Origin: a virus
Reading direction: 5' to 3' (one strand)
Virus record (IMG/VR): IMGVR_UViG_3300035670_000313
Location: 1 to 50,081 of that record
Length of the DNA: 50,081 nt
The notes beneath the pieces are model-generated. The model was given only the letters and a program-made list of their open reading frames with translations, made no database searches and was not told the DNA's origin. Positions 1 to 50,081 of the stretch are shown one piece after another (position 1 is the first letter of the stretch; the number at the start of each line of letters is the position of its first letter). The position numbers and the translations under genes are program-made.

Positions 1-127
1 GCGAGTACCCAGTGGACGCAAAGTTCCTAATGTTCCCAAGCCGCGTGAACCGTCGCGCTGGCCGCACCTTCGGAACCCCTGACGCTTTGCCAGCTGTGCC
101 ATGGGCCCACGCTTACAACGAGTTCCT
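1..127. repeat. Terminal direct repeat (left copy), assembly overlap
   Basis: Bases 1-127 are identical to 49955-50081. The length of 127 matches the largest common k-mer of short-read assemblers, and the repeat lies inside the portal coding sequence, so it is best read as the overlap of a circular contig rather than a biological terminal repeat. Confidence 0.9.
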
Positions 128-791
128 GAAAGACGGAAGCCGTATGCTTAAGGCTCTATCCATGTTCGCATGGCAGCTAAAGAGCAAGACCAAGACTGGT
201 GTTCAGAACGCCGCAGCTGCAATCGCAAGCCCAGGTTCTGCAGGCTCAACCGCTGTGCTCGGAGCTGACATGGAGCTTAGCTCGATGCCAAGAGCTGGAA
301 GCGTGGACCTGACCGATGGCCGTCCACTTGGCTCGATGGTTGCCTCTGCACTTGAGGTTTCGGTTGTTGCACTTCTTTCCGACCCAGGTAGCTCGGGTGC
401 CTACGGCACCGCACAGACCCTGGATGTGCCGACCCTAAAGGCCATGGAGGCCAGACAGCACGTCTGGACCCAGTTCTACAAGCGAGTCATGGAGTTCTTG
501 GGCATCCGTGACGCACAGGTGAACTGGCCTAAGATTGAGTCCGAGCCAAGCCAGCGCCTAATGCAGGCACTTGCCCTAGCTCGCGAGACCGGTGCAATCT
601 GGGACGACGAGTACCGCGAGGCTGTCATCGAGACCCTCGACGTGCCAAGACTTCACGCTACCCCACCTAACGCACAGCCAGACCAGAGCCAAGGTTCTGC
701 AATCCCATCACAGGGCAACTCTGGCGCAGTAGGTTCGATGCAAGACAACGCAAACGACCTGGCTCAAGCCGACGCAAACCCCACAGCATAA
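1..791 (+). CDS. Portal protein, C-terminal part (continues from window end)
   Basis: Seen: the reading frame is open from base 3 and joins in frame to the ORF starting at 49336, because bases 1-127 duplicate 49955-50081. The joined gene is 1410 nt, 469 aa, a usual length for a siphovirus portal. The visible part has a hydrophilic, Gln/Asn/Ala-rich tail after about residue 420, typical of portals. Role (family knowledge): dodecameric ring at the unique capsid vertex through which DNA is packaged and ejected. Neighbours agree: terminase large subunit upstream, capsid protease downstream. A GTG at 12 is an internal codon, not a start. Identity rests on position, length and general sequence character rather than on a diagnostic motif. 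Confidence 0.85.
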   Translation, partial: EYPVDAKFLMFPSRVNRRAGRTFGTPDALPAVPWAHAYNEFLKDGSRMLKALSMFAWQLKSKTKTGVQNAAAAIASPGSAGSTAVLGADMELSSMPRAGSVDLTDGRPLGSMVASALEVSVVALLSDPGSSGAYGTAQTLDVPTLKAMEARQHVWTQFYKRVMEFLGIRDAQVNWPKIESEPSQRLMQALALARETGAIWDDEYREAVIETLDVPRLHATPPNAQPDQSQGSAIPSQGNSGAVGSMQDNANDLAQADANPTA

Positions 792-797
792 CTGTCA

Positions 798-806
798 TGG
801 TATAAT
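798..806 (+). promoter_or_regulatory. Late-type promoter element TGG-TATAAT
   Basis: Extended -10 element in the 46-bp gap between portal and protease genes. No -35 box is visible. Predicted start near 813, giving a leader of about 25 nt with an SD sequence. Member of the recurring TGR-TANAAT family of this genome. Confidence 0.5.
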
Positions 807-837
807 TAATCCCAGTGATTAATTCATGGGAGATTTT

Positions 838-1824
838 ATGGCTGTTCAGCTAAGCGAGTCGCTAGGCTTTGCACCTGTTACCACCAAGGGTAACAAGTGG
901 CGTGTTAAGGTTATCGAGTCCGGCTGGGGCTCTTCTGGATACTACCCTGCGACCATGCTGGCTGCCTACGGCCCAGCTGTCTTTAAAAAAGGCACCAAGG
1001 TCTTTATGAATCACCCCTCCATGTCGGAGTCTTCAGACCGTCCTGAGCGTGACGTGCATCAGCTTGCTGGCAAGCTAGCTTCTGATGCCGTCTTCCAAGA
1101 AGGCGCACTTTATGCGGACGTTGAATTTTATTCTCACTATGCCCCAATCATTCGGGAGATGGCTGAGGATGTAGGTTTGTCTATCCACGCGTTTGGCGAA
1201 GCTAACGTTGGTGAGGCAGAGGGTCGTACCGGACCCATCATCGAAACTTTGGTGGCAGACCCACTGACAAGCGTAGATGTTGTAACCGTAGCCGGAGCTG
1301 GAGGCAAGTTCTTGACTCTTCTCGAAAGCTACACTAGAAAGGATGACGAAATCGTTGAGATTTCGGAGTCCCTATCGGAAGGAAATGAAAGCATGATTAC
1401 AAAGGAAGAGTTCGAGGCCGCAATTGACGACCTGAAGTCCACCCTTGTTGAGGCTCTCACTCCTCTACGCGAGTCGATTTCGGTTCTAGTAGAGGCTGCC
1501 ACTCCTGCCGAGGGTGAGGAAGTTGTCCCAGCTGAGACCGTTGAGGTCGAGGCAGAGGAAGCTATTGACCCTGTAGATGTGGCTGTGAAGTTCAACGAAT
1601 CTGGCCTGCCTAAGCTAGCCCTGTCCCGCGTGGCCGAGGCTCTTAAGAGCGAGTCGAACACCAAGTCTGTTGATGAATTGATTGCTGACGAGAAGGCTTA
1701 TGTCGTCGCAGTTTCTGAGTCAGCTGCAGCTCCTGTAGACACCTTTGGCGTTATCCAGGAAGCAATTACCACAACCAAAACCGATGAGTTCGACGCTATC
1801 GTCGCTCGCATCTCAAAGAAGTAA
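838..1824 (+). CDS. Capsid maturation protease, probably with a scaffold domain
   Basis: 328 aa if started at ATG 838, which has GGGAGA at the right distance; the upstream ATG at 826 has no SD. The N-terminal ~160 residues resemble phage prohead proteases: an NHPS histidine near residue 59 and a GLSIH serine near 115 are candidate catalytic residues (numbering from 838). From about residue 170 it turns acidic and helical (Glu/Ala/Val-rich), as expected of an internal scaffold. Position between portal and capsid genes fits. Inferred role: assists procapsid assembly, then cleaves itself and the scaffold. The split into protease and scaffold is inference. Confidence 0.7.
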   Translation: MAVQLSESLGFAPVTTKGNKWRVKVIESGWGSSGYYPATMLAAYGPAVFKKGTKVFMNHPSMSESSDRPERDVHQLAGKLASDAVFQEGALYADVEFYSHYAPIIREMAEDVGLSIHAFGEANVGEAEGRTGPIIETLVADPLTSVDVVTVAGAGGKFLTLLESYTRKDDEIVEISESLSEGNESMITKEEFEAAIDDLKSTLVEALTPLRESISVLVEAATPAEGEEVVPAETVEVEAEEAIDPVDVAVKFNESGLPKLALSRVAEALKSESNTKSVDELIADEKAYVVAVSESAAAPVDTFGVIQEAITTTKTDEFDAIVARISKK

Positions 1825-1834
1825 GGAACAGTAA

Positions 1835-2182
1835 ATGGCTCTTAACGAGATTTACGTAGACGCTAATGAGCTCTCCCTTCCTGTTGACAGCGCCGTTGTT
1901 TCTGGCGACTTTGTCAAGGTAGGAGACCTTGTGGGCGTTGCACTAGTTGACGCTAAGACTGGTGAGAACGGCAGCTACTACAGCACCGTAAAGCTGTCTG
2001 GCGCATTTAAGATTGCCTTCAAGTCAGGCGACACCTTCGCAGTAGGCCAGAAGGCCTACGGTGTTGCAGACGGCGACGGCATCATTGCCGAGGTTCAGGA
2101 AGACGCAACCAGCGCTAAGCTAGTTGGACACGTCCTGAAGGTAAACACCGCCGACGTTGTTGTTCGTCTGGCTCAGAACTAA
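1835..2182 (+). CDS. Head decoration protein, DUF2190-like
   Basis: 115 aa, Val/Gly/Ala-rich all-beta pattern (SGDFVKVGDLVGVALVDA) typical of DUF2190 capsid-decorating proteins, which form trimers on the outside of mature heads. AAGGA precedes the ATG. It lies 10 nt after the protease and 11 nt before the major capsid gene, the usual order protease-decoration-capsid. No cysteine or membrane segment. Confidence 0.65.
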   Translation: MALNEIYVDANELSLPVDSAVVSGDFVKVGDLVGVALVDAKTGENGSYYSTVKLSGAFKIAFKSGDTFAVGQKAYGVADGDGIIAEVQEDATSAKLVGHVLKVNTADVVVRLAQN

Positions 2183-2193
2183 GGATAGATAGA

Positions 2194-3297
2194 ATGACTG
2201 AAAAGATTACCGCACGTCAGCTTGAGGCTGCAAAGCTCCTTGAGGGAGCACTCCGTGGTGACCGCGCAGACAAGCTAAAGCTACAGGAAGGTATCTCTAC
2301 CTCTGACCTGCCAGTACAGCTTGCTCCAACCATCAACAAGATTATGTTGGAGAACTACGCAGCTCAGCCAAAGGTCTGGGACCGCTTCGCAACCCGTCTA
2401 GTCGTTGACGACTTCCGCCCAGTAACCTTCCAGGCTATGCGCTACGAAGACGAGGGTATGGACAACGCAGGCGACAAGTTCCGCGATGGCTCACTACCTA
2501 CCGTTGCTGAGTACAGCGAGTACCCAACCGCTGGTTGGTTCAACGTAACCGAGCAGACCATGTCTGTGAAGAAGGCAGGAACTCGTATCCGCTTCTCATG
2601 GGAGACCATCGTTAACGACGGTCAGATTGGTCTACTAGAGCGTCTACCTATCGAGCTTGCACAGAAGGCAGCTGGCAAGGAAGATGAGGAAGTTACCAAG
2701 CAGCTAGTTTCTGACTCCGGTCTAAACACCGCTAACTTCAAGTCAGCAAACCAGAACCTACTAGCTGGAAACCCAGCTCTTACCCTAGAGTCCCTAGAGG
2801 ACGCAATCGAGGCTGCTAACCTGCAGACCTGGCAGGGTAACCTAATCACCCCAATTACCCGTTTCGCACTAGTTGTACCTCGTGCGCTAGAGATGACCGC
2901 TCGTCGCATCCTTGCTGTTCAGCAGGTTCGCACCGAGACCACCTCTGGTTCAACCGTAACCTCTCTTGTAACCGGAAACCCAATCGGTTCACAGGTTGAG
3001 ATTGTTGTCAACGACTGGCTAACCAAGATTAACTCTGGCGCTGGCAACTACTGGTTCCTGATTCCAGTTCCTGGACAGTCCCTAAACCCAGGTGTAGCCC
3101 TTGGCTTCCTCCGTGGTTACGAGACCCCAGAGCTACGTATCAAGATGAACGGTGGCACCTACCTAGGTGGCGGCGACGTTCCTGCTCGTGAGGGTTCGTT
3201 CGACAACGACGACTTCGAGATGAGAATCCGTCACATCGCAACTGGTGGCTTCATTGTCCCAACCGGTACCATCGCTTCAACTGGAGCTGGTGCCTAA
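2194..3297 (+). CDS. Major capsid protein (HK97 fold)
   Basis: 367 aa. Features of HK97-type capsid proteins: a helical charged N-terminal arm (residues 1-40), a long central region of short strands and helices, and a C-terminal FEMRIRHIATGGF segment close to the typical P-domain ending. Strong AAGGA SD eight bases before ATG, a codon choice richer in C-ending codons than the fibre genes, and a 9-bp GC terminator directly downstream, all consistent with very high expression. Placed immediately after the decoration gene. Confidence 0.88.
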   Translation: MTEKITARQLEAAKLLEGALRGDRADKLKLQEGISTSDLPVQLAPTINKIMLENYAAQPKVWDRFATRLVVDDFRPVTFQAMRYEDEGMDNAGDKFRDGSLPTVAEYSEYPTAGWFNVTEQTMSVKKAGTRIRFSWETIVNDGQIGLLERLPIELAQKAAGKEDEEVTKQLVSDSGLNTANFKSANQNLLAGNPALTLESLEDAIEAANLQTWQGNLITPITRFALVVPRALEMTARRILAVQQVRTETTSGSTVTSLVTGNPIGSQVEIVVNDWLTKINSGAGNYWFLIPVPGQSLNPGVALGFLRGYETPELRIKMNGGTYLGGGDVPAREGSFDNDDFEMRIRHIATGGFIVPTGTIASTGAGA

Positions 3298-3300
3298 ACC

Positions 3301-3359
3301 TTAACCTTCTTTCTTGGTTAAAGAAAGCCCCTCAGGACCTTGAAGCCCTGGGGGGTTTT
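3301..3359 (+). terminator. Rho-independent terminator after the capsid gene
   Basis: Stem CCCCTCAGG (3328-3336) pairs with CCTGGGGGG (3347-3355), 9 bp with one G-U, loop of 10, followed by TTTT. A second small hairpin TTAACC/GGTTAA (3301-3320) lies just before it. Separates the capsid genes from the fibre island. Confidence 0.85.
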
Positions 3360-3372
3360 CCCTTTCTGGATG

Positions 3373-3381
3373 GTCTATAAT
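3373..3381 (+). promoter_or_regulatory. Promoter element with TATAAT (3376-3381)
   Basis: TATAAT preceded by TGGTC, lying between the capsid terminator and the glutaredoxin-like gene. Predicted start near 3388 gives a leader of about 29 nt with AAGAAGGA. Confidence 0.5.
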
Positions 3382-3416
3382 AGTTGACCCCCAAAAAATT
3401 AAAGAAGGATTGTTCT

Positions 3417-3647
3417 ATGTCTCAAGTAACGGTTTACACTCTTCCCTCCTGTGTGCAATGCGACAGCACTAAGCGATACTTGAAACGAGAACTAATCGAT
3501 TTTGTGGAAGTGCAGCTCCAGGATGACCCACAGGCGTACGAAATGGTCAGGGCTAAGGGATTTACTCAGGCACCAGTTGTAATGGCCGGAGAACGCATCT
3601 GGAGCGGTTTTAGAATGGATGAGCTCAAAGCCCTTAAGGCTGCTTAG
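3417..3647 (+). CDS. Glutaredoxin / NrdH-like thiol oxidoreductase
   Basis: 76 aa from ATG 3417, which has AAGAAGGA seven bases upstream; a TTG at 3384 is the only longer option and lacks an SD. Thioredoxin-fold signature: VTVYTLPSCVQC (CxxC at residues 11-14), a cis-proline segment QAPVV around residue 48, and a C-terminal helix. Known role of the family: supplies electrons to ribonucleotide reductase or reduces disulfides in the cytosol. No ribonucleotide reductase is encoded here, so it would serve the host enzyme or another target. Isolated between two terminators with its own promoter, outside any nucleotide-metabolism cluster, which is unusual. Confidence 0.85.
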   Translation: MSQVTVYTLPSCVQCDSTKRYLKRELIDFVEVQLQDDPQAYEMVRAKGFTQAPVVMAGERIWSGFRMDELKALKAA

Positions 3648-3657
3648 TTTTATTCTC

Positions 3658-3666
3658 TGGTATAAT
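3658..3666 (+). promoter_or_regulatory. Extended -10 promoter TGG-TATAAT of candidate small RNA
   Basis: Perfect TATAAT with TGG extension, 11 bp after the glutaredoxin stop codon. No -35 consensus at the 17-bp position. The predicted start (about 3673) is exactly the first paired base of the following hairpin. Confidence 0.6.
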
Positions 3667-3672
3667 ATAAAT

Positions 3673-3750
3673 AGTTGCGGCTCCTCCTTCTGCAACTTAT
3701 ATAGTGCACTACAAGCCCGCCCTGTTGAGTAATCTCCGGGGCGGGTTTCT
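3673..3750 (+). ncRNA. Candidate 78-nt small RNA with anti-Shine-Dalgarno loop
   Basis: Seen: promoter TGGTATAAT upstream and a GC terminator at the end, with no ORF between. The 5' hairpin AGTTGC/GCAACT (3673-3678 with 3692-3697) carries a 13-nt loop containing CTCCTCCTT (3681-3689); CCTCCTT matches the 3' end of bacterial 16S rRNA, so the loop can pair with SD sequences. Next comes a perfect 10-base palindrome TAGTGCACTA (3702-3711), then the terminator stem. Inferred: a free RNA able to bind ribosome-binding sites of phage or host mRNAs. Alternative: merely a short leader whose transcription stops at the terminator. No known family is recognised. Confidence 0.6.
3716..3750 (+). terminator. 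Rho-independent terminator
   Basis: CCCGCCC (3716-3722) pairs with GGGCGGG (3739-3745), loop of 16, followed by TTTCTT. Ends the candidate small RNA and any glutaredoxin read-through. Confidence 0.85.
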
Positions 3751-3760
3751 TATAGCTGCC

Positions 3761-3769
3761 TGATAGAAT
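3761..3769 (+). promoter_or_regulatory. Late-type promoter TGA-TAGAAT close to the start codon
   Basis: TAGAAT at 3764-3769 with a TG extension, nine bases before ATG 3779. A start at about 3776 would give an almost leaderless mRNA; no SD precedes this ATG. Confidence 0.5.
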
Positions 3770-3778
3770 TGTAGAACC

Positions 3779-4588
3779 ATGATTATTTGGCCCGATAACG
3801 GACTGCCGCCTCAAGCCCAGGAGTGGGCCGATAAAGTTGAGACGGAAGTTACCCGTATCGACAAGAAGACGGGCGGAAGCGGAGCTTCAGGCTCAGATGG
3901 TGCTCGTGGTCCTCAGGGGCCACAAGGTCCTGCTGGCCCTCAAGGTATTCAGGGCCCGAAAGGAGACCAAGGTGAACAAGGTCCTCAAGGTGAACAAGGC
4001 TTACAAGGCGAAGTCGGACCTGAAGGGCCTATTGGCCCTCAGGGAGCTCAAGGTGAGATGGGCCCTGCTGGGCCTCAAGGCGAACCCGGCCCCCAAGGTT
4101 TGCAGGGCGAGCAAGGTCCTGCCGGTCCAACTGGACCAACCGGTCCGCAGGGTGACACAGGACCTATGGGTCCTATGGGACCACAAGGACCACAAGGTGA
4201 AGTCGGTGCTACTGGACCGATGGGTCCAATGGGAGAGACGGGCCCAGAGGGGCCTATGGGTCCTCAGGGTATTCAAGGCCCAACTGGAGCTACAGGTCCT
4301 CAGGGCCCTAAGGGCGATACTGGGTCACAAGGTCTAGACGGCCTATCGGCTTATCAGGTAGCTCAGCTTAACGGTTTTACTGGCACAGAGCAGGAATGGC
4401 TTGACAGCCTTGTTGGAGCCGATGGTGCTACGGGACCACAGGGTCCCCAAGGTATCCAAGGAGAAACTGGCCCTCAGGGTCCAGCTGGAGCCGACGGACA
4501 ACCGTATGGTAATATTGATGGAGGAAAAGCTAATAGTGTTTATGGCGGGATTAGTCCACTATTGGGCGGAAATGCGAGTAGTTTTTAA
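3779..4588 (+). CDS. Collagen-like fibre protein
   Basis: 269 aa. Residues 1-35 form an anchor ([16 protein letters not shown]) that resembles the N-terminus of the S74 fibre at 26891. Residues ~39-190 are Gly-X-Y repeats rich in GPQ, GPM and GET triplets, then a short non-collagen insert and a second repeat block, ending in a Gly/Ser-rich tail. Such triplets form trimeric rods in phage fibres. No SD is visible; the promoter sits at the start. The GGN-rich DNA also gives long false ORFs in other frames. Location after the capsid gene leaves open whether it decorates the head or the tail tip. Confidence 0.85.
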
Positions 4589-4782
4589 TGGCAGTTCAAA
4601 TACAGTTTAGGAACGACACTGCTGCTAACTGGGCATTGGCTAATCCAATCCTTGCACAGGGTGAAATGGGCGTTGAGTTGGACACAAGAAAATTCAAGTT
4701 CGGAGACGGCCTTACTGAGTGGAATGACTTAGAGTACGGCTTTGTAAGTCTTGCGGATGAGATTGACGGCGGAAGCGCTTAG
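4588..4782 (+). CDS. Small fibre protein, tropism-determinant N-terminal-like domain
   Basis: 64 aa, start overlaps the previous stop as TAATG. The sequence QFRNDTAANW...GELG-like core, LDTRKFKFGDGLTEWNDLEY matches the pattern of the Mtd N-terminal / phage fibre attachment domain (RxDTAANW and KFGDGxTxW). It is a stand-alone version of the first 50 residues of the protein at 6154. Inferred role: trimeric connector between a fibre and its attachment site. Confidence 0.65.
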   Translation: MAVQIQFRNDTAANWALANPILAQGEMGVELDTRKFKFGDGLTEWNDLEYGFVSLADEIDGGSA

Positions 4783-4793
4783 GACGGATAGAG

Positions 4794-6122
4794 ATGGCAT
4801 TACCAACCAACGTTAATTACGGCACAGTAGTAGGCCAATTCCTACTTGCTTACGCTGACAGCTCGGATGTCGACCCACAACCAGATGGCATTCCTGCTAA
4901 AGGTTTTATTTACTTCCGTCCATCCCCAATTAAGCTTCTTGATGCCACTTCATCGCCTAACCCAGTAACCATTCTTCCTGCAGTTGTTGAGTGTGCGCTT
5001 GATGCTGAGGGTTACCTACTTGGTGGAGACGGAACTCGTGGCGTAAGACTAGTTGCAACTACTGACACTGACCTAAACCCAGTTAACTGGACTTGGACTG
5101 TAGAGTTCCGCCTGACTGACCAGGACGATGTTCCGGTCCCACTTCCATCTTTTAGCATTGCGCTTCCATCTAGCACAACCGTAGACCTAACCACTGTTAG
5201 CCCTGTGCCTGACGCAAATGGCACCTACTATCTAGTTGGACCGACTGGCCCTCAGGGACCCCAGGGTATCCAGGGTATCCAGGGTGAAGCTGCTACCATT
5301 ACCGTTGGTACCGTTACGACTGGGGCCGAGGGTTCTAGCGCATCTGTAGTCAACTCAGGAACTTCTGGCGATGCCGTTCTAGACTTTACAATCCCACGCG
5401 GAGACACAGGCGCTCAGGGACCAATTGGACCACAGGGTGAGACTGGACCGATTGGTCCAACCGGTGCGACTGGTATCGAGTGGCAGGGCGCATGGAACAG
5501 CTCTACTGACTATGTAAACAACGATGCAGTGTTTTACAATGGCGCTTCATGGTTTGCAGCAGGTGACCCTCCAGTTGGTGATACGCCATCAGAATCTTCA
5601 CTTTACTGGTTCCCGCTAGCCCTTCAGGGTGCCACTGGAGCGACAGGTCCACAAGGACCACAGGGTGAGGTTGGCCCACAAGGTGAGCAGGGTATTCAGG
5701 GTGAAATCGGATTCCCAGGATTTAAATTTGATACTCGTAGAACCCTAACTAACCAGTATGTTCCTGGTGAGATTGTAGAATATCTTGGCGACTACTTTAT
5801 CTGCCTGGCAAACAACGATGCCATACCGCCAACAGGCGGAGCAATCGGCGTTTACTGGGCCCCATATTCCTTCGTAGGGCCACAGGGAGATGCTGCGACA
5901 ATTGCAGTTGGCACAGTGACCACTGGCGCTCCTGGAAGCTCTGTAATCGTTACAAATTCTGGAACTAGCGGAGCCGCAGTATTTGACTTCACTATCCCAA
6001 AGGGTGACACTGGTGACATCGGAAACATCACCGCAATCTCTCCAGTAACCTATAACTCAGCAACCGCCGAGATTGGCTTTGACCCAGATGGCATCGCCTA
6101 CATCGACGGTGGAACTGCATGA
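4794..6122 (+). CDS. Collagen-like fibre with two carbohydrate-binding-like modules
   Basis: 442 aa. Order: beta-rich N-terminal domain (1-145), short Gly-X-Y run (~148-160), a repeat AATITVGTVTTGAEGSS (~163), Gly-X-Y run, a W-rich module EWQGAWNSSTDYVNNDAV (~222-275), Gly-X-Y run, a second W/Y module (~310-360), then a second copy of the AVGTVTTG repeat. The module pattern W-x-Y-x-x-G/N-D-x-V-x-Y resembles CBM5/12 chitin-binding modules, so it may bind cell-wall glycans. SD GGATAGAG precedes ATG. Probable receptor-binding fibre. Confidence 0.7.
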   Translation: MALPTNVNYGTVVGQFLLAYADSSDVDPQPDGIPAKGFIYFRPSPIKLLDATSSPNPVTILPAVVECALDAEGYLLGGDGTRGVRLVATTDTDLNPVNWTWTVEFRLTDQDDVPVPLPSFSIALPSSTTVDLTTVSPVPDANGTYYLVGPTGPQGPQGIQGIQGEAATITVGTVTTGAEGSSASVVNSGTSGDAVLDFTIPRGDTGAQGPIGPQGETGPIGPTGATGIEWQGAWNSSTDYVNNDAVFYNGASWFAAGDPPVGDTPSESSLYWFPLALQGATGATGPQGPQGEVGPQGEQGIQGEIGFPGFKFDTRRTLTNQYVPGEIVEYLGDYFICLANNDAIPPTGGAIGVYWAPYSFVGPQGDAATIAVGTVTTGAPGSSVIVTNSGTSGAAVFDFTIPKGDTGDIGNITAISPVTYNSATAEIGFDPDGIAYIDGGTA

Positions 6123-6128
6123 TAAAAT
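6121..6128 (+). promoter_or_regulatory. Late-type promoter TGA-TAAAAT
   Basis: TAAAAT (6123-6128) directly follows and shares bases with the TGA stop of the previous gene. Predicted start near 6135 with an AAGGA SD before ATG 6154. Confidence 0.5.
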
Positions 6129-6153
6129 TGTTTAAGACTGTAAGGATTAATTA

Positions 6154-6921
6154 ATGCCAGCACAAACTGTTATTAAGCTCCGTAGGGACACTGCGGCGAA
6201 CTGGACGACTGCTAACCCAGTTCTAGCAGCTGGCGAGCCAGGTCTAGAGACTGATACTGCAAAGCTCAAGTTTGGTGATGGCACCACTGCTTGGAGCGGA
6301 CTAAGCTATTCCTCTGGTGGCGCATCTGTAGAAGTAAGCGACACTGCGCCTGCTGACCCAGAGCCAAATACTCTTTGGTGGAACTCTGCAACTGGAACTC
6401 TTTACATTAACTACGATGGTTACTGGGTTGAGGCTGTAGTTGGCGTTGTTGGTCCGACCGGCCCCCAGGGACCGCAAGGCGCGACTGGTGCGACTGGTGC
6501 AACGGGTGCTACTGGGCCATCTGGTGTGATTGCAGTTACCGCTCCGATTACTAATAGCGGAACTTCAACCTCCGCAAACATCGGCATCAACCAGTCTGCT
6601 CTTTTGATTAACCAATCACAGGTAGCAACCACTGTAACCGACAAGGCATCTGCGTACACAATTCTTTCGAGCGACGAGAACACATTTATCCGCTCAACCT
6701 CTGCCACCGCTGTGACAATGACAATTGCAAACGTTCTAAACGTAGGTGAGGCTATTCAGTTTATACAGTTCGGTGCGGGGCAAATAACTTTTGCGGCTGG
6801 AGCCGGAGTCAACCTTCGTAGCGTTGACAACAAGCTTAAGACAAACAAGCAGTACTCAGTTGCTGCGATTACTTGTGTAGCTTCTGGAGAGTACCTGGTA
6901 ACTGGCGATTTGGTGGCATAA
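6154..6921 (+). CDS. Fibre protein: Mtd-N-like domain, collagen stub, beta C-terminus
   Basis: 255 aa. Residues 1-50 carry LRRDTAANW and KFGDGTTAWSGLSY, the same fibre-attachment pattern as the gene at 4588. Residues ~65-88 are a small W-rich turn module common in phage fibres (LWWNSATGTLYINYDGYWV). A Gly-X-Y stretch ([19 protein letters not shown]) follows, then ~140 residues of beta-rich sequence similar to phage tail-spike tip domains that include YTILSSDENTFIRS. SD AAGGA. Probable virion fibre. Confidence 0.65.
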   Translation: MPAQTVIKLRRDTAANWTTANPVLAAGEPGLETDTAKLKFGDGTTAWSGLSYSSGGASVEVSDTAPADPEPNTLWWNSATGTLYINYDGYWVEAVVGVVGPTGPQGPQGATGATGATGATGPSGVIAVTAPITNSGTSTSANIGINQSALLINQSQVATTVTDKASAYTILSSDENTFIRSTSATAVTMTIANVLNVGEAIQFIQFGAGQITFAAGAGVNLRSVDNKLKTNKQYSVAAITCVASGEYLVTGDLVA

Positions 6922-8187
6922 ATGCTACTGTCACTCGGTTTCATAGCAGCAGCCGCAGCTGGGGTAATCCCTAACTATGTTGTGCGATTTGTCAATAGTA
7001 GGGCAAATGGTGGCCTTGGTGGTGCATACGTAGACGCTGATGGCAACGCATATATCACTGCCTCTAACAGCAACGGTGGATATGATGGCGGCCAGATAAC
7101 CCAGAAGGTTGCACCAAACAACTCGGTGCTCTGGAGCTGGACCTATCCAAACGCTTATGGTGGCGAAGTTGGTCTACACGCAGACTCGTCTGGCAACATC
7201 TACACTGGTGGCTTTCACGGTCAGGGCGGTGGAGACTACTACCTTTACGTTGTTAAATACTCTCCAGATGGCACAAGGCAGTGGCAGCGTTGGTTTGGTG
7301 GTAGCGTAACTTATCCAGACTGGACCGACACAAACGCGACTGGTCACAGCTCGCTTTCTGGTGGAGCTTTTACTGGCGGCAACTTTATCCTGCTAGACAG
7401 CAATGGAAGCGTAGTATTTAGCCGCTCTGGTAACCTTGGTGGCGAAAGCGGCGAGGGTGGATACATCGCTGGTATTGGACCTAGCCGAGTATTCTTTGGC
7501 CACCGCAAGCGTTTCAACGTATTTAGCCTAACGGGTGGATTCCAGTTCGGCAAAGCAGTTGGTACTAACGTTCCAAGAGGTACGTTTGACAACGACAATA
7601 ACCTCTACCTCTGGCACTGCACCCAGGGTGATAACATCATGTATGTCACCAAGTTTGGACCAACTGGCACAAAGATTTGGGACAGACAGATTACTGCATC
7701 GTCTGGTATTATCTGGAACAGCAGCCATGGAGTTTGCGACTCAAGCGGAAACCTTTACTTCCCAATTGGCTGGGAGCAAACTTCTGGAACAAATACAACT
7801 CAGAAGATTGCATTTGTATCTTTCGATACCAATGGCAATTTGAGGTACCAAAGAGCAGTTGATGTCGCAAATGCAAGAGATGCCGCCGGTCAGCTAAACA
7901 TTAACCAGGCAACCGGTATCGGAACAGTAGCTGGCTACATGAATGGCAATAACGCCGGTGGCTTTGCGACGTTTAACTTAGTTACAGGTAGCGCTGTGCC
8001 AACTAGCGCAGTTGCTGGTGGAGTTACGGTAAGCTTCTATAACCCAGGATTTACAATTACTACCCCAGCTTCACTTAGCTACTCTGATGTCGGAGATATT
8101 GGAGGCAGCAGCGGAGTCTCTACTCCAAACCGAGGAAGCACTGGCGGGAACTCTCAGTACACAATTTCTAGAGGAACATTCGGATAG
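6922..8187 (+). CDS. Putative beta-propeller virion protein
   Basis: 421 aa starting immediately after the previous TAA. The N-terminus is hydrophobic (LLSLGFIAAAAAGVIP). The remainder has repeated blocks of about 45 residues of the form D-G-N-x-Y-x-x-G plus W-x-W/R (DADGNAYITASN, DSSGNIYTGGF, DNDNNLYLWHC, DSSGNLYFPIG), as in SBBP-type beta-propeller repeats. The C-terminus is Gly/Ser-rich. Inferred to be a tail or fibre component binding a surface ligand; receptor unknown. The hydrophobic start could instead be a buried trimer interface. Confidence 0.55.
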   Translation: MLLSLGFIAAAAAGVIPNYVVRFVNSRANGGLGGAYVDADGNAYITASNSNGGYDGGQITQKVAPNNSVLWSWTYPNAYGGEVGLHADSSGNIYTGGFHGQGGGDYYLYVVKYSPDGTRQWQRWFGGSVTYPDWTDTNATGHSSLSGGAFTGGNFILLDSNGSVVFSRSGNLGGESGEGGYIAGIGPSRVFFGHRKRFNVFSLTGGFQFGKAVGTNVPRGTFDNDNNLYLWHCTQGDNIMYVTKFGPTGTKIWDRQITASSGIIWNSSHGVCDSSGNLYFPIGWEQTSGTNTTQKIAFVSFDTNGNLRYQRAVDVANARDAAGQLNINQATGIGTVAGYMNGNNAGGFATFNLVTGSAVPTSAVAGGVTVSFYNPGFTITTPASLSYSDVGDIGGSSGVSTPNRGSTGGNSQYTISRGTFG

Positions 8188-8195
8188 GCGGAATA

Positions 8196-8522
8196 ATGTT
8201 TTACATCGACCCAAGTGGAAACTACCCACGATACTACGGCGACATCATGTCAGAGCACCCAGAGTGGCAGCTAGGCGATGAGCTACCTGAAGGCTGGCAG
8301 CTAGTTGCTGACGCACCTGCCCCAGAGTATGCTGAGGATGAGACTTTCGAAGATGGCGAGCCAGCTGTAATTGATGGCGTTTTGACTAGAACCTTTGTTG
8401 TTAGAAAACTAACAGCAGAGGAGCTAGAGGTTCGTCAAGCCCCACAGACTGCTAGGCAAAAGCTTGTTGACCTTGGATTCTCAGAGGTTGAAATCAACGC
8501 AATTGCCAGAGGCCGCATCTAA
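8196..8522 (+). CDS. Small acidic protein, possible fibre chaperone
   Basis: 108 aa, acidic, with EHPEWQLGDELPEGWQLV near the N-terminus and a C-terminal helix-rich end ERQ..ARQKLVDLGFSEVEINAIARG. Such short proteins with a C-terminal helical LxxLGxxxxEI segment often accompany fibre genes as tail-fibre assembly factors. Similar C-terminal helix is seen in the gene at 12484. No catalytic motif. Function inferred from context only. Confidence 0.5.
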   Translation: MFYIDPSGNYPRYYGDIMSEHPEWQLGDELPEGWQLVADAPAPEYAEDETFEDGEPAVIDGVLTRTFVVRKLTAEELEVRQAPQTARQKLVDLGFSEVEINAIARGRI

Positions 8523-8530
8523 CCTAGAAA

Positions 8531-8539
8531 TGGTAAAAT
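8531..8539 (+). promoter_or_regulatory. Leaderless promoter TGG-TAAAAT
   Basis: TAAAAT ends at 8539, exactly six bases before ATG 8546, so the predicted start coincides with the start codon. No SD is present before this ATG. Confidence 0.6.
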
Positions 8540-8545
8540 AAGAAC

Positions 8546-9409
8546 ATGGCTATTAACTTCCCTGATTCCCCGACAACCGGAGACTCCTTTACTGCTGCTG
8601 GGCGCACGTGGGTGTGGGATGGCAGCACTTGGAATAACGACGCTACCTCAGAGTTTGACACTGTGCAGTTTGACACTACCGCTGGCGCTATTGCTGGCAC
8701 AGGTGAGCTTGCATGGAACTCAAACATGGAGACTCTTGACCTTGGCCTAGATGCAAACGTAACGCTCCAGGTTGGTCAAGAGCATGTAATCCGCGTCAAG
8801 AACGCATCGGCCTCTGTGGCAATTCCTAACGGCACAGTAGTGATGTTTGCTGGAGCAACTGGTGACACTGTAACCGTGTCGCCAATGGTTGCCAATGGAA
8901 CTGTATCATCAGAGTATCTAGTTGGAATTGCAACCGAGACTATTCCTGCAGACGGCTTTGGCTTTGTCACTCAGTTCGGTTTTGTTAATGGCCTAGACAC
9001 TACTGCATGGCCTGCAGGAACTGTTCTTTACGCAAACCCAGCCGTGAACGGCGGCCTTACTGCAACTGAGCCTCAGGCACCAAACCTAAAGCTTGAGATT
9101 GCAGCTGTAACCAGAAGCCACGCAACCACTGGCCGCCTACTTGTGCGTGTTCACACGGGCGAAAAGATTAGCGGTCTCCACGACGTTCAGATTGCAACTC
9201 CAGTTCACGGTCAGGTGCTAAAGTACGATGACGGCCAGCTTCGCTGGGAGAACGCAGACCTGACTACTGCCGACCTTGATGACGTAGCAATTACCTCTCC
9301 AACCAACGGCCAGTCACTGACTTATAACGCAGCAACTGGCAAGTGGGTCAACAGCGCAGCAGCAGCCACAGGCGAGACCATCTCTTCGTTCTTGCTCATG
9401 GGTGCCTGA
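8546..9409 (+). CDS. Virion structural / fibre protein
   Basis: 287 aa. The N-terminal FPDSPTTGDSFTAAGRTWVWDG is a module frequent at the start of phage tail or fibre proteins. The middle is beta-rich; residues ~210-275 contain two copies of a repeat (ATPVHGQVLKYDDGQLRW and SPTNGQSLTYNAATGKW). Starts without SD at a leaderless promoter. Likely a virion surface protein; no enzymatic motif seen. Confidence 0.55.
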   Translation: MAINFPDSPTTGDSFTAAGRTWVWDGSTWNNDATSEFDTVQFDTTAGAIAGTGELAWNSNMETLDLGLDANVTLQVGQEHVIRVKNASASVAIPNGTVVMFAGATGDTVTVSPMVANGTVSSEYLVGIATETIPADGFGFVTQFGFVNGLDTTAWPAGTVLYANPAVNGGLTATEPQAPNLKLEIAAVTRSHATTGRLLVRVHTGEKISGLHDVQIATPVHGQVLKYDDGQLRWENADLTTADLDDVAITSPTNGQSLTYNAATGKWVNSAAAATGETISSFLLMGA

Positions 9410-9415
9410 TACAAT
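9408..9415 (+). promoter_or_regulatory. Late-type promoter TGA-TACAAT
   Basis: TACAAT (9410-9415) overlaps the stop codon of the previous gene. Start near 9422; leader of about 20 nt with AAGAAGGA. Confidence 0.45.
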
Positions 9416-9441
9416 AAATAGAGACTTAAAGAAGGACGACA

Positions 9442-9774
9442 ATGCCAACAACTTACAAGGTTCTAGGCCAGTCTGCACCAGCTGCGACTACCAACACTGA
9501 CATCTACACTGTTCCCGCAAACACTCAGACTGTCATTTCGACTATCGTTGTGGCTAACCGAGCAGCTGCTCCAGCGACCTATAGGATTGCAGTTCGACTA
9601 AACGGTGCTACTCTAGCTAACCAGCACTACATTGCTTACGATGTTACCGTAGGTGCATCCGACTCTACCACTCTTACCTTGGGCCTAACGCTGGACCCAT
9701 CGGAGATTATCACCGTCTACGCATCTACCGCCAACCTAAGCTTTAACGTATTCGGCGCTGAGATTACAGCTTAA
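9442..9774 (+). CDS. Small beta-sandwich virion protein
   Basis: 110 aa, almost entirely Ala/Thr/Val/Ile in alternating beta pattern (TVISTIVVANRAAAPATYRIAVRLNG), no cysteines. This type of 100-120 aa protein is often found near fibres of phages of actinobacteria and marine bacteria. SD AAGAAGGA. Precedes the first fibre cassette. Function not known; probable virion component. Confidence 0.5.
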   Translation: MPTTYKVLGQSAPAATTNTDIYTVPANTQTVISTIVVANRAAAPATYRIAVRLNGATLANQHYIAYDVTVGASDSTTLTLGLTLDPSEIITVYASTANLSFNVFGAEITA

Positions 9775-9784
9775 GGGGCACTAA

Positions 9785-10381
9785 ATGGCAGTCAAGAGCC
9801 TCGCCCAATCAAGCCTCCGCCAGTCTCCACAGATTAACTCTATGCTGGCGGGTTACCAGACTAACCAGTTCCATCACTTGGAGACCATCCGCTTGGGCGG
9901 AAGCGCCGCTTCCGTAGAGTTTACAAACCTTGCTAGGTATGCTGATTATCAGCATTTGCAACTAAGGGTTACTGGAAGAACAAGTCTTGGGACTGCTGGC
10001 AATTCGGGCATTCGTATCAGGCTAAATAGCGATACTGGAAATAACTACGCTTGGCACAGACTCGAGGGCAACGGCTCTTCTATACCTACAAGCGCTCAAA
10101 CATCAACAAACGGAGCTTTCATTACACACTTCCCAAGAAACTCCGCTGCTTCGGGAATTTTTGGTGTAGGTGTGATTGACATTCTTGACCCATTTGAAGC
10201 TAAAAACAAAACATTTCGCAGCTTGAATGGAGTGCCTTGGACTTACAACGTTGTTTCCTTACAATCAGCCTTATGGATGAATACAAATAGTGTTACAACG
10301 ATAAACATTTATGATAGCGATGGTGGAGATTTACTTACTGGCTCCCGCTTCTCTCTGTACGGTATTAAGGCAAGAGCATGA
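9785..10381 (+). CDS. Fibre cassette A, protein 1
   Basis: 198 aa. Homologous by eye to the gene at 12731: N-terminal QSSL, a central VEFTNLARYADYQHLQL segment, RLNSDTGNNYAWHRL, WMNTNSVTTINIYDSDGG and the terminal SRFSLYGIKA. The domain F-x-N-x-x-x-Y-x-D...FN-G-D-x-x-x-x-Y...SLYGI is shared with five neighbours, defining a paralogous family. Likely jelly-roll-like receptor or structural domain. ATGA overlap with the next gene suggests coupled translation. Confidence 0.6.
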   Translation: MAVKSLAQSSLRQSPQINSMLAGYQTNQFHHLETIRLGGSAASVEFTNLARYADYQHLQLRVTGRTSLGTAGNSGIRIRLNSDTGNNYAWHRLEGNGSSIPTSAQTSTNGAFITHFPRNSAASGIFGVGVIDILDPFEAKNKTFRSLNGVPWTYNVVSLQSALWMNTNSVTTINIYDSDGGDLLTGSRFSLYGIKARA

Positions 10382-10890
10382 CAAGACGCATTACTCCTAC
10401 TTATGTACTTTTGAATCAAATTACTTTGGCTGCTAATAGTGTTGAAGTAGTATTTTCAGGCTTGCCTCAGAACTATGCAGACTTAGTTATGGTGGGGAAC
10501 TGGTCCAACAGCGGGATTGGGTCAGCTGGCAGGCTTCAGTTAAATGCCGATGCTGGTGCCAACTATAATGGCACTTGGATTGTTGCCACGGGTAGCGGTT
10601 CGCCAGCTGCTGGCTCCGAGTCTGGGGCTACATCTGCCCGTATTGCTGGGGCATCCATAGGGCCTAGTAATACATTTTCAAATGTTGTGACTTTGCAGTT
10701 TATGGATTACTCAGCTTCCGATAAGCACAAAACGATTTTAACTCGCTACGGGGCAGCGTCAACCGATGTACAAGCCACAGCAGTACGCTGGGCTAACAAT
10801 GCTCCGGTTACAAGCATTCGCTTTTTTGACATTTTGGGCCAAACCTTTCAGGCTGGTGCCACCTTCTCTATCTATGGAATTGCAGGATAA
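10378..10890 (+). CDS. Fibre cassette A, protein 2
   Basis: 170 aa, ATGA overlap with the previous gene. Same domain as its neighbours: VEVVFSGLPQNYADLVMVG, RLQLNADAGANYNGTW, MDYSASDKHKT, WANNAPVTSIRFFDILGQTF and SIYGIAG at the end. Counterpart of the gene at 13322 (161 aa). Likely a virion fibre or head/tail surface protein. Confidence 0.6.
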   Translation: MTRRITPTYVLLNQITLAANSVEVVFSGLPQNYADLVMVGNWSNSGIGSAGRLQLNADAGANYNGTWIVATGSGSPAAGSESGATSARIAGASIGPSNTFSNVVTLQFMDYSASDKHKTILTRYGAASTDVQATAVRWANNAPVTSIRFFDILGQTFQAGATFSIYGIAG

Positions 10891-12135
10891 ATGTCTTACA
10901 CATTAATTGGGCATCAAAGGCTTGAGGCAACTGCTAGCAGCATTACGTTTAATGAGATTCCTCAAACATTCACAGACTTATATGTTGTGGCATCGCTTAG
11001 AAGCACCATCGGTACAAACACAACCTACGCAGCGTTTAGGCTAAACGGCACCACCTCGGGGTACAGTGGCAAAGTAACTATTGGCACAGGTGACGGTGGC
11101 TTATACACTGGCCCTTTAGATACAAACCAAGGGACGTTAGGCGAAATTGCCGGAAGCACAACTGCTAACACATTTGGAAGTACATCTCTGTACTTGAATA
11201 ACTATACTAGCTCTAACATTAAATCTTATTCAACAGACTCTACAGGCGAAGGAAACTTGGCAAGAGTTTACACTGGCTTTGTCAATGGTCTTTGGAGTAA
11301 TACTGCTGCGGTAAACTCCTTTACTATTATCGAAGGCCAGGGCCAGAACTTCGTAGCAGGCTCAACCGCAACCCTCTACGGCATCAACCGCACTCAGGCG
11401 ATTGGTAAGCCCAAGGCAATCGGTGGAAACATTACCTTTGCTAACGGCCACTGGGTGCACACGTTTACCGGTAGTGGTACGTTCTCCGCACAAGAGGACC
11501 TTAGGGTGGATGGCCTGGTCATTGCCGGGGGTGCTGGTGGTGCCTACTTTGCTGGTGCTGGCGGTGGCGCTGGAGGAGTGATTGCACTGGGTGGGGCCAG
11601 CCTACCCAGGGGCTCTTATCCGGTCTCAGTCGGCGCTGGTGGACTAGGTGGTGTTTCTACAAACGCATTTGGATTTAACGGAAGCGATTCAACCTTAGGC
11701 TCGTTTGTTGCGATTGGCGGCGGAAGGGCTGGGGTTGCTGGCGGTTCTGGTGGGGGTGGCTACTACAACCAGGGACAGGGAGCGGGCACAGCTGGGCAGG
11801 GATTTGCCGGAGGAGCCTGGAACAATGCTCCTGTTCGCGGTGGAGGCGGAGGCGCTAGCGAGCCAGGAAATACAGACAGACAGGGCGATGGTGGAGATGG
11901 AATTCTTTGGGACAACGCATTCTATGCCGGTGGCGGTGGCGGTGGCGGCGACGACTTTGCAACTTATGGTGGAACCGGTGGAGTCGGCGGTGGCGGTAAC
12001 GGAAAGTACATCGCCAACCAAGTTGGCGACCCTGCATTGATAAACACCGGCAGCGGTGGAGGTGGAGGAGCCTTTTACGCCAATGGTGGCAACGGCGGCT
12101 CCGGTATCGTAATCATTCGCTACCCAGCTGAGTAG
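10891..12135 (+). CDS. Fibre cassette A, protein 3 with glycine-rich adhesin domain
   Basis: 414 aa starting right after the previous TAA. Residues 1-170 are the shared cassette domain (ITFNEIPQTFTDLYVVA ... TLYGINR). Residues ~185-414 form a glycine-rich domain with GGGGGAG-type loops ending in GGSGIVIIRYPAE, the pattern of phage glycine-rich receptor-binding tips, which in T-even-like phages (gp38 type) determine host range through polyglycine II loops. Best candidate, with its paralogue at 13807, for the receptor-binding protein. Confidence 0.65.
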   Translation: MSYTLIGHQRLEATASSITFNEIPQTFTDLYVVASLRSTIGTNTTYAAFRLNGTTSGYSGKVTIGTGDGGLYTGPLDTNQGTLGEIAGSTTANTFGSTSLYLNNYTSSNIKSYSTDSTGEGNLARVYTGFVNGLWSNTAAVNSFTIIEGQGQNFVAGSTATLYGINRTQAIGKPKAIGGNITFANGHWVHTFTGSGTFSAQEDLRVDGLVIAGGAGGAYFAGAGGGAGGVIALGGASLPRGSYPVSVGAGGLGGVSTNAFGFNGSDSTLGSFVAIGGGRAGVAGGSGGGGYYNQGQGAGTAGQGFAGGAWNNAPVRGGGGGASEPGNTDRQGDGGDGILWDNAFYAGGGGGGGDDFATYGGTGGVGGGGNGKYIANQVGDPALINTGSGGGGGAFYANGGNGGSGIVIIRYPAE

Positions 12136-12143
12136 GGTATAAT
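12136..12143 (+). promoter_or_regulatory. Leaderless promoter GGG-TATAAT
   Basis: TATAAT at 12138-12143 follows the TAG stop of the previous gene and ends exactly six bases before ATG 12150; no SD at this start. Confidence 0.6.
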
Positions 12144-12149
12144 AGAAGC

Positions 12150-12491
12150 ATGTCACATTTCGCAGAACTAGATGAGAACAACATTGTCACCCGTGTGCTC
12201 GTTGGTGACAACAACATGCCAAACGAGGGCTACGACTGGTTCGTAGAGAACTTGGGCGGACGCTGGATTCAGACCAGCTACAACGCAACTATCCGCAAGA
12301 ACTTTGCAGGCATCGGCTTTACTTACGATGAAGAGCGTGATGCCTTTATCCCACCTAAGCCATTTGAGAGCTGGACCCTAAATGAAGGAACCTGCCGCTG
12401 GATGGCACCTGTGCCATATCCGCAGGATGGTAGAATATACAGATGGGATGAAGAGTCCCTCGCATGGATTGAGGAAAGAATAGATGTCTGA
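12150..12491 (+). CDS. Conserved small virion-associated protein
   Basis: 113 aa. The pattern AELDENNIVTRVLV...GGRWIQTSYN...FAGIGFTYD...FIPPKPFESW is well known from many phages of aquatic bacteria, where it sits beside fibre genes; its function is unestablished. No signal peptide or metal site. Translated without SD from a leaderless promoter. Its 3' end overlaps the next gene by 8 nt. Confidence 0.6.
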   Translation: MSHFAELDENNIVTRVLVGDNNMPNEGYDWFVENLGGRWIQTSYNATIRKNFAGIGFTYDEERDAFIPPKPFESWTLNEGTCRWMAPVPYPQDGRIYRWDEESLAWIEERIDV

Positions 12492-12720
12492 CACACCAAT
12501 GAAGCTTATAGTTGACTGTGCGACTGGCGCTCAGACTTACGTACCATTGTCTGCAGAAGAGATTGCAGAGCGTGAAGCACTGGCAGCACAGGCTGCTGAA
12601 GAGCAGGCTGCTCGTGAAGCTGCTGAGGCTGAGCGTGAGGCGCTGAAGGCTTCAGCTCGTGCTAAGCTAGTATCTGGCCAGCCACTGACCGAGGAAGAAG
12701 CAGCGCTTCTAGTTCTCTAA
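12484..12720 (+). CDS. Small coiled-coil protein of the fibre island
   Basis: 78 aa. Residues ~22-62 are a continuous Ala/Glu/Arg heptad helix (EEIAEREALAAQAAEEQAAR), followed by KLVSGQPLTEEEAALLVL, which resembles the end of the protein at 8196 and of fibre-assembly factors. Overlaps the previous gene by 8 nt. Likely a fibre chaperone or trimerisation helix. Confidence 0.5.
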   Translation: MSDTPMKLIVDCATGAQTYVPLSAEEIAEREALAAQAAEEQAAREAAEAEREALKASARAKLVSGQPLTEEEAALLVL

Positions 12721-12730
12721 GGGGGCACAA

Positions 12731-13321
12731 GTGATTAAGTCTGCCTCGCAGTCTAGCCTAACCAATGATGTCAAGTACCGCAGCATGGCTGCGGCTAATG
12801 TGCCGTCTAATGAGTATTTGATTCAAACTGCAATTGTAAACGGCAGCAGCACCCTAATTGAGTTTAATAACTTAGCTCAGTTCCATGGAGTATACAGACA
12901 TTTGAAGCTTGTTGTATCTACTAGGAACAGTGCCAACGTTGGAACGGGCGCTTTGATTACCAGGTTTAACGGTGACTCTGGTAATAACTACACTTACCAC
13001 GCCCTAAGAAGCTACAACGGAACATTTACATCTGAATCAGTTGCTCCATATAGCTCAATTCTCGCATCCTGGAACCCTCATGGCGGAACAAATGGTGGGA
13101 ACTTTGGCATCTGTGAGGCAGATATACTAGACTGGTCCTCATCTGTAAAAAATAAATCTGTAAGGTCTTTAACCGGAGCCCTTTCTTACGCAAACATTGT
13201 TAGTATATTTTCTGGAGTATGGATGAATACAGCTCCAATAACATCTATTCAGCTAGTGGCAGAAGATGGCAACCCATTTACGGGCGGAAGCCGCTATTCA
13301 CTTTATGGGGTGACTGCATAA
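12731..13321 (+). CDS. Fibre cassette B, protein 1
   Basis: 196 aa, GTG start with AGGGGG upstream. Paralogue of the gene at 9785: N-terminal SASQSSL, LIEFNNLAQFHGVYRHLKL, RFNGDSGNNYTYHAL, GVWMNTAPITSIQL and terminal SRYSLYGVTA. Differences are spread over the protein rather than clustered, giving no sign of a targeted variable region. Confidence 0.6.
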   Translation: MIKSASQSSLTNDVKYRSMAAANVPSNEYLIQTAIVNGSSTLIEFNNLAQFHGVYRHLKLVVSTRNSANVGTGALITRFNGDSGNNYTYHALRSYNGTFTSESVAPYSSILASWNPHGGTNGGNFGICEADILDWSSSVKNKSVRSLTGALSYANIVSIFSGVWMNTAPITSIQLVAEDGNPFTGGSRYSLYGVTA

Positions 13322-13807
13322 ATGGCGCTTCAATCAGTTGTTGCGCTTGCAACAATAACACTGCAAAGTCCTAGCACTAGCGTATCTTTTAGTTCAATCC
13401 CAAATATCTACAGGGACCTATTTATTACTGTATCTGCAAACACCACTTCAAGCTTTGACCCCATATCCATGGTGTTTAACGGAGACACCGCTTCCACTAG
13501 AACTGCATTGCAAATGAGCGGAAACGGCTCCAGTCCCTCAAGCTCTACTTTTAATGACCTAAGGCTTGGGGATATCTACTCGACTTTTAATTTGCCTACA
13601 TTTTTTGTAATCTCAATTCCAGAGTATAGAGCTACGGATAGGCACAAGATTTACACGTCCAGAGGCAACCAGTCTGGAAACTTTGTCAACGCCATAGCTG
13701 GACAATGGTTCAGCACTAATGCAATAAATGCCATATCTTTCTCGGGCCAGTATGGCGGTTCATTTGCCACGGGCTCCGTCTTTAGCCTCTATGGAAGGAT
13801 TGCATAG
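13322..13807 (+). CDS. Fibre cassette B, protein 2
   Basis: 161 aa, starting right after the previous TAA. Shared domain: VSFSSIPNIYRDLFITV, MVFNGDTASTRT, EYRATDRHKIYTS, QWFSTNAINAISF and VFSLYGRIA. Counterpart of 10378. Stop TAG overlaps the next GTG. Confidence 0.6.
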   Translation: MALQSVVALATITLQSPSTSVSFSSIPNIYRDLFITVSANTTSSFDPISMVFNGDTASTRTALQMSGNGSSPSSSTFNDLRLGDIYSTFNLPTFFVISIPEYRATDRHKIYTSRGNQSGNFVNAIAGQWFSTNAINAISFSGQYGGSFATGSVFSLYGRIA

Positions 13808-15102
13808 TGTTAAAGTACCACATTCAAACCATTGAAGTTGGAGCAGCTGGCTCATCAGAGCTAACCTTTAACAACATCCCACAGATTTATGACGACCTTG
13901 AATTAGTAGTAAGCGCAAGGAATAGCTCCACTCAGGAGCACCTCTTGATTAGCTTCAACGGCTCGACATCTAACTTTACTGGGATGTATGTAAATAACGC
14001 AGTAAGCTCTGGGGTTTATGCGAGATACTTGGGGAATCAGACTAGGGCTGCATATACGGCAAATACTTTTGGCAACACCAGAGCCTTGATAAGTAACTAT
14101 AGGGCCTCTACATCAAAAGCAATCTCTTCTGACACTTCGGCTCCGAATAACAGCACGGTTTCAAGCAGCTGGGCAACTGTTTTTGCGGCGAATCAATGGA
14201 ACTCAACCTCTCCAGTTACTTCTCTTACGCTAACCAGCGAGTCTGGCTCTAACTTTGTGCAGTACTCCTCTGCCTCCCTCTACGGCATCAAGCGGGGGGC
14301 AGATGGGGTAACTCAAGTGCCGGCTGCATTTGGTGGAACTGTGACTACTTCTGGCGGATATACCATTCACACTTTTACTGGCTCTGGAACATTTACTGCT
14401 AACCGTAATCTTCAGGTTGAGTACCTAGTGGTAGCCGGAGGAGGTGGCGGTGGGGCCGATGATGGCGGTGGAGGTGGCGCAGGAGGTTACCGAACTGCTT
14501 CTGGATTTGCAGTAAATGCCGGCAGCAGCCACACTGTAACTGTAGGCGCAGGTGGAGCTGGCGCTACTTCAATATCAAACAGTGGAGCAAAGGGCTCAGA
14601 CTCAGTATTTTCAACCATAACTTCTATTGGTGGCGGCGGAGGAAAGAGTAGAAGTTCTGGAGTTAGCAACAGCACAGGTGGCTCAGGTGGTGGAGGCTCA
14701 TACCTTAACCCAACTGCTGGACTTGGGACGGCTGGCCAAGGCTTTGACGGCGGAACAGGCCGAACTGACGCTCACTCTGGTGGCGGCGGTGGAGCTGGTT
14801 CAGTCGGAGGTAATGCTGTTGGCTCATCCGGTCCTGGAGGAAATGGTGGAGCTGGCCTAACTTCTTCAATTACAGGAACAGCCGTGACTCGTGCAGGTGG
14901 CGGCGGTGGCGCTAACGGAGGGCTTGGCTCTGCAGGCGGAGGAAACGGCTCAGATGCGAGACCGAGCTTCCCTGCCCCATCTGGGTTCTCTGCAACTGCT
15001 AATAGCGGCTCTGGTGGCGGCGGTCAGGGAAACTCTGGAAATTACCAAGGTGGTAATGGTGGTTCTGGAATTGTTGTTGTTCGTTACCTAACTCCCGCGT
15101 AG
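13807..15102 (+). CDS. Fibre cassette B, protein 3 with glycine-rich adhesin domain
   Basis: 431 aa, GTG start overlapping the previous stop (TAGTG). Residues 1-163 match the cassette domain (LTFNNIPQIYDDLELVVS ... SASLYGIKRG). Residues ~175-431 are the glycine-rich tip with GGGGGG loops and the closing GGSGIVVVRY, paralogous to 10891. The strongly biased GGN coding produces false ORFs in the other frames. Likely a second receptor-binding tip, perhaps giving two specificities. Confidence 0.65.
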   Translation: MLKYHIQTIEVGAAGSSELTFNNIPQIYDDLELVVSARNSSTQEHLLISFNGSTSNFTGMYVNNAVSSGVYARYLGNQTRAAYTANTFGNTRALISNYRASTSKAISSDTSAPNNSTVSSSWATVFAANQWNSTSPVTSLTLTSESGSNFVQYSSASLYGIKRGADGVTQVPAAFGGTVTTSGGYTIHTFTGSGTFTANRNLQVEYLVVAGGGGGGADDGGGGGAGGYRTASGFAVNAGSSHTVTVGAGGAGATSISNSGAKGSDSVFSTITSIGGGGGKSRSSGVSNSTGGSGGGGSYLNPTAGLGTAGQGFDGGTGRTDAHSGGGGGAGSVGGNAVGSSGPGGNGGAGLTSSITGTAVTRAGGGGGANGGLGSAGGGNGSDARPSFPAPSGFSATANSGSGGGGQGNSGNYQGGNGGSGIVVVRYLTPA

Positions 15103-15110
15103 GATAAAAT
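15102..15110 (+). promoter_or_regulatory. Leaderless promoter GGA-TAAAAT
   Basis: TAAAAT at 15105-15110, beginning within three bases of the previous stop and ending exactly six bases before ATG 15117. Marks the start of the connector/tail gene set. Confidence 0.6.
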
Positions 15111-15116
15111 AGAACT

Positions 15117-15521
15117 ATGCCTACCACGCCAGACATCTACCCACCAGACTACGCAAGCGCAGCTGGTCAGGTAAGACTACTTATTCCAGACACCGAGCAG
15201 CTAGAGAACCTGGCTGACCCGACTGCGGCTGCATCATACCTGTTTAACGACTCGCAAATCCAGGCGTTCCTAACCCTGTACGGCAACAACGTAAAGCGAG
15301 CTGCAGCTCAGGCTAAGCTTGTGCTGTCTACCTCAGAGTCTCTAATCAACAAGGTCATCCGCACTGCGGATTACACCACCGACGGAGCCAAGCTAGGCGC
15401 AGAACTTCGTGCACAATCAGCTGCCCTTATGGCAGAAGCAGATAAGGATGAAGCAGAGGATTCGTACGAGGAGATTGCAATCGTCTCATTCACCACGAAG
15501 CCCGATAACTCATGGCTCTAA
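15117..15521 (+). CDS. Head-tail connector (adaptor)
   Basis: 134 aa, mostly helical: a Pro-rich start then VRLLIPDTE...FNDSQIQAFLTLYG...KRAAAQAKLVL helices typical of gp6/gp15-like adaptors that extend the portal. The C-terminal FTTKPDNSW is common in actinophage adaptors. First of four connector genes in the usual order. Overlaps the next gene by 10 nt. Leaderless start. Confidence 0.7.
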   Translation: MPTTPDIYPPDYASAAGQVRLLIPDTEQLENLADPTAAASYLFNDSQIQAFLTLYGNNVKRAAAQAKLVLSTSESLINKVIRTADYTTDGAKLGAELRAQSAALMAEADKDEAEDSYEEIAIVSFTTKPDNSWL

Positions 15522-15979
15522 ATTCTAGAGGGGCAGTAGACCCACGCTGGCTAACGCACAACCAAGCAGTAGGTTATGCGTTGCAACTTGCTACCGTGGA
15601 CATCTACAACCCGGCCTCTGGCGAGCAGACTTATGACGCTGAGACTAACACCTGGACCGGCACAACTACGCCTCTGTACCTTGGCCCAGCTCGCATCCAG
15701 CCAGTTGCATCGGTAACCGAGACTACGCTTGAGTACAACCCAACTACCATTCAAAACGTCCGAGTCATTCTGCCTTACGGCAAGAACACCCTAGAGGGCT
15801 CTGAGGGCGCTGTGCCTGACATCAGGCCAAACGACAGACTTCGCGTTACCAGCTCGCCACACAACACCAGCCTAGAGAAGTTCATCTATGTTGTAATCGG
15901 TGTTCTAAACTCCAGCAACGCCTGGGAGCGCACCCTCCTGTGCAGGGTTGACACGGAGCTAGACCCGACAAATGCCTGA
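15512..15979 (+). CDS. Head-tail connector (stopper-like)
   Basis: 155 aa. Beta-rich with RIQPVASVTETTLEYNPTTIQ and VTSSPHNTSLEKFIYVVIGV, as in actinophage stopper proteins (DUF6093-like). In the family these plug the connector after DNA packaging and join the tail. Position two in the connector set. Overlaps the following gene by 8 nt. Confidence 0.6.
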   Translation: MALNSRGAVDPRWLTHNQAVGYALQLATVDIYNPASGEQTYDAETNTWTGTTTPLYLGPARIQPVASVTETTLEYNPTTIQNVRVILPYGKNTLEGSEGAVPDIRPNDRLRVTSSPHNTSLEKFIYVVIGVLNSSNAWERTLLCRVDTELDPTNA

Positions 15980-16601
15980 GCGTAAGAAAAGAGTCTACGA
16001 CTTTTCCCTCCCTGCCTACAGTACAAGTGGCAAGGAGGGTTTTACCAATAAGCTGGTAGTCCGCTTTGACTTCAGGGACTACGACAGAAGTATCCGTGAG
16101 ATGCGACGCTCCATCAAAGAAACGAACCAGGCTGCTAGGGAGCTGACTAAGAAGCTCAACAAGACCAACAAGGGCTTTGGCGTTTATATCTCAGCAAACC
16201 AGGTTGCAGACCGAGCTGGCTTTGGCAACGAGTTAATTAGCTTTAACCTCCCAGGAGCCGACAAGTTCTCCGCGGAACTGGCCCCATTCCTTACCGACAT
16301 CGGTGAGATGGGTAAGAAGATTATGCTCAAGTACGCAACTCGCGTTGAGACTAAGCTTATGCGTAAGTCGATTGGCTACATGCAGCGTCGCCCTGGAACT
16401 GGCTATGCACAGGTGGAGATTGGCTGGGTGCGTAGATGGCACCGCTACTTCGGCTACCAAGAAGATGGCGCTGGCAACATTCCACCTATGCGTTCCATCC
16501 TTCGCACAAGCATCGAGATGCAGGCACAGAAGGAGCAAGTTAGCCAGATATACTCTAAGTACTTTAGAAAAATATTTCTTGAGAAAGGCAGGAACGGCTA
16601 A
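15972..16601 (+). CDS. HK97 gp10-like tail completion protein
   Basis: 209 aa, basic. N-terminal half has charged helices (RRSIKETNQAARELTKKLNK); the C-terminal half contains RRWHRYFGYQEDGAGNIPPM followed by RSILRTSIEM, the typical gp10-like YxxxxEFGT-to-xPxPFLRPA pattern in a diverged form. Lies between stopper and tail terminator, where gp10-like proteins normally occur. Overlaps the next ATG by one base. Confidence 0.65.
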   Translation: MPERKKRVYDFSLPAYSTSGKEGFTNKLVVRFDFRDYDRSIREMRRSIKETNQAARELTKKLNKTNKGFGVYISANQVADRAGFGNELISFNLPGADKFSAELAPFLTDIGEMGKKIMLKYATRVETKLMRKSIGYMQRRPGTGYAQVEIGWVRRWHRYFGYQEDGAGNIPPMRSILRTSIEMQAQKEQVSQIYSKYFRKIFLEKGRNG

Positions 16602-17023
16602 TGACACTAAACCTTCTAGCGGTCCAAGACCAGATTACAGCTAAGCTCCGTGAGCTAGCACAGGATGTCTACGAGACCTCGGCTCCAGATGACAGCAAGC
16701 TGCGCTTCGATGAGTCGGGCAACCTGCTTCCTTACATCGTTGTGCAGTATTCCGACATGTACCCAGGCAACGGTAACGGCATCATCGGGGCTCGTTATGA
16801 CTCTGGCCAGTCCTATGCTCTGATTACCTGCGTGTCCGCCAACCAGCGGGCATCTCGTCAGGTTGCGGACCTAGTCCGCGACAAGCTCACCGGCTTCACG
16901 CCCACAGACGGTGGCGAATTACGCTTTGCTGGTGGCAGCATTGACTATGCAAACCCTGACGCAAAGCCAAACCGCTACGTCACCGAAGTCGGCTTTACTT
17001 TTGCCGTCAACACCGCATGGTAA
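16601..17023 (+). CDS. Tail terminator
   Basis: 140 aa. Pattern of tail terminators: N-terminal helix LLAVQDQITAKLREL, LLPYIVVQYSD, a mid-section YALITCVSANQRASRQVADLVRDKL and a beta C-terminus VTEVGFTFAVNTAW. Caps the growing tail tube and joins it to the head connector. Immediately precedes the tail-tube region. Confidence 0.7.
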   Translation: MTLNLLAVQDQITAKLRELAQDVYETSAPDDSKLRFDESGNLLPYIVVQYSDMYPGNGNGIIGARYDSGQSYALITCVSANQRASRQVADLVRDKLTGFTPTDGGELRFAGGSIDYANPDAKPNRYVTEVGFTFAVNTAW

Positions 17024-17026
17024 AAT
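17019..17026 (+). promoter_or_regulatory. Late-type promoter TGG-TAAAAT
   Basis: TAAAAT at 17021-17026 spans the stop codon of the tail terminator gene. Start near 17033, leader of about 16 nt with GGAAGGA. Confidence 0.5.
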
Positions 17027-17048
17027 AGTAAAGATTGGAAGGATTCTG

Positions 17049-17330
17049 ATGGCTCTAGCTATTAACCTTAGGACGGGTAAAACCGTTAGTGTTCCTGACC
17101 ACTACATTGGTCACGAAGTTTTGGGCAAGGACCTGGCTCCGTTTGATGGTGCTGAAGTCCAGGCTGCTCCAAAGAAAGAAAAGAAAAAGAAGTCCGCTGA
17201 GTATATCCCAGCCGCGATTGACGCTGACGGCGACGGCATCGTTCAAGACGGCACTGAATGGGAGCGCCCAGTAGGTACTGAAATCGAGGAGCAGCCTGCT
17301 CCAGACAACATCGAAGAGAACGAGGAATAA
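17049..17330 (+). CDS. Small protein with EF-hand-like calcium loop
   Basis: 93 aa from ATG 17049, chosen for its GGAAGGA SD; the frame is open further upstream only as overlap of the tail terminator. Residues 42-48 are a Lys-rich run; residues 58-70 read DADGDGIVQDGTE, a DxDxDG calcium-binding loop like those in dockerin or excalibur-type motifs; the C-terminus is very acidic. Sits four bases before the major tail protein. May be a tail-associated Ca-dependent protein; function not established. Confidence 0.6.
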   Translation: MALAINLRTGKTVSVPDHYIGHEVLGKDLAPFDGAEVQAAPKKEKKKKSAEYIPAAIDADGDGIVQDGTEWERPVGTEIEEQPAPDNIEENEE

Positions 17331-17333
17331 AGC

Positions 17334-18416
17334 ATGGCAACAAAGATGCTTCGTCCGAACGTTGGACTTTATGTTGCTACCGCAGATGCGTTTGCAGACT
17401 GGACAGCACCAACGCTGACCGAGATTACCAACGCAACTAAGGTATTCAACATCTCCCCAGCGGTGACTGACGACTACACCCTAAACATGACCGACAGCGA
17501 CACTGATGACTCTCTAGCCATCGTTGACAACGCATCGGTTTCCACCCCAACCTACAGCAACTACGAGGCTTCTCTTGACGGCTTCCGTGACGCAGACGCA
17601 GCAGCTGACTCTGTTTACAACAAGTTCCGCAGCCTATTCTCCGCACCAGACGTTAAGTACTACCTAATCAAGCGCGTTGGCAAGACCCACGATGCAGCTT
17701 TCGCTGCTGGCGACCTAATCAGCATCTACGGCGTTAAGACTGACTACCCAGTTGAGATTGTTGGCGACGGCGAGATGATTCGCCACGGCGCACGTTTCTT
17801 GACCACTGGTCAGGTTCGTGTTAACGTTGCAGTTGGCGCAGGTACCGCAGGTGCAGGCCCAGAGCTTAAGGCACTAGTTGGAACCAAGTCTGTTTCTAAC
17901 GGTAAGATTAAGGTCTGGTGGGTTCCAGTTGGCAACCTATCTGGCACCGAGGACGAGTTCGTTGCAGCACCTTCTGTTGCTGACATCGAGGCCGCTGGCT
18001 CTGTAGACCTAACCGAGGCAATCGCCTGGGACAGCTACGAGCTAGGTGCAACCGACTCCAACGCAATCGACGACCGTGGCATCCTCGACGAGGGCCAGGT
18101 TCAGACCCGTGGATTCGCACAGTTCTCAGGCTCCCTAATGTTCTTCCGTGGTATCACCTCGGAGACCACCGGAGCTTACTACAACGCATTCGAGACCTTC
18201 AAGGCAGCTACCGACGGTTCCCGTCCAGTTGGTTTCTTGGTCACCCGCGTTGGTATCCCAGCTTCTACCGCTCTTGACGCTGACCAGGAAGTATCTGCAT
18301 TCAAGTTCATCGCAGACGCATTCATGGACAACACCGAGGGTGAGGACAGCGTTAAGTTCATGGTGAACTTTGCACCTCAGGGTAAGCTTGGTGTTAACGT
18401 TGCTACTGTAGCGTAA
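17334..18416 (+). CDS. Major tail (tube) protein
   Basis: 360 aa. N-terminal MLRPNVGLYVATADAFADW, central YLIKRVGKTHDAAFAAGD and C-terminal KFMVNFAPQGKLGVNVATVA are typical of actinophage tube proteins. About 80 residues (~190-270) look like an inserted surface domain. Strong coding bias toward C-ending codons and a 12-bp terminator directly after it agree with very high expression. Polymerises into the tail tube around the tape measure. Confidence 0.82.
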   Translation: MATKMLRPNVGLYVATADAFADWTAPTLTEITNATKVFNISPAVTDDYTLNMTDSDTDDSLAIVDNASVSTPTYSNYEASLDGFRDADAAADSVYNKFRSLFSAPDVKYYLIKRVGKTHDAAFAAGDLISIYGVKTDYPVEIVGDGEMIRHGARFLTTGQVRVNVAVGAGTAGAGPELKALVGTKSVSNGKIKVWWVPVGNLSGTEDEFVAAPSVADIEAAGSVDLTEAIAWDSYELGATDSNAIDDRGILDEGQVQTRGFAQFSGSLMFFRGITSETTGAYYNAFETFKAATDGSRPVGFLVTRVGIPASTALDADQEVSAFKFIADAFMDNTEGEDSVKFMVNFAPQGKLGVNVATVA

Positions 18417-18429
18417 CATCTGAAAAGCT

Positions 18430-18471
18430 GACTGGGTGGGGTTTTGCGCCCGTTTACCCCACCCAGTCTTT
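18430..18471 (+). terminator. Strong terminator after the major tail gene
   Basis: GACTGGGTGGGG (18430-18441) pairs perfectly with CCCCACCCAGTC (18457-18468), loop of 15, then TTTC. Confidence 0.88.
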
Positions 18472-18505
18472 CACCTCATAAACGGCAAATAAACGGAAGG
18501 CGAAA

Positions 18506-19078
18506 ATGAGCGACAATATTGTAGACCTTGTGCAGGAGGCACAGAAGCGAGGCAAGTTCTCACTTGCTGACGCAATCAAGGGGACTGCTTATCCAGAGAA
18601 GTCAGTAGACGTTTACCTGGATGCGGCATCGGCACAGGAGTTTGCCGAGCTAAACGACAAGATTAAGCAGCTTGACCCAGAGACCCCAGAGTATGCGGAG
18701 CTGAGCGACAAGCTAGAGCAAATCTCAGATAAGATTAAGTCCTCTAAGCTAACTTTCCACATGCGTGGCGTTGGCCAGGGAACTGTGGAGAAGGCTACTG
18801 AGGCGGCTGATGAGGCCTGCCCACCTAAGGACGGCGTAGAGCACCCACTGTGGACCAAGTACTACCTGTGCTACCTAATCGCCGAGAACATTGTAAAGAT
18901 TACCGACGCTGAGGGTAATGAAGACCTGACCAAGCTTACGGTAGATGACGTAATCCAAATCAGAGATGCTGTTCCAATCGACGCTTGGGAAGTAATCGTT
19001 GACACCATGCAGCGACTAACCCTAGCATCCAGCTACTTCGATGCAGTAACGGACGCAGGTTTTTTACCGAAGTCCTGA
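18506..19078 (+). CDS. Tail assembly chaperone, short form (gpG-like)
   Basis: 190 aa, mainly helical with an internal DKIKQLDPETPEYAELSDKLEQI hinge split by charged residues. SD GGAAGGCG. Lies between tube and tape-measure genes, the universal chaperone position. A T-TTT-TTA heptamer (19060-19066) four codons before its stop directs a -1 frameshift into the next frame. The short form coats the tape measure during assembly. Confidence 0.8.
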   Translation: MSDNIVDLVQEAQKRGKFSLADAIKGTAYPEKSVDVYLDAASAQEFAELNDKIKQLDPETPEYAELSDKLEQISDKIKSSKLTFHMRGVGQGTVEKATEAADEACPPKDGVEHPLWTKYYLCYLIAENIVKITDAEGNEDLTKLTVDDVIQIRDAVPIDAWEVIVDTMQRLTLASSYFDAVTDAGFLPKS

Positions 19079-19497
19079 GCTGGGATGGCAACCGAGGCTA
19101 CGTAACCGCAATTAAAGCCTCGATTGCAGCGGGTATCAGGCCAGTCGCTATGTTGTTCCACGAACAGCCTAGCGACCCCTGGACCCCATTCGACTTCATG
19201 TTAATTGAAGCCTTCCAGATTCTTCAGGACGAAACCTGCAGTGACTGCGGTAATCCAATTTGGGTTTGTAGGAATGAGAACGCCGCAAACGTTGGATTTA
19301 AGATTAAGACCTCCATTTGCTATGCCAAGGCTGAGCTTGACAAGTGGCATGAGCGTGAGGAAAAAAAGAAGTCAAAGAAGAAGTCATACGGCGAGAGCCC
19401 ATACATTGTTGCATACACCTACGACGATGGCCCACTCCCGACTCGTGCATCCTACTATAGCTACCTATCCGAGAAGGCTCAGGATACGATAGAATAG
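18506..19497 (+). CDS. Tail assembly chaperone, -1 frameshift product (gpGT-like)
   Basis: Reading shifts at 19060-19066 from ...GGT TTT TTA into ACC GAA GTC, giving 187 + 143 = 330 aa. The T part has LLF-type segment AMLFHEQPSDPWTPFDFML, a CxxC...C cluster (CSDCGNPIWVC) and a Lys-rich stretch. It has no start of its own that fits: the ATG at 19150 is internal and lacks an SD, and the frame is open back to the slip site. Family knowledge: the rarer gpGT recruits tube subunits to the tape measure. Confidence 0.8.
19060..19066 (+). promoter_or_regulatory. Programmed -1 frameshift site T TTT TTA
   Basis: Classical X XXY YYZ heptamer in phase with the chaperone codons (third base of GGT, then TTT TTA), 12 bases before the zero-frame stop. 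Conserved mechanism of long-tailed phages. Confidence 0.85.
19488..19495 (+). promoter_or_regulatory. Late-type promoter with TAGAAT
   Basis: TAGAAT at 19490-19495 shares bases with the end of the chaperone gene; start near 19502, with AGGTGG before GTG 19520. Confidence 0.45.
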
Positions 19498-19519
19498 TAC
19501 TAACTATAGGTGGTGTGCT

Positions 19520-22500
19520 GTGTCTGTTGAAATTCGTGCTAAGCTTTCTCTTGATTCTAGCGGCTTTGTAAAAGGTTCTGGAGATGCTACAAAAGCAGTC
19601 AAGGGACTTGGCGACGCAGCTGATGCAGCTGGCAAGACGACCACACAAAGTCTTACTGCAGCCGAGAAGGCTGCTTCTGGTGCGGCTAAGGCCCTTTCTG
19701 ATTATAGAAAGATAAAGGCCGAAGCTGCTGGGAGAAGCAGGAGCGGTAGCGAACAAGCCCTAATGGCACTTGGAGCATTGACTCCATTCGGCAAGGCTTT
19801 TAACGCCGGTGCTGAAGCAGAGGCCAAAGCGTATCAGGCACACCTTGACCGCCTTGCGATTTTCAGGCAAGCTGCAGTTGACAAGATTGCAAAGCAAAAG
19901 CCTCTATTCAACGAGAGCTCCCTGGCTGAGCTTGACCGCCAAGCTCCACGTATTCGCTACGCACTTTACGATATCGGCAACCAAGCCCTTGCAGCCAGCG
20001 CAGCTCTTACTGGTTTTGGAATTGCAGCCGTAACCGCCTTTGCAAAGTTCGAGTCTGCTTTTACTTCAGTTGAGAGAACCAGCGGACTTACTGGTGCTGC
20101 ACTAGAAAACCTGAGAACTCAGCTAATCGACCTTTCAACCGTTGTGCCGGTCAGCTTTGAGGACATCGCAAGAATTGCAACCCTTGGTGCACAGATGGGT
20201 ATCGCAGCTGATAGTCTCGGAGAGTTTACCAAGACTGTATCAGAGTTCTCCACAATCACTGGCATTAGCGTTGAGGAAACTGCTCAGGCCTTTGGTCGCC
20301 TAGCACAGCTAATGAACGTTCCTGTAACCCAGTTTGAAAACCTATCCTCAGCCGTAGCTTTTGCAGGTGTTAACGCAGTTGCAACCGACCGCGAGATTGT
20401 AGTTATGGCTGAGTCAATTGCAGCCACTGGAACTCAGGCTGGCCTATCTGCCGACGAGGTTGTTGGATTTGCCACTGCCCTAGCCTCTCTGAAGGTACGC
20501 CCAGAAGAGGCCCGTGGCGTACTTGTGCGACTATTTAGAACCATTGACCTTGCGGTCTCGGAAGGTGGCACAGCTCTTGATGACTTTGCTAAGGTTATTA
20601 ATTCTACTGCAGCTGATACTGCAACGCTCTGGAAGCAAGACCCAAGCCAATTTGTACAGGCGTTTTTGGCTGGAGCCAAATCTGGTGACCAGCTTAACGC
20701 AGTTATCACCGCTCTTGGCATCACTAACACTCGTGAACTTAACGTAATCCAGAGGCTTGCTGGAAACATTGATGTACTGAAGTCCTCGCTAGATGATGCA
20801 GCTGGTTCCTATGCAACTGGCACCTACGCAAGCGAGGCATATGGCAAATCGCTAGACGACCTGCAGTCTCGTCTGACAGTTCTAACCAACTCGCTGACTG
20901 CATTAATCTCAGAGGTTGGAGCTCCGCTAGGTGAGTTCCTAAAGCCTGTAGTTGTTATTCTTACTGAGATTGTTAACGGTGTCCGCAAGTTTAGCGAAAG
21001 CGCTCCACTGCTTTCTGCAATCGTCACAGTGCTTGCAACTCTAGCAGGCCTATTCTTGGCTATTAAAGCTGGACTAGCACTCACAATAGCAGGTTTGCTT
21101 GCATTTAGAACTGCAATCACAGGATTGAATGGGGCTCTTGGCGGAATGGGCATCAGCCTAAAGACCGCAATGGTGCTAACAAAGCAGATGACTGTTGACT
21201 TGCTGTCTTCAGGTAATGCAGCAGGCGGTTCTGCTGTAAAGTACTCAGCATTTACCGCGTCACTGGTTCGTTACGGAGTTAGCGCTAGAGCTGCAACCGT
21301 GGCCACCAGGGCGCTAACTCTTGCAACTGGCCCACTTGGCTGGGCGCTTACTGCAATTGGCCTAGCTGCTAGCATGGTTGACTGGGGCAAGATTGCAAAC
21401 GGAAGCGACCAGGCTGGTCAAGCCATGATTGATGCTGCCGGTGGGGCCGATGCTTTGAAGGAAGCAATTAGACTTGACACTGAGTCTGGCGCTAAAGGGT
21501 ATGCTGAGGTCGCAATCGGGATTGCAGCCCTAAGTGATGAGCAGATTAAAGCCAGAAGGGCAGTCCTTCAGGCCTCTGTTGCAAGACTCGAAGATAACAA
21601 AAATACAAAGGCTGGACAGGACGCTTACGAAAAAGCCAAAACAGCTCTAAAAGAATTCAACGATGAAGTTGATAGGGCAAATGCTGGGGTCAGCACTAAT
21701 ACCGCTGTGTTGGGAGACAACACTGCTGCCTTTATTCTTAACGGCCTGTCGAAGATGGGCGAAGACGGGGCTAAGAACTTCTGGGTTGAACTTACCTCAT
21801 TGCCTGCTGGAACTCAAGCAGCCCTAACTGCACTTGGATTTGATGCTGGCCAGATGGTTTCAGAGGGCCTTAAAGAAGGTGGAGAAACTTCTGAGCAATA
21901 CTCCACAAGATTTGCTAATGCTCTTAGTTTTGTCCAGGTAAGCGCAAATCTTGCTGCAAAAGACTTGGCTAGAATTCTAAAAGAACAGTACAAGATTGAC
22001 ATTGATGCTGCCGGAGTTGAGAAACTCCGTAAGCAAATGGAAGAAACTGGCCCAGTTGCTGGTGACTATCGAGATGTTTTGATTGAGGGCGGTAAGGGCT
22101 CTGATGTTGCTGCTAGGGCTACAATTGCAAACGTCAAGGCACAGGATTCGCTTGGTACTGCCCTAAAAGGCGTAGGTGCCGATGCTGGAGACACTGGCGA
22201 ACAGGTTCAATCTCTAGCAGAGCAGCTTCGTCAGTACACCAATGCAGCTCTAGCTGCCTACCTTGGCTCAACTACCCTTAACAGCACTTTTGCAAATGTT
22301 GCACAGTCTGTTGCTGACCTAAACGGACCGCTTACCACGCTAACCGAAGAAGGCCGTGAGGGAATCCAGGCTTGGGCAGCCTTTATGAACCAGGCTCTTG
22401 AGCAGTCAATTGCAAATGGCGGAGACTTCACAAGTGCAATTGCGACCATGGCATCCGGCCTTGCTGTGCTAGAAGCGCAGGGTAAGAACACGACTGTTCA

Positions 22501-24505
22501 GTTCCAGATGCTGCGCGATGCCATTGTGCAGAACATCGTTAAGACTTCCCCAATCCTAAAAGCCTATGCCTCAGAGCTTGGAACCGCAACCAGCATCCCA
22601 GACCTGCAGGACAAGATTAACCAGAGAATCCTGCTAGCAAAAGCAGATGCTGTTTTGTTCCTGGGGAAGGGAGATATCAGCCGCTACAACTCAATCATGG
22701 CTGATGTCACAAATCTACAAAAGATTGCCGACTCGCTTGGGGGCTCTGGCAGCCAGATAACTGACTTCAGCAAGGTTTACTCCGATGCTATGAAGGACAT
22801 CGACAAGTCAACTGCCAAGGCAAAGACCGCACTTGAGAAGTTGATGGAGCAAATCAATAAGGCCTTCAAGTACACCAACCTATTTGTAAATGTACGCAGC
22901 TCTCTCGACTCACTTGGCGACTCGCTCCGAGAGAATGGCAAGAGCTTTGACAGCTTCACAGAGGCTGGCCGTTCAAACATCGGAGCTCTACAGGGTGTAA
23001 TTAACCAGCTGGCTCAGCGTTCAGGTGGAGACGTAAAGAAGTTTGCCAACGAGCTGGCTTCTCTCCGCAAAGTTCTTGCCGATGCCGGTGTTCCAGCTGC
23101 TGGCCTAAAGATAATTGACAACGTCCTAAAGCAGCTGAGGACCAAGGGCAAAGCATCTGCTTCTACTATGAAGGAGCTAGCCAAGGCGCTTGGCGAAGTT
23201 TCTGCAGAACGTGCCCCGCTTGAGAAAATTGTAGAAGTAACTAGCCGCATCGCACAGGCTGTACAGTCCGCATTCGCAGCCAACTTCGCATACTCCGACT
23301 CAATCGATGCAGTAACGCTTGGTTGGGAGGCGATGGCTGATGCCCAGGAGCAGGCCGCAAAGAGGATTGCTGACCTAAAGCAAGAGTCACTAGATGCTGC
23401 TGATGCAATTACTGAGGCTAAGCTTGCAATCGACGAAGCAAATGCGTCTATCGCAGAGCTAACTGCGAGTAGAAGCAAGGTCGAGTACCAACTTCAGATT
23501 GCCCTGAAATACGGTGACACACTTCGTGCGAATGAGCTGCAGGCAAAACTTGCTGAGATTGATGCTGATGTTGCCAAGGAGCGCAACAACGTTGCCGAGG
23601 CGAACAAGGAAATCGCAGACTCTCAGCAGCGCATTGCGGACATTAATACTGAGCTAAACCGCCCTAAGACTGCCACTGAAATCATCAACGAGAACAAAGC
23701 TCTGCGCGACATGGCTTCAAGCTATGGCAACATGACCACCTTTATGCTGATGAATGCAGAAGAGGGCGCGAACCTAAATGACATCATTGAAAAGCAGGTA
23801 ACTGCATTTAAGAACAACGCAATCGCCATGGGTTACACCGAGACTCAAGCTAATGCTGTAGCCGCTGTGCTTCGTGACTCACTGCTTGGCCAGATTAACG
23901 CGGTCAACGATGCAAAGATGGACCTTGGCATCACTGTAAACACTACCGATGCAACCGATGACATGAGCCAATTTGTCACCGATGCAAATGAGCTACTAAA
24001 AGGAGTTCAGCCAGCTAAGGTCAAGGTCGAAACTGACAAGGCAAAGGCTGATGTGGTCGCTGCTGTAAGGTCAATCAACGCACAGCTAGATAACATCAAG
24101 AGCCGCACCGTTACTGTAACAACTGTCTACAACTCAACCGGAGGAAGCGCTCTAGGCGTAGTCAAGAGGGCATCTGGTGGACTTGTAACTGGCCCAGGAA
24201 CTTCGACCAGCGACAGCATCGCGGCTCGCTTGTCTGATGGTGAGTATGTTGTAAAGGCATCGGCAGTCAAGTATTACGGTACCGACTTTATGAACGCACT
24301 AAACAACATGTCGCTACAGCGTGGTGCGATGGCTGGAGCAAGCATTTCGGTTGCCGGCTCACAGACTGTCTATCTATCTCCAGAAGACCGCCAGCTACTT
24401 CGTCAGGCTATCGACCGTCCGATTGCACTGTACACTGATAACGCAGTTATCGCTAAGTCTGCAAATGACGGCAACACAATCCTAGCTCAAAGGGGTATTA
24501 GATAA
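19520..24505 (+). CDS. Tail tape measure protein
   Basis: 1661 aa, the longest gene. GTG start with a weak AGGTGG SD. Residues ~150-400 match the TP901-type tape-measure core (AFAKFESAFTSVERTSGL, ITGISVEETAQAFGRLA). Hydrophobic segments lie around residues 490-530 and 590-620. Two long coiled-coil regions (~1270-1420) precede a C-terminal GGLVTGPGTSTSDSIAARLS motif found at the end of many tape measures. Using about 0.15 nm per residue, the tail would be near 250 nm. No lytic domain seen. Confidence 0.92.
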   Translation: MSVEIRAKLSLDSSGFVKGSGDATKAVKGLGDAADAAGKTTTQSLTAAEKAASGAAKALSDYRKIKAEAAGRSRSGSEQALMALGALTPFGKAFNAGAEAEAKAYQAHLDRLAIFRQAAVDKIAKQKPLFNESSLAELDRQAPRIRYALYDIGNQALAASAALTGFGIAAVTAFAKFESAFTSVERTSGLTGAALENLRTQLIDLSTVVPVSFEDIARIATLGAQMGIAADSLGEFTKTVSEFSTITGISVEETAQAFGRLAQLMNVPVTQFENLSSAVAFAGVNAVATDREIVVMAESIAATGTQAGLSADEVVGFATALASLKVRPEEARGVLVRLFRTIDLAVSEGGTALDDFAKVINSTAADTATLWKQDPSQFVQAFLAGAKSGDQLNAVITALGITNTRELNVIQRLAGNIDVLKSSLDDAAGSYATGTYASEAYGKSLDDLQSRLTVLTNSLTALISEVGAPLGEFLKPVVVILTEIVNGVRKFSESAPLLSAIVTVLATLAGLFLAIKAGLALTIAGLLAFRTAITGLNGALGGMGISLKTAMVLTKQMTVDLLSSGNAAGGSAVKYSAFTASLVRYGVSARAATVATRALTLATGPLGWALTAIGLAASMVDWGKIANGSDQAGQAMIDAAGGADALKEAIRLDTESGAKGYAEVAIGIAALSDEQIKARRAVLQASVARLEDNKNTKAGQDAYEKAKTALKEFNDEVDRANAGVSTNTAVLGDNTAAFILNGLSKMGEDGAKNFWVELTSLPAGTQAALTALGFDAGQMVSEGLKEGGETSEQYSTRFANALSFVQVSANLAAKDLARILKEQYKIDIDAAGVEKLRKQMEETGPVAGDYRDVLIEGGKGSDVAARATIANVKAQDSLGTALKGVGADAGDTGEQVQSLAEQLRQYTNAALAAYLGSTTLNSTFANVAQSVADLNGPLTTLTEEGREGIQAWAAFMNQALEQSIANGGDFTSAIATMASGLAVLEAQGKNTTVQFQMLRDAIVQNIVKTSPILKAYASELGTATSIPDLQDKINQRILLAKADAVLFLGKGDISRYNSIMADVTNLQKIADSLGGSGSQITDFSKVYSDAMKDIDKSTAKAKTALEKLMEQINKAFKYTNLFVNVRSSLDSLGDSLRENGKSFDSFTEAGRSNIGALQGVINQLAQRSGGDVKKFANELASLRKVLADAGVPAAGLKIIDNVLKQLRTKGKASASTMKELAKALGEVSAERAPLEKIVEVTSRIAQAVQSAFAANFAYSDSIDAVTLGWEAMADAQEQAAKRIADLKQESLDAADAITEAKLAIDEANASIAELTASRSKVEYQLQIALKYGDTLRANELQAKLAEIDADVAKERNNVAEANKEIADSQQRIADINTELNRPKTATEIINENKALRDMASSYGNMTTFMLMNAEEGANLNDIIEKQVTAFKNNAIAMGYTETQANAVAAVLRDSLLGQINAVNDAKMDLGITVNTTDATDDMSQFVTDANELLKGVQPAKVKVETDKAKADVVAAVRSINAQLDNIKSRTVTVTTVYNSTGGSALGVVKRASGGLVTGPGTSTSDSIAARLSDGEYVVKASAVKYYGTDFMNALNNMSLQRGAMAGASISVAGSQTVYLSPEDRQLLRQAIDRPIALYTDNAVIAKSANDGNTILAQRGIR

Positions 24506-25383
24506 TGGACCGCAAAGTTTACTTTGGTAACTCAGTTAAGCAGATGTGGATACCTGCCCCTAAGACGGGCCTGAACGCCTCCTCGCAGGCTTTCTTTACC
24601 GATACCCAACTACTTACTGGTCGAGCTTATTTGCGTCGCTCAGCGGCCAACCACAGGCGTTTCTCGCCTGCTTGGGTCGGTGCGCTAAACGCTGACTCGG
24701 CATCCGACAGCTTGCACACCATCAAGGACTACTTCGATGGGCTTTACGGCGATGGCCCGTTCTACTGGCTGGACCCATTTGCCATTGATACCAACTTGCT
24801 ACCACCAAACTGGGCCGCTCCGATGCTCAGCGTTGCAGACTGGTCGCCAATCTCCTCCATTGGCACTAGCGCCTTGGTGGATACTCCGGCAAACACCCGC
24901 GACTACCCATACAAGTCGCTTGAACTCAGCTTTGGAGCATCAGTAGCTGAGAGCACCCAGTCTGTGCGAATCATCATCCCGACTGGGCACAAGCTGCACT
25001 TTGGTTGGCATGGGGAGCAGGTGAGCGGCGACGCATCTGTTTACCTACGTGCCTATCCTCGCACTGGTGGTGCCGCTACGGACTTCCTGGCAGACCCAAT
25101 TGCGGTAACCAGCGCTATCCGCACTAACGAGTCTGTCAGCGGAACGACCTACTCCATGGTTGATATAATTATTAAGAACCCTACCGCATCAGAGAGCGTC
25201 ATTGAGATTGCTGGCATGATTGCACAGGTGCTGCCAGAGACCGACTCAGTAGCTCAGGGTGGATTTATCTCAGGACGTGGAACAATGGGCTTGCAGTTCT
25301 CCTCAGCGCCTAGCATCACTTACATTTCATCCAAGCTTAACAGCGGATTTGTGGAGCTTGCCACTGACTTCATCGAGGAGTAG
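24505..25383 (+). CDS. Distal tail protein (Dit-like)
   Basis: 292 aa, TAATG overlap with the tape measure. N-terminal VYFGNSVKQMWIPAPKTG and RRFSPAWVG...IKDYFDGLYGDGPFYWLDP match the tail-associated N-terminal domain of actinophage minor tail proteins; the C-terminal half is a beta-sandwich like a carbohydrate-binding domain. Forms the hub linking tube and tip. Confidence 0.7.
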   Translation: MDRKVYFGNSVKQMWIPAPKTGLNASSQAFFTDTQLLTGRAYLRRSAANHRRFSPAWVGALNADSASDSLHTIKDYFDGLYGDGPFYWLDPFAIDTNLLPPNWAAPMLSVADWSPISSIGTSALVDTPANTRDYPYKSLELSFGASVAESTQSVRIIIPTGHKLHFGWHGEQVSGDASVYLRAYPRTGGAATDFLADPIAVTSAIRTNESVSGTTYSMVDIIIKNPTASESVIEIAGMIAQVLPETDSVAQGGFISGRGTMGLQFSSAPSITYISSKLNSGFVELATDFIEE

Positions 25384-25385
25384 CC

Positions 25386-26891
25386 TTGCCATCATTACAA
25401 ACGGTTAGCGGCAGTGGTAACTTTAAAGACGCTACTCTAATCTCATTCTCCTACTCTGAGGATGCAACTCCAAGCGACCCATATAAACTAGACGGCGGAA
25501 CTGGCCAGGTAAATGCTAGCGTAGTGGGCAACGAAGCGCCCAAGGGCAGTCGCATTGCAATCAACAACGAAGTCCGCCTAAGCGACGAGATTTACGGCGA
25601 TGTTTCATTTAACGTAAGACAAGTTTCAATTAATGAAAACTTGGTCAGCGTTGTTGGTGATACGGTTCAGGCAAAGCTCAACGTGGAGCGCACTGCTCCA
25701 CCTTACGGCAGCGATGCTGGCGGCTACACTCTTGCGACTGCAATCTATGACTACTGTGCACTTGCGGGCGTGACCCCAAACTTTGAGGCTGGGCTAGAAG
25801 CCAAGCTAGACCTGATTGACGTTGACTTTATCGGCTGGCAAGGTAATGTTTGGGAGTATCTAAAGATGCTCTGTGCAGCTTGCCCAATTGACGAGGACAA
25901 TGGCCTGCTTGAAATGTACATTCAGGATGACCAGCTTTGGTTCAGACAGGGGCTTAGCTTTGAGCTGGACAACGCTAGGCAAATAGGCAGCGAAAGCATC
26001 ACAATCAATTCCTTTGATGGCGCACAGCAGGTTACTGTTGCTAAATATGCAACTGATTACAGGGCTGACTCTGTCGTTAGGCAGCAGGGCGCAGAGAACG
26101 CGGGCTTTGCAAATCTAGAAAATGTATCAATTACCGACTCGATGCAGGTAAGCGCTAATGAGCGTATTGTGAGGCGAGTTGCCATCAACGCATCGCTAGA
26201 AAGCGTCAATCAGCCAGTTCCAGTTGCAAGCATTACGTCGCTGCCTTACAGTGGAGTAACTGGGGAGTACGTGATTGTTGGTAAAGATGGGCTGCCAATT
26301 CAGCCAGCCCAATGGGAGTCGCAGGGCGGCTCCTTAGCTGTGCGTCTGACTGAGAACCCTAACGAGATTGAACTTGAGATTGTAGGCGCAAACTTTCCTG
26401 AGCTTGAACCGTTTAGGATTGGTGTTGAGAGCTCCGGCGACGAGGAGTACCCAGCGCTTTATATTACTGGCACTGGAGTTTTCTTTGAGAAGTCCGAGCA
26501 CACAATCTATACTGGCGCTAGGGCGGACACGGATGTCAACGCACCGCAGATTGATAATCCTTTCATCACCGACGACAACAAGCTTTGGACTAGAGGAGTT
26601 GCTGCAGCCCAGGCGATTGCAGGACCATCATATCAGCTAAACCAAGAGATGCCATCTGGCGTTACTTTTGGCCAGTCGGTGGGAGCGGTAGTTTCAAGCA
26701 ATGACAGCAAGTTTAGAATTACAAGCATTAGCTATTCACACACTGGCGCTAGCCTAACTGGCAAGCAACATGTCACGTTTGCAGATTTCAACACCGCATG
26801 GGACGGCGAGACCTTTGACGACTTTAACACTGCCATGGATGGCCTGAGCTTTGACGAGTTCAGCGTAATCCCACTATCCAAGGAGAACTAA
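25386..26891 (+). CDS. Minor tail protein (Tal-like hub)
   Basis: 501 aa, TTG start with GAGGAG upstream; no better codon lies in the two-base gap after the Dit stop. N-terminal beta barrel with EDATPSDPYKLDGGTGQVNA, then WQGNVWEYLKMLCAACPIDE, which resembles hub proteins of the gp27/Tal group. C-terminal repeats DFNTAWDGETFDDFNTAMDG are typical of actinophage minor tail proteins. No peptidase motif. Confidence 0.65.
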   Translation: MPSLQTVSGSGNFKDATLISFSYSEDATPSDPYKLDGGTGQVNASVVGNEAPKGSRIAINNEVRLSDEIYGDVSFNVRQVSINENLVSVVGDTVQAKLNVERTAPPYGSDAGGYTLATAIYDYCALAGVTPNFEAGLEAKLDLIDVDFIGWQGNVWEYLKMLCAACPIDEDNGLLEMYIQDDQLWFRQGLSFELDNARQIGSESITINSFDGAQQVTVAKYATDYRADSVVRQQGAENAGFANLENVSITDSMQVSANERIVRRVAINASLESVNQPVPVASITSLPYSGVTGEYVIVGKDGLPIQPAQWESQGGSLAVRLTENPNEIELEIVGANFPELEPFRIGVESSGDEEYPALYITGTGVFFEKSEHTIYTGARADTDVNAPQIDNPFITDDNKLWTRGVAAAQAIAGPSYQLNQEMPSGVTFGQSVGAVVSSNDSKFRITSISYSHTGASLTGKQHVTFADFNTAWDGETFDDFNTAMDGLSFDEFSVIPLSKEN

Positions 26892-28066
26892 TGACATTTC
26901 CATCTAACAATTTGCCGACTGCATCTAGGAACTGGGCACGTGAGGTAGAGAAAAAAGTCACGAACCTTGAGAGCAGCTTCCGCTCAGCTGAAGTTAACAA
27001 CGTTACACGTGACAGTCAGCTCAGCGTTACGGCAAACACTGCACTAAGTGTAGCAACTGTAGCGCAGCAGGCTGCTACTGATGCAAATAATGCAATTAAT
27101 GGCCTAATAAGCCTTGGCTCTGATGGCTCAAGTTATGATGTAGCTGCAGGAAATATTACAGCTGGTACTGTTAGCGGTCTTAATGTGGTTGGAGGCACTC
27201 TTTCAACTTCTGGTGCTAGGCACGTTGAAATCTCTGGAACCCAGGCAACTTTTTACGATAATAGCGGGGCTTTTTCAGGACGAGTAACTGCAGCTGAAGA
27301 TGGCAGAGCTGCCACTTTGTACATTGGAACCGGAGTCAGCGGTGTATTTATGTACAATGGAGGTCTTGAGCTAGAGGCCAATGGCCTTGTCCAGGTCACT
27401 GGTGGCAATGGCTTTCACTCTGCAGGTCCAATCAGCACTGACTCAAACTTAACTGTTGATGGTTCTTTAACTGTTGGGTCCTTTAACCCATCATCAATCA
27501 GCACTGGTTCGATTACGGCATCATCGTTAACAGTTGGGACAAGTCAAGTTAATTCAACAAGCATTTATGGTCAGTCGGTAACCGGAGACAGCGTCGGTGG
27601 CGGCTTTGCAAACTTTACTGGTTCCGTAACGGGGCAAAGCGGAGTTTCAAGTGGCGGTGCCTTGACTAGAACCCAGCTTGCTGGTGGTGGCACTACTGGA
27701 GCATCAATCACCGACGGTGGAAACTTTGTTAGAACCAGCTCGTCTGCTAGGTACAAGACAGATATTCAAGACCTTGACATTGCTTATGAGACCGTACTAT
27801 CCTTGCAGCCTAAAAAATTCAGGCGTAAAGATGAAGTAGAATCTCGTGGAGATGAGGCTAGATATTACCCTGGATTTATTGCTGAGGACCTAGCAGGCAC
27901 AGGGATGGACATCTTTGCTTTTTATGAGAAGCTAGAGGATGGTTCAACTAGGCCAGATGGCATCCACTATGCTGAGCTAACTGCAGCTTTGATTTCTGCC
28001 TTAAAGCATCAAGACCAGCTAATCAAAGACCTGACAGCCCGCATCGAAGCGCTAGAGTCCAGATAG
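26891..28066 (+). CDS. Tail fibre with S74 intramolecular chaperone
   Basis: 391 aa, TAATG overlap. Residues 1-60 are an anchor helix (LPTASRNWAREVEKKVTNLE) similar to the N-terminus of the collagen-like protein at 3779. The middle is a Ser/Thr/Gly-rich beta shaft. From about residue 284, SSARYKTDI starts a peptidase S74 / endosialidase-type chaperone domain with candidate Ser285 and Lys289 dyad, ending in a coiled coil (QLIKDLTARIEALES). Family knowledge: the domain trimerises the fibre and then cleaves itself off. Confidence 0.85.
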   Translation: MTFPSNNLPTASRNWAREVEKKVTNLESSFRSAEVNNVTRDSQLSVTANTALSVATVAQQAATDANNAINGLISLGSDGSSYDVAAGNITAGTVSGLNVVGGTLSTSGARHVEISGTQATFYDNSGAFSGRVTAAEDGRAATLYIGTGVSGVFMYNGGLELEANGLVQVTGGNGFHSAGPISTDSNLTVDGSLTVGSFNPSSISTGSITASSLTVGTSQVNSTSIYGQSVTGDSVGGGFANFTGSVTGQSGVSSGGALTRTQLAGGGTTGASITDGGNFVRTSSSARYKTDIQDLDIAYETVLSLQPKKFRRKDEVESRGDEARYYPGFIAEDLAGTGMDIFAFYEKLEDGSTRPDGIHYAELTAALISALKHQDQLIKDLTARIEALESR

Positions 28067-28074
28067 GATAAAAT
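28067..28074 (+). promoter_or_regulatory. Leaderless promoter GGA-TAAAAT
   Basis: TAAAAT at 28069-28074, overlapping the end of the fibre gene (TAG stop just upstream) and six bases before ATG 28081. Confidence 0.6.
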
Positions 28075-28080
28075 AGACAC

Positions 28081-28443
28081 ATGGCAACTACTCCAAAGGG
28101 AATCTATTACCCAACCGCAAGCGACCAGGTAGCACCGCTACACACCGTGTTCGCTGGCGTTGCCTCAAGCGTTGATGCGGCCCTGCCCCTATCTGGCAGC
28201 GAGGCTGTCAGCTTCAGCGGAACAACTGCGGGTGCAACTCAGACCGTGACTGTAACCTTTGCCACTACCCAGCCGACTGCGCCATCTAAAATCTTAGCAA
28301 CTGTGCGTGGGCCAGTCAGCGGCTCTAGCTCCTATGTCGTGACGGTTATGAACAGTACAACCACAAGCTTTACTGCAATTATCTATAGGCTGAACGCGGG
28401 CTCAGCACAAAACATTAACCTAGTCTGGTCGGTGATGAACTAA
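28081..28443 (+). CDS. Small beta-sandwich tail protein
   Basis: 120 aa. N-terminal PKGIYYPTASDQVAPLHTVF is common at the start of actinophage minor tail proteins. The remaining ~85 residues alternate hydrophobic and polar residues (VTVTFATTQPTAPSKILATV), as in H-type-lectin-like domains. Leaderless start; stop overlaps the endolysin ATG (TAATG). Probably tail-tip associated. Confidence 0.55.
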   Translation: MATTPKGIYYPTASDQVAPLHTVFAGVASSVDAALPLSGSEAVSFSGTTAGATQTVTVTFATTQPTAPSKILATVRGPVSGSSSYVVTVMNSTTTSFTAIIYRLNAGSAQNINLVWSVMN

Positions 28444-29048
28444 TGCCACGTTTACCTTTTCCTGAGTCAACTATAACTGGAGTCTATGGCTCTATGTCTG
28501 AGTTCCGTAAGAAGAACGGAATGCAGGCACACTCTGGTACTGACTTTGCGCCAGCTGGTAGCAACAAGAAGAAGGCTCTAATCCCATTTGTTGCGAAGGG
28601 CAAGATTACCCTAATCCAGTGGAGCAATGTTCTCGGCTGGGTTGTTGAGCACACCGCCTGGGACGTAAAGAAGAAGAAGGCAGCCTACATCGGCTACTCC
28701 CACCTAGCTTGCGCTAAGCATGGCGTTAACTGCAAGGGTGGGCACGATGCTGCTATTGCAATTCCTAGCCTTAAGGTAGGCCAGGAGATTGAGGAAGGCG
28801 CAACTGTGCTGGAGATGGGCAACACTGGCTCAGCTTCCAGTGCAAAGCACCTGCACTTGACAATCTCGTGGAAGCACAAGGGTGTATTCGGCATGACTGC
28901 CGACAAGTTTGATTTTGTAGAATGGGTGAAGACGCAGGTAGTTCCTGCCGTAAAGGGCGCAGTAAAGAAAGCAGCTGCAAAAGTATCAGCAGCTGATACA
29001 AAAACAGCTAAAAAGACATGCGCAACATGTGGACAGGAAATCAAGTGA
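28443..29048 (+). CDS. Endolysin, M23-family peptidase
   Basis: 201 aa. Zinc ligands of the LytM/M23 fold are visible: HSGTD (H30, D34), YSH (H87) and HLH (H136, H138). The family cuts peptidoglycan cross-bridges. A Lys/Ala-rich linker (~165-190) leads to a short C-terminal CxxC zinc-ribbon-like end (CATCGQ). No signal peptide, so export needs the holin. Could also be a virion-associated wall hydrolase, but the two membrane proteins directly downstream favour a lysis cassette. Confidence 0.85.
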   Translation: MPRLPFPESTITGVYGSMSEFRKKNGMQAHSGTDFAPAGSNKKKALIPFVAKGKITLIQWSNVLGWVVEHTAWDVKKKKAAYIGYSHLACAKHGVNCKGGHDAAIAIPSLKVGQEIEEGATVLEMGNTGSASSAKHLHLTISWKHKGVFGMTADKFDFVEWVKTQVVPAVKGAVKKAAAKVSAADTKTAKKTCATCGQEIK

Positions 29049-29386
29049 TTGACAAGCTAAAAAATATTCTCATCCGTTCTATCGGTGTAATTATGTTCGC
29101 CTTTATTCCAGGCATGGCAGTTGGCGGTCCAACCGTCGGCTGGCTTATGGGTGGTGTAATTGGTGTTGCAACCGTTTTCTCTAGCATCATCATTTTCTTC
29201 GGTGTGCAGCTAGCTTGGGATGCAATGATTTCTCATGAAGATATTGAGAAGGGCTTTAGGGCCGCAGTTGCTAAGCAAGCTGCCGAGAACGAGGATGTTC
29301 GCAAGGCAGTAGAAGACCAGTCTGCAAACTACGATGGATTTGATGACATCGAGTTTGACGACTCTGACCCGGAACTATCCAAGTAA
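29045..29386 (+). CDS. Holin-like membrane protein
   Basis: 113 aa from GTG 29045, which overlaps the endolysin stop (GTGA) and follows GGACAGGA. An in-frame ATG at 29018 lies inside the endolysin. Two membrane segments, IGVIMFAFIPGMAVGG and VGWLMGGVIGVATVFSSIII (residues ~12-52), then an acidic soluble tail. Position between endolysin and a second small membrane protein suggests holin function. Confidence 0.65.
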   Translation: MIDKLKNILIRSIGVIMFAFIPGMAVGGPTVGWLMGGVIGVATVFSSIIIFFGVQLAWDAMISHEDIEKGFRAAVAKQAAENEDVRKAVEDQSANYDGFDDIEFDDSDPELSK

Positions 29387-29400
29387 GTTAGGATTGCACA

Positions 29401-29658
29401 ATGGCAGAGTCAGCTAACAATAGGGATTGGGTAGAGGTACTCGTTGCCATTGGGCGCATCGAGGAAGGCATTAAAGGATTGCGTGACTCCATCGAGAGAC
29501 TAGATAAAAAATCTGACGCGCAAGACAGTGCAATCAATGAGATGCAGCTGGAAATTCAGCAGCTAAAGACTCAGCGTAGCACCGTCAAGGAAAACGTAGC
29601 ACTACTAATCTCAGTGCTCGCGGTTATCACAGCGTTATATAGTGTTCTAGGAAACTAG
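29401..29658 (+). CDS. XhlA-like holin / holin-associated protein
   Basis: 85 aa. Residues ~15-60 form a coiled coil (IGRIEEGIKGLRDSIERLDK), followed by one C-terminal membrane segment NVALLISVLAVITALYSVLG. This layout is that of haemolysin XhlA-type phage proteins that act with a holin and endolysin. Last gene before the bidirectional terminator. Confidence 0.7.
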   Translation: MAESANNRDWVEVLVAIGRIEEGIKGLRDSIERLDKKSDAQDSAINEMQLEIQQLKTQRSTVKENVALLISVLAVITALYSVLGN

Positions 29659-29681
29659 GACGGTTAGAAACCCGACAAGCG

Positions 29682-29714
29682 AGAACCCCCCTGCAGAGGT
29701 GACAGGGGGGTTCT
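29682..29714. terminator. Bidirectional terminator between converging units
   Basis: AGAACCCCCCTG (29682-29693) pairs perfectly with CAGGGGGGTTCT (29703-29714), loop of nine, with T-rich DNA on both sides. It stops the rightward late unit and the leftward early unit, whose last gene ends at 29718. Confidence 0.9.
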
Positions 29715-29717
29715 TCG

Positions 29718-30035
29718 TTATTCGTCTTCGTTATCTTCGTAAAAGCGGGCAGCTTCCTCTCTGACTGCCTCGGCATCGAACTGCATATGAGCGTGACAGA
29801 ACTGGCAGGGAACCGGCTCTAGGCAGGGCCTATCGCAGTGCTCACACCAGAAGTGTTTATCCTCTGTGCCAGCGTCTACAACAGGATTTCCACAACCACA
29901 GACCATTAGCACAGACAGGGTCATGCCCGTCTCTTTGTCTGTCATTGTGTAGCCTAGATACTCGTGCTCTGGCTCGGAAAATGCAGGCGGTGGAACTTCT
30001 AGCTTAAAAAGCCTAGCTATCCACCGCCGAATCAT
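29718..30035 (-). CDS. Zinc-ribbon protein
   Basis: 105 aa. Six or more cysteines in CGCGNP, CEHCDRPC and CQFCHAH (residues ~46-82) give two treble-clef/ribbon sites; the N-terminus is basic (IRRWIARLFKLE) and the C-terminus acidic. ATGA-type overlap with the exonuclease gene upstream. No known family recognised; possibly DNA- or RNA-binding, or a partner of the exonuclease. Confidence 0.6.
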   Translation of the reverse strand: MIRRWIARLFKLEVPPPAFSEPEHEYLGYTMTDKETGMTLSVLMVCGCGNPVVDAGTEDKHFWCEHCDRPCLEPVPCQFCHAHMQFDAEAVREEAARFYEDNEDE

Positions 30036-30766
30036 ATCGCCCTTGTTACTGTTTTGTTAATTGAGATTGGTCCACGTTGCCACTTGCCACAATCTTGGCA
30101 TTGGAATCTGTGGTAAGTGCCCGACGCACTTCGTGCCACGCCTCTGCGCTGTAGGTGAGCAGAGCCACAGACCAAGCATCCCTCTTCGAGCCCATCATGC
30201 AGTGCTCGGTTTGGGTGGCCAGGAATCCAAGGCTTCAGAATCTCATAGAGGTCAATCAGTAGGTTGACATCCTGAATCTGGTACTTCTTCATCTCGGCCC
30301 AGGCCTTATTGTCGCCAGCCATACACTTCTTCCAGAGGTCGAAGCCTGAGTGTTGCACCTTGGCTCCGACACCCAGCGTCTGTGCCACGTAGTCCAGCTT
30401 GTTGCTTGGGAACTTGAACTGTGACTTCACGGCTAGCATCAAGTCCATCTCCTTGTAGGGTGATGGTGGCTTCATGCCCGCCTGCAAAAGCTCACGCTTC
30501 AAGTGCTTGGAGTCAAATGCCTTTGAGTTCCAGCCGACTAGTACATCGGCCTCGTCCAGCAGGCGGTGAACTTCCTGCAGCATGGCCTCTTTACCATCGT
30601 GGTGCACAGACTTGAAGATTACCTTCTTCTCTCCGTACCAGCGAGCGCCGAAGCACAGCATCTCGGTTGACTCCTCAATCTGGTTGATGGCAATGTTCTG
30701 CTTGAACAGGCCCCAGACGTAGGCCAGGTTTGGCGTTGTTTCAATGTCAAGAAAGAGTATCTTCAT
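30032..30766 (-). CDS. DEDD 3'-5' exonuclease with C-terminal zinc ribbon
   Basis: 244 aa from ATG 30766, which overlaps the previous stop as TAATG. RNase H-like exonuclease motifs: FLDIETTP (D7, E9), VGWNSKAFDSKHL (Exo II) and YQIQDVNLL (Exo III). C-terminal CLVCGS...CQDCGKW binds zinc. Related to the exonuclease domain of B-family polymerases and YprB-type nucleases, but no polymerase domain follows. Likely proof-reading or recombination nuclease. Confidence 0.8.
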   Translation of the reverse strand: MKILFLDIETTPNLAYVWGLFKQNIAINQIEESTEMLCFGARWYGEKKVIFKSVHHDGKEAMLQEVHRLLDEADVLVGWNSKAFDSKHLKRELLQAGMKPPSPYKEMDLMLAVKSQFKFPSNKLDYVAQTLGVGAKVQHSGFDLWKKCMAGDNKAWAEMKKYQIQDVNLLIDLYEILKPWIPGHPNRALHDGLEEGCLVCGSAHLQRRGVARSASGTYHRFQCQDCGKWQRGPISINKTVTRAI

Positions 30767-31431
30767 TAATCTACCTTCAATCCATTGACCCAAGTTCTGC
30801 CAGCGTCACCGCCCCAAGCGTCCCACGCAACGCGTCCTGGGCTTGGGTAGCCCTTCTCGCCCGCATTGAAACCAGTGGCCTGCTTGTCCACTGCATGGCG
30901 AGCAAAGTAAGCCCGCATCTTTACTACTACATCTCGGCCTACAGAGCCACCAGCAGCGAGCTGTGAAGCTCGACGGCGACCAGTCGCAGTAAAGCCATCG
31001 CCAGCCTTGCCTTCTTCAATCCACTTGATTGCTCGCTTAGCTGCACTCTGGACTCCAGCTGGAACCTTGTAGCTTGCAGCTGCTTCACGCAGTGACTCTC
31101 TTGCGTTTACAAGCCCGGGAGGAATCATTGCAAATCGACATGCGCCATCCTCTTCGATGTCCTGGTCAATCGCACTGCACTCAATCCCATCCTCGGTCAT
31201 CTGGTGGAACACACAGTTACCGCACTTTACACCAATCTCAAGGTTTGGGTTGTCAGCGGGTCCATCGTAGCCAGCATTTACTGCGCTGCCTTCGGACTGG
31301 AACTTGCCGAACTCTTGTACAACGCCGAGTAGAGCATCAACCACTGCCTTCTCGTCGCCATCAATCTGTGCGTAAAGGTCCTCGCTGAACTCTTTTACTC
31401 TAATAGGTAGTTTCTTTTTGCTCGCTGGCAT
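30766..31431 (-). CDS. Four-cysteine protein with DUF6321-like C-terminus
   Basis: 221 aa from ATG 31431 (TAATG overlap, GGGGGG upstream). Residues ~65-105 hold CGNCVFH...C...C, the four-cysteine pattern of small iron-sulfur or zinc domains in phage XkdF-like proteins. The C-terminal half (VPAGVQSAAKRAIKWIEEGK, RAYFARHAVD, GRVAWDAWGGDAGRTW) is a domain repeatedly seen in phage structural and replication proteins. Function unknown; located among replication genes rather than capsid genes. Confidence 0.55.
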   Translation of the reverse strand: MPASKKKLPIRVKEFSEDLYAQIDGDEKAVVDALLGVVQEFGKFQSEGSAVNAGYDGPADNPNLEIGVKCGNCVFHQMTEDGIECSAIDQDIEEDGACRFAMIPPGLVNARESLREAAASYKVPAGVQSAAKRAIKWIEEGKAGDGFTATGRRRASQLAAGGSVGRDVVVKMRAYFARHAVDKQATGFNAGEKGYPSPGRVAWDAWGGDAGRTWVNGLKVD

Positions 31432-31874
31432 TAATCCCCCCACCCTTCCTTTAATATAGTTGCATGTTTGTTATTGCGTAGGTAAATTATACCATGGCGG
31501 ACCGCGTCGTTGGCGTGGGGCCTGCCTGGGGCGTGGAATCCAAGCTTACGGAGTCGGTCATCTCCACAGAGTGCCTTTTGGCTTGGCTTCTGGTAGATAA
31601 TAGGTGTCAGTGCCTTGGGGTATAATGCTTCCAATGCACCGATGATGTAGACAGGGCTAAGGTCAGCCCCATAAACACCCTCTCGCAAGTCGAATGACTC
31701 ACAGATAATCTGGTCGAACTCCCAATCTTCTAGTTCGTCCCAGTGGAAGTCAAGGAATCCCTGCAAACCATTTGGAATCTGCCAAGTTTTGATTAGGTTG
31801 TACTCTGTGTCTCCGTATTCAATTATGGCTACTCCAGTTGTCCCGCCGGGGTCAAGGCTTAGCATTGTCGTCAT
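31431..31874 (-). CDS. RuvC-like / RNase H-fold nuclease
   Basis: 147 aa. Starts with MLSLDPGGTTGVAI, the first acidic motif of RuvC-like resolvases; a second acidic stretch (IICESFDLREG) and a C-terminal HANDAVRHG follow, as in Holliday-junction resolvases of the RuvC/YqgF group. SD GAGGAG. Expected to resolve branched DNA before packaging or during recombination. Confidence 0.75.
   Translation of the reverse strand: MTTMLSLDPGGTTGVAIIEYGDTEYNLIKTWQIPNGLQGFLDFHWDELEDWEFDQIICESFDLREGVYGADLSPVYIIGALEALYPKALTPIIYQKPSQKALCGDDRLRKLGFHAPGRPHANDAVRHGIIYLRNNKHATILKEGWGD
31486..31494 (-). promoter_or_regulatory. Possible internal leftward promoter TGG-TATAAT
   Basis: Within the end of the resolvase gene, read leftward: TGGTATAAT about 55 bases before the next start codon. 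Same form as the late-type elements but the only clear leftward one; could be chance. Confidence 0.3.
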
Positions 31875-32034
31875 TTAACTTCTCCTCCTTCATCTTTACT
31901 ATCTGAGTCATCTGGTAGCAAGCCACCGACAACGGGTACCTGAAGCCCATTTCGTACTTCATGGCATGAAATAGAACTGCCTCTTGGTCGAACTTTACGT
32001 TATCGAACTTTGCGTTTCTACTGTAGTTATCCAT
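31852..32034 (-). CDS. Small hypothetical protein
   Basis: 60 aa, ATG overlaps the primase stop (TAATG). Sequence NVKFDQEAVLFHAMKYEMG then SVACYQMTQIVKMKEEKLND suggests two helices; the C-terminus overlaps the resolvase start by 23 nt. No family recognised. Translationally coupled to the primase-helicase and resolvase. Confidence 0.6.
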   Translation of the reverse strand: MDNYSRNAKFDNVKFDQEAVLFHAMKYEMGFRYPLSVACYQMTQIVKMKEEKLNDDNAKP

Positions 32035-34238
32035 TACGCCAATACCTCCAAGTATGTCTTACGATTGTCCACAACGGCATGTACCCTGGCTTGCGAACTA
32101 AGCGCTTCCACCATATCATCGAACTCCCTCTTCCTCTTATTATTGAACTTGCGGTAAGCCTCCTCGTAACGGACTCGGCCACCTCGGTCAACCACGAAGG
32201 CTTCGAGCTGGTCAACATCCCTCTGCCACTCGGACGCTGAGATTGCACTTGCCATGCGGACTAGGTTCTCGAACCACTCTTCCGAGTAGTGGATTGCAGT
32301 CAGCATGTGCTGTAGCTTGACTTCGTCAGACTTATCAGCCATCGCTAGCAAGATTGCACACTTCCAGACAGACAATGCAAGACGCTGGCGAGAAGGCTCG
32401 ATAGACTCCTTCTCTCTGTGCGACTCGGCATAGTTACCCATCTCCCACTTGTACTGATTGAAGCGCTCTAGCGAAGCTTGGCTGAGTCGGACTGGCCTTG
32501 GGTTGGGCTGGCCCTTCTTCTGCCAGTAAGTCACAGCATCAAACAACTTGCGAACCATCTCGTCGAGCATGGTGTCCTTGACAACCACTTCGTACTCGTC
32601 AGCCTGCTGGATGTCCTCCAACTCTCGGCTTCGCTCTGGTGCATCTGCGGTCACGTAGATAAAACGTGCCAAGAATCCAGAGCGGAAGTACTCAGTTGTC
32701 AGAACATCGGCAACCTTACTGGTGATACCCATCAAGTACATGATGAAGTTGGTCTCAGCACGTTCGGTCTGGCGCTTGTCCTTGGATGAACGAATCACAA
32801 CCGGGACACTACCGTCGTAAAGCTCGGTGTAACGCTCAGCAGCTGAGGCCATGTAGGTCTTGTTCATAAAGTCCTTGAACATACCCTGAACCTCATCGCG
32901 GTGCAGCAAGCTGGTCTTCTTGTCGCGGTCAGCAAGGATTGCAGTCACACCTTCAGGCGTAGCGTCCGAACCGATGTCAATCTGGTAGCCACCAAACTTC
33001 TCGTAGGCACGAATCACACGCAACATCAGGTTACGGCTGGTCGACTTACGAGTTAGCGTGGTCTCACCTAGCACCATGAACCACAGGTTCAAGCCCATCT
33101 TGCCGTAGCGTGGCACAGCGTAGCCCCAGTCGGAAAAGACTGCGGATAGCACAGTGAATGCCGAAGCAATCTGGTAGCTCAGTGCACCGTCGGTCTTGGA
33201 CCTAGCCCACTTTACATAGCTGTCGATGAAGGTTGGCTCAAGTGCCACGACCTCACGCTCATCCTCGGTAAGGAATGACACCTCAACCTTGTCGAATCGT
33301 GCAACAGGTGCGTCCTCAGTAATTGGCTCTGGCACATAGTTAGCTTCACCCTGCTCTGTGATGTAGCTCTGGTGCGCCCGCTGAATCTCACGCCACAAGT
33401 CACCGTCAGCATCTGAACGCTTTGGGCGGTCAGGGCTGTGGTACTTGTTGCACTTAGCGTGGCGAGCAACAGTGAAGACTTCCTCTGGGGTCAAGCCCTC
33501 GCGGAATAGCTCCATCTCCAGCTTCCAGAGTAGGCGTGACAGGTCAGCGTTGAACGCTGGCTGCTCCATGTACAAGCCGACAATCTGTGGGTTGTGAGAT
33601 AGCTTCTCAAGCACCTCAAGAATTGGTGGGAACCCCTCAGGCATCGGGAGGTCGGCCATCTCTCGGATAGGCTCGACCTCCACGTCGCCGTAGACTGAAT
33701 TGATGTCATCAAAGCTGTAAACCTGGCCGGTGCTGGTGGCTTCGATGGACCAAGACTCTTCGCGCTTTAGGTTGCGGGTGTTTGGCAGGCGAAGCAACTT
33801 AGTTGTGTTCCAGCCAGACTTGTCGCAGCCCTGGTGAGCATGTGCGTAGGCAATCTTCTTCGCTAGCAAGGCAGCTTCAAGCGGCTCGACCTCTTGGTCA
33901 AGCATCCAGTAGGTGTGCCATCTCTTGTCTGAAGTTTGCACAGAGATGCTAGGCTCAACTAGGAAGTTCTCTGGCTGGCAAGCATCAGCGTCGGCGTAAA
34001 TTACGTGAACGGTCTTGGCGTTCTCTTTGATGCGACGCGGTGCGTTAAATAGGATTGGGGAAAAGTACACGTCCTCCATGGCGTGAGCAGTTGCAAAGGC
34101 AACCATCTCATGCTTCTGCTCTGGGTACTCGTAGAACTTCTGCTCGGTTAGGTCGCCAGTGGAAGCACTGCGTACGACAAGCGTAGCGATGCCTGTTGCG
34201 TCGCCATAAATCGCTGTCAAAAAGTCTGCTGTTTTCAT
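32034..34238 (-). CDS. Primase-helicase fusion (PrimPol-type plus DUF3987-like)
   Basis: 734 aa. N-terminal AEP/RepB-like primase: VIYADADAC (D83, D85) and RWHTYW (H108), then LLRLPNTRNLK. Middle linker helix region. From ~330 an ATPase like DUF3987 helicases: GETTLTRKS (391-399, Walker A-like), LLHRDE (Walker B, ~444-449), and MGITSK plus an arginine-rich sensor region. C-terminal ~90 residues look winged-helix-like. SD GGAGGAG. Expected to prime and unwind phage DNA for the host polymerase. Confidence 0.82.
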   Translation of the reverse strand: MKTADFLTAIYGDATGIATLVVRSASTGDLTEQKFYEYPEQKHEMVAFATAHAMEDVYFSPILFNAPRRIKENAKTVHVIYADADACQPENFLVEPSISVQTSDKRWHTYWMLDQEVEPLEAALLAKKIAYAHAHQGCDKSGWNTTKLLRLPNTRNLKREESWSIEATSTGQVYSFDDINSVYGDVEVEPIREMADLPMPEGFPPILEVLEKLSHNPQIVGLYMEQPAFNADLSRLLWKLEMELFREGLTPEEVFTVARHAKCNKYHSPDRPKRSDADGDLWREIQRAHQSYITEQGEANYVPEPITEDAPVARFDKVEVSFLTEDEREVVALEPTFIDSYVKWARSKTDGALSYQIASAFTVLSAVFSDWGYAVPRYGKMGLNLWFMVLGETTLTRKSTSRNLMLRVIRAYEKFGGYQIDIGSDATPEGVTAILADRDKKTSLLHRDEVQGMFKDFMNKTYMASAAERYTELYDGSVPVVIRSSKDKRQTERAETNFIMYLMGITSKVADVLTTEYFRSGFLARFIYVTADAPERSRELEDIQQADEYEVVVKDTMLDEMVRKLFDAVTYWQKKGQPNPRPVRLSQASLERFNQYKWEMGNYAESHREKESIEPSRQRLALSVWKCAILLAMADKSDEVKLQHMLTAIHYSEEWFENLVRMASAISASEWQRDVDQLEAFVVDRGGRVRYEEAYRKFNNKRKREFDDMVEALSSQARVHAVVDNRKTYLEVLA

Positions 34239-34267
34239 TGCTCCTCCATTCTGGTTGTCCTCCTATA

Positions 34268-34300
34268 AACTTAAGTAAGCCCTCCCGTTACTTAAGTTTA
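34268..34300 (-). promoter_or_regulatory. 12-bp hairpin next to the primase ribosome-binding site
   Basis: AAACTTAAGTAA pairs perfectly with TTACTTAAGTTT. The leftward RNA has a 9-nt loop CGGGAGGGC, itself SD-like, and is followed within four bases by the AGGAGG of the primase leader. Could control translation or be a processing site. AT-rich, no T-tract, so a poor terminator. Confidence 0.55.
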
Positions 34301-34324
34301 ATCGCATAAGCTTAATTATGCAGT

Positions 34325-34402
34325 GCCCTAGCTGAGAGTCGAACTCAGCAGTCCATAGAGATGAAACGGAGGAGGGAGGAGATGGACCACTCCTGTTAGG
34401 GC
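34325..34402 (-). other. tRNA-like element with anti-SD pyrimidine tract
   Basis: Read leftward: 5' GCCCTA pairs with TAGGGC at the 3' end; a canonical T-arm CTGAG-TTCGACT-CTCAG precedes the 3' strand. Between them, instead of normal D and anticodon arms, GTCCAT/ATGGAC closes a 25-nt loop containing CTCCTCCCTCCTCC. No CCA follows. Either a decayed tRNA or a tRNA-mimic that exposes an anti-SD tract. Anticodon cannot be assigned with confidence. Confidence 0.5.
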
Positions 34403-34480
34403 TTGTGATGGTAGACGAGCAGAAGACGTAATCGAAGTTTTTGCTAGTGAAGTAGGTTAGCAGAACCCGCCTACCATCGT

Positions 34481-34530
34481 CCCTAGCCGAGAGTCGAACT
34501 CGGAGCGCCATTGCCATACCGTATCTAGGG
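34481..34530 (-). other. Short tRNA-like element (acceptor plus T-arm)
   Basis: Read leftward: CCCTAG ... CTAGGG (6 bp) and T-arm CCGAG-TTCGACT-CTCGG, with only 21 nt between acceptor and T-arm where about 41 are needed for D and anticodon arms. Resembles the top half of a tRNA. Relic or mimic. Confidence 0.5.
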
Positions 34531-34572
34531 TTGTGCGTTTAAGCAGTCGCACCCCTGCCCTTGTTTAGGAGA

Positions 34573-35037
34573 TTACCAAGGCTTCTCATCTACTGCGGTT
34601 GCGCCCAAGGATGCAAGAACATCCTCACCGCTAGTGGCCTTATCGAAGCCACTCACCTCGTTGCGAGGAGCGCCATTGATGTCCGAGCCAACCTTGACTC
34701 GAACTCCGATACCCTTGCCCAAGATATCGGCGGTAGCTGGAACCTTGAAGTTGCCAGCCTTTACGTCGTAGCCAAGCGACTTGAAGAAAGCAGCTGCCTT
34801 CCATGCGTCGTTGCCTGCGTACAGTGGGACGTAGCTGAAGACTCGGCGGTTCTCGTACTGCCCCTCAGAGATGCGGAACTGTACATTGAAACGCGGCTTG
34901 CCCTCGTTTGGTCCGGAGCGAACAGTCTCTTCCTTGATGTCGTAGACAGTCGCGTTGTAGGAGCCAGCAGGAATCGGGTCTAGTGAACCGGTCTTGGACT
35001 CAAGCGCATCTGCGCTAAATGAAATGGTGTAACTCAT
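34573..35037 (-). CDS. DUF669-like single-strand DNA-binding / annealing protein
   Basis: 154 aa. Begins YTISFSADALESKTG and contains PAGSYNATVYDIKEE...RFNVQFRISEG, NRRVFSYVPL and a C-terminal acidic tail (GATAVDEKPW), as in DUF669 proteins that act as phage SSB-like factors beside Sak4-type ATPases. ATG overlaps the ATPase stop (TAATG). Expected to coat ssDNA during replication and recombination. Confidence 0.75.
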   Translation of the reverse strand: MSYTISFSADALESKTGSLDPIPAGSYNATVYDIKEETVRSGPNEGKPRFNVQFRISEGQYENRRVFSYVPLYAGNDAWKAAAFFKSLGYDVKAGNFKVPATADILGKGIGVRVKVGSDINGAPRNEVSGFDKATSGEDVLASLGATAVDEKPW

Positions 35038-35798
35038 TATTTACCTCCCTTGATTAGTGAATAGATTTTCTTCAGGCTTGGCTCGGTAATCACCGGAGGC
35101 AAGTTGAAGCGGTTTTTGGTAACCAGTCTGTCAGATGACTCTACGACTAGCACACGCTGGGCTGAGCCGTCTTCCTTCTTCTGAGCGGTTAGGTAACCAA
35201 TGATGTCAGGTATTCCTGGCAAGTCCTTCTTGGAACCACCTGGGATGTTTGGAACGGTCTTCACCGCACCGGTGTTCTCATCCTTCTGGTCCTCGGCGTG
35301 AGTCAGAATGATGGAAGTGAATGGAGCAGAGTGCAAGGCTCGGACTGTATCGTTAGCCCAAATCTTCAGGTCGCCCCACTTGCCGAACTTGTTACCCTTG
35401 TTCTCTGGCTTCTCGCCAAAGAACTTCTCGGCCCTGTCCATCGCAACACCGAAGGTGTCGATGATAACAGTCTTGTACTTGTGCTTGACGTTGATTAGGT
35501 CAGTGATTACCCTATCCAACTTCTCGTGAGAGTCGACGTTGATTACGTCGACTTCCTTGAAGTCGCGGGCAATAGCTGATGCTCCACCCTCGACATCGAT
35601 TAGTAGCACAGGTGATAGCTCTGCAAGCTCAGCTGCTGAAGCAGCTAGCCAAGTCTTGCCTCGGCCTGCATCACCGTAGATAAGAATCGTCTTCGGTGCG
35701 TTGAGTGCCTCTGCCTTGTGAATAAACTTGGCAAATGATAGCTCTGGGAAGTCGCTTCCCTTGGTGGCAGCTGGTGCTGCGGTTGACGTTTCGCCCAT
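35037..35798 (-). CDS. RecA-like ATPase, Sak4-type recombinase
   Basis: 253 aa. Walker A GDAGRGKT (42-49), Walker B TVIIDTFG (~110-117), an ILTHAE motif and a C-terminal NLPPVITEPSLKKIYSL. Core-only RecA fold without N- or C-terminal RecA extensions, as in phage Sak4 single-strand annealing/strand-exchange proteins. Next to the DUF669-like protein and a Cas4-like nuclease: a recombination set. Confidence 0.82.
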   Translation of the reverse strand: MGETSTAAPAATKGSDFPELSFAKFIHKAEALNAPKTILIYGDAGRGKTWLAASAAELAELSPVLLIDVEGGASAIARDFKEVDVINVDSHEKLDRVITDLINVKHKYKTVIIDTFGVAMDRAEKFFGEKPENKGNKFGKWGDLKIWANDTVRALHSAPFTSIILTHAEDQKDENTGAVKTVPNIPGGSKKDLPGIPDIIGYLTAQKKEDGSAQRVLVVESSDRLVTKNRFNLPPVITEPSLKKIYSLIKGGK

Positions 35799-35819
35799 AT
35801 TATTTCCTCCTATTTGTTA

Positions 35820-36527
35820 TTATAGCAGCCCTGACACTGAGCAGTTGAAGCACTCAGGGTGGCCTGCATATGACTCTGGATGAACTCCATTTTGTAGCTC
35901 CTCCCATAATACCACGAGCCTGTTCCACAATGCAACTGCAATAGACTCGTCGTACGCGAATGTGTATTCTAGCACATCCGAATCGCTGGTGCCGTCTCTG
36001 TTGATGAACACAAGCGAAATGTTATCAATTTGTAATCCAGACTGAGCCACGCCCCAAGCATAGAGTTGTGTCTGTCCGATGTACTTTTGCATCGTGTAGG
36101 TTGTGCCTGCATCTTGCTTGGTGCCATCGACCCATGCCTGAATCTTCTTGGTCTTTGCCCTGGTCGAAGTCTTCCAGTCTACCAAGTGGTTGATAGCTGG
36201 AAGCACAAGGTCGGGCTTGCTTGACACTGTGCCGTAGCCATCAATCTCTCCAAGCACAATCTTCTGCTCGACTCTTGCATCGACAAGTTCCTCTGCATCG
36301 GAGTGCTCAATAGCAGCTTCGATGGCTGAGTGAATCGCGGTTCCAACCTTGCCACCTAGCCAGTACTTGCTTGGCTCTGGCTCAACACCTGCCAAGGCCA
36401 GTGCCAAGTGCTTGGTGCATGGGTTAGATATCTGAGACGCTCCGACCTTCTTCTGGCCGTCACGCTCAGTCTTAGTGTTCAATAAAGAAATCGCTAAGTT
36501 CTTCAACCTCGAACCATTCGTAACCAT
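35820..36527 (-). CDS. Cas4/RecB-like PD-(D/E)XK nuclease
   Basis: 235 aa from ATG 36527, preceded by GGAGG; the frame is open further upstream only inside the WhiB-like gene. Motifs: GTAIH (62-66), KPDL (D106), DWKTS (D117, K119) and QTQLYAW (152-158). Cysteines C37, C226 and C229 suggest an iron-sulfur or zinc site, with the fourth ligand not evident. Role: exonuclease supplying single strands to the Sak4/DUF669 pair. Confidence 0.82.
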   Translation of the reverse strand: MVTNGSRLKNLAISLLNTKTERDGQKKVGASQISNPCTKHLALALAGVEPEPSKYWLGGKVGTAIHSAIEAAIEHSDAEELVDARVEQKIVLGEIDGYGTVSSKPDLVLPAINHLVDWKTSTRAKTKKIQAWVDGTKQDAGTTYTMQKYIGQTQLYAWGVAQSGLQIDNISLVFINRDGTSDSDVLEYTFAYDESIAVALWNRLVVLWEELQNGVHPESYAGHPECFNCSVSGLL

Positions 36528-37020
36528 TCTTGTACCTCCTCTTAGTGTAGTTGACTCCGCCCCAAATGCCGTACTCTTGACGGCTTGCTTCGGCAAAGTT
36601 ACCGCACTCCTTGATTAGCGGGCAACCTTCGCACAATGACTTGGCATCCCGCTTGCTTACGTGTTCTGGGTTGTCGAATATCTGTTGCATACTTCTGCAT
36701 GGCACGTCAGTCTTTTGTAACTTACTCTGCAAATCTGCAAACAACTTTGCCGAGTAGTCGTCCAAGAATACGCTCTGCGGAATTACGCTTGGCATTAGTG
36801 GCTCTGGCTTTGCCTTGGTCTTGCCTGCGTGTTTGTTCTCTTGGTACTTCTTGCGGGCATACCTTCTGCGACACTCTCGACAAACTCTGGTCTTGTCATA
36901 AGGACGGATAAAGGTATTCTCTTCGGTGAACTCATGTCCTCTGGAGCAGTGAGTACCCTTCGCTCGCTTGCGTCCCCATGGGTTGGACTTGTCAGCTTCT
37001 TCCCATACGTACTCTGCCAT
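36472..37020 (-). CDS. WhiB-family regulator with N-terminal zinc finger
   Basis: 182 aa. Residues 20-55: THCSRGHEFTEENT...CRECRRR (C25, H29, C47, C50), like the zinc knuckle of actinophage HNH proteins, without an obvious HNH catalytic histidine pair. Residues 105-160: C108, LCEGCPLIKEC (C130, C133, C139) and GIWGG, the [4Fe-4S] and turn signature of WhiB proteins, which bind sigma factor and DNA. WhiB proteins are confined to actinobacteria and their phages. Probably redirects host RNA polymerase; its 3' end overlaps the nuclease by 56 nt. Confidence 0.88.
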   Translation of the reverse strand: MAEYVWEEADKSNPWGRKRAKGTHCSRGHEFTEENTFIRPYDKTRVCRECRRRYARKKYQENKHAGKTKAKPEPLMPSVIPQSVFLDDYSAKLFADLQSKLQKTDVPCRSMQQIFDNPEHVSKRDAKSLCEGCPLIKECGNFAEASRQEYGIWGGVNYTKRRYKNGYEWFEVEELSDFFIEH

Positions 37021-37203
37021 TTAGTAATCCTCGTCGTAGTCGTAGTGCTTCGGTCTAACTTGTGAAGTCAGCGGTTGTGGTTTGAACTCTCTGGTGAACA
37101 CCATGAACAGTGGTAGCACAGTGGTCAGCAGGAATACGGCACCAACATAAGCTCCGAATCCAAGTATCAGTGCAACAATAAAGTAATGTATTGGCTCAGG
37201 CAT
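37021..37203 (-). CDS. Small membrane protein
   Basis: 60 aa. One long hydrophobic stretch YFIVALILGFGAYVGAVFLL continuing to ~residue 36, then a basic/acidic tail (RPKHYDYDEDY). SD GGAGAAGG at the start, overlapping the helicase stop. Could be an early host-takeover or superinfection-exclusion peptide; no family recognised. Confidence 0.65.
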   Translation of the reverse strand: MPEPIHYFIVALILGFGAYVGAVFLLTTVLPLFMVFTREFKPQPLTSQVRPKHYDYDEDY

Positions 37204-38569
37204 CCTTCTCCTTCAAACTTGCTCGCAAGTCCAGCTCTCGCTGGAGTAGCGTATCTAATTGTCCTTCATCATAAGTGTCACGTGCCACGATGTCATACAC
37301 CTGCACCAATTGCTTCTGCCCACGCCTGCGAATGCGGTCAAGCACCTGCTGGTTTAGGATGTTGCTATCGCTGTGGCTCAGCCACACAACTGTGCGACAT
37401 GAATCCTGCAAACCATCCACGCCCTCGGCAATCGCTGGGATTACCGCCACGATGAATCGCTTGGAACCGTTGATGAACTCCTGCTTGGCCTGCTCACGCT
37501 GTGGCTGTGTTGCCGTACCACTCCACTCGAAAGCAGAACCCTCGCCATACTTGGCATTGAGTCGGTCGGTCACAATCTTAGCGTACTTCTGGCTATCTGT
37601 CAAGAGCAACATCTTCTCATCGGGGTTGTCCTCGATAATCTCCAGTAGCGCTTGGTACTTGGTTGACACTGCGTCATCCGCAAAGTAAACCTCGCCAGTC
37701 TCGGTCAGGCTTGGCACAGCTAGGGTCATCTGGCGCAACCGAATGCGGGCTGCAATTGGAACCTCTGCAACCAGTGGGTTCTCCTGCAACCAGACAACCA
37801 AGTCGCGCTGGAACTTCTCGTAAACCTTACGCTGGCTTGGGACTAGGTCAACATACCTAGTCTCCTGCACCACGTCAATGTTATAGTCTGGCTCTAGGCG
37901 GACATAGCATGGAAGGGTATTTGCGAATGCACCTGGTACCTTCTCGCCCAGAATCTCGACGTTTGAGAATGGGTTGTAAGCGGTGTTTGCCCAACGCTCT
38001 ACCCACTTCCAGAATGACTTTGGCACAATCTTGTCATCAGGCCAAAGGAATCTAGTCACTGCCCAGAATCCCTCGAATCGGTTGCCGAATGGCGTACCCG
38101 ACATGGACAACTTGAAGCCTGCCTTCAAAGTCTTGGCAACCTTGAATCCCTTGCTTGCTCGGTTCTGCATGAAGTGGCACTCGTCAACCAACACGATGTC
38201 TGGCACAACCTTGGCCCACTCCTTGGTGCGGAAGTACTCACGACCGACAAAGTACCAACCCTCTTTGCCCTCGGTAATGCCACGCATTGCGTCGCGCCCC
38301 TTGGTGCTAGAGTCAATCTTGAACAAGCCGTTCGCGGTGTACTCGGTCTGTCTCTGAATCGTATCGTGCCATCCCCAGTAGGTGTTTAGCGGTGCGATGA
38401 TTAGCACAGTCTTAGCCTTGAGTCTGAGTGCAACCTCGGTTGCCATCAGGGTCTTGCCAGTACCCATTAGGCTAGCATTCAATGCAGCCTTGGTGGGCTC
38501 TGCGACAATCTTCTGAATCGCAACCTCCTGCTTTGCATCAGGGGTCAGCCTTGGTAGCTTCGCTCTCAT
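37196..38569 (-). CDS. SNF2-family helicase/ATPase
   Basis: 457 aa from ATG 38569 with a perfect AAGGAGG SD; the frame extends upstream but without signals. Motifs: MGTGKT (36-40 core), LIIAPLNTYWGW (Ia), DECH (129-132), MSGTP (157-160), and C-terminal helicase lobe with LLLTDSQKYA, VWLSHSDSN and DRIRRRGQKQLV (motif VI). Common in actinophage replication modules; likely moves on dsDNA in replication or recombination. Confidence 0.88.
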   Translation of the reverse strand: MRAKLPRLTPDAKQEVAIQKIVAEPTKAALNASLMGTGKTLMATEVALRLKAKTVLIIAPLNTYWGWHDTIQRQTEYTANGLFKIDSSTKGRDAMRGITEGKEGWYFVGREYFRTKEWAKVVPDIVLVDECHFMQNRASKGFKVAKTLKAGFKLSMSGTPFGNRFEGFWAVTRFLWPDDKIVPKSFWKWVERWANTAYNPFSNVEILGEKVPGAFANTLPCYVRLEPDYNIDVVQETRYVDLVPSQRKVYEKFQRDLVVWLQENPLVAEVPIAARIRLRQMTLAVPSLTETGEVYFADDAVSTKYQALLEIIEDNPDEKMLLLTDSQKYAKIVTDRLNAKYGEGSAFEWSGTATQPQREQAKQEFINGSKRFIVAVIPAIAEGVDGLQDSCRTVVWLSHSDSNILNQQVLDRIRRRGQKQLVQVYDIVARDTYDEGQLDTLLQRELDLRASLKEKDA

Positions 38570-38642
38570 TATCCTCCTTGTGACATTCACAAATACAATC
38601 AACTGTGCTGGCAACTGCGTAGCAATTGCGGTGGTCATCCAT
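38538..38642 (-). CDS. Small cysteine-rich peptide
   Basis: 34 aa from the only ATG (38642): DDHRNCYAVASTVDCICECH, then an acidic tail. The reading frame stays open upstream for ~30 codons with plausible sequence (EPPPPKQYTIFSWCK) but without ATG, GTG or TTG, so the true start may be non-standard or the peptide may be joined to the gene at 38693 by a shift. Three or four cysteines suggest a zinc knuckle. Overlaps the helicase start. Confidence 0.45.
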   Translation of the reverse strand: MDDHRNCYAVASTVDCICECHKEDNESEATKADP

Positions 38643-38692
38643 CTTGCACCAACTGAAGATGGTGTACTGCTTGGGTGGTGGTGGCTCGGTGC

Positions 38693-38899
38693 CTAGTCTT
38701 CGCTTACCCAGAACTGAACTCCGATATACCAGTGAATCAGCATCAAGTGCACCGACCTATTCAGGTGGTCGTAAGTCAGCTCCAATCCCCAGTCTCCACT
38801 CTCGCCAAAGTAAATCTCGGCTGTGTGTCCGAATGAAATGTAGCCACCGCGGAACCATTGGTGCCATGCGAAACCTAGCTTGCCCTTTTGTCTAGTCAT
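38693..38899 (-). CDS. Small aromatic-rich protein
   Basis: 68 aa from ATG 38899 (AAGGAGAG SD, ATGA overlap with the gene upstream). Basic start TRQKGKLGFAWHQW then alternating aromatic strands (AEIYFGESGDWGLELTYDHL, HWYIGVQFWVSED). A small beta-sheet protein; actinophages often carry similar 60-80 aa genes of unknown role. Confidence 0.6.
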   Translation of the reverse strand: MTRQKGKLGFAWHQWFRGGYISFGHTAEIYFGESGDWGLELTYDHLNRSVHLMLIHWYIGVQFWVSED

Positions 38900-39066
38900 T
38901 GCTCTCCTTTGATTTGTGTAATGTGTTCCTTTAGGTCGGCAACAGTCTTGCCGCAAGTGCAGTCTGTCCAGCCTGCATCAAAGCCAGCCCATTCGTGACC
39001 GTCATTGTCTTGAAGAATCTCTTGTCCAAGGCGAATCATCTCAGTCAAGTGTTCTTCCCTGCTCAC
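38896..39066 (-). CDS. Small protein with CxC motif
   Basis: 56 aa, GTG start 39066 with AAGGAGAG ten bases upstream and a GTGA overlap with the previous stop. Helix-acidic start (SREEHLTEMIRLGQEILQ), then WTDCTCGKTVADLKEHI, a probable half zinc finger with H47 and the two cysteines. Function unknown. Confidence 0.6.
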   Translation of the reverse strand: MSREEHLTEMIRLGQEILQDNDGHEWAGFDAGWTDCTCGKTVADLKEHITQIKGEQ

Positions 39067-39323
39067 TTCTGCTCTCCTTTTATTAGCTCGATTAGGTCTG
39101 TGATTGTGTATTGGTCTAGCGGATTGCAGTCATGCTCTTTGCCGTCAGCCTCGCAATCTAGGCTTTTTAGCAGCTTGATAATGCGCTCTTCAGTCTTAGC
39201 AATAATTTTTGCCTCGTATTGTGCCAGCCATAAATCAAAAGCACGCTTAGCAGCCTTGGAGTCGCTAAACTCGCCGCTGTATTCGTCACGCACTTCTTCT
39301 GTGGTGGGTATGTAGTCACTCAC
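39063..39323 (-). CDS. Small helical protein
   Basis: 86 aa. Helical AKRAFDLWLAQYEAKIIAKTEE, a middle CEADGKEHDCNP and a closing helix YTITDLIELIKGE. The final YTxxDLIxLIKGE helix recurs in the next gene (ANLLYLISKE), and both have RIxKxIxQ-type helices, suggesting two diverged relatives. SD GAGAG. Confidence 0.6.
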   Translation of the reverse strand: MSDYIPTTEEVRDEYSGEFSDSKAAKRAFDLWLAQYEAKIIAKTEERIIKLLKSLDCEADGKEHDCNPLDQYTITDLIELIKGEQK

Positions 39324-39519
39324 TTCTGCTCTCCTTGCTTATAAGGTAAAGCAGGTTTGCCATCGTGAAGTCGGGCTTACCGCTGTATTGATTTATGATT
39401 TTCACAATGCGGTCATGCTCATGCTTCACGCCTGAGTTGAATGCCCTTGTCGCATTGCCTGCGATAATCTCCTGCAACTGTCCGCTACTTGGGTGCCTTA
39501 GCATTGCTTCCTCAATCAT
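39316..39519 (-). CDS. Small helical protein, relative of its upstream neighbour
   Basis: 67 aa. Helices SSGQLQEIIAGNATRAFNSG and HEHDRIVKIINQY, closing FTMANLLYLISKE. Overlaps both neighbours by 4-8 nt. No known family. Confidence 0.55.
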   Translation of the reverse strand: MIEEAMLRHPSSGQLQEIIAGNATRAFNSGVKHEHDRIVKIINQYSGKPDFTMANLLYLISKESRSE

Positions 39520-39761
39520 AAGTCCTCCAACTCATCACGCTTGCCGTCATCTAGGAATAGCTCTGAATACAACTGCATCACTCGCTCCTCGGCAGAACCG
39601 AATGTCTCAAAGTATTCACGCCCGTTTGTCCTCGGTGCTGTAACCCAAAGGTCTAGCTCCTCGTCCACGCCGAACTCAATCGGCTTGCCAACCTGCTCTG
39701 AGTAAAACTCGGTCAGGTTTGTTGCTGTCTCGTGTAGCTCGAACCATCTATCGTCCCGCAT
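39516..39761 (-). CDS. Small acidic hypothetical protein
   Basis: 81 aa, strongly acidic (FGVDEELDLWVTAP; DDGKRDELEDL at the end). ATG overlaps the stop region of the HTH gene by 14 nt. Acidity and size would suit a DNA-mimic type protein, but there is no motif to support it. Confidence 0.55.
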   Translation of the reverse strand: MRDDRWFELHETATNLTEFYSEQVGKPIEFGVDEELDLWVTAPRTNGREYFETFGSAEERVMQLYSELFLDDGKRDELEDL

Positions 39762-40230
39762 TGATTACCTCCTGTACAACACCTTCTCGATAAAGCACCG
39801 ACTGAACCCATAGGTCTCCGTCAACTGCCGTAATGTTTTCACCGTCTTCATCAATGGTGAATGTCGCTTCGCCTGTCTGTTGGTCAGCGCCGAATGCCAC
39901 GATGCGAACCGCAAGCTGGTCACCGTATCGCACAACTCTGAGTGCGGACTGTGGCACAACGCTTGAATCGTCTACGCCTGCATCCTCAATCAGCTTGCGA
40001 ATCGTACCTGGGTCGGACGAACCATAAGCCATGCCAATCTGCCTAGCCGAATGCCCGTCAACCAAAGCCAATCGAACCGCATCAATCAGCTCGTCGTAAT
40101 ACTCTTTGGTCTCGGCTTCGATGAATGTCTTTAGCTTTTCCTGCGCTACCTTGATAGCTTCTCGGTGCTTAGCTCTGGCTTCGGTAATGGCAGATAGTCT
40201 GCCGGTGTCCTGCTTTGCTACTCTTCCCAT
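39748..40230 (-). CDS. Helix-turn-helix protein
   Basis: 160 aa. N-terminal basic coiled helix (RAKHREAIKVAQEKLKTFIE), then VRLALVDGHSARQIGMAYGS followed by DPGTIRKLIEDAG, a clear HTH of the resolvase/sigma-70 region 4 type (residues ~50-83). The C-terminal half is beta-rich and acidic. Likely sequence-specific DNA binding and thus a candidate regulator for the paired operators at 44217-44255. Confidence 0.6.
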   Translation of the reverse strand: MGRVAKQDTGRLSAITEARAKHREAIKVAQEKLKTFIEAETKEYYDELIDAVRLALVDGHSARQIGMAYGSSDPGTIRKLIEDAGVDDSSVVPQSALRVVRYGDQLAVRIVAFGADQQTGEATFTIDEDGENITAVDGDLWVQSVLYREGVVQEVINAGR

Positions 40231-40412
40231 GCTCCTACCTCCTCAAAGTAGTTGAATGTTTCATCGCACTCTGGGCATCGAACCTCGGTGTCAATCACCT
40301 TGTAGTCGTCAACCCAAAGGTCTTCCTCGAACTCGTGGTCACAAGCTGGGCAATCAAGGACGGTTGCCCTGTCGTAACTGTTGACACCACTGCCCATCCA
40401 CGTGTCTCTCAC
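40218..40412 (-). CDS. Zinc-ribbon protein
   Basis: 64 aa from GTG 40412, which follows GGAGGAG by six bases and overlaps the upstream stop (TAGTG). An upstream in-frame TTG at 40442 has no SD. CPAC (residues ~21-24) and CPEC (~46-49) form one zinc ribbon around acidic sequence. Typical phage zinc-ribbon of unknown role. Confidence 0.65.
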   Translation of the reverse strand: MRDTWMGSGVNSYDRATVLDCPACDHEFEEDLWVDDYKVIDTEVRCPECDETFNYFEEVGAWEE

Positions 40413-40861
40413 TAGTAGCTCCTCCATACTTTTAGCGTCCAAGTCTTCAGCTTATCATCAAGCAGGAAGTCTGTCAATGCCCGCTCTAGTCGCAAGAACT
40501 GCTCGCTAATCCATTCCTCTGGGTCATCGCTACCGTATTCCAACCCGCTGGCTAGCTCTGGGTCTGTGGCAATCCGTCTTGCCCGTAGGATAGCATCCTC
40601 TAGGTCAGTGCGGTCTAGGTCTAGCTCATACTCGTCCCGCTCAGGGTTGCCTGCCAAATTCCAAAGGAATGAATCAACCGCCTGCGCTCTGTGCCAAGTA
40701 GCAATCGGAATCGTAACCTCAATGTTTGCGGTTGCATTGTGGCGACCACCAATGTCTAGCGGAATCACATCCTCTAGCGCATCGCGGACTCTCTGATAAG
40801 TGTCCTTGTCCAAAAAATCCGACATGTAGTTAGTTGCTCTTAGATAAGTTGATAGTCCCAT
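40412..40861 (-). CDS. Conserved-looking actinophage hypothetical protein
   Basis: 149 aa. GLSTYLRATNYMSDFLDKDT, IEVTIPIATWHRAQAVDSFL and a long C-terminal helix EEWISEQFLRLERALTDFLL ending KLKTWTLKVWRSY. A widespread type in actinophage small-gene clusters: the DIGGRHNATANIEVTIPIATWHRAQ..HxWF pattern is familiar, but no activity is established. ATG overlaps the previous stop. Confidence 0.65.
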   Translation of the reverse strand: MGLSTYLRATNYMSDFLDKDTYQRVRDALEDVIPLDIGGRHNATANIEVTIPIATWHRAQAVDSFLWNLAGNPERDEYELDLDRTDLEDAILRARRIATDPELASGLEYGSDDPEEWISEQFLRLERALTDFLLDDKLKTWTLKVWRSY

Positions 40862-41193
40862 TAGTTTCCTCCAATTTTGATTTCATACTCTGGCAGTCGC
40901 TCCACCCAGCGAGTCACTCTAGCAGGTGGCTCTCCAATTGTCAAGTAGGTTGAGAACTCGCGGTTTGAGTAGCCCTCCCAATAAGTTCGGATGGTGTCCC
41001 ACTCTTCTGAATCTAGAATGTAAGCCACCACCTCGCGGTTCGCCTTTGCCTTCATCGCAATCTCTAGCGGTCGTCCACTTTTCTTGTCGGTGCGAATGAA
41101 CTCTCCGCCGGCAACGCCTAGCTTGTAAGCCTGTACAACTAGGACATCGTCCTTCACAAAGATGTCAAGTGCGTGTGCTTTAGTTGTTGTCAT
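40861..41193 (-). CDS. Hypothetical protein
   Basis: 110 aa. Beta start (LDIFVKDDVLVVQAYKLGVAGG) then RTDKKSGRPLEIAMKAKANR and a C-terminal RVTRWVERLPEYEIKIGG. SD GGAGGA before the next gene lies in its end. No family recognised. Confidence 0.6.
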   Translation of the reverse strand: MTTTKAHALDIFVKDDVLVVQAYKLGVAGGEFIRTDKKSGRPLEIAMKAKANREVVAYILDSEEWDTIRTYWEGYSNREFSTYLTIGEPPARVTRWVERLPEYEIKIGGN

Positions 41194-41195
41194 GT

Positions 41196-41282
41196 CTAAT
41201 CCTCAATCCACTTGGTGTCATCCAGAATCCAGCGAATCCTGTCGGCTACAATCAAAGCCTCTAGCTCATTGCTCTCAAACAT
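41196..41282 (-). CDS. Very small helical peptide
   Basis: 28 aa, ATG overlaps the upstream stop (TAATG) and follows GGGAGGGG. Acidic amphipathic helix ESNELEALIVADRIRWILDD. Strong SD and coupling make it a likely real gene. Confidence 0.5.
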   Translation of the reverse strand: MFESNELEALIVADRIRWILDDTKWIED

Positions 41283-41452
41283 TACTCTGCCCCTCCCTGT
41301 AGTCGCACAACAATCTCATTGATATCCTTGATGGTGTTCTTTATCATCAGTTGGATAATCGCCGAGTATTCCTTCTCCTGCTTGTTCCATAGGTATTGTG
41401 CGTAGTCCTTCAGGTATTGGGCTACACGCTTCTCTTCTTCTCTACTCAACAT
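41282..41452 (-). CDS. Small helical protein
   Basis: 56 aa, overlapping the end of the upstream gene by 11 nt. Entirely helical: REEEKRVAQYLKDYAQYL and YSAIIQLMIKNTIKDINEIV. SD is weak (GAGAAG region within the upstream gene). No family recognised. Confidence 0.5.
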   Translation of the reverse strand: MLSREEEKRVAQYLKDYAQYLWNKQEKEYSAIIQLMIKNTIKDINEIVVRLQGGAE

Positions 41453-41822
41453 TTGCTACGCTCTTTTCTAGGTTTAGGGTTAGTTTGCGGAATGGTCTGC
41501 GGGTGGTGTCCTGTTCCTCCCACTCGACTACAATGCCGTTCTGGGCTAGGGTCGCAAGGACTCGCTTGCCCGAGTCGTTGAGTTCTCCGTCGTCCTTAGT
41601 CAGGTTGCCATGGTTGAACATCCAATCGCTGTATTCATAGCTGTTGCCCGATACAACATTGCGGTTACCCTGCCCGCCGAAACTCCAGATTACTGGCACC
41701 TCGTCCGCTAGGTCTAGGTTCGCACAACTCTGGCAACATGCCGATACATTGCGCTTGGCTACAATCCCCTGTCGGCGTAGCTGTTTGAATGCGTTGTCTA
41801 ATCTCTTCTCTAGTGTTGTCAT
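41442..41822 (-). CDS. DUF6891-like hypothetical protein
   Basis: 126 aa from ATG 41822 (GAAGGAGG SD). LDNAFKQLRRQGIVAKRN followed by CCQSCANLDL resembles DUF6891-like proteins, in which LxxxGixaxxxFsCCqsCg is typical; the C-terminus has LATLAQNGIVVEWEEQDTTR. Has its own TTGACA-17-TAATGT promoter. Function unknown. Confidence 0.6.
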   Translation of the reverse strand: MTTLEKRLDNAFKQLRRQGIVAKRNVSACCQSCANLDLADEVPVIWSFGGQGNRNVVSGNSYEYSDWMFNHGNLTKDDGELNDSGKRVLATLAQNGIVVEWEEQDTTRRPFRKLTLNLEKSVANVE

Positions 41823-41850
41823 AATTTCCTCCTTCAGAACCAACATGATG

Positions 41851-41879
41851 ACATTATCAGATTATTTAGTTATTGTCAA
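41851..41879 (-). promoter_or_regulatory. Leftward sigma-70-type promoter
   Basis: Read leftward: TTGACA (41874-41879), 17-bp spacer, TAATGT (41851-41856), start near 41844, then SD and ATG 41822. The -35 box lies inside the last codons of the upstream gene. Confidence 0.7.
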
Positions 41880-42024
41880 GCCACTCGGAATAAACCTCTG
41901 TGCCTTGTATAAAGTCAATCGTATTCACAATTGCCCCATAGTATCCCGCGTCATAGGCGCTTGGTTTGCGGTTTGCTTCTAAGGTCTTGCGCTCTTGCTC
42001 TAGCCATTTGATTAGGTCTTCCAT
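41866..42024 (-). CDS. Small hypothetical protein
   Basis: 52 aa, ATG overlaps the upstream stop (TGATG). Helix DLIKWLEQERKTLEANRK then YDAGYYGAIVNTIDFIQG, a pattern seen in short phage proteins of unknown role. GGGAGGA SD. Confidence 0.55.
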   Translation of the reverse strand: MEDLIKWLEQERKTLEANRKPSAYDAGYYGAIVNTIDFIQGTEVYSEWLDNN

Positions 42025-42182
42025 CAGTCCTCCCAATCCTCCACGCCCGCAACCTCGCCGTCGAACTCTGAGATAATCCCGCGAATCCTGTCAATCGCGT
42101 TGTGTCCAATCGCAAACGCTTCGTCCTCAGACTCGGCTTCGACAATCAACCATGTTGATAGGTCTACATTGTATTTAGGCAT
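42024..42182 (-). CDS. Small acidic protein
   Basis: 52 aa, TAATG overlap and GGAGGA SD. YNVDLSTWLIVEAESEDEAF then AIGHNAIDRIRGIISEFDG: a strand followed by a helix with acidic residues, as in half-ferredoxin-fold phage peptides. The ending GVEDWED is strongly acidic. Confidence 0.55.
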   Translation of the reverse strand: MPKYNVDLSTWLIVEAESEDEAFAIGHNAIDRIRGIISEFDGEVAGVEDWED

Positions 42183-42451
42183 TAGTCCTCCTCTATCTCA
42201 ATCCACGCATCTAGGTGGTGTGCTTCGACAATAGCACTTGCGGGTGCCGTTGTCAAGCCCCTGTAACTTACCCCTATTGGCAAGTCAATCTTGCGGTGCC
42301 AATCAAGTTCGTGGAATGCTTCAATCGCATTCTTACAAACCTCTACCATCTCCAACGGAATCGGCGGATAGTGGTTGACTCTCAAATGGTAGGCTAGTGC
42401 TTCGTCAATCGGTAGTGCTTCCGCTATCGCCATTGCTGTCATGCTTCCCAT
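42182..42451 (-). CDS. Small hypothetical protein
   Basis: 89 aa, TAATG overlap on both sides with GGAGGA SDs. Helical start TAMAIAEALPIDEALAYHL, then NHYPPIPLEMVEVCKNAIEA and an acidic end. The YPPIP...M...C..AI pattern is familiar from actinophage small proteins without known function. Confidence 0.6.
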   Translation of the reverse strand: MGSMTAMAIAEALPIDEALAYHLRVNHYPPIPLEMVEVCKNAIEAFHELDWHRKIDLPIGVSYRGLTTAPASAIVEAHHLDAWIEIEED

Positions 42452-42657
42452 TAGTCCTCCTCTATAACCCTAAACTCAAATCCATTATCGCCTTCTTGTT
42501 TGGCTCTCTCAAACTCTTCCTCGCTCTCAAAGTAGTAGAACACTCTGCTGTCGTCCTCCTCGCTTAGCGGGTCGAATGGTTCATCAATCGCAACCTTGGT
42601 GGCAATCGGTGTATCGCCGTCATGCCATTGAATCAGAACATCAACTAGGTAACTCAC
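42451..42657 (-). CDS. Small acidic hypothetical protein
   Basis: 68 aa from GTG 42657, which overlaps the preceding stop (TAGTG) after GGAGG. SYLVDVLIQWHDGDTPIATK then acidic SEEDDSRVFYYFESEEEFE. Strand-helix fold likely. Function unknown. Confidence 0.55.
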   Translation of the reverse strand: MSYLVDVLIQWHDGDTPIATKVAIDEPFDPLSEEDDSRVFYYFESEEEFERAKQEGDNGFEFRVIEED

Positions 42658-43016
42658 TAGTAAACCTCCGCCCAAACATAGCCATTCTCGCTTCGGTAAA
42701 AGTCATGGCGCAAGTTCTTGTCCCATGTCTTCTCCCAATCCACCTCTAGGTAAGTTTGAATGGTGGACTCGGTGTCATAGTTCTCAAAGTAGAACTTAGC
42801 AAAGTCCGCGGTTGAATCGTGTTGCCCGTAGTAGCTGTCGGTCTCCCACTCAATCCACTTTTCTAGGTTCTCGCGGATTACCTCTAGTCGCTCTGGCTCT
42901 GTGCTGTAATTGCCAACCAACCCGACATAGTCGGCTAGTCGGTCGAAATCCTCATGCTCTAGCCCTAGCTCTTCGGCTACTAGCTCTAGCTCTTCTGCGG
43001 TTGCGTGAATAAACAT
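42657..43016 (-). CDS. ArdA-like antirestriction protein (DNA mimic)
   Basis: 119 aa, very acidic with many Glu, Asp and aromatic residues. The C-terminal ADFAKFYFENYDTESTIQTY then LEVDWEKTWDKNLRHDFYRS resembles the last domain of ArdA, which mimics B-DNA and blocks type I restriction enzymes. Shorter than full ArdA (~165 aa) and lacking its first domain. SD GAGGAGGG and its own promoter (43044-43072) suggest early expression. Confidence 0.55.
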   Translation of the reverse strand: MFIHATAEELELVAEELGLEHEDFDRLADYVGLVGNYSTEPERLEVIRENLEKWIEWETDSYYGQHDSTADFAKFYFENYDTESTIQTYLEVDWEKTWDKNLRHDFYRSENGYVWAEVY

Positions 43017-43043
43017 TTTGCCCTCCTCTTGGCTTGTGTTATG

Positions 43044-43072
43044 AAGCTACCATACTTTTTCTATTTTGTCAA
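43044..43072 (-). promoter_or_regulatory. Leftward sigma-70-type promoter for the ArdA-like gene
   Basis: TTGACA (43067-43072), 17-bp spacer, TAGCTT (43044-43049) read leftward; start near 43037, ATG at 43016. Confidence 0.6.
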
Positions 43073-43229
43073 ATTGGCTTGAAAATACCTCGCGGACATC
43101 TAGCAAATCCTCCACCTCGTAATCGGTGCGGACTAGTACTTGCCAGATAGCCTGTCCCTTGGTTCTCGCCATCTCGGCGAACCCAACTGTCTGCCCGTCC
43201 CTCCTAAAGGCTAGGCTGTAGTTCTTCAA
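43047..43229 (-). CDS. Small hypothetical protein
   Basis: 60 aa, TTG start 43229 preceded by GAGGA; overlaps the upstream peptide by 26 nt. YSLAFRRDGQTVGFAEMART then WQVLVRTDYEVEDLLDVREV: beta-alpha pattern. An internal ATG (residue 20) has no SD. Start is uncertain. Confidence 0.45.
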   Translation of the reverse strand: MKNYSLAFRRDGQTVGFAEMARTKGQAIWQVLVRTDYEVEDLLDVREVFSSQFDKIEKVW

Positions 43230-43296
43230 GGCAATCCTCGGTCGCGTAGTTGTGCTGTGTTATCTTCGCACAAGTGTGGCAGAATCTCAAATACAT
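43204..43296 (-). CDS. Very small zinc-finger-like peptide
   Basis: 30 aa, TAATG overlap with the gene upstream. YLRFCHTCAKITQHNYATED then a cysteine and acidic helix: CxxC plus H/C ligands in a single knuckle. Confidence 0.5.
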   Translation of the reverse strand: MYLRFCHTCAKITQHNYATEDCLEELQPSL

Positions 43297-43469
43297 TATG
43301 CCAACCTCACAAATAGGTCGCCTAGTGCCTTCCGGTCACGCTCTAGCTTTTGGACTAGGTCGTCCTCGCGCGGCAATCCCTCGCCAACCAACTCTAGAAT
43401 CTTGCGCTCTACTAGCCATTGTGCGTGTAACAAGGCGTTGTACTCGTCCTTGGTCAATCCTCTACTCAT
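43296..43469 (-). CDS. Small helical protein
   Basis: 57 aa, ATG 43469 preceded by GGAGGA. Helical throughout: LTKDEYNALLHAQWLVERKI and DLVQKLERDRKALGDLFVRL. No family recognised. Confidence 0.55.
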   Translation of the reverse strand: MSRGLTKDEYNALLHAQWLVERKILELVGEGLPREDDLVQKLERDRKALGDLFVRLA

Positions 43470-43671
43470 TGGTATCCTCCTCGGTCTTGGTCTTGGTTGC
43501 CTTCGGTTTGTCCTCGGTCACCTTCGGAACTGTCTGAACCCAATAGACATGCTCTGGCAAATCTATGTCGGGATTATTTAGGACTCGGCGCAACCAAAAG
43601 TCCGCCTCTAGCCCGCCGTTGTCGGTCTGTGGGTCTAGCTCTACGCTGTAAGTAATTAGGTATTTAGCCAA
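43462..43671 (-). CDS. Small hypothetical protein
   Basis: 69 aa from TTG 43671, with GGGAGG six bases upstream; longer starts in the frame lack an SD. AKYLITYSVELDPQTDNGGL, then FWLRRVLNNPDIDLPEHVYW and a Lys/Thr/Glu tail. Overlaps both neighbours by 8 nt. Confidence 0.5.
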   Translation of the reverse strand: MAKYLITYSVELDPQTDNGGLEADFWLRRVLNNPDIDLPEHVYWVQTVPKVTEDKPKATKTKTEEDTNE

Positions 43672-43948
43672 TTCGAACCTCCCGCTTGTTGGCGTTATCC
43701 CAAATCGCAATCTGTTGCCAAAGCGCAGCCAACATTGTCGCCCTTGTCAAGTTGCGGACTAGGCGTGTCTTGTCGAACCAAACCGTACCCGTTTCTGAAT
43801 CCGTCCAAACGCCAACCACCATGCCAGACTCTAGTTCGGTTGGGTGAACAACCTTTTCTGCCACCCAATAGCCGTCATTCATGGTAATCGGGAGGAATCT
43901 CCCGTTTTGGTATAGGTAAGTTCCGTCTTGTAGTTTTGGCAATTTCAT
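43664..43948 (-). CDS. Small beta-rich hypothetical protein
   Basis: 94 aa from ATG 43948 (TAATG, GGGAGGA SD). LQDGTYLYQNGRFLPITMND, then VVHPTELESGMVVGVWTDSE with WFDKTRLVRN and a C-terminal helix TRATMLAALWQQIAIW. Possibly an SH3-like barrel. Function unknown. Confidence 0.6.
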   Translation of the reverse strand: MKLPKLQDGTYLYQNGRFLPITMNDGYWVAEKVVHPTELESGMVVGVWTDSETGTVWFDKTRLVRNLTRATMLAALWQQIAIWDNANKREVRIG

Positions 43949-44130
43949 TAGTTGTCCTCCCAATAGGCTAGTTCCGTCCCGCAAGTCTGGCAGACTTCGG
44001 GTGTGTAAAGTTCGTGACATCCATACCATCCATTGTAGTTGTCGCTAAACTTGGCGCAACTATCCGAACAAAAATACTCAAGGTCAATCAAGTCGCCGTT
44101 AGCGTCTTCGATTAGATTTACATTAGCCAT
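43948..44130 (-). CDS. Small zinc-binding protein
   Basis: 60 aa from ATG 44130 (GGAGGAGG SD); an upstream TTG at 44211 lies before the promoter start and is rejected. DLEYFCSDSCAKFS, GWYGCHELY and VCQTCGTELAYW give CxxxC, C, CxxC zinc ligands. First gene of a leftward operon with its own promoter. Confidence 0.65.
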   Translation of the reverse strand: MANVNLIEDANGDLIDLEYFCSDSCAKFSDNYNGWYGCHELYTPEVCQTCGTELAYWEDN

Positions 44131-44157
44131 TAGTTCCTCCTCCGAACTTGTATTGAC

Positions 44158-44184
44158 ATTATAAAAGATTTGAATCCTTGTCAA
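44158..44184 (-). promoter_or_regulatory. Leftward promoter TTGACA-15-TATAAT
   Basis: Read leftward: TTGACA (44179-44184), 15-bp spacer, TATAAT (44158-44163), start near 44151. Both hexamers are perfect although the spacer is short. The operators at 44217-44255 lie 33 bp upstream. Confidence 0.65.
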
Positions 44185-44216
44185 GTTAGTTTGATAACAA
44201 TTTGGTAACAAACTTG

Positions 44217-44255
44217 TTTGTAGGTTTTCTACAATCGTTTTGTAGGTTTTCTACA
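44217..44255. repeat. Two 17-bp operator-like repeats, 22 bp apart
   Basis: TTTGTAGGTTTTCTACA occurs at 44217-44233 and 44239-44255. Each contains the inverted repeat TGTAG-N5-CTACA. Spacing of 22 bp puts both on nearly the same face of the helix, as for cooperative dimer binding upstream of the leftward promoter at 44158. Confidence 0.7.
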
Positions 44256-44351
44256 TATGAAATTGTGAATTGTTTTATATAACATAATCCGAATTGTGTT
44301 ATAAATCTATCTTTTAGATGGATACCTAACAAGTAGCCACCTAACACTATT

Positions 44352-44408
44352 CGGCGTTGTCTGAGAGTTGGCTGGGAAAAATCGAAGGATTTTGCCCGCG
44401 ACACGCCG
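44352..44408. other. Nested hairpin (possible cruciform or structured RNA)
   Basis: Outer arms CGGCG-t-TGTC and GACA-CGCCG (44352-44361 with 44400-44408) enclose an inner stem GGG-A-AAAATC / GATTTT-G-CCC (44374-44397) with loop GAAG. Two coaxial stems in a non-coding, AT-rich region. No T-tract on either side, so not a standard terminator. Confidence 0.5.
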
Positions 44409-44518
44409 TAAAAATTCCAAATCTCAGAACGCGTTTAGTAAATAATATTATGTATTATTATAAAATAATAAAACATAATGTAATGGGAGGGGGGTGTCGG
44501 CTAAAAGTGTGAAAATTA

Positions 44519-44535
44519 GTCTAGCCCCCCTAGAC
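44519..44535 (-). terminator. Weak terminator-like hairpin
   Basis: GTCTAG/CTAGAC (44519-44524 with 44530-44535), loop of five, four bases downstream of the leftward 41-aa gene, followed by TAATTTT in the leftward direction. Confidence 0.4.
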
Positions 44536-44539
44536 AAAA

Positions 44540-44665
44540 CTAGTCCTCGAATTCTGTAACTTCGATTAGCAACTTCTGAATCCGCGACACCTTCTCGCGG
44601 TGTTCTTGTGAATCTTCCGCATAGAATAGTGTTGCTAGGTAATCGAACACTTGTTCGGTTGTCAT
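44540..44665 (-). CDS. Small acidic helical protein
   Basis: 41 aa, ATG 44665 with CAGGAGGA SD. TTEQVFDYLATLFYAEDSQE then HREKVSRIQKLLIEVTEFED: two acidic helices. The ORF overlaps a longer false ORF of 97 codons that lacks an SD. Preceded by a TTGACA promoter (44699-44728). Confidence 0.6.
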   Translation of the reverse strand: MTTEQVFDYLATLFYAEDSQEHREKVSRIQKLLIEVTEFED

Positions 44666-44698
44666 TCCGTCCTCCTGTTTGTTTCGGTGACAAGTAAG

Positions 44699-44728
44699 AC
44701 GCTACACCATACGGGAGGGTTGTGTCAA
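44699..44728 (-). promoter_or_regulatory. Leftward promoter TTGACA-18-TAGCGT
   Basis: TTGACA at 44723-44728, TAGCGT at 44699-44704 read leftward; start near 44692, 27 bases before ATG 44665. Confidence 0.5.
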
Positions 44729-44774
44729 GTTGAAACGCCAAATTGTTTATAACAAAATCGTTATCGAAATCCCC

Positions 44775-44803
44775 TTGACAACTAGCCTTCGATAGTGTAT
44801 AAC
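44775..44803 (+). promoter_or_regulatory. Rightward promoter TTGACA-17-TATAAC
   Basis: TTGACA (44775-44780), 17-bp spacer, TATAAC (44798-44803). No rightward gene follows; transcripts would run against the leftward unit, or make a short RNA. Confidence 0.65.
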
Positions 44804-44878
44804 CGCGCGGGCGGGTGCGGGTGCGAGAATCCTAGTCCCTAGTGGCTATCTTGTCAAATCCATGGGATACCTCTAAAA

Positions 44879-44937
44879 CGCCCTAGAATCGAATCTGGCG
44901 GGAGATAGTGCCGTTAGCATAGAATCACCTTAGGGCG
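44879..44937 (-). other. tRNA-like element with 7-bp acceptor
   Basis: Read leftward: CGCCCTA at the 5' side pairs with TAGGGCG at the 3' side; a T-loop-like TTCGATT lies just before the 3' strand but its stem is reduced to AGA/TCT. Total 59 nt. Looks like an eroded tRNA. Confidence 0.4.
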
Positions 44938-44986
44938 GTCGAGTTCGCCCGTTAGCGGGCGTTACCAAATCGTTATAAAACACCCC

Positions 44987-45015
44987 TTGACAACGGAACC
45001 GAAAAGTGCTAGACT
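44987..45015 (+). promoter_or_regulatory. Rightward promoter TTGACA-17-TAGACT
   Basis: TTGACA (44987-44992), 17-bp spacer, TAGACT (45010-45015); start near 45022. Shares CCCCTTGACAAC context with the promoter at 44775. Confidence 0.65.
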
Positions 45016-45021
45016 AGATAG

Positions 45022-45120
45022 AGGGTCGGCGCTCGCAGATTTTGGGCAGGGGTGGATTATCCGGTTCCCGTTTGGGAGGCACACCGGCTACCTCTGTGCT
45101 AACTCTAGCAAACTTTTTTT
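45022..45120 (+). ncRNA. Candidate ~100-nt rightward RNA
   Basis: From the promoter at 44987 to a T7 tract (45114-45120). The 3' end can fold as GTTTG (45070-45074) with CAAAC (45109-45113), enclosing GCACA/TGTGC (45079-45083 with 45095-45099), so it would be an intrinsic terminator with an internal loop. It runs antisense to the leader made by the leftward promoter at 45102-45130. The overlapping 76-codon ORF has no SD and is rejected. Confidence 0.45.
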
Positions 45121-45130
45121 GAGTTGTCAA
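45102..45130 (-). promoter_or_regulatory. Leftward promoter TTGACA-17-TAGAGT
   Basis: Read leftward: TTGACA (45125-45130), 17-bp spacer containing seven A residues, TAGAGT (45102-45107); start near 45095. It faces the rightward promoters at 44775 and 44987. Confidence 0.65.
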
Positions 45131-45149
45131 GTATCTGGTCGAATCTGGT

Positions 45150-45189
45150 GCCAGTTCGGGACTCGCACCCGAATGTCTGCTTGTCTGGC
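45150..45189 (-). other. T-arm-like hairpin after a small gene
   Basis: Read leftward: GCCAG, an 11-nt insert, stem TTCGGG-TGCGAGT-CCCGAA, then CTGGC. The two stems would stack like tRNA acceptor and T-arm (11 bp in total). The loop TGCGAGT differs from canonical TTCGANT at one position. Lies just after the stop of the 23-aa gene. Confidence 0.4.
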
Positions 45190-45196
45190 TGTTGTG

Positions 45197-45268
45197 CTAG
45201 AGGGTGGTACCCGATAGCGCCATCGCCATGGTGACGATGAAGAATGCCATTGCTAGATAGTAGCTCAT
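45197..45268 (-). CDS. Tiny membrane peptide
   Basis: 23 aa, ATGA overlap with the previous gene and AAGGTAAG upstream. Sequence SYYLAMAFFIVTMAMALSG is a single hydrophobic helix. Coupling to its neighbour supports expression. Confidence 0.5.
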   Translation of the reverse strand: MSYYLAMAFFIVTMAMALSGTTL

Positions 45269-45375
45269 TTGCTTACCTTTACTTTAGTTGTCTGGTATTT
45301 GGCTTGTCTGGCGTTTCTTAGGTGAATCGCCTTTAGTTTGGAATCTAGTGTCCGCTTAGAGTCTGGTCGCGCCAT
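45265..45375 (-). CDS. Small basic peptide
   Basis: 36 aa, TAATG overlap with the upstream gene. Highly basic (RPDSKRTLDSKLKAIHLRNA, then KYQTTKVKVSK), so probably nucleic-acid or ribosome binding. No family recognised. Confidence 0.5.
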   Translation of the reverse strand: MARPDSKRTLDSKLKAIHLRNARQAKYQTTKVKVSK

Positions 45376-45626
45376 TATGCCCACGCCCTCTCGCTAGCCT
45401 TTAGTGGCTTTAGCCCTAGGGTTCTACGGATTAGCCCTTGGTGCTTGCTAGTTGTCACCGAATACTTGCGAGAGTCTAGTTCCCAGCCGCCCTGATAGAA
45501 CCACGCTATTGGCGTGTTGTAGCTGAAAATTACATAAGTTTCGCCGTTCTGGTAACCGAACATAGTGTTACCGCGGAAGTTCTCGCGGTTGCGAATCTTT
45601 TGCTCAATAGTCTTGTAGTTGTCCAA
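45375..45626 (-). CDS. Conserved-type actinophage small protein
   Basis: 83 aa, TTG start with AGGAGG six bases upstream. NYKTIEQKIRNRENFRGNTM, then YVIFSYNTPIAWFYQGGWEL and SRKYSVTTSKHQGLIRRTLG. The pattern F.GN...Y...I.SYxTxIA...W.....KYSxTTSKHQ is a known small family in actinobacterial plasmids and phages with no assigned activity. Starts a leftward operon with the two tiny genes downstream. Confidence 0.7.
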   Translation of the reverse strand: MDNYKTIEQKIRNRENFRGNTMFGYQNGETYVIFSYNTPIAWFYQGGWELDSRKYSVTTSKHQGLIRRTLGLKPLKASERAWA

Positions 45627-45662
45627 TTGTTCCTCCTGTTTAGGTTACGGCGCTCGCCGTAG

Positions 45663-45708
45663 TGACTAGGGGAGGAATCGAACCTCCCCTAAGGCTCCAG
45701 CCCTAGTC
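45663..45708 (-). other. Intergenic hairpin resembling acceptor stem plus T-arm
   Basis: Read leftward: GACTAGG (includes the TAG stop of the 23-aa gene) and CCTAGTC form 7 bp; T-arm GGAGG-TTCGATT-CCTCC has a canonical loop; only 14 nt lie between. Alternatively an 8-bp simple hairpin AGGGGAGG...CCTCCCCT. A second hairpin ACGGCG-AG-CGCCGT follows at 45647-45660. Confidence 0.45.
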
Positions 45709-45774
45709 TGCCGAGTAATCGCCCGATGCGATTAGTTCCGCTAGCAAGTCTTCAATGTCTAGATAGTCTTCCAT
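45703..45774 (-). CDS. Tiny acidic peptide
   Basis: 23 aa, TAATG overlap with the upstream gene. Sequence EDYLDIEDLLAELIASGDYS: one acidic helix. No separate SD; expression would depend on coupling. Confidence 0.4.
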   Translation of the reverse strand: MEDYLDIEDLLAELIASGDYSAD

Positions 45775-45920
45775 TAGAGTCTAACCCCGTTTCTTTTGCT
45801 AGCGCAATCCTCGCAAGCCCAAAGCATACCCCAAGGCTCTCCATTTTCGAACATAGCATAGTAGCCAGTTGCGGGGTGCTTGTCGTTTCCAAAACTACAA
45901 GTTGTCTCAGTTTCGAACAT
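45774..45920 (-). CDS. Small zinc-binding protein
   Basis: 48 aa from ATG 45920. ETETTCSFGNDKHPATGYYA, then MLWACEDCASKRNG: C, H and CxxC ligands of a zinc finger, a layout common in actinophage small proteins. First gene downstream of the leftward promoter at 45962-45990; weak SD. Confidence 0.55.
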   Translation of the reverse strand: MFETETTCSFGNDKHPATGYYAMFENGEPWGMLWACEDCASKRNGVRL

Positions 45921-45961
45921 TTGTTCTATCCGTTTCCGTTCGGCGTTTCCGAACTGAGATA

Positions 45962-45990
45962 ACTCAAGCAGACATTTCCCAGGTTGTCAA
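45962..45990 (-). promoter_or_regulatory. Leftward promoter TTGACA-17-TTGAGT
   Basis: Perfect -35 (45985-45990) and 17-bp spacer; the -10 TTGAGT (45962-45967) is poor. Start near 45955, 35 bases before ATG 45920. Confidence 0.45.
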
Positions 45991-46077
45991 GCACAAAAGC
46001 GTTCCAAACAAATATTTTTATTCGCATGGGGGTGCGGATTTGGGCGGGCTCACCACCGTGTGAACTTCGGCGATGAT

Positions 46078-46106
46078 TTGAACTTTTCGGATTTCTGTGT
46101 TATAAT
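46078..46106 (+). promoter_or_regulatory. Strong rightward promoter TTGAAC-17-TATAAT
   Basis: TTGAAC (46078-46083), 17-bp spacer ending TGTGT, TATAAT (46101-46106). Start near 46113. Heads the rightward unit that leads to the packaging genes. Confidence 0.75.
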
Positions 46107-46112
46107 ACTTCC

Positions 46113-46216
46113 GGCGACTACTGGCCTTGCTCCGGACGGAGCGAGGCTGGGGTCTATATCCACCCTTCGCCCCAACGGGCCCGTACAGGAGTAGTGCAGT
46201 GCGGGCCCCCTAAAAT
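46113..46216 (+). ncRNA. Structured leader or small RNA
   Basis: GCCTTGCTCC (46124-46133) pairs with GGAGCGAGGC (46138-46147) around a GGAC tetraloop, extendable by three weaker pairs. A second stem GGGCCCG (46177-46183) with CGGGCCC (46202-46208) has an 18-nt loop containing AGGAG. A GC-rich stretch lies between. Sits between promoter and the first gene, so could be a cis-regulatory leader, or a free RNA if it ends near 46216. No known riboswitch is recognised. Confidence 0.55.
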
Positions 46217-46223
46217 CTTCTAC

Positions 46224-46239
46224 ACATCTGCTAAGATGT
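46224..46239 (+). promoter_or_regulatory. Leaderless promoter TGC-TAAGAT within a palindrome
   Basis: TAAGAT (46232-46237) ends exactly six bases before ATG 46244. It lies in the palindrome ACATCT-GCTA-AGATGT (46224-46239), which could be an operator masking this -10. Confidence 0.5.
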
Positions 46240-46243
46240 TTGC

Positions 46244-46480
46244 ATGAGCGAAATCATTGTGTCCATGTCCGGCATAGGGCAATACTCCCTAGACCTAAGC
46301 ATTGCTGACCCAGGGGTAGAGGACAACTCCGTCGAGGTCTGGCGAGCCATCTTCACCGACAAAGAGGACGGCGAGAAGTGGGAAGTCTACTTCGAGATGA
46401 GCCCTGACTACGAAGTCTGGGACCTAATAGACGAGGCCATCACCGCATATCGTGATTCGCTAGACCCATTGGAGGAATAA
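46244..46480 (+). CDS. Small acidic protein, first rightward gene
   Basis: 78 aa. VSMSGIGQYSLDLSIADPGV, EDGEKWEVYFEMSPDYEVWD and a C-terminal helix. Very acidic; no SD, in keeping with a leaderless start or coupling to the structured leader. Stop overlaps the next ATG. Function unknown. Confidence 0.6.
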   Translation: MSEIIVSMSGIGQYSLDLSIADPGVEDNSVEVWRAIFTDKEDGEKWEVYFEMSPDYEVWDLIDEAITAYRDSLDPLEE

Positions 46481-46674
46481 TGGACTTTGCACACTGGATT
46501 GAATACGGCATTAAAGAGGGCTTTTGCACCGCTGTGTACTGCGATACGCACGATGGAATCCCCGTAACGAACGCTGAGCTTGAAATGTGGGACCAGGGAG
46601 AGGACCCTTGCCACCACTCTGTGCGCCTGATTGCAGGCATCGAAGAGCTGAAAGAATTGGCTAGAAAAAACTAA
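46480..46674 (+). CDS. Small Cys/His-containing protein
   Basis: 64 aa, TAATG overlap, GGAGGA SD. WIEYGIKEGFCTAVYCDTHD, then EMWDQGEDPCHHSVRLI: the pattern C..VYCdtHdg.p.t..E.......DPC.h..R.. is a familiar small actinophage protein of unknown role, with C, C, H and CHH likely binding a metal. Followed by a terminator. Confidence 0.65.
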   Translation: MDFAHWIEYGIKEGFCTAVYCDTHDGIPVTNAELEMWDQGEDPCHHSVRLIAGIEELKELARKN

Positions 46675-46708
46675 TCTGGTAAAAATCCAGATTAAAAAAA
46701 ATTTTTTG
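46672..46708 (+). terminator. Rho-independent terminator
   Basis: TAATCTGG (46672-46679) pairs with CCAGATTA (46687-46694), loop of seven, followed by A8 T6. The A/T runs allow function in both directions. Confidence 0.75.
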
Positions 46709-46733
46709 TATTTTAAAACGAAACGGACTTTAT

Positions 46734-46937
46734 ATGTCAAGAGGACTTACGGAACAATTAACCCCAGAGGAAAGCCACGGCCCAAAGGTTGAGGAGCTTG
46801 AGCAGGCAGTTGAGGAGCTTTACAGCCTGGTCGGTGTGCTCTATGCGAAGCTAGACACGGTTGAGAAGGTCCTGGGCCACGCAGTTGACCTGCCTGAGCA
46901 AGAAGCACTAGACCGCAAGAGAGTGAACGGGCTTTAA
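46734..46937 (+). CDS. Small coiled-coil protein before terminase
   Basis: 67 aa. Central heptad helix KVEELEQAVEELYSLVGVLY continuing to ~55. No SD is visible in the AT-rich upstream DNA. Stop overlaps the terminase small-subunit ATG (TAATG). Possibly a packaging accessory factor. Confidence 0.55.
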   Translation: MSRGLTEQLTPEESHGPKVEELEQAVEELYSLVGVLYAKLDTVEKVLGHAVDLPEQEALDRKRVNGL

Positions 46938-47434
46938 TGGGTAAGGCTGTATCGGTCGTAGATGAAATTCTACTTCGAGCCGCCGCTGGCGGCAAGAGTG
47001 GCGAAGAGATTGAAAAGGCCACTGGCATCCCAGCCGCCCAGGCCCTGGAGAAGGTCAAAGAGCTACTGGCATCCCGTGACGTGTGGACCGAGATGGAGCA
47101 GCGCCAGCTATTGCTGGCTGAGCTGCATGAGTTGAAGGACTCGCTTCGCACTCAGGCAATTGACGGGCAGGACCCAGAGGCAGCCCGCGTATTGCTAAGG
47201 ACCCTGGAGACAATCGGCAAGCGCCTTGACGCACAGCAAACTGTGCTAGATGAGAACTTGATTAAGCTGACTCAGTTCCAGCAGAAGATACTGCTTCGGG
47301 CAATGGACGCAGCTTTGGACTTTGCCAAGCGAGAGCTGGCAGATAGATACCCACAGGTAAGCATCGAGGAGCTAGATGAGCTTGTGGCTAATGGCCTACA
47401 GCGGGCCAAGTTTGAACTAATGGAGGAAATGTGA
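46937..47434 (+). CDS. Terminase small subunit
   Basis: 165 aa. N-terminal HTH (residues ~8-40: DEILLRAAAGGKSGEEIEKA, TGIPAAQALEKVKELL) and a long central helical hairpin for oligomerisation, as in small terminases. Separated from the large subunit by two small genes. Family role: binds the packaging site and loads the large subunit. Confidence 0.72.
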   Translation: MGKAVSVVDEILLRAAAGGKSGEEIEKATGIPAAQALEKVKELLASRDVWTEMEQRQLLLAELHELKDSLRTQAIDGQDPEAARVLLRTLETIGKRLDAQQTVLDENLIKLTQFQQKILLRAMDAALDFAKRELADRYPQVSIEELDELVANGLQRAKFELMEEM

Positions 47435-47634
47435 GCGACAACGTAAACCACCCAAGCCACTACACGCATTTGCCGATTGAGGCAATTGACATCACGGAAC
47501 ACTTTAACTTCTGCATGGGAAATGCGCTCAAATACATAATCAGGGCCGACCACAAGGGGAACCCGATTGAGGATTTGAAGAAGGCCGCTTGGTACATTAA
47601 CCGAGAGATTGAGAGGCGCAGTGCCCACGTATAA
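47431..47634 (+). CDS. DUF3310 protein
   Basis: 67 aa, GTG start with GGAGG, overlapping the terminase gene by 4 nt. VNHPSHYTHLPIEAIDITEH, then FCMGNALKYIIRADHKG and DLKKAAWYINREIE: the full DUF3310 pattern (nucleotide kinase/SaV-like). Usually placed among replication genes; activity not established. Confidence 0.85.
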   Translation: MSDNVNHPSHYTHLPIEAIDITEHFNFCMGNALKYIIRADHKGNPIEDLKKAAWYINREIERRSAHV

Positions 47635-47794
47635 TTACAAGTGTGAAAATGGCCACGAGAAGGACATTGTGCACTCGATGAGCGAGGCACCGAGGTTTTA
47701 CTGCCACTGTGGCAAGCCGCTAAAGAAAGGCTTTGGAGTTGGAAGCATCGCATTTAAGGGCGAGGGCTTTTACTCTACGGATAAAAAGAAATGA
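47621..47794 (+). CDS. FmdB-like zinc-ribbon protein
   Basis: 57 aa from GTG 47621, overlapping the DUF3310 gene by 14 nt. PTYNYKCENGHEKDIVHSMS, then CHCGKPLKKGFGVGSIAFKG: FmdB-type regulatory zinc ribbon (here C7, H11 and CHC). Usually fused or adjacent to regulators; role in phages unknown. ATGA overlap with the large terminase. Confidence 0.75.
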   Translation: MPTYNYKCENGHEKDIVHSMSEAPRFYCHCGKPLKKGFGVGSIAFKGEGFYSTDKKK

Positions 47795-49302
47795 TTGAAA
47801 ACGTCCTAGACGCGGTAATCTCTGACCTAAGACTCAGGAGCCGCAAGCAAGAGTACCTGAACGACCCAGCGCTGTGGGCCGAGGAAGTGCTGGGCAAGCA
47901 CATGTGGTCTAAGCAGCGGGAGATTGCACAGTCAGTTGTGAAGAACTCGCACACGGCAGTGGTCTCCTGCAACGGTGCTGGTAAGTCAGGGCTTGCTGGA
48001 ATGCTAGGCGTTTGGTGGATTGCAACCCACGACCCGTACGACGTAGCGTTGATTTGTTCAGCCCCGACCTACGTACAGATTGCACGAGTGCTGTTCCGTG
48101 AAATCCAGGATAACTTTAAGCTGGCCGAGAAGCATGGGCACAAGCTACCTGGCTACATCACGCAGGGCCAGGAGTGGAAGCTGGATGACGGAACTGTAAT
48201 TGCCTTTGGTCGCAGACCTGCTGACAAAGACATTGTGTCTGCGTTCCAGGGTATCCACCGTAGATACGTGATGGTAATCCTGGACGAGGCCGGTGGTATT
48301 CCTGAGGACCTTTACACCGCTACCGAAGCTGTGACTAACACCGAGGGTGCTAGGGTTTTGGCGATTGGAAACCCTGACAACAGAGGTACGCCGTTCCACA
48401 AGATTTTCCGTGATGACCCAACCTGGCACAAGATTAAAATTAGTGCCTTTGACACCCCGAACTTCACTGACGAAAAGGACAGCGTCCCTGCGGCACTGCT
48501 CCCCCTACTTATCCAGCCAAGCTGGGTGGAGAAGCAAAAGATTTCCTGGGGCGAGGACTCTGCCCGCTACCGCTCAAAGATTTTGGCGGAGTTCCCAGAT
48601 GAAGCCGATAACACATTCTTCTCACAGTCAAACATCGACAACGGCATCGACACTGATATTCCAGAGGACATGACCCAGAAGGCTGTGTTGGGCGTGGACG
48701 TTGCCCGATTTGGTGAGGACGACTCGGTCGCCTATATAAATCGCGGCGGGCGGCTTCGCCGCCTAGATACATGGTCGAAGGCAACCGCAACTGAGACCGC
48801 AAACCGAATCCATAGATTGGCTATTGATAATGCTGTATCTGAAGTACGTATTGACGCTGCTGGCCTCGGTGGCCCTGTGGTTGACCTTGTTGCCGCTCTT
48901 GCTGATGGCAAGTATCTTGTTATTTCCATGTTTGGTTCTGCTGCTAGTCCTGATAAAACTCGCTGGCACAATGCTAGAGCTGCGAACTACGATGCGCTCA
49001 AGGAAGGCCTAGCGGCTAGACGGATTGACCTAGACCCTGACGACAAGGTGCTGCTTGAGGAAATCTTGATGATTAGCTACAAGTTCACACCCAAGGGCGC
49101 AATCCTGATTGAGTCAAAGGACGACATGCGAAGCCGTGGAGTTAAGTCTCCGGACTCCCTCGATGCCGCTGTGTACGCTTGTGCTGACCTTTCGGCCCTG
49201 CTTAATAGCCCATGGGGTGACAAAAAGCCTGGAGATATCGTGGGCATGGACTACTCGATGCTAGAAAAGCAGGACCCATTCTTGTCGAATTGGTCATGGT
49301 AG
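47791..49302 (+). CDS. Terminase large subunit
   Basis: 503 aa. ATPase: SCNGAGKS (59-66, Walker A), VMVILDEAGG (160-169, Walker B), AIGNPDNRGTPF (coupling). Nuclease: LGVDVARFGEDD (D303 and following acids), RIDAAGLGGPVVD, and KSPDSLDAAVYACA (final acidic motif ~475). Packages DNA through the portal encoded directly downstream. GA-rich start overlaps the FmdB gene. Confidence 0.93.
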   Translation: MIENVLDAVISDLRLRSRKQEYLNDPALWAEEVLGKHMWSKQREIAQSVVKNSHTAVVSCNGAGKSGLAGMLGVWWIATHDPYDVALICSAPTYVQIARVLFREIQDNFKLAEKHGHKLPGYITQGQEWKLDDGTVIAFGRRPADKDIVSAFQGIHRRYVMVILDEAGGIPEDLYTATEAVTNTEGARVLAIGNPDNRGTPFHKIFRDDPTWHKIKISAFDTPNFTDEKDSVPAALLPLLIQPSWVEKQKISWGEDSARYRSKILAEFPDEADNTFFSQSNIDNGIDTDIPEDMTQKAVLGVDVARFGEDDSVAYINRGGRLRRLDTWSKATATETANRIHRLAIDNAVSEVRIDAAGLGGPVVDLVAALADGKYLVISMFGSAASPDKTRWHNARAANYDALKEGLAARRIDLDPDDKVLLEEILMISYKFTPKGAILIESKDDMRSRGVKSPDSLDAAVYACADLSALLNSPWGDKKPGDIVGMDYSMLEKQDPFLSNWSW

Positions 49303-49305
49303 AAT
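49298..49305 (+). promoter_or_regulatory. Late-type promoter TGG-TAGAAT
   Basis: TAGAAT (49300-49305) includes the TAG stop of the terminase gene. Start near 49312; TAGAGGA precedes portal ATG 49336. Confidence 0.5.
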
Positions 49306-49335
49306 AGTTTTATTCGACTTTTAGAGGATTTTTCT

Positions 49336-50081
49336 ATGGATTTCAGCAAACTTACCGAGCAATTATCTGCAATTGCAAACGAGAATGAGTTGCTTCGAGA
49401 GTCCTACCAGTCCATGGCCCAGGCTATCTTGGCATTTGATGACAATGGCTGGAACGAAGTTAGTGCTGCAGCGAGCGTCGACGAGTTCGCACTGCAGGAT
49501 TTGAAGGACGCATCCAAGAGAATCCGTGAACTTACCGAGGGTAACCCACTTCTAAAGCGTGGTGCTGCACTTCGCACCAGCTACGTCTTCGGTAAGGGAA
49601 TTAACTTTGGCGAGCTACAGCCTCGCTTCCGCCGCTTTATCGACGACCCTGTGAACCAAGACACTGTCTTCTCTCCAGAGGCACAGGCCATCAACGAGCG
49701 CAGCCACTTCACTGACGGCCAGTTCTTCCTGCTTGCAAACGTGGCAACCAAGCAGTTCCAGCGCATTCCCTTCTCTGAGATTAGCGCAGTGGTCACCAAC
49801 CCTGACAACCCAGAAGAGCTTTGGTACATCCGCCGCACCTGGACCCGCAAGGGCCAGAACCTTGCAGGTCAGGGCAGCCAGGACGTTGCACTAAACGTCT
49901 GGTACCCAGTTGACACTTACAAGCCAGCCAACGGACGCTACGTCCCACGCATCGGCGAGTACCCAGTGGACGCAAAGTTCCTAATGTTCCCAAGCCGCGT
50001 GAACCGTCGCGCTGGCCGCACCTTCGGAACCCCTGACGCTTTGCCAGCTGTGCCATGGGCCCACGCTTACAACGAGTTCCT
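49336..50081 (+). CDS. Portal protein, N-terminal part (continues at window start)
   Basis: Open to the window end, 248 codons; joins in frame to bases 3-791. ATG 49336 with TAGAGGA SD. Sequence features of portals: helical N-terminus, LLKRGAALRTSYVFGKGINF, then IPFSEISAVVTNPDNPEELW and YIRRTW, and HAYNEF leading to the crown helices. Directly follows the large terminase. Confidence 0.88.
   Translation, partial: MDFSKLTEQLSAIANENELLRESYQSMAQAILAFDDNGWNEVSAAASVDEFALQDLKDASKRIRELTEGNPLLKRGAALRTSYVFGKGINFGELQPRFRRFIDDPVNQDTVFSPEAQAINERSHFTDGQFFLLANVATKQFQRIPFSEISAVVTNPDNPEELWYIRRTWTRKGQNLAGQGSQDVALNVWYPVDTYKPANGRYVPRIGEYPVDAKFLMFPSRVNRRAGRTFGTPDALPAVPWAHAYNEF
49955..50081. repeat. Terminal direct repeat (right copy), assembly overlap
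   Basis: Identical to bases 1-127; see the left copy. Confidence 0.9.

Follow-up and report, generated by a model that had tools for sequence, protein, structure and literature searches.

A predicted phage small RNA with an anti-Shine–Dalgarno loop and its possible role in early-to-late translation

The question raised by this locus is whether a short intergenic transcription unit in the late region of a phage genome encodes an RNA that directs a copy of the 16S rRNA tail against Shine–Dalgarno (SD) sequences in trans, or whether it serves its neighbors in some simpler way. The unit occupies positions 3658–3752 of the window, which is the whole 50,081-base virus record. The host is probably actinobacterial, because the minus-strand gene at 36472–37020 has a WhiB-like domain together with HNH and because relatives of the capsid protein are found in phages of Arthrobacter, Microbacterium, Clavibacter and Streptomyces.

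Architecture of the element

The element lies on the plus strand, downstream of the major capsid gene (2194–3297, 367 aa) and of a glutaredoxin/thioredoxin-like gene (3417–3647) that separates the two and has an SD of its own, AAGAAGGA. It opens with an extended −10 promoter, TGGTATAAT (3658–3666), without a −35 box, and is predicted to encode a non-coding RNA of ∼80 nt (3673–3752) whose start follows from the spacing to the −10 and whose end is set by the terminator. Transcription is predicted to start at A3673, the base that opens hairpin 1 (3673–3697), in which a stem supported by both the fold and compensatory changes, AGUUGCGG/CUGCAACU, closes the loop CUCCUCCUU (3681–3689), with CCUCCUU at 3683–3689. 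A linker (3698–3712) leads to hairpin 2 (3713–3748), a predicted intrinsic terminator with a conserved UGUUGAG...CUCC, a UU bulge, and a U-rich stem 3′ end and tail.

The extended −10, the start at the first base of the hairpin, the GC terminator and the copy of CCUCCUU from the 16S rRNA tail had all been described in an initial annotation of this DNA, and all are borne out in the sequence. The loop, given there as 13 nt, is 9 nt long in the minimum-energy fold, where G–U and G–C pairs extend the stem. The RNA folds with an energy of −32.2 kcal/mol (z = −4.6), and none of 200 shuffled sequences was equally stable. A descriptor scan gave a single match in the window genome, compared with three in 1.64 Mb of shuffled sequence.

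The gene that follows has a separate −10, TGATAGAAT (3761–3769), 9 nt before its ATG (3779–3781), and no SD; its message would be leaderless or nearly so. The same TGnTAnAAT type of −10 occurs at other late-strand starts of the window (798, 3761, 6120, 8531, 9407 and 17018), and the early strand carries promoter-like sites with TTGACA −35 boxes. Leaderless messages are also predicted at the late-strand starts 8546, 12150, 15117 and 28081, where, as at 3761–3781, a −10 hexamer stands 6–9 nt before the start codon.

Conservation among capsid-locus relatives

A nucleotide search in named phages gave no match, and relatives were reached through the capsid protein, a search with which returned 80 viral loci. 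From 27 aligned elements, the window copy among them, we built a two-hairpin consensus and a covariance model. Both stems covary in related phages, which is what the initial annotation had proposed to look for: 14 of 18 pairs show compensatory changes on both sides, all five modeled pairs of the hairpin 1 stem do so across relatives, and 98.6% of cells are paired, compared with 84.9% in column shuffles and 36–54% with slid partners, figures that are somewhat favored by the derivation of the structure from the same alignment. The model scores the window copy, which belongs to the 27 used to build it, at 73.3 bits (E = 4.9e-15). It matches 65 of the 80 capsid loci, each time on the coding strand; on the minus strand there are four weak matches, which are reverse images of the strong ones that they overlap. 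Twelve of the 15 loci without the element end at most 1.3 kb from the capsid gene and the other three hold 1.5–3.3 kb of downstream sequence, and in some relatives (L007 and L067, for example) the element is found ∼2–4 kb further downstream. There is one copy per long or complete genome of the window's clade and of the next clade; in G018, the most distant of those genomes, the model score is weak (E = 0.04) and the sequence is clear by eye. We conclude that the element is far beyond chance.

Relatives in which the flanks are conserved and the loop is not pyrimidine-rich, named at the outset as evidence that would speak against the reading, were looked for and the opposite was found: the hairpin 1 stem is rewritten (GUUGC, GUUCCG, GCCCG, GCAGCG, GUCACG, GUCCCA), and the CUCC core is kept in the loop. 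Of the 57 distinct elements, a count that includes the doubtful L083, L108 and L138, 51 contain CTCCTT and 46 are preceded by a −10 of the TGnTAnAAT type in its strict pattern. A T4-like late promoter, TATAAATA at 3666–3673, is not kept in relatives, unlike TGnTAnAAT, and was rejected. Also rejected was an antisense reading, in which the minus-strand AAGGAGG would serve as an SD: no ATG, GTG or TTG follows it at the spacing expected of an SD, and the stem around it varies among relatives.

In hairpin 2, UGUUGAG and UCC are kept around the UU bulge. The conservation of UGUUGAG...CUCC and of the bulge (UUC in Clavibacter phage CN1A) within this hairpin (3723–3736) exceeds the needs of termination. 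The 10-base palindrome reported in the initial annotation, TAGTGCACTA, is indeed present at 3702–3711, but it does not belong to the conserved part of the element: among the 27 aligned copies, it or a near copy is restricted to the window and its close relatives L003/L033, and the remaining linkers are variable, often UGUGUUGUGU-like, or almost absent.

Variants of the element also occur in named phages. In CN1A, the same post-capsid place holds the hairpin GTGGTCG-TTTCCTCCTTCT-CGACCAC (model E = 1e-5), and in Stenotrophomonas phage Jojan60 it holds TTGTTGGCG-TTTCCTCCTTTC-CGCCAACAA, which has a weak model score and an independent descriptor match. The position and design of the element are thus kept in these two phages at a capsid identity of only 40–46%. 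By eye only, we found a CTCCTCCTCCTTC-type loop nested in a terminator stem in Microbacterium phages Pavlo and ISF9, and GTTCCTCC in a terminator loop in Arthrobacter phages Amigo and Molivia, in each case post-capsid; the name ISF9 for L264/G022 is assigned from a capsid position equal to that of KJ173786. Curtobacterium phage Yappy has a descriptor match away from the capsid site that could be due to chance, and a descriptor scan of Nonagon, LuckyBarnes, Montesquieu, TripleJ and Pan2 gave no match.

The 97 stretches from a viral pattern scan were sorted by structure, and many are chance matches in coding sequence. Ten pattern matches in unrelated bacterial or archaeal contigs were treated as chance, as none fits the model convincingly. 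Four viral contigs of other lineages (L083, L108, L138 and L168) have CCTGTTGAG terminators with CTCCTT nearby; L083, L108 and L138 are treated as doubtful look-alikes and are not used as evidence, though they stand within the count of 57.

Shine–Dalgarno strength in early and late genes

Open reading frames (ORFs) were called by a mechanical procedure that chose starts by the same rule on either strand, and genes were classed as early or late by strand and gene content, strand standing in for timing. In the window, the median anti-SD energy is −6.3 kcal/mol for late genes and −10.2 kcal/mol for early genes (p = 1.5e-5), and GGAG is present in 10% of late but 69% of early SD regions, compared with a coding background of 5–8%. 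The AUC rises to 0.95 when only ORFs of 110 aa or longer are counted, and the minus strand contains AGGAGG 23 times, the plus strand five times. SD strength divides the genome in two, an observation that is new here: genes of the early (replication) strand (30032–45626, minus), which are the proposed targets, have strong GGAGG-type SDs, and late genes have weak SDs or are apparently leaderless. When a leaderless-type start is defined as a −10 hexamer 4–9 nt before the start codon, in-family genomes each have 2–7 such starts among late genes and 0–1 among early genes.

The six relatives first tested for this split gave p values of 0.0002–0.001. Among the 22 phages to which an element is assigned, the mean AUC is 0.69 and 21 have a value above 0.5; the mean is 0.49 in nine comparison phages, a small set picked for the lack of a visible element in their capsid relatives. 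The two groups differ with p = 4e-5, or p = 0.0015 with one value per clade, in a comparison where many genomes are close relatives and clade counts are not independent. ISF9 has a look-alike element but no SD split (AUC 0.48), and at some ORF-length cutoffs comparison phages reach 0.61 (G021) and 0.78 (LeeroyJenkins, at 110 aa or longer).

For the window loop, all seven of the top predicted targets lie on the early strand. The best predictions include a primase-like gene (32034–34238) and the genes at 31431–31874 and 39748–40230, and a further proposed target lies at 41442–41822 (all minus strand). Loops pair with the early start regions of their own genomes slightly better than the row/column-mean expectation (p = 0.014), and the corresponding value for late start regions is p = 0.44, in a test that is small and carries no correction for shared ancestry. 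The earlier suggestion that the RNA could bind SD sequences in trans thus draws sequence-level support from the SD split, the lack of an evident cis target, this fit of own loops to own early genes and the conservation of the loop.

A candidate translational switch and its alternatives

Phages switch from early to late expression mainly via transcription. The reading that we favor for this element, with moderate confidence, is that it encodes a trans-acting anti-SD RNA of the late region that shifts translation toward late and away from early (and host) messages, and so acts as an early-to-late translational switch. The extended −10 promoter would produce the two-hairpin RNA alongside the late genes, with hairpin 2 probably terminating transcription, and hairpin 1 would present the copy of the 16S rRNA 3′ tail at the 5′ end, pair with SDs and block 30S binding. 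As the RNA accumulated late in infection, translation of early phage (and host) messages would fall and virion protein synthesis would continue. The effect would be selective because translation of early genes, and probably of many host genes, depends on GGAGG-type SDs; late messages, with a weak SD or none, would be spared.

In favor of this switch are the conserved structure and loop, the single copy per complete genome, the post-capsid position and the SD split. Against it, strong early and weak late SDs could result from early competition with the host and from strong late transcription, and competition with ribosomes would demand large amounts of the RNA. Our judgment is evenly divided on the broader proposal that the element represents a widespread, as yet undescribed class of phage small RNA in which a copied anti-SD tail and genome-wide SD sorting together make an RNA-only early-to-late translational switch. 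If true, there would be a second layer of switching in which one small RNA sorts two classes of message by their attraction for ribosomes, and the poor SDs of late genes in phages with the element would be explained. The system would also provide a way into leaderless translation in actinobacteria, and the question lends itself to direct study in cultured phages, among them Clavibacter phage CN1A, Stenotrophomonas phage Jojan60, Arthrobacter phage Amigo and Microbacterium phages.

Alternatively, the RNA might act mainly against host mRNAs, in host shut-off or ribosome release; the SD split in the phage would then arise because late genes must escape it, and repression of early genes would be incidental. 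In favor of this, the anti-SD sequence of the loop is generic and GGAG is rare at late-gene starts, but the fit between own loops and own early genes suggests that phage early mRNAs are targets as well, and we consider action mainly on the host fairly unlikely. The location upstream of a late gene and the terminator at the end of the element would also suit a cis function, as leader and attenuator or antitermination site of that gene, comparable to the short leader that precedes a Q-controlled terminator. This we find improbable. In 51 of the 57 distinct elements a −10 followed by a start codon lies downstream. With this −10 of its own immediately ahead of the start codon, and in most cases no SD with which to pair, the downstream gene offers no evident cis target. 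The type of downstream gene varies by clade while the element is constant, and read-through control leaves the anti-SD loop unexplained.

Hairpins at the 5′ end often stabilize RNAs, and hairpin 1 might protect the 5′ end or stiffen the promoter/terminator module, with a pyrimidine loop that is neutral; retention of the loop while its stem is rewritten, and recurrence of the same loop core in distant phages, make this highly implausible. We give equally little credence to a decoy for a protein or nuclease that recognizes the 16S tail or CU-rich RNA, such as a MazF-type toxin cutting beside the anti-SD. Removal of the anti-SD by a mycobacterial MazF is on record (PMC12274833), but the required CACCU site occurs in some loops and not in others (L028 has CACCTCC, the window CTCCTCC), and a decoy does not predict the genome-wide SD split.

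Relation to known RNAs

The initial annotation knew of no described phage RNA of this design. In agreement, the whole window contains no match at or above the gathering score of any Rfam family, the passages covered from a 2025 review of phage small RNAs mention no such RNA (PMC12197685), and we found no phage RNA with this anti-SD-loop design in the open-licence literature, where searches on leaderless phage late genes in Thermus and on actinophage non-coding RNAs also gave nothing useful. Bacterial RNAs that display an anti-SD are already known. In alphaproteobacteria, αr14/NfeR1 (RF02344) has hairpins with hypervariable stems and the anti-SD motif unpaired in their loops, and silences at translation start regions (PMC7143759). 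The window RNA shares with it the combination of variable stems and a conserved anti-SD loop; their anti-SD loops are aligned with each other by the Rfam model, and each RNA finishes with a terminator-like hairpin. However, αr14 is bacterial and has three hairpins that all carry the motif, whereas the window RNA has two, of which the second is the UGUUGAG terminator, and lies in a phage late region. Its score against RF02344 is 17.2 bits, compared with a gathering cutoff of 58.8.

The csRNAs of Streptococcus pneumoniae (87–151 nt) begin with a 5′ stem-loop, end in a terminator and carry a stretch complementary to SD and AUG; they repress comC translation (PMC4387999). Stem-loop, SD-complementary segment and terminator recur in the window RNA, but the csRNA anti-SD lies in an unpaired linker between hairpins rather than in the loop of hairpin 1, and csRNAs are CiaRH-controlled bacterial RNAs with specific targets. 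The 6C/B11 RNA of mycobacteria, also actinobacterial, represses G-rich 5′ UTRs by pairing through the C-rich loops of two hairpins (PMC10470900); these loops are C-rich rather than CCUCCUU, the gene is bacterial, and the window falls below the Rfam gathering score for 6C. The window RNA is a member of none of these three groups.

The window may encode a second non-coding RNA, at 46076–46265 in the region where early and late genes diverge; the relatives compared gave no clear match to this stretch. A TTGAAC-17-TATAAT promoter is followed there by ∼120 nt of GC-rich, strongly folded sequence (−54.5 kcal/mol), and a TGCTAAGAT-type −10 lies shortly before an ATG.
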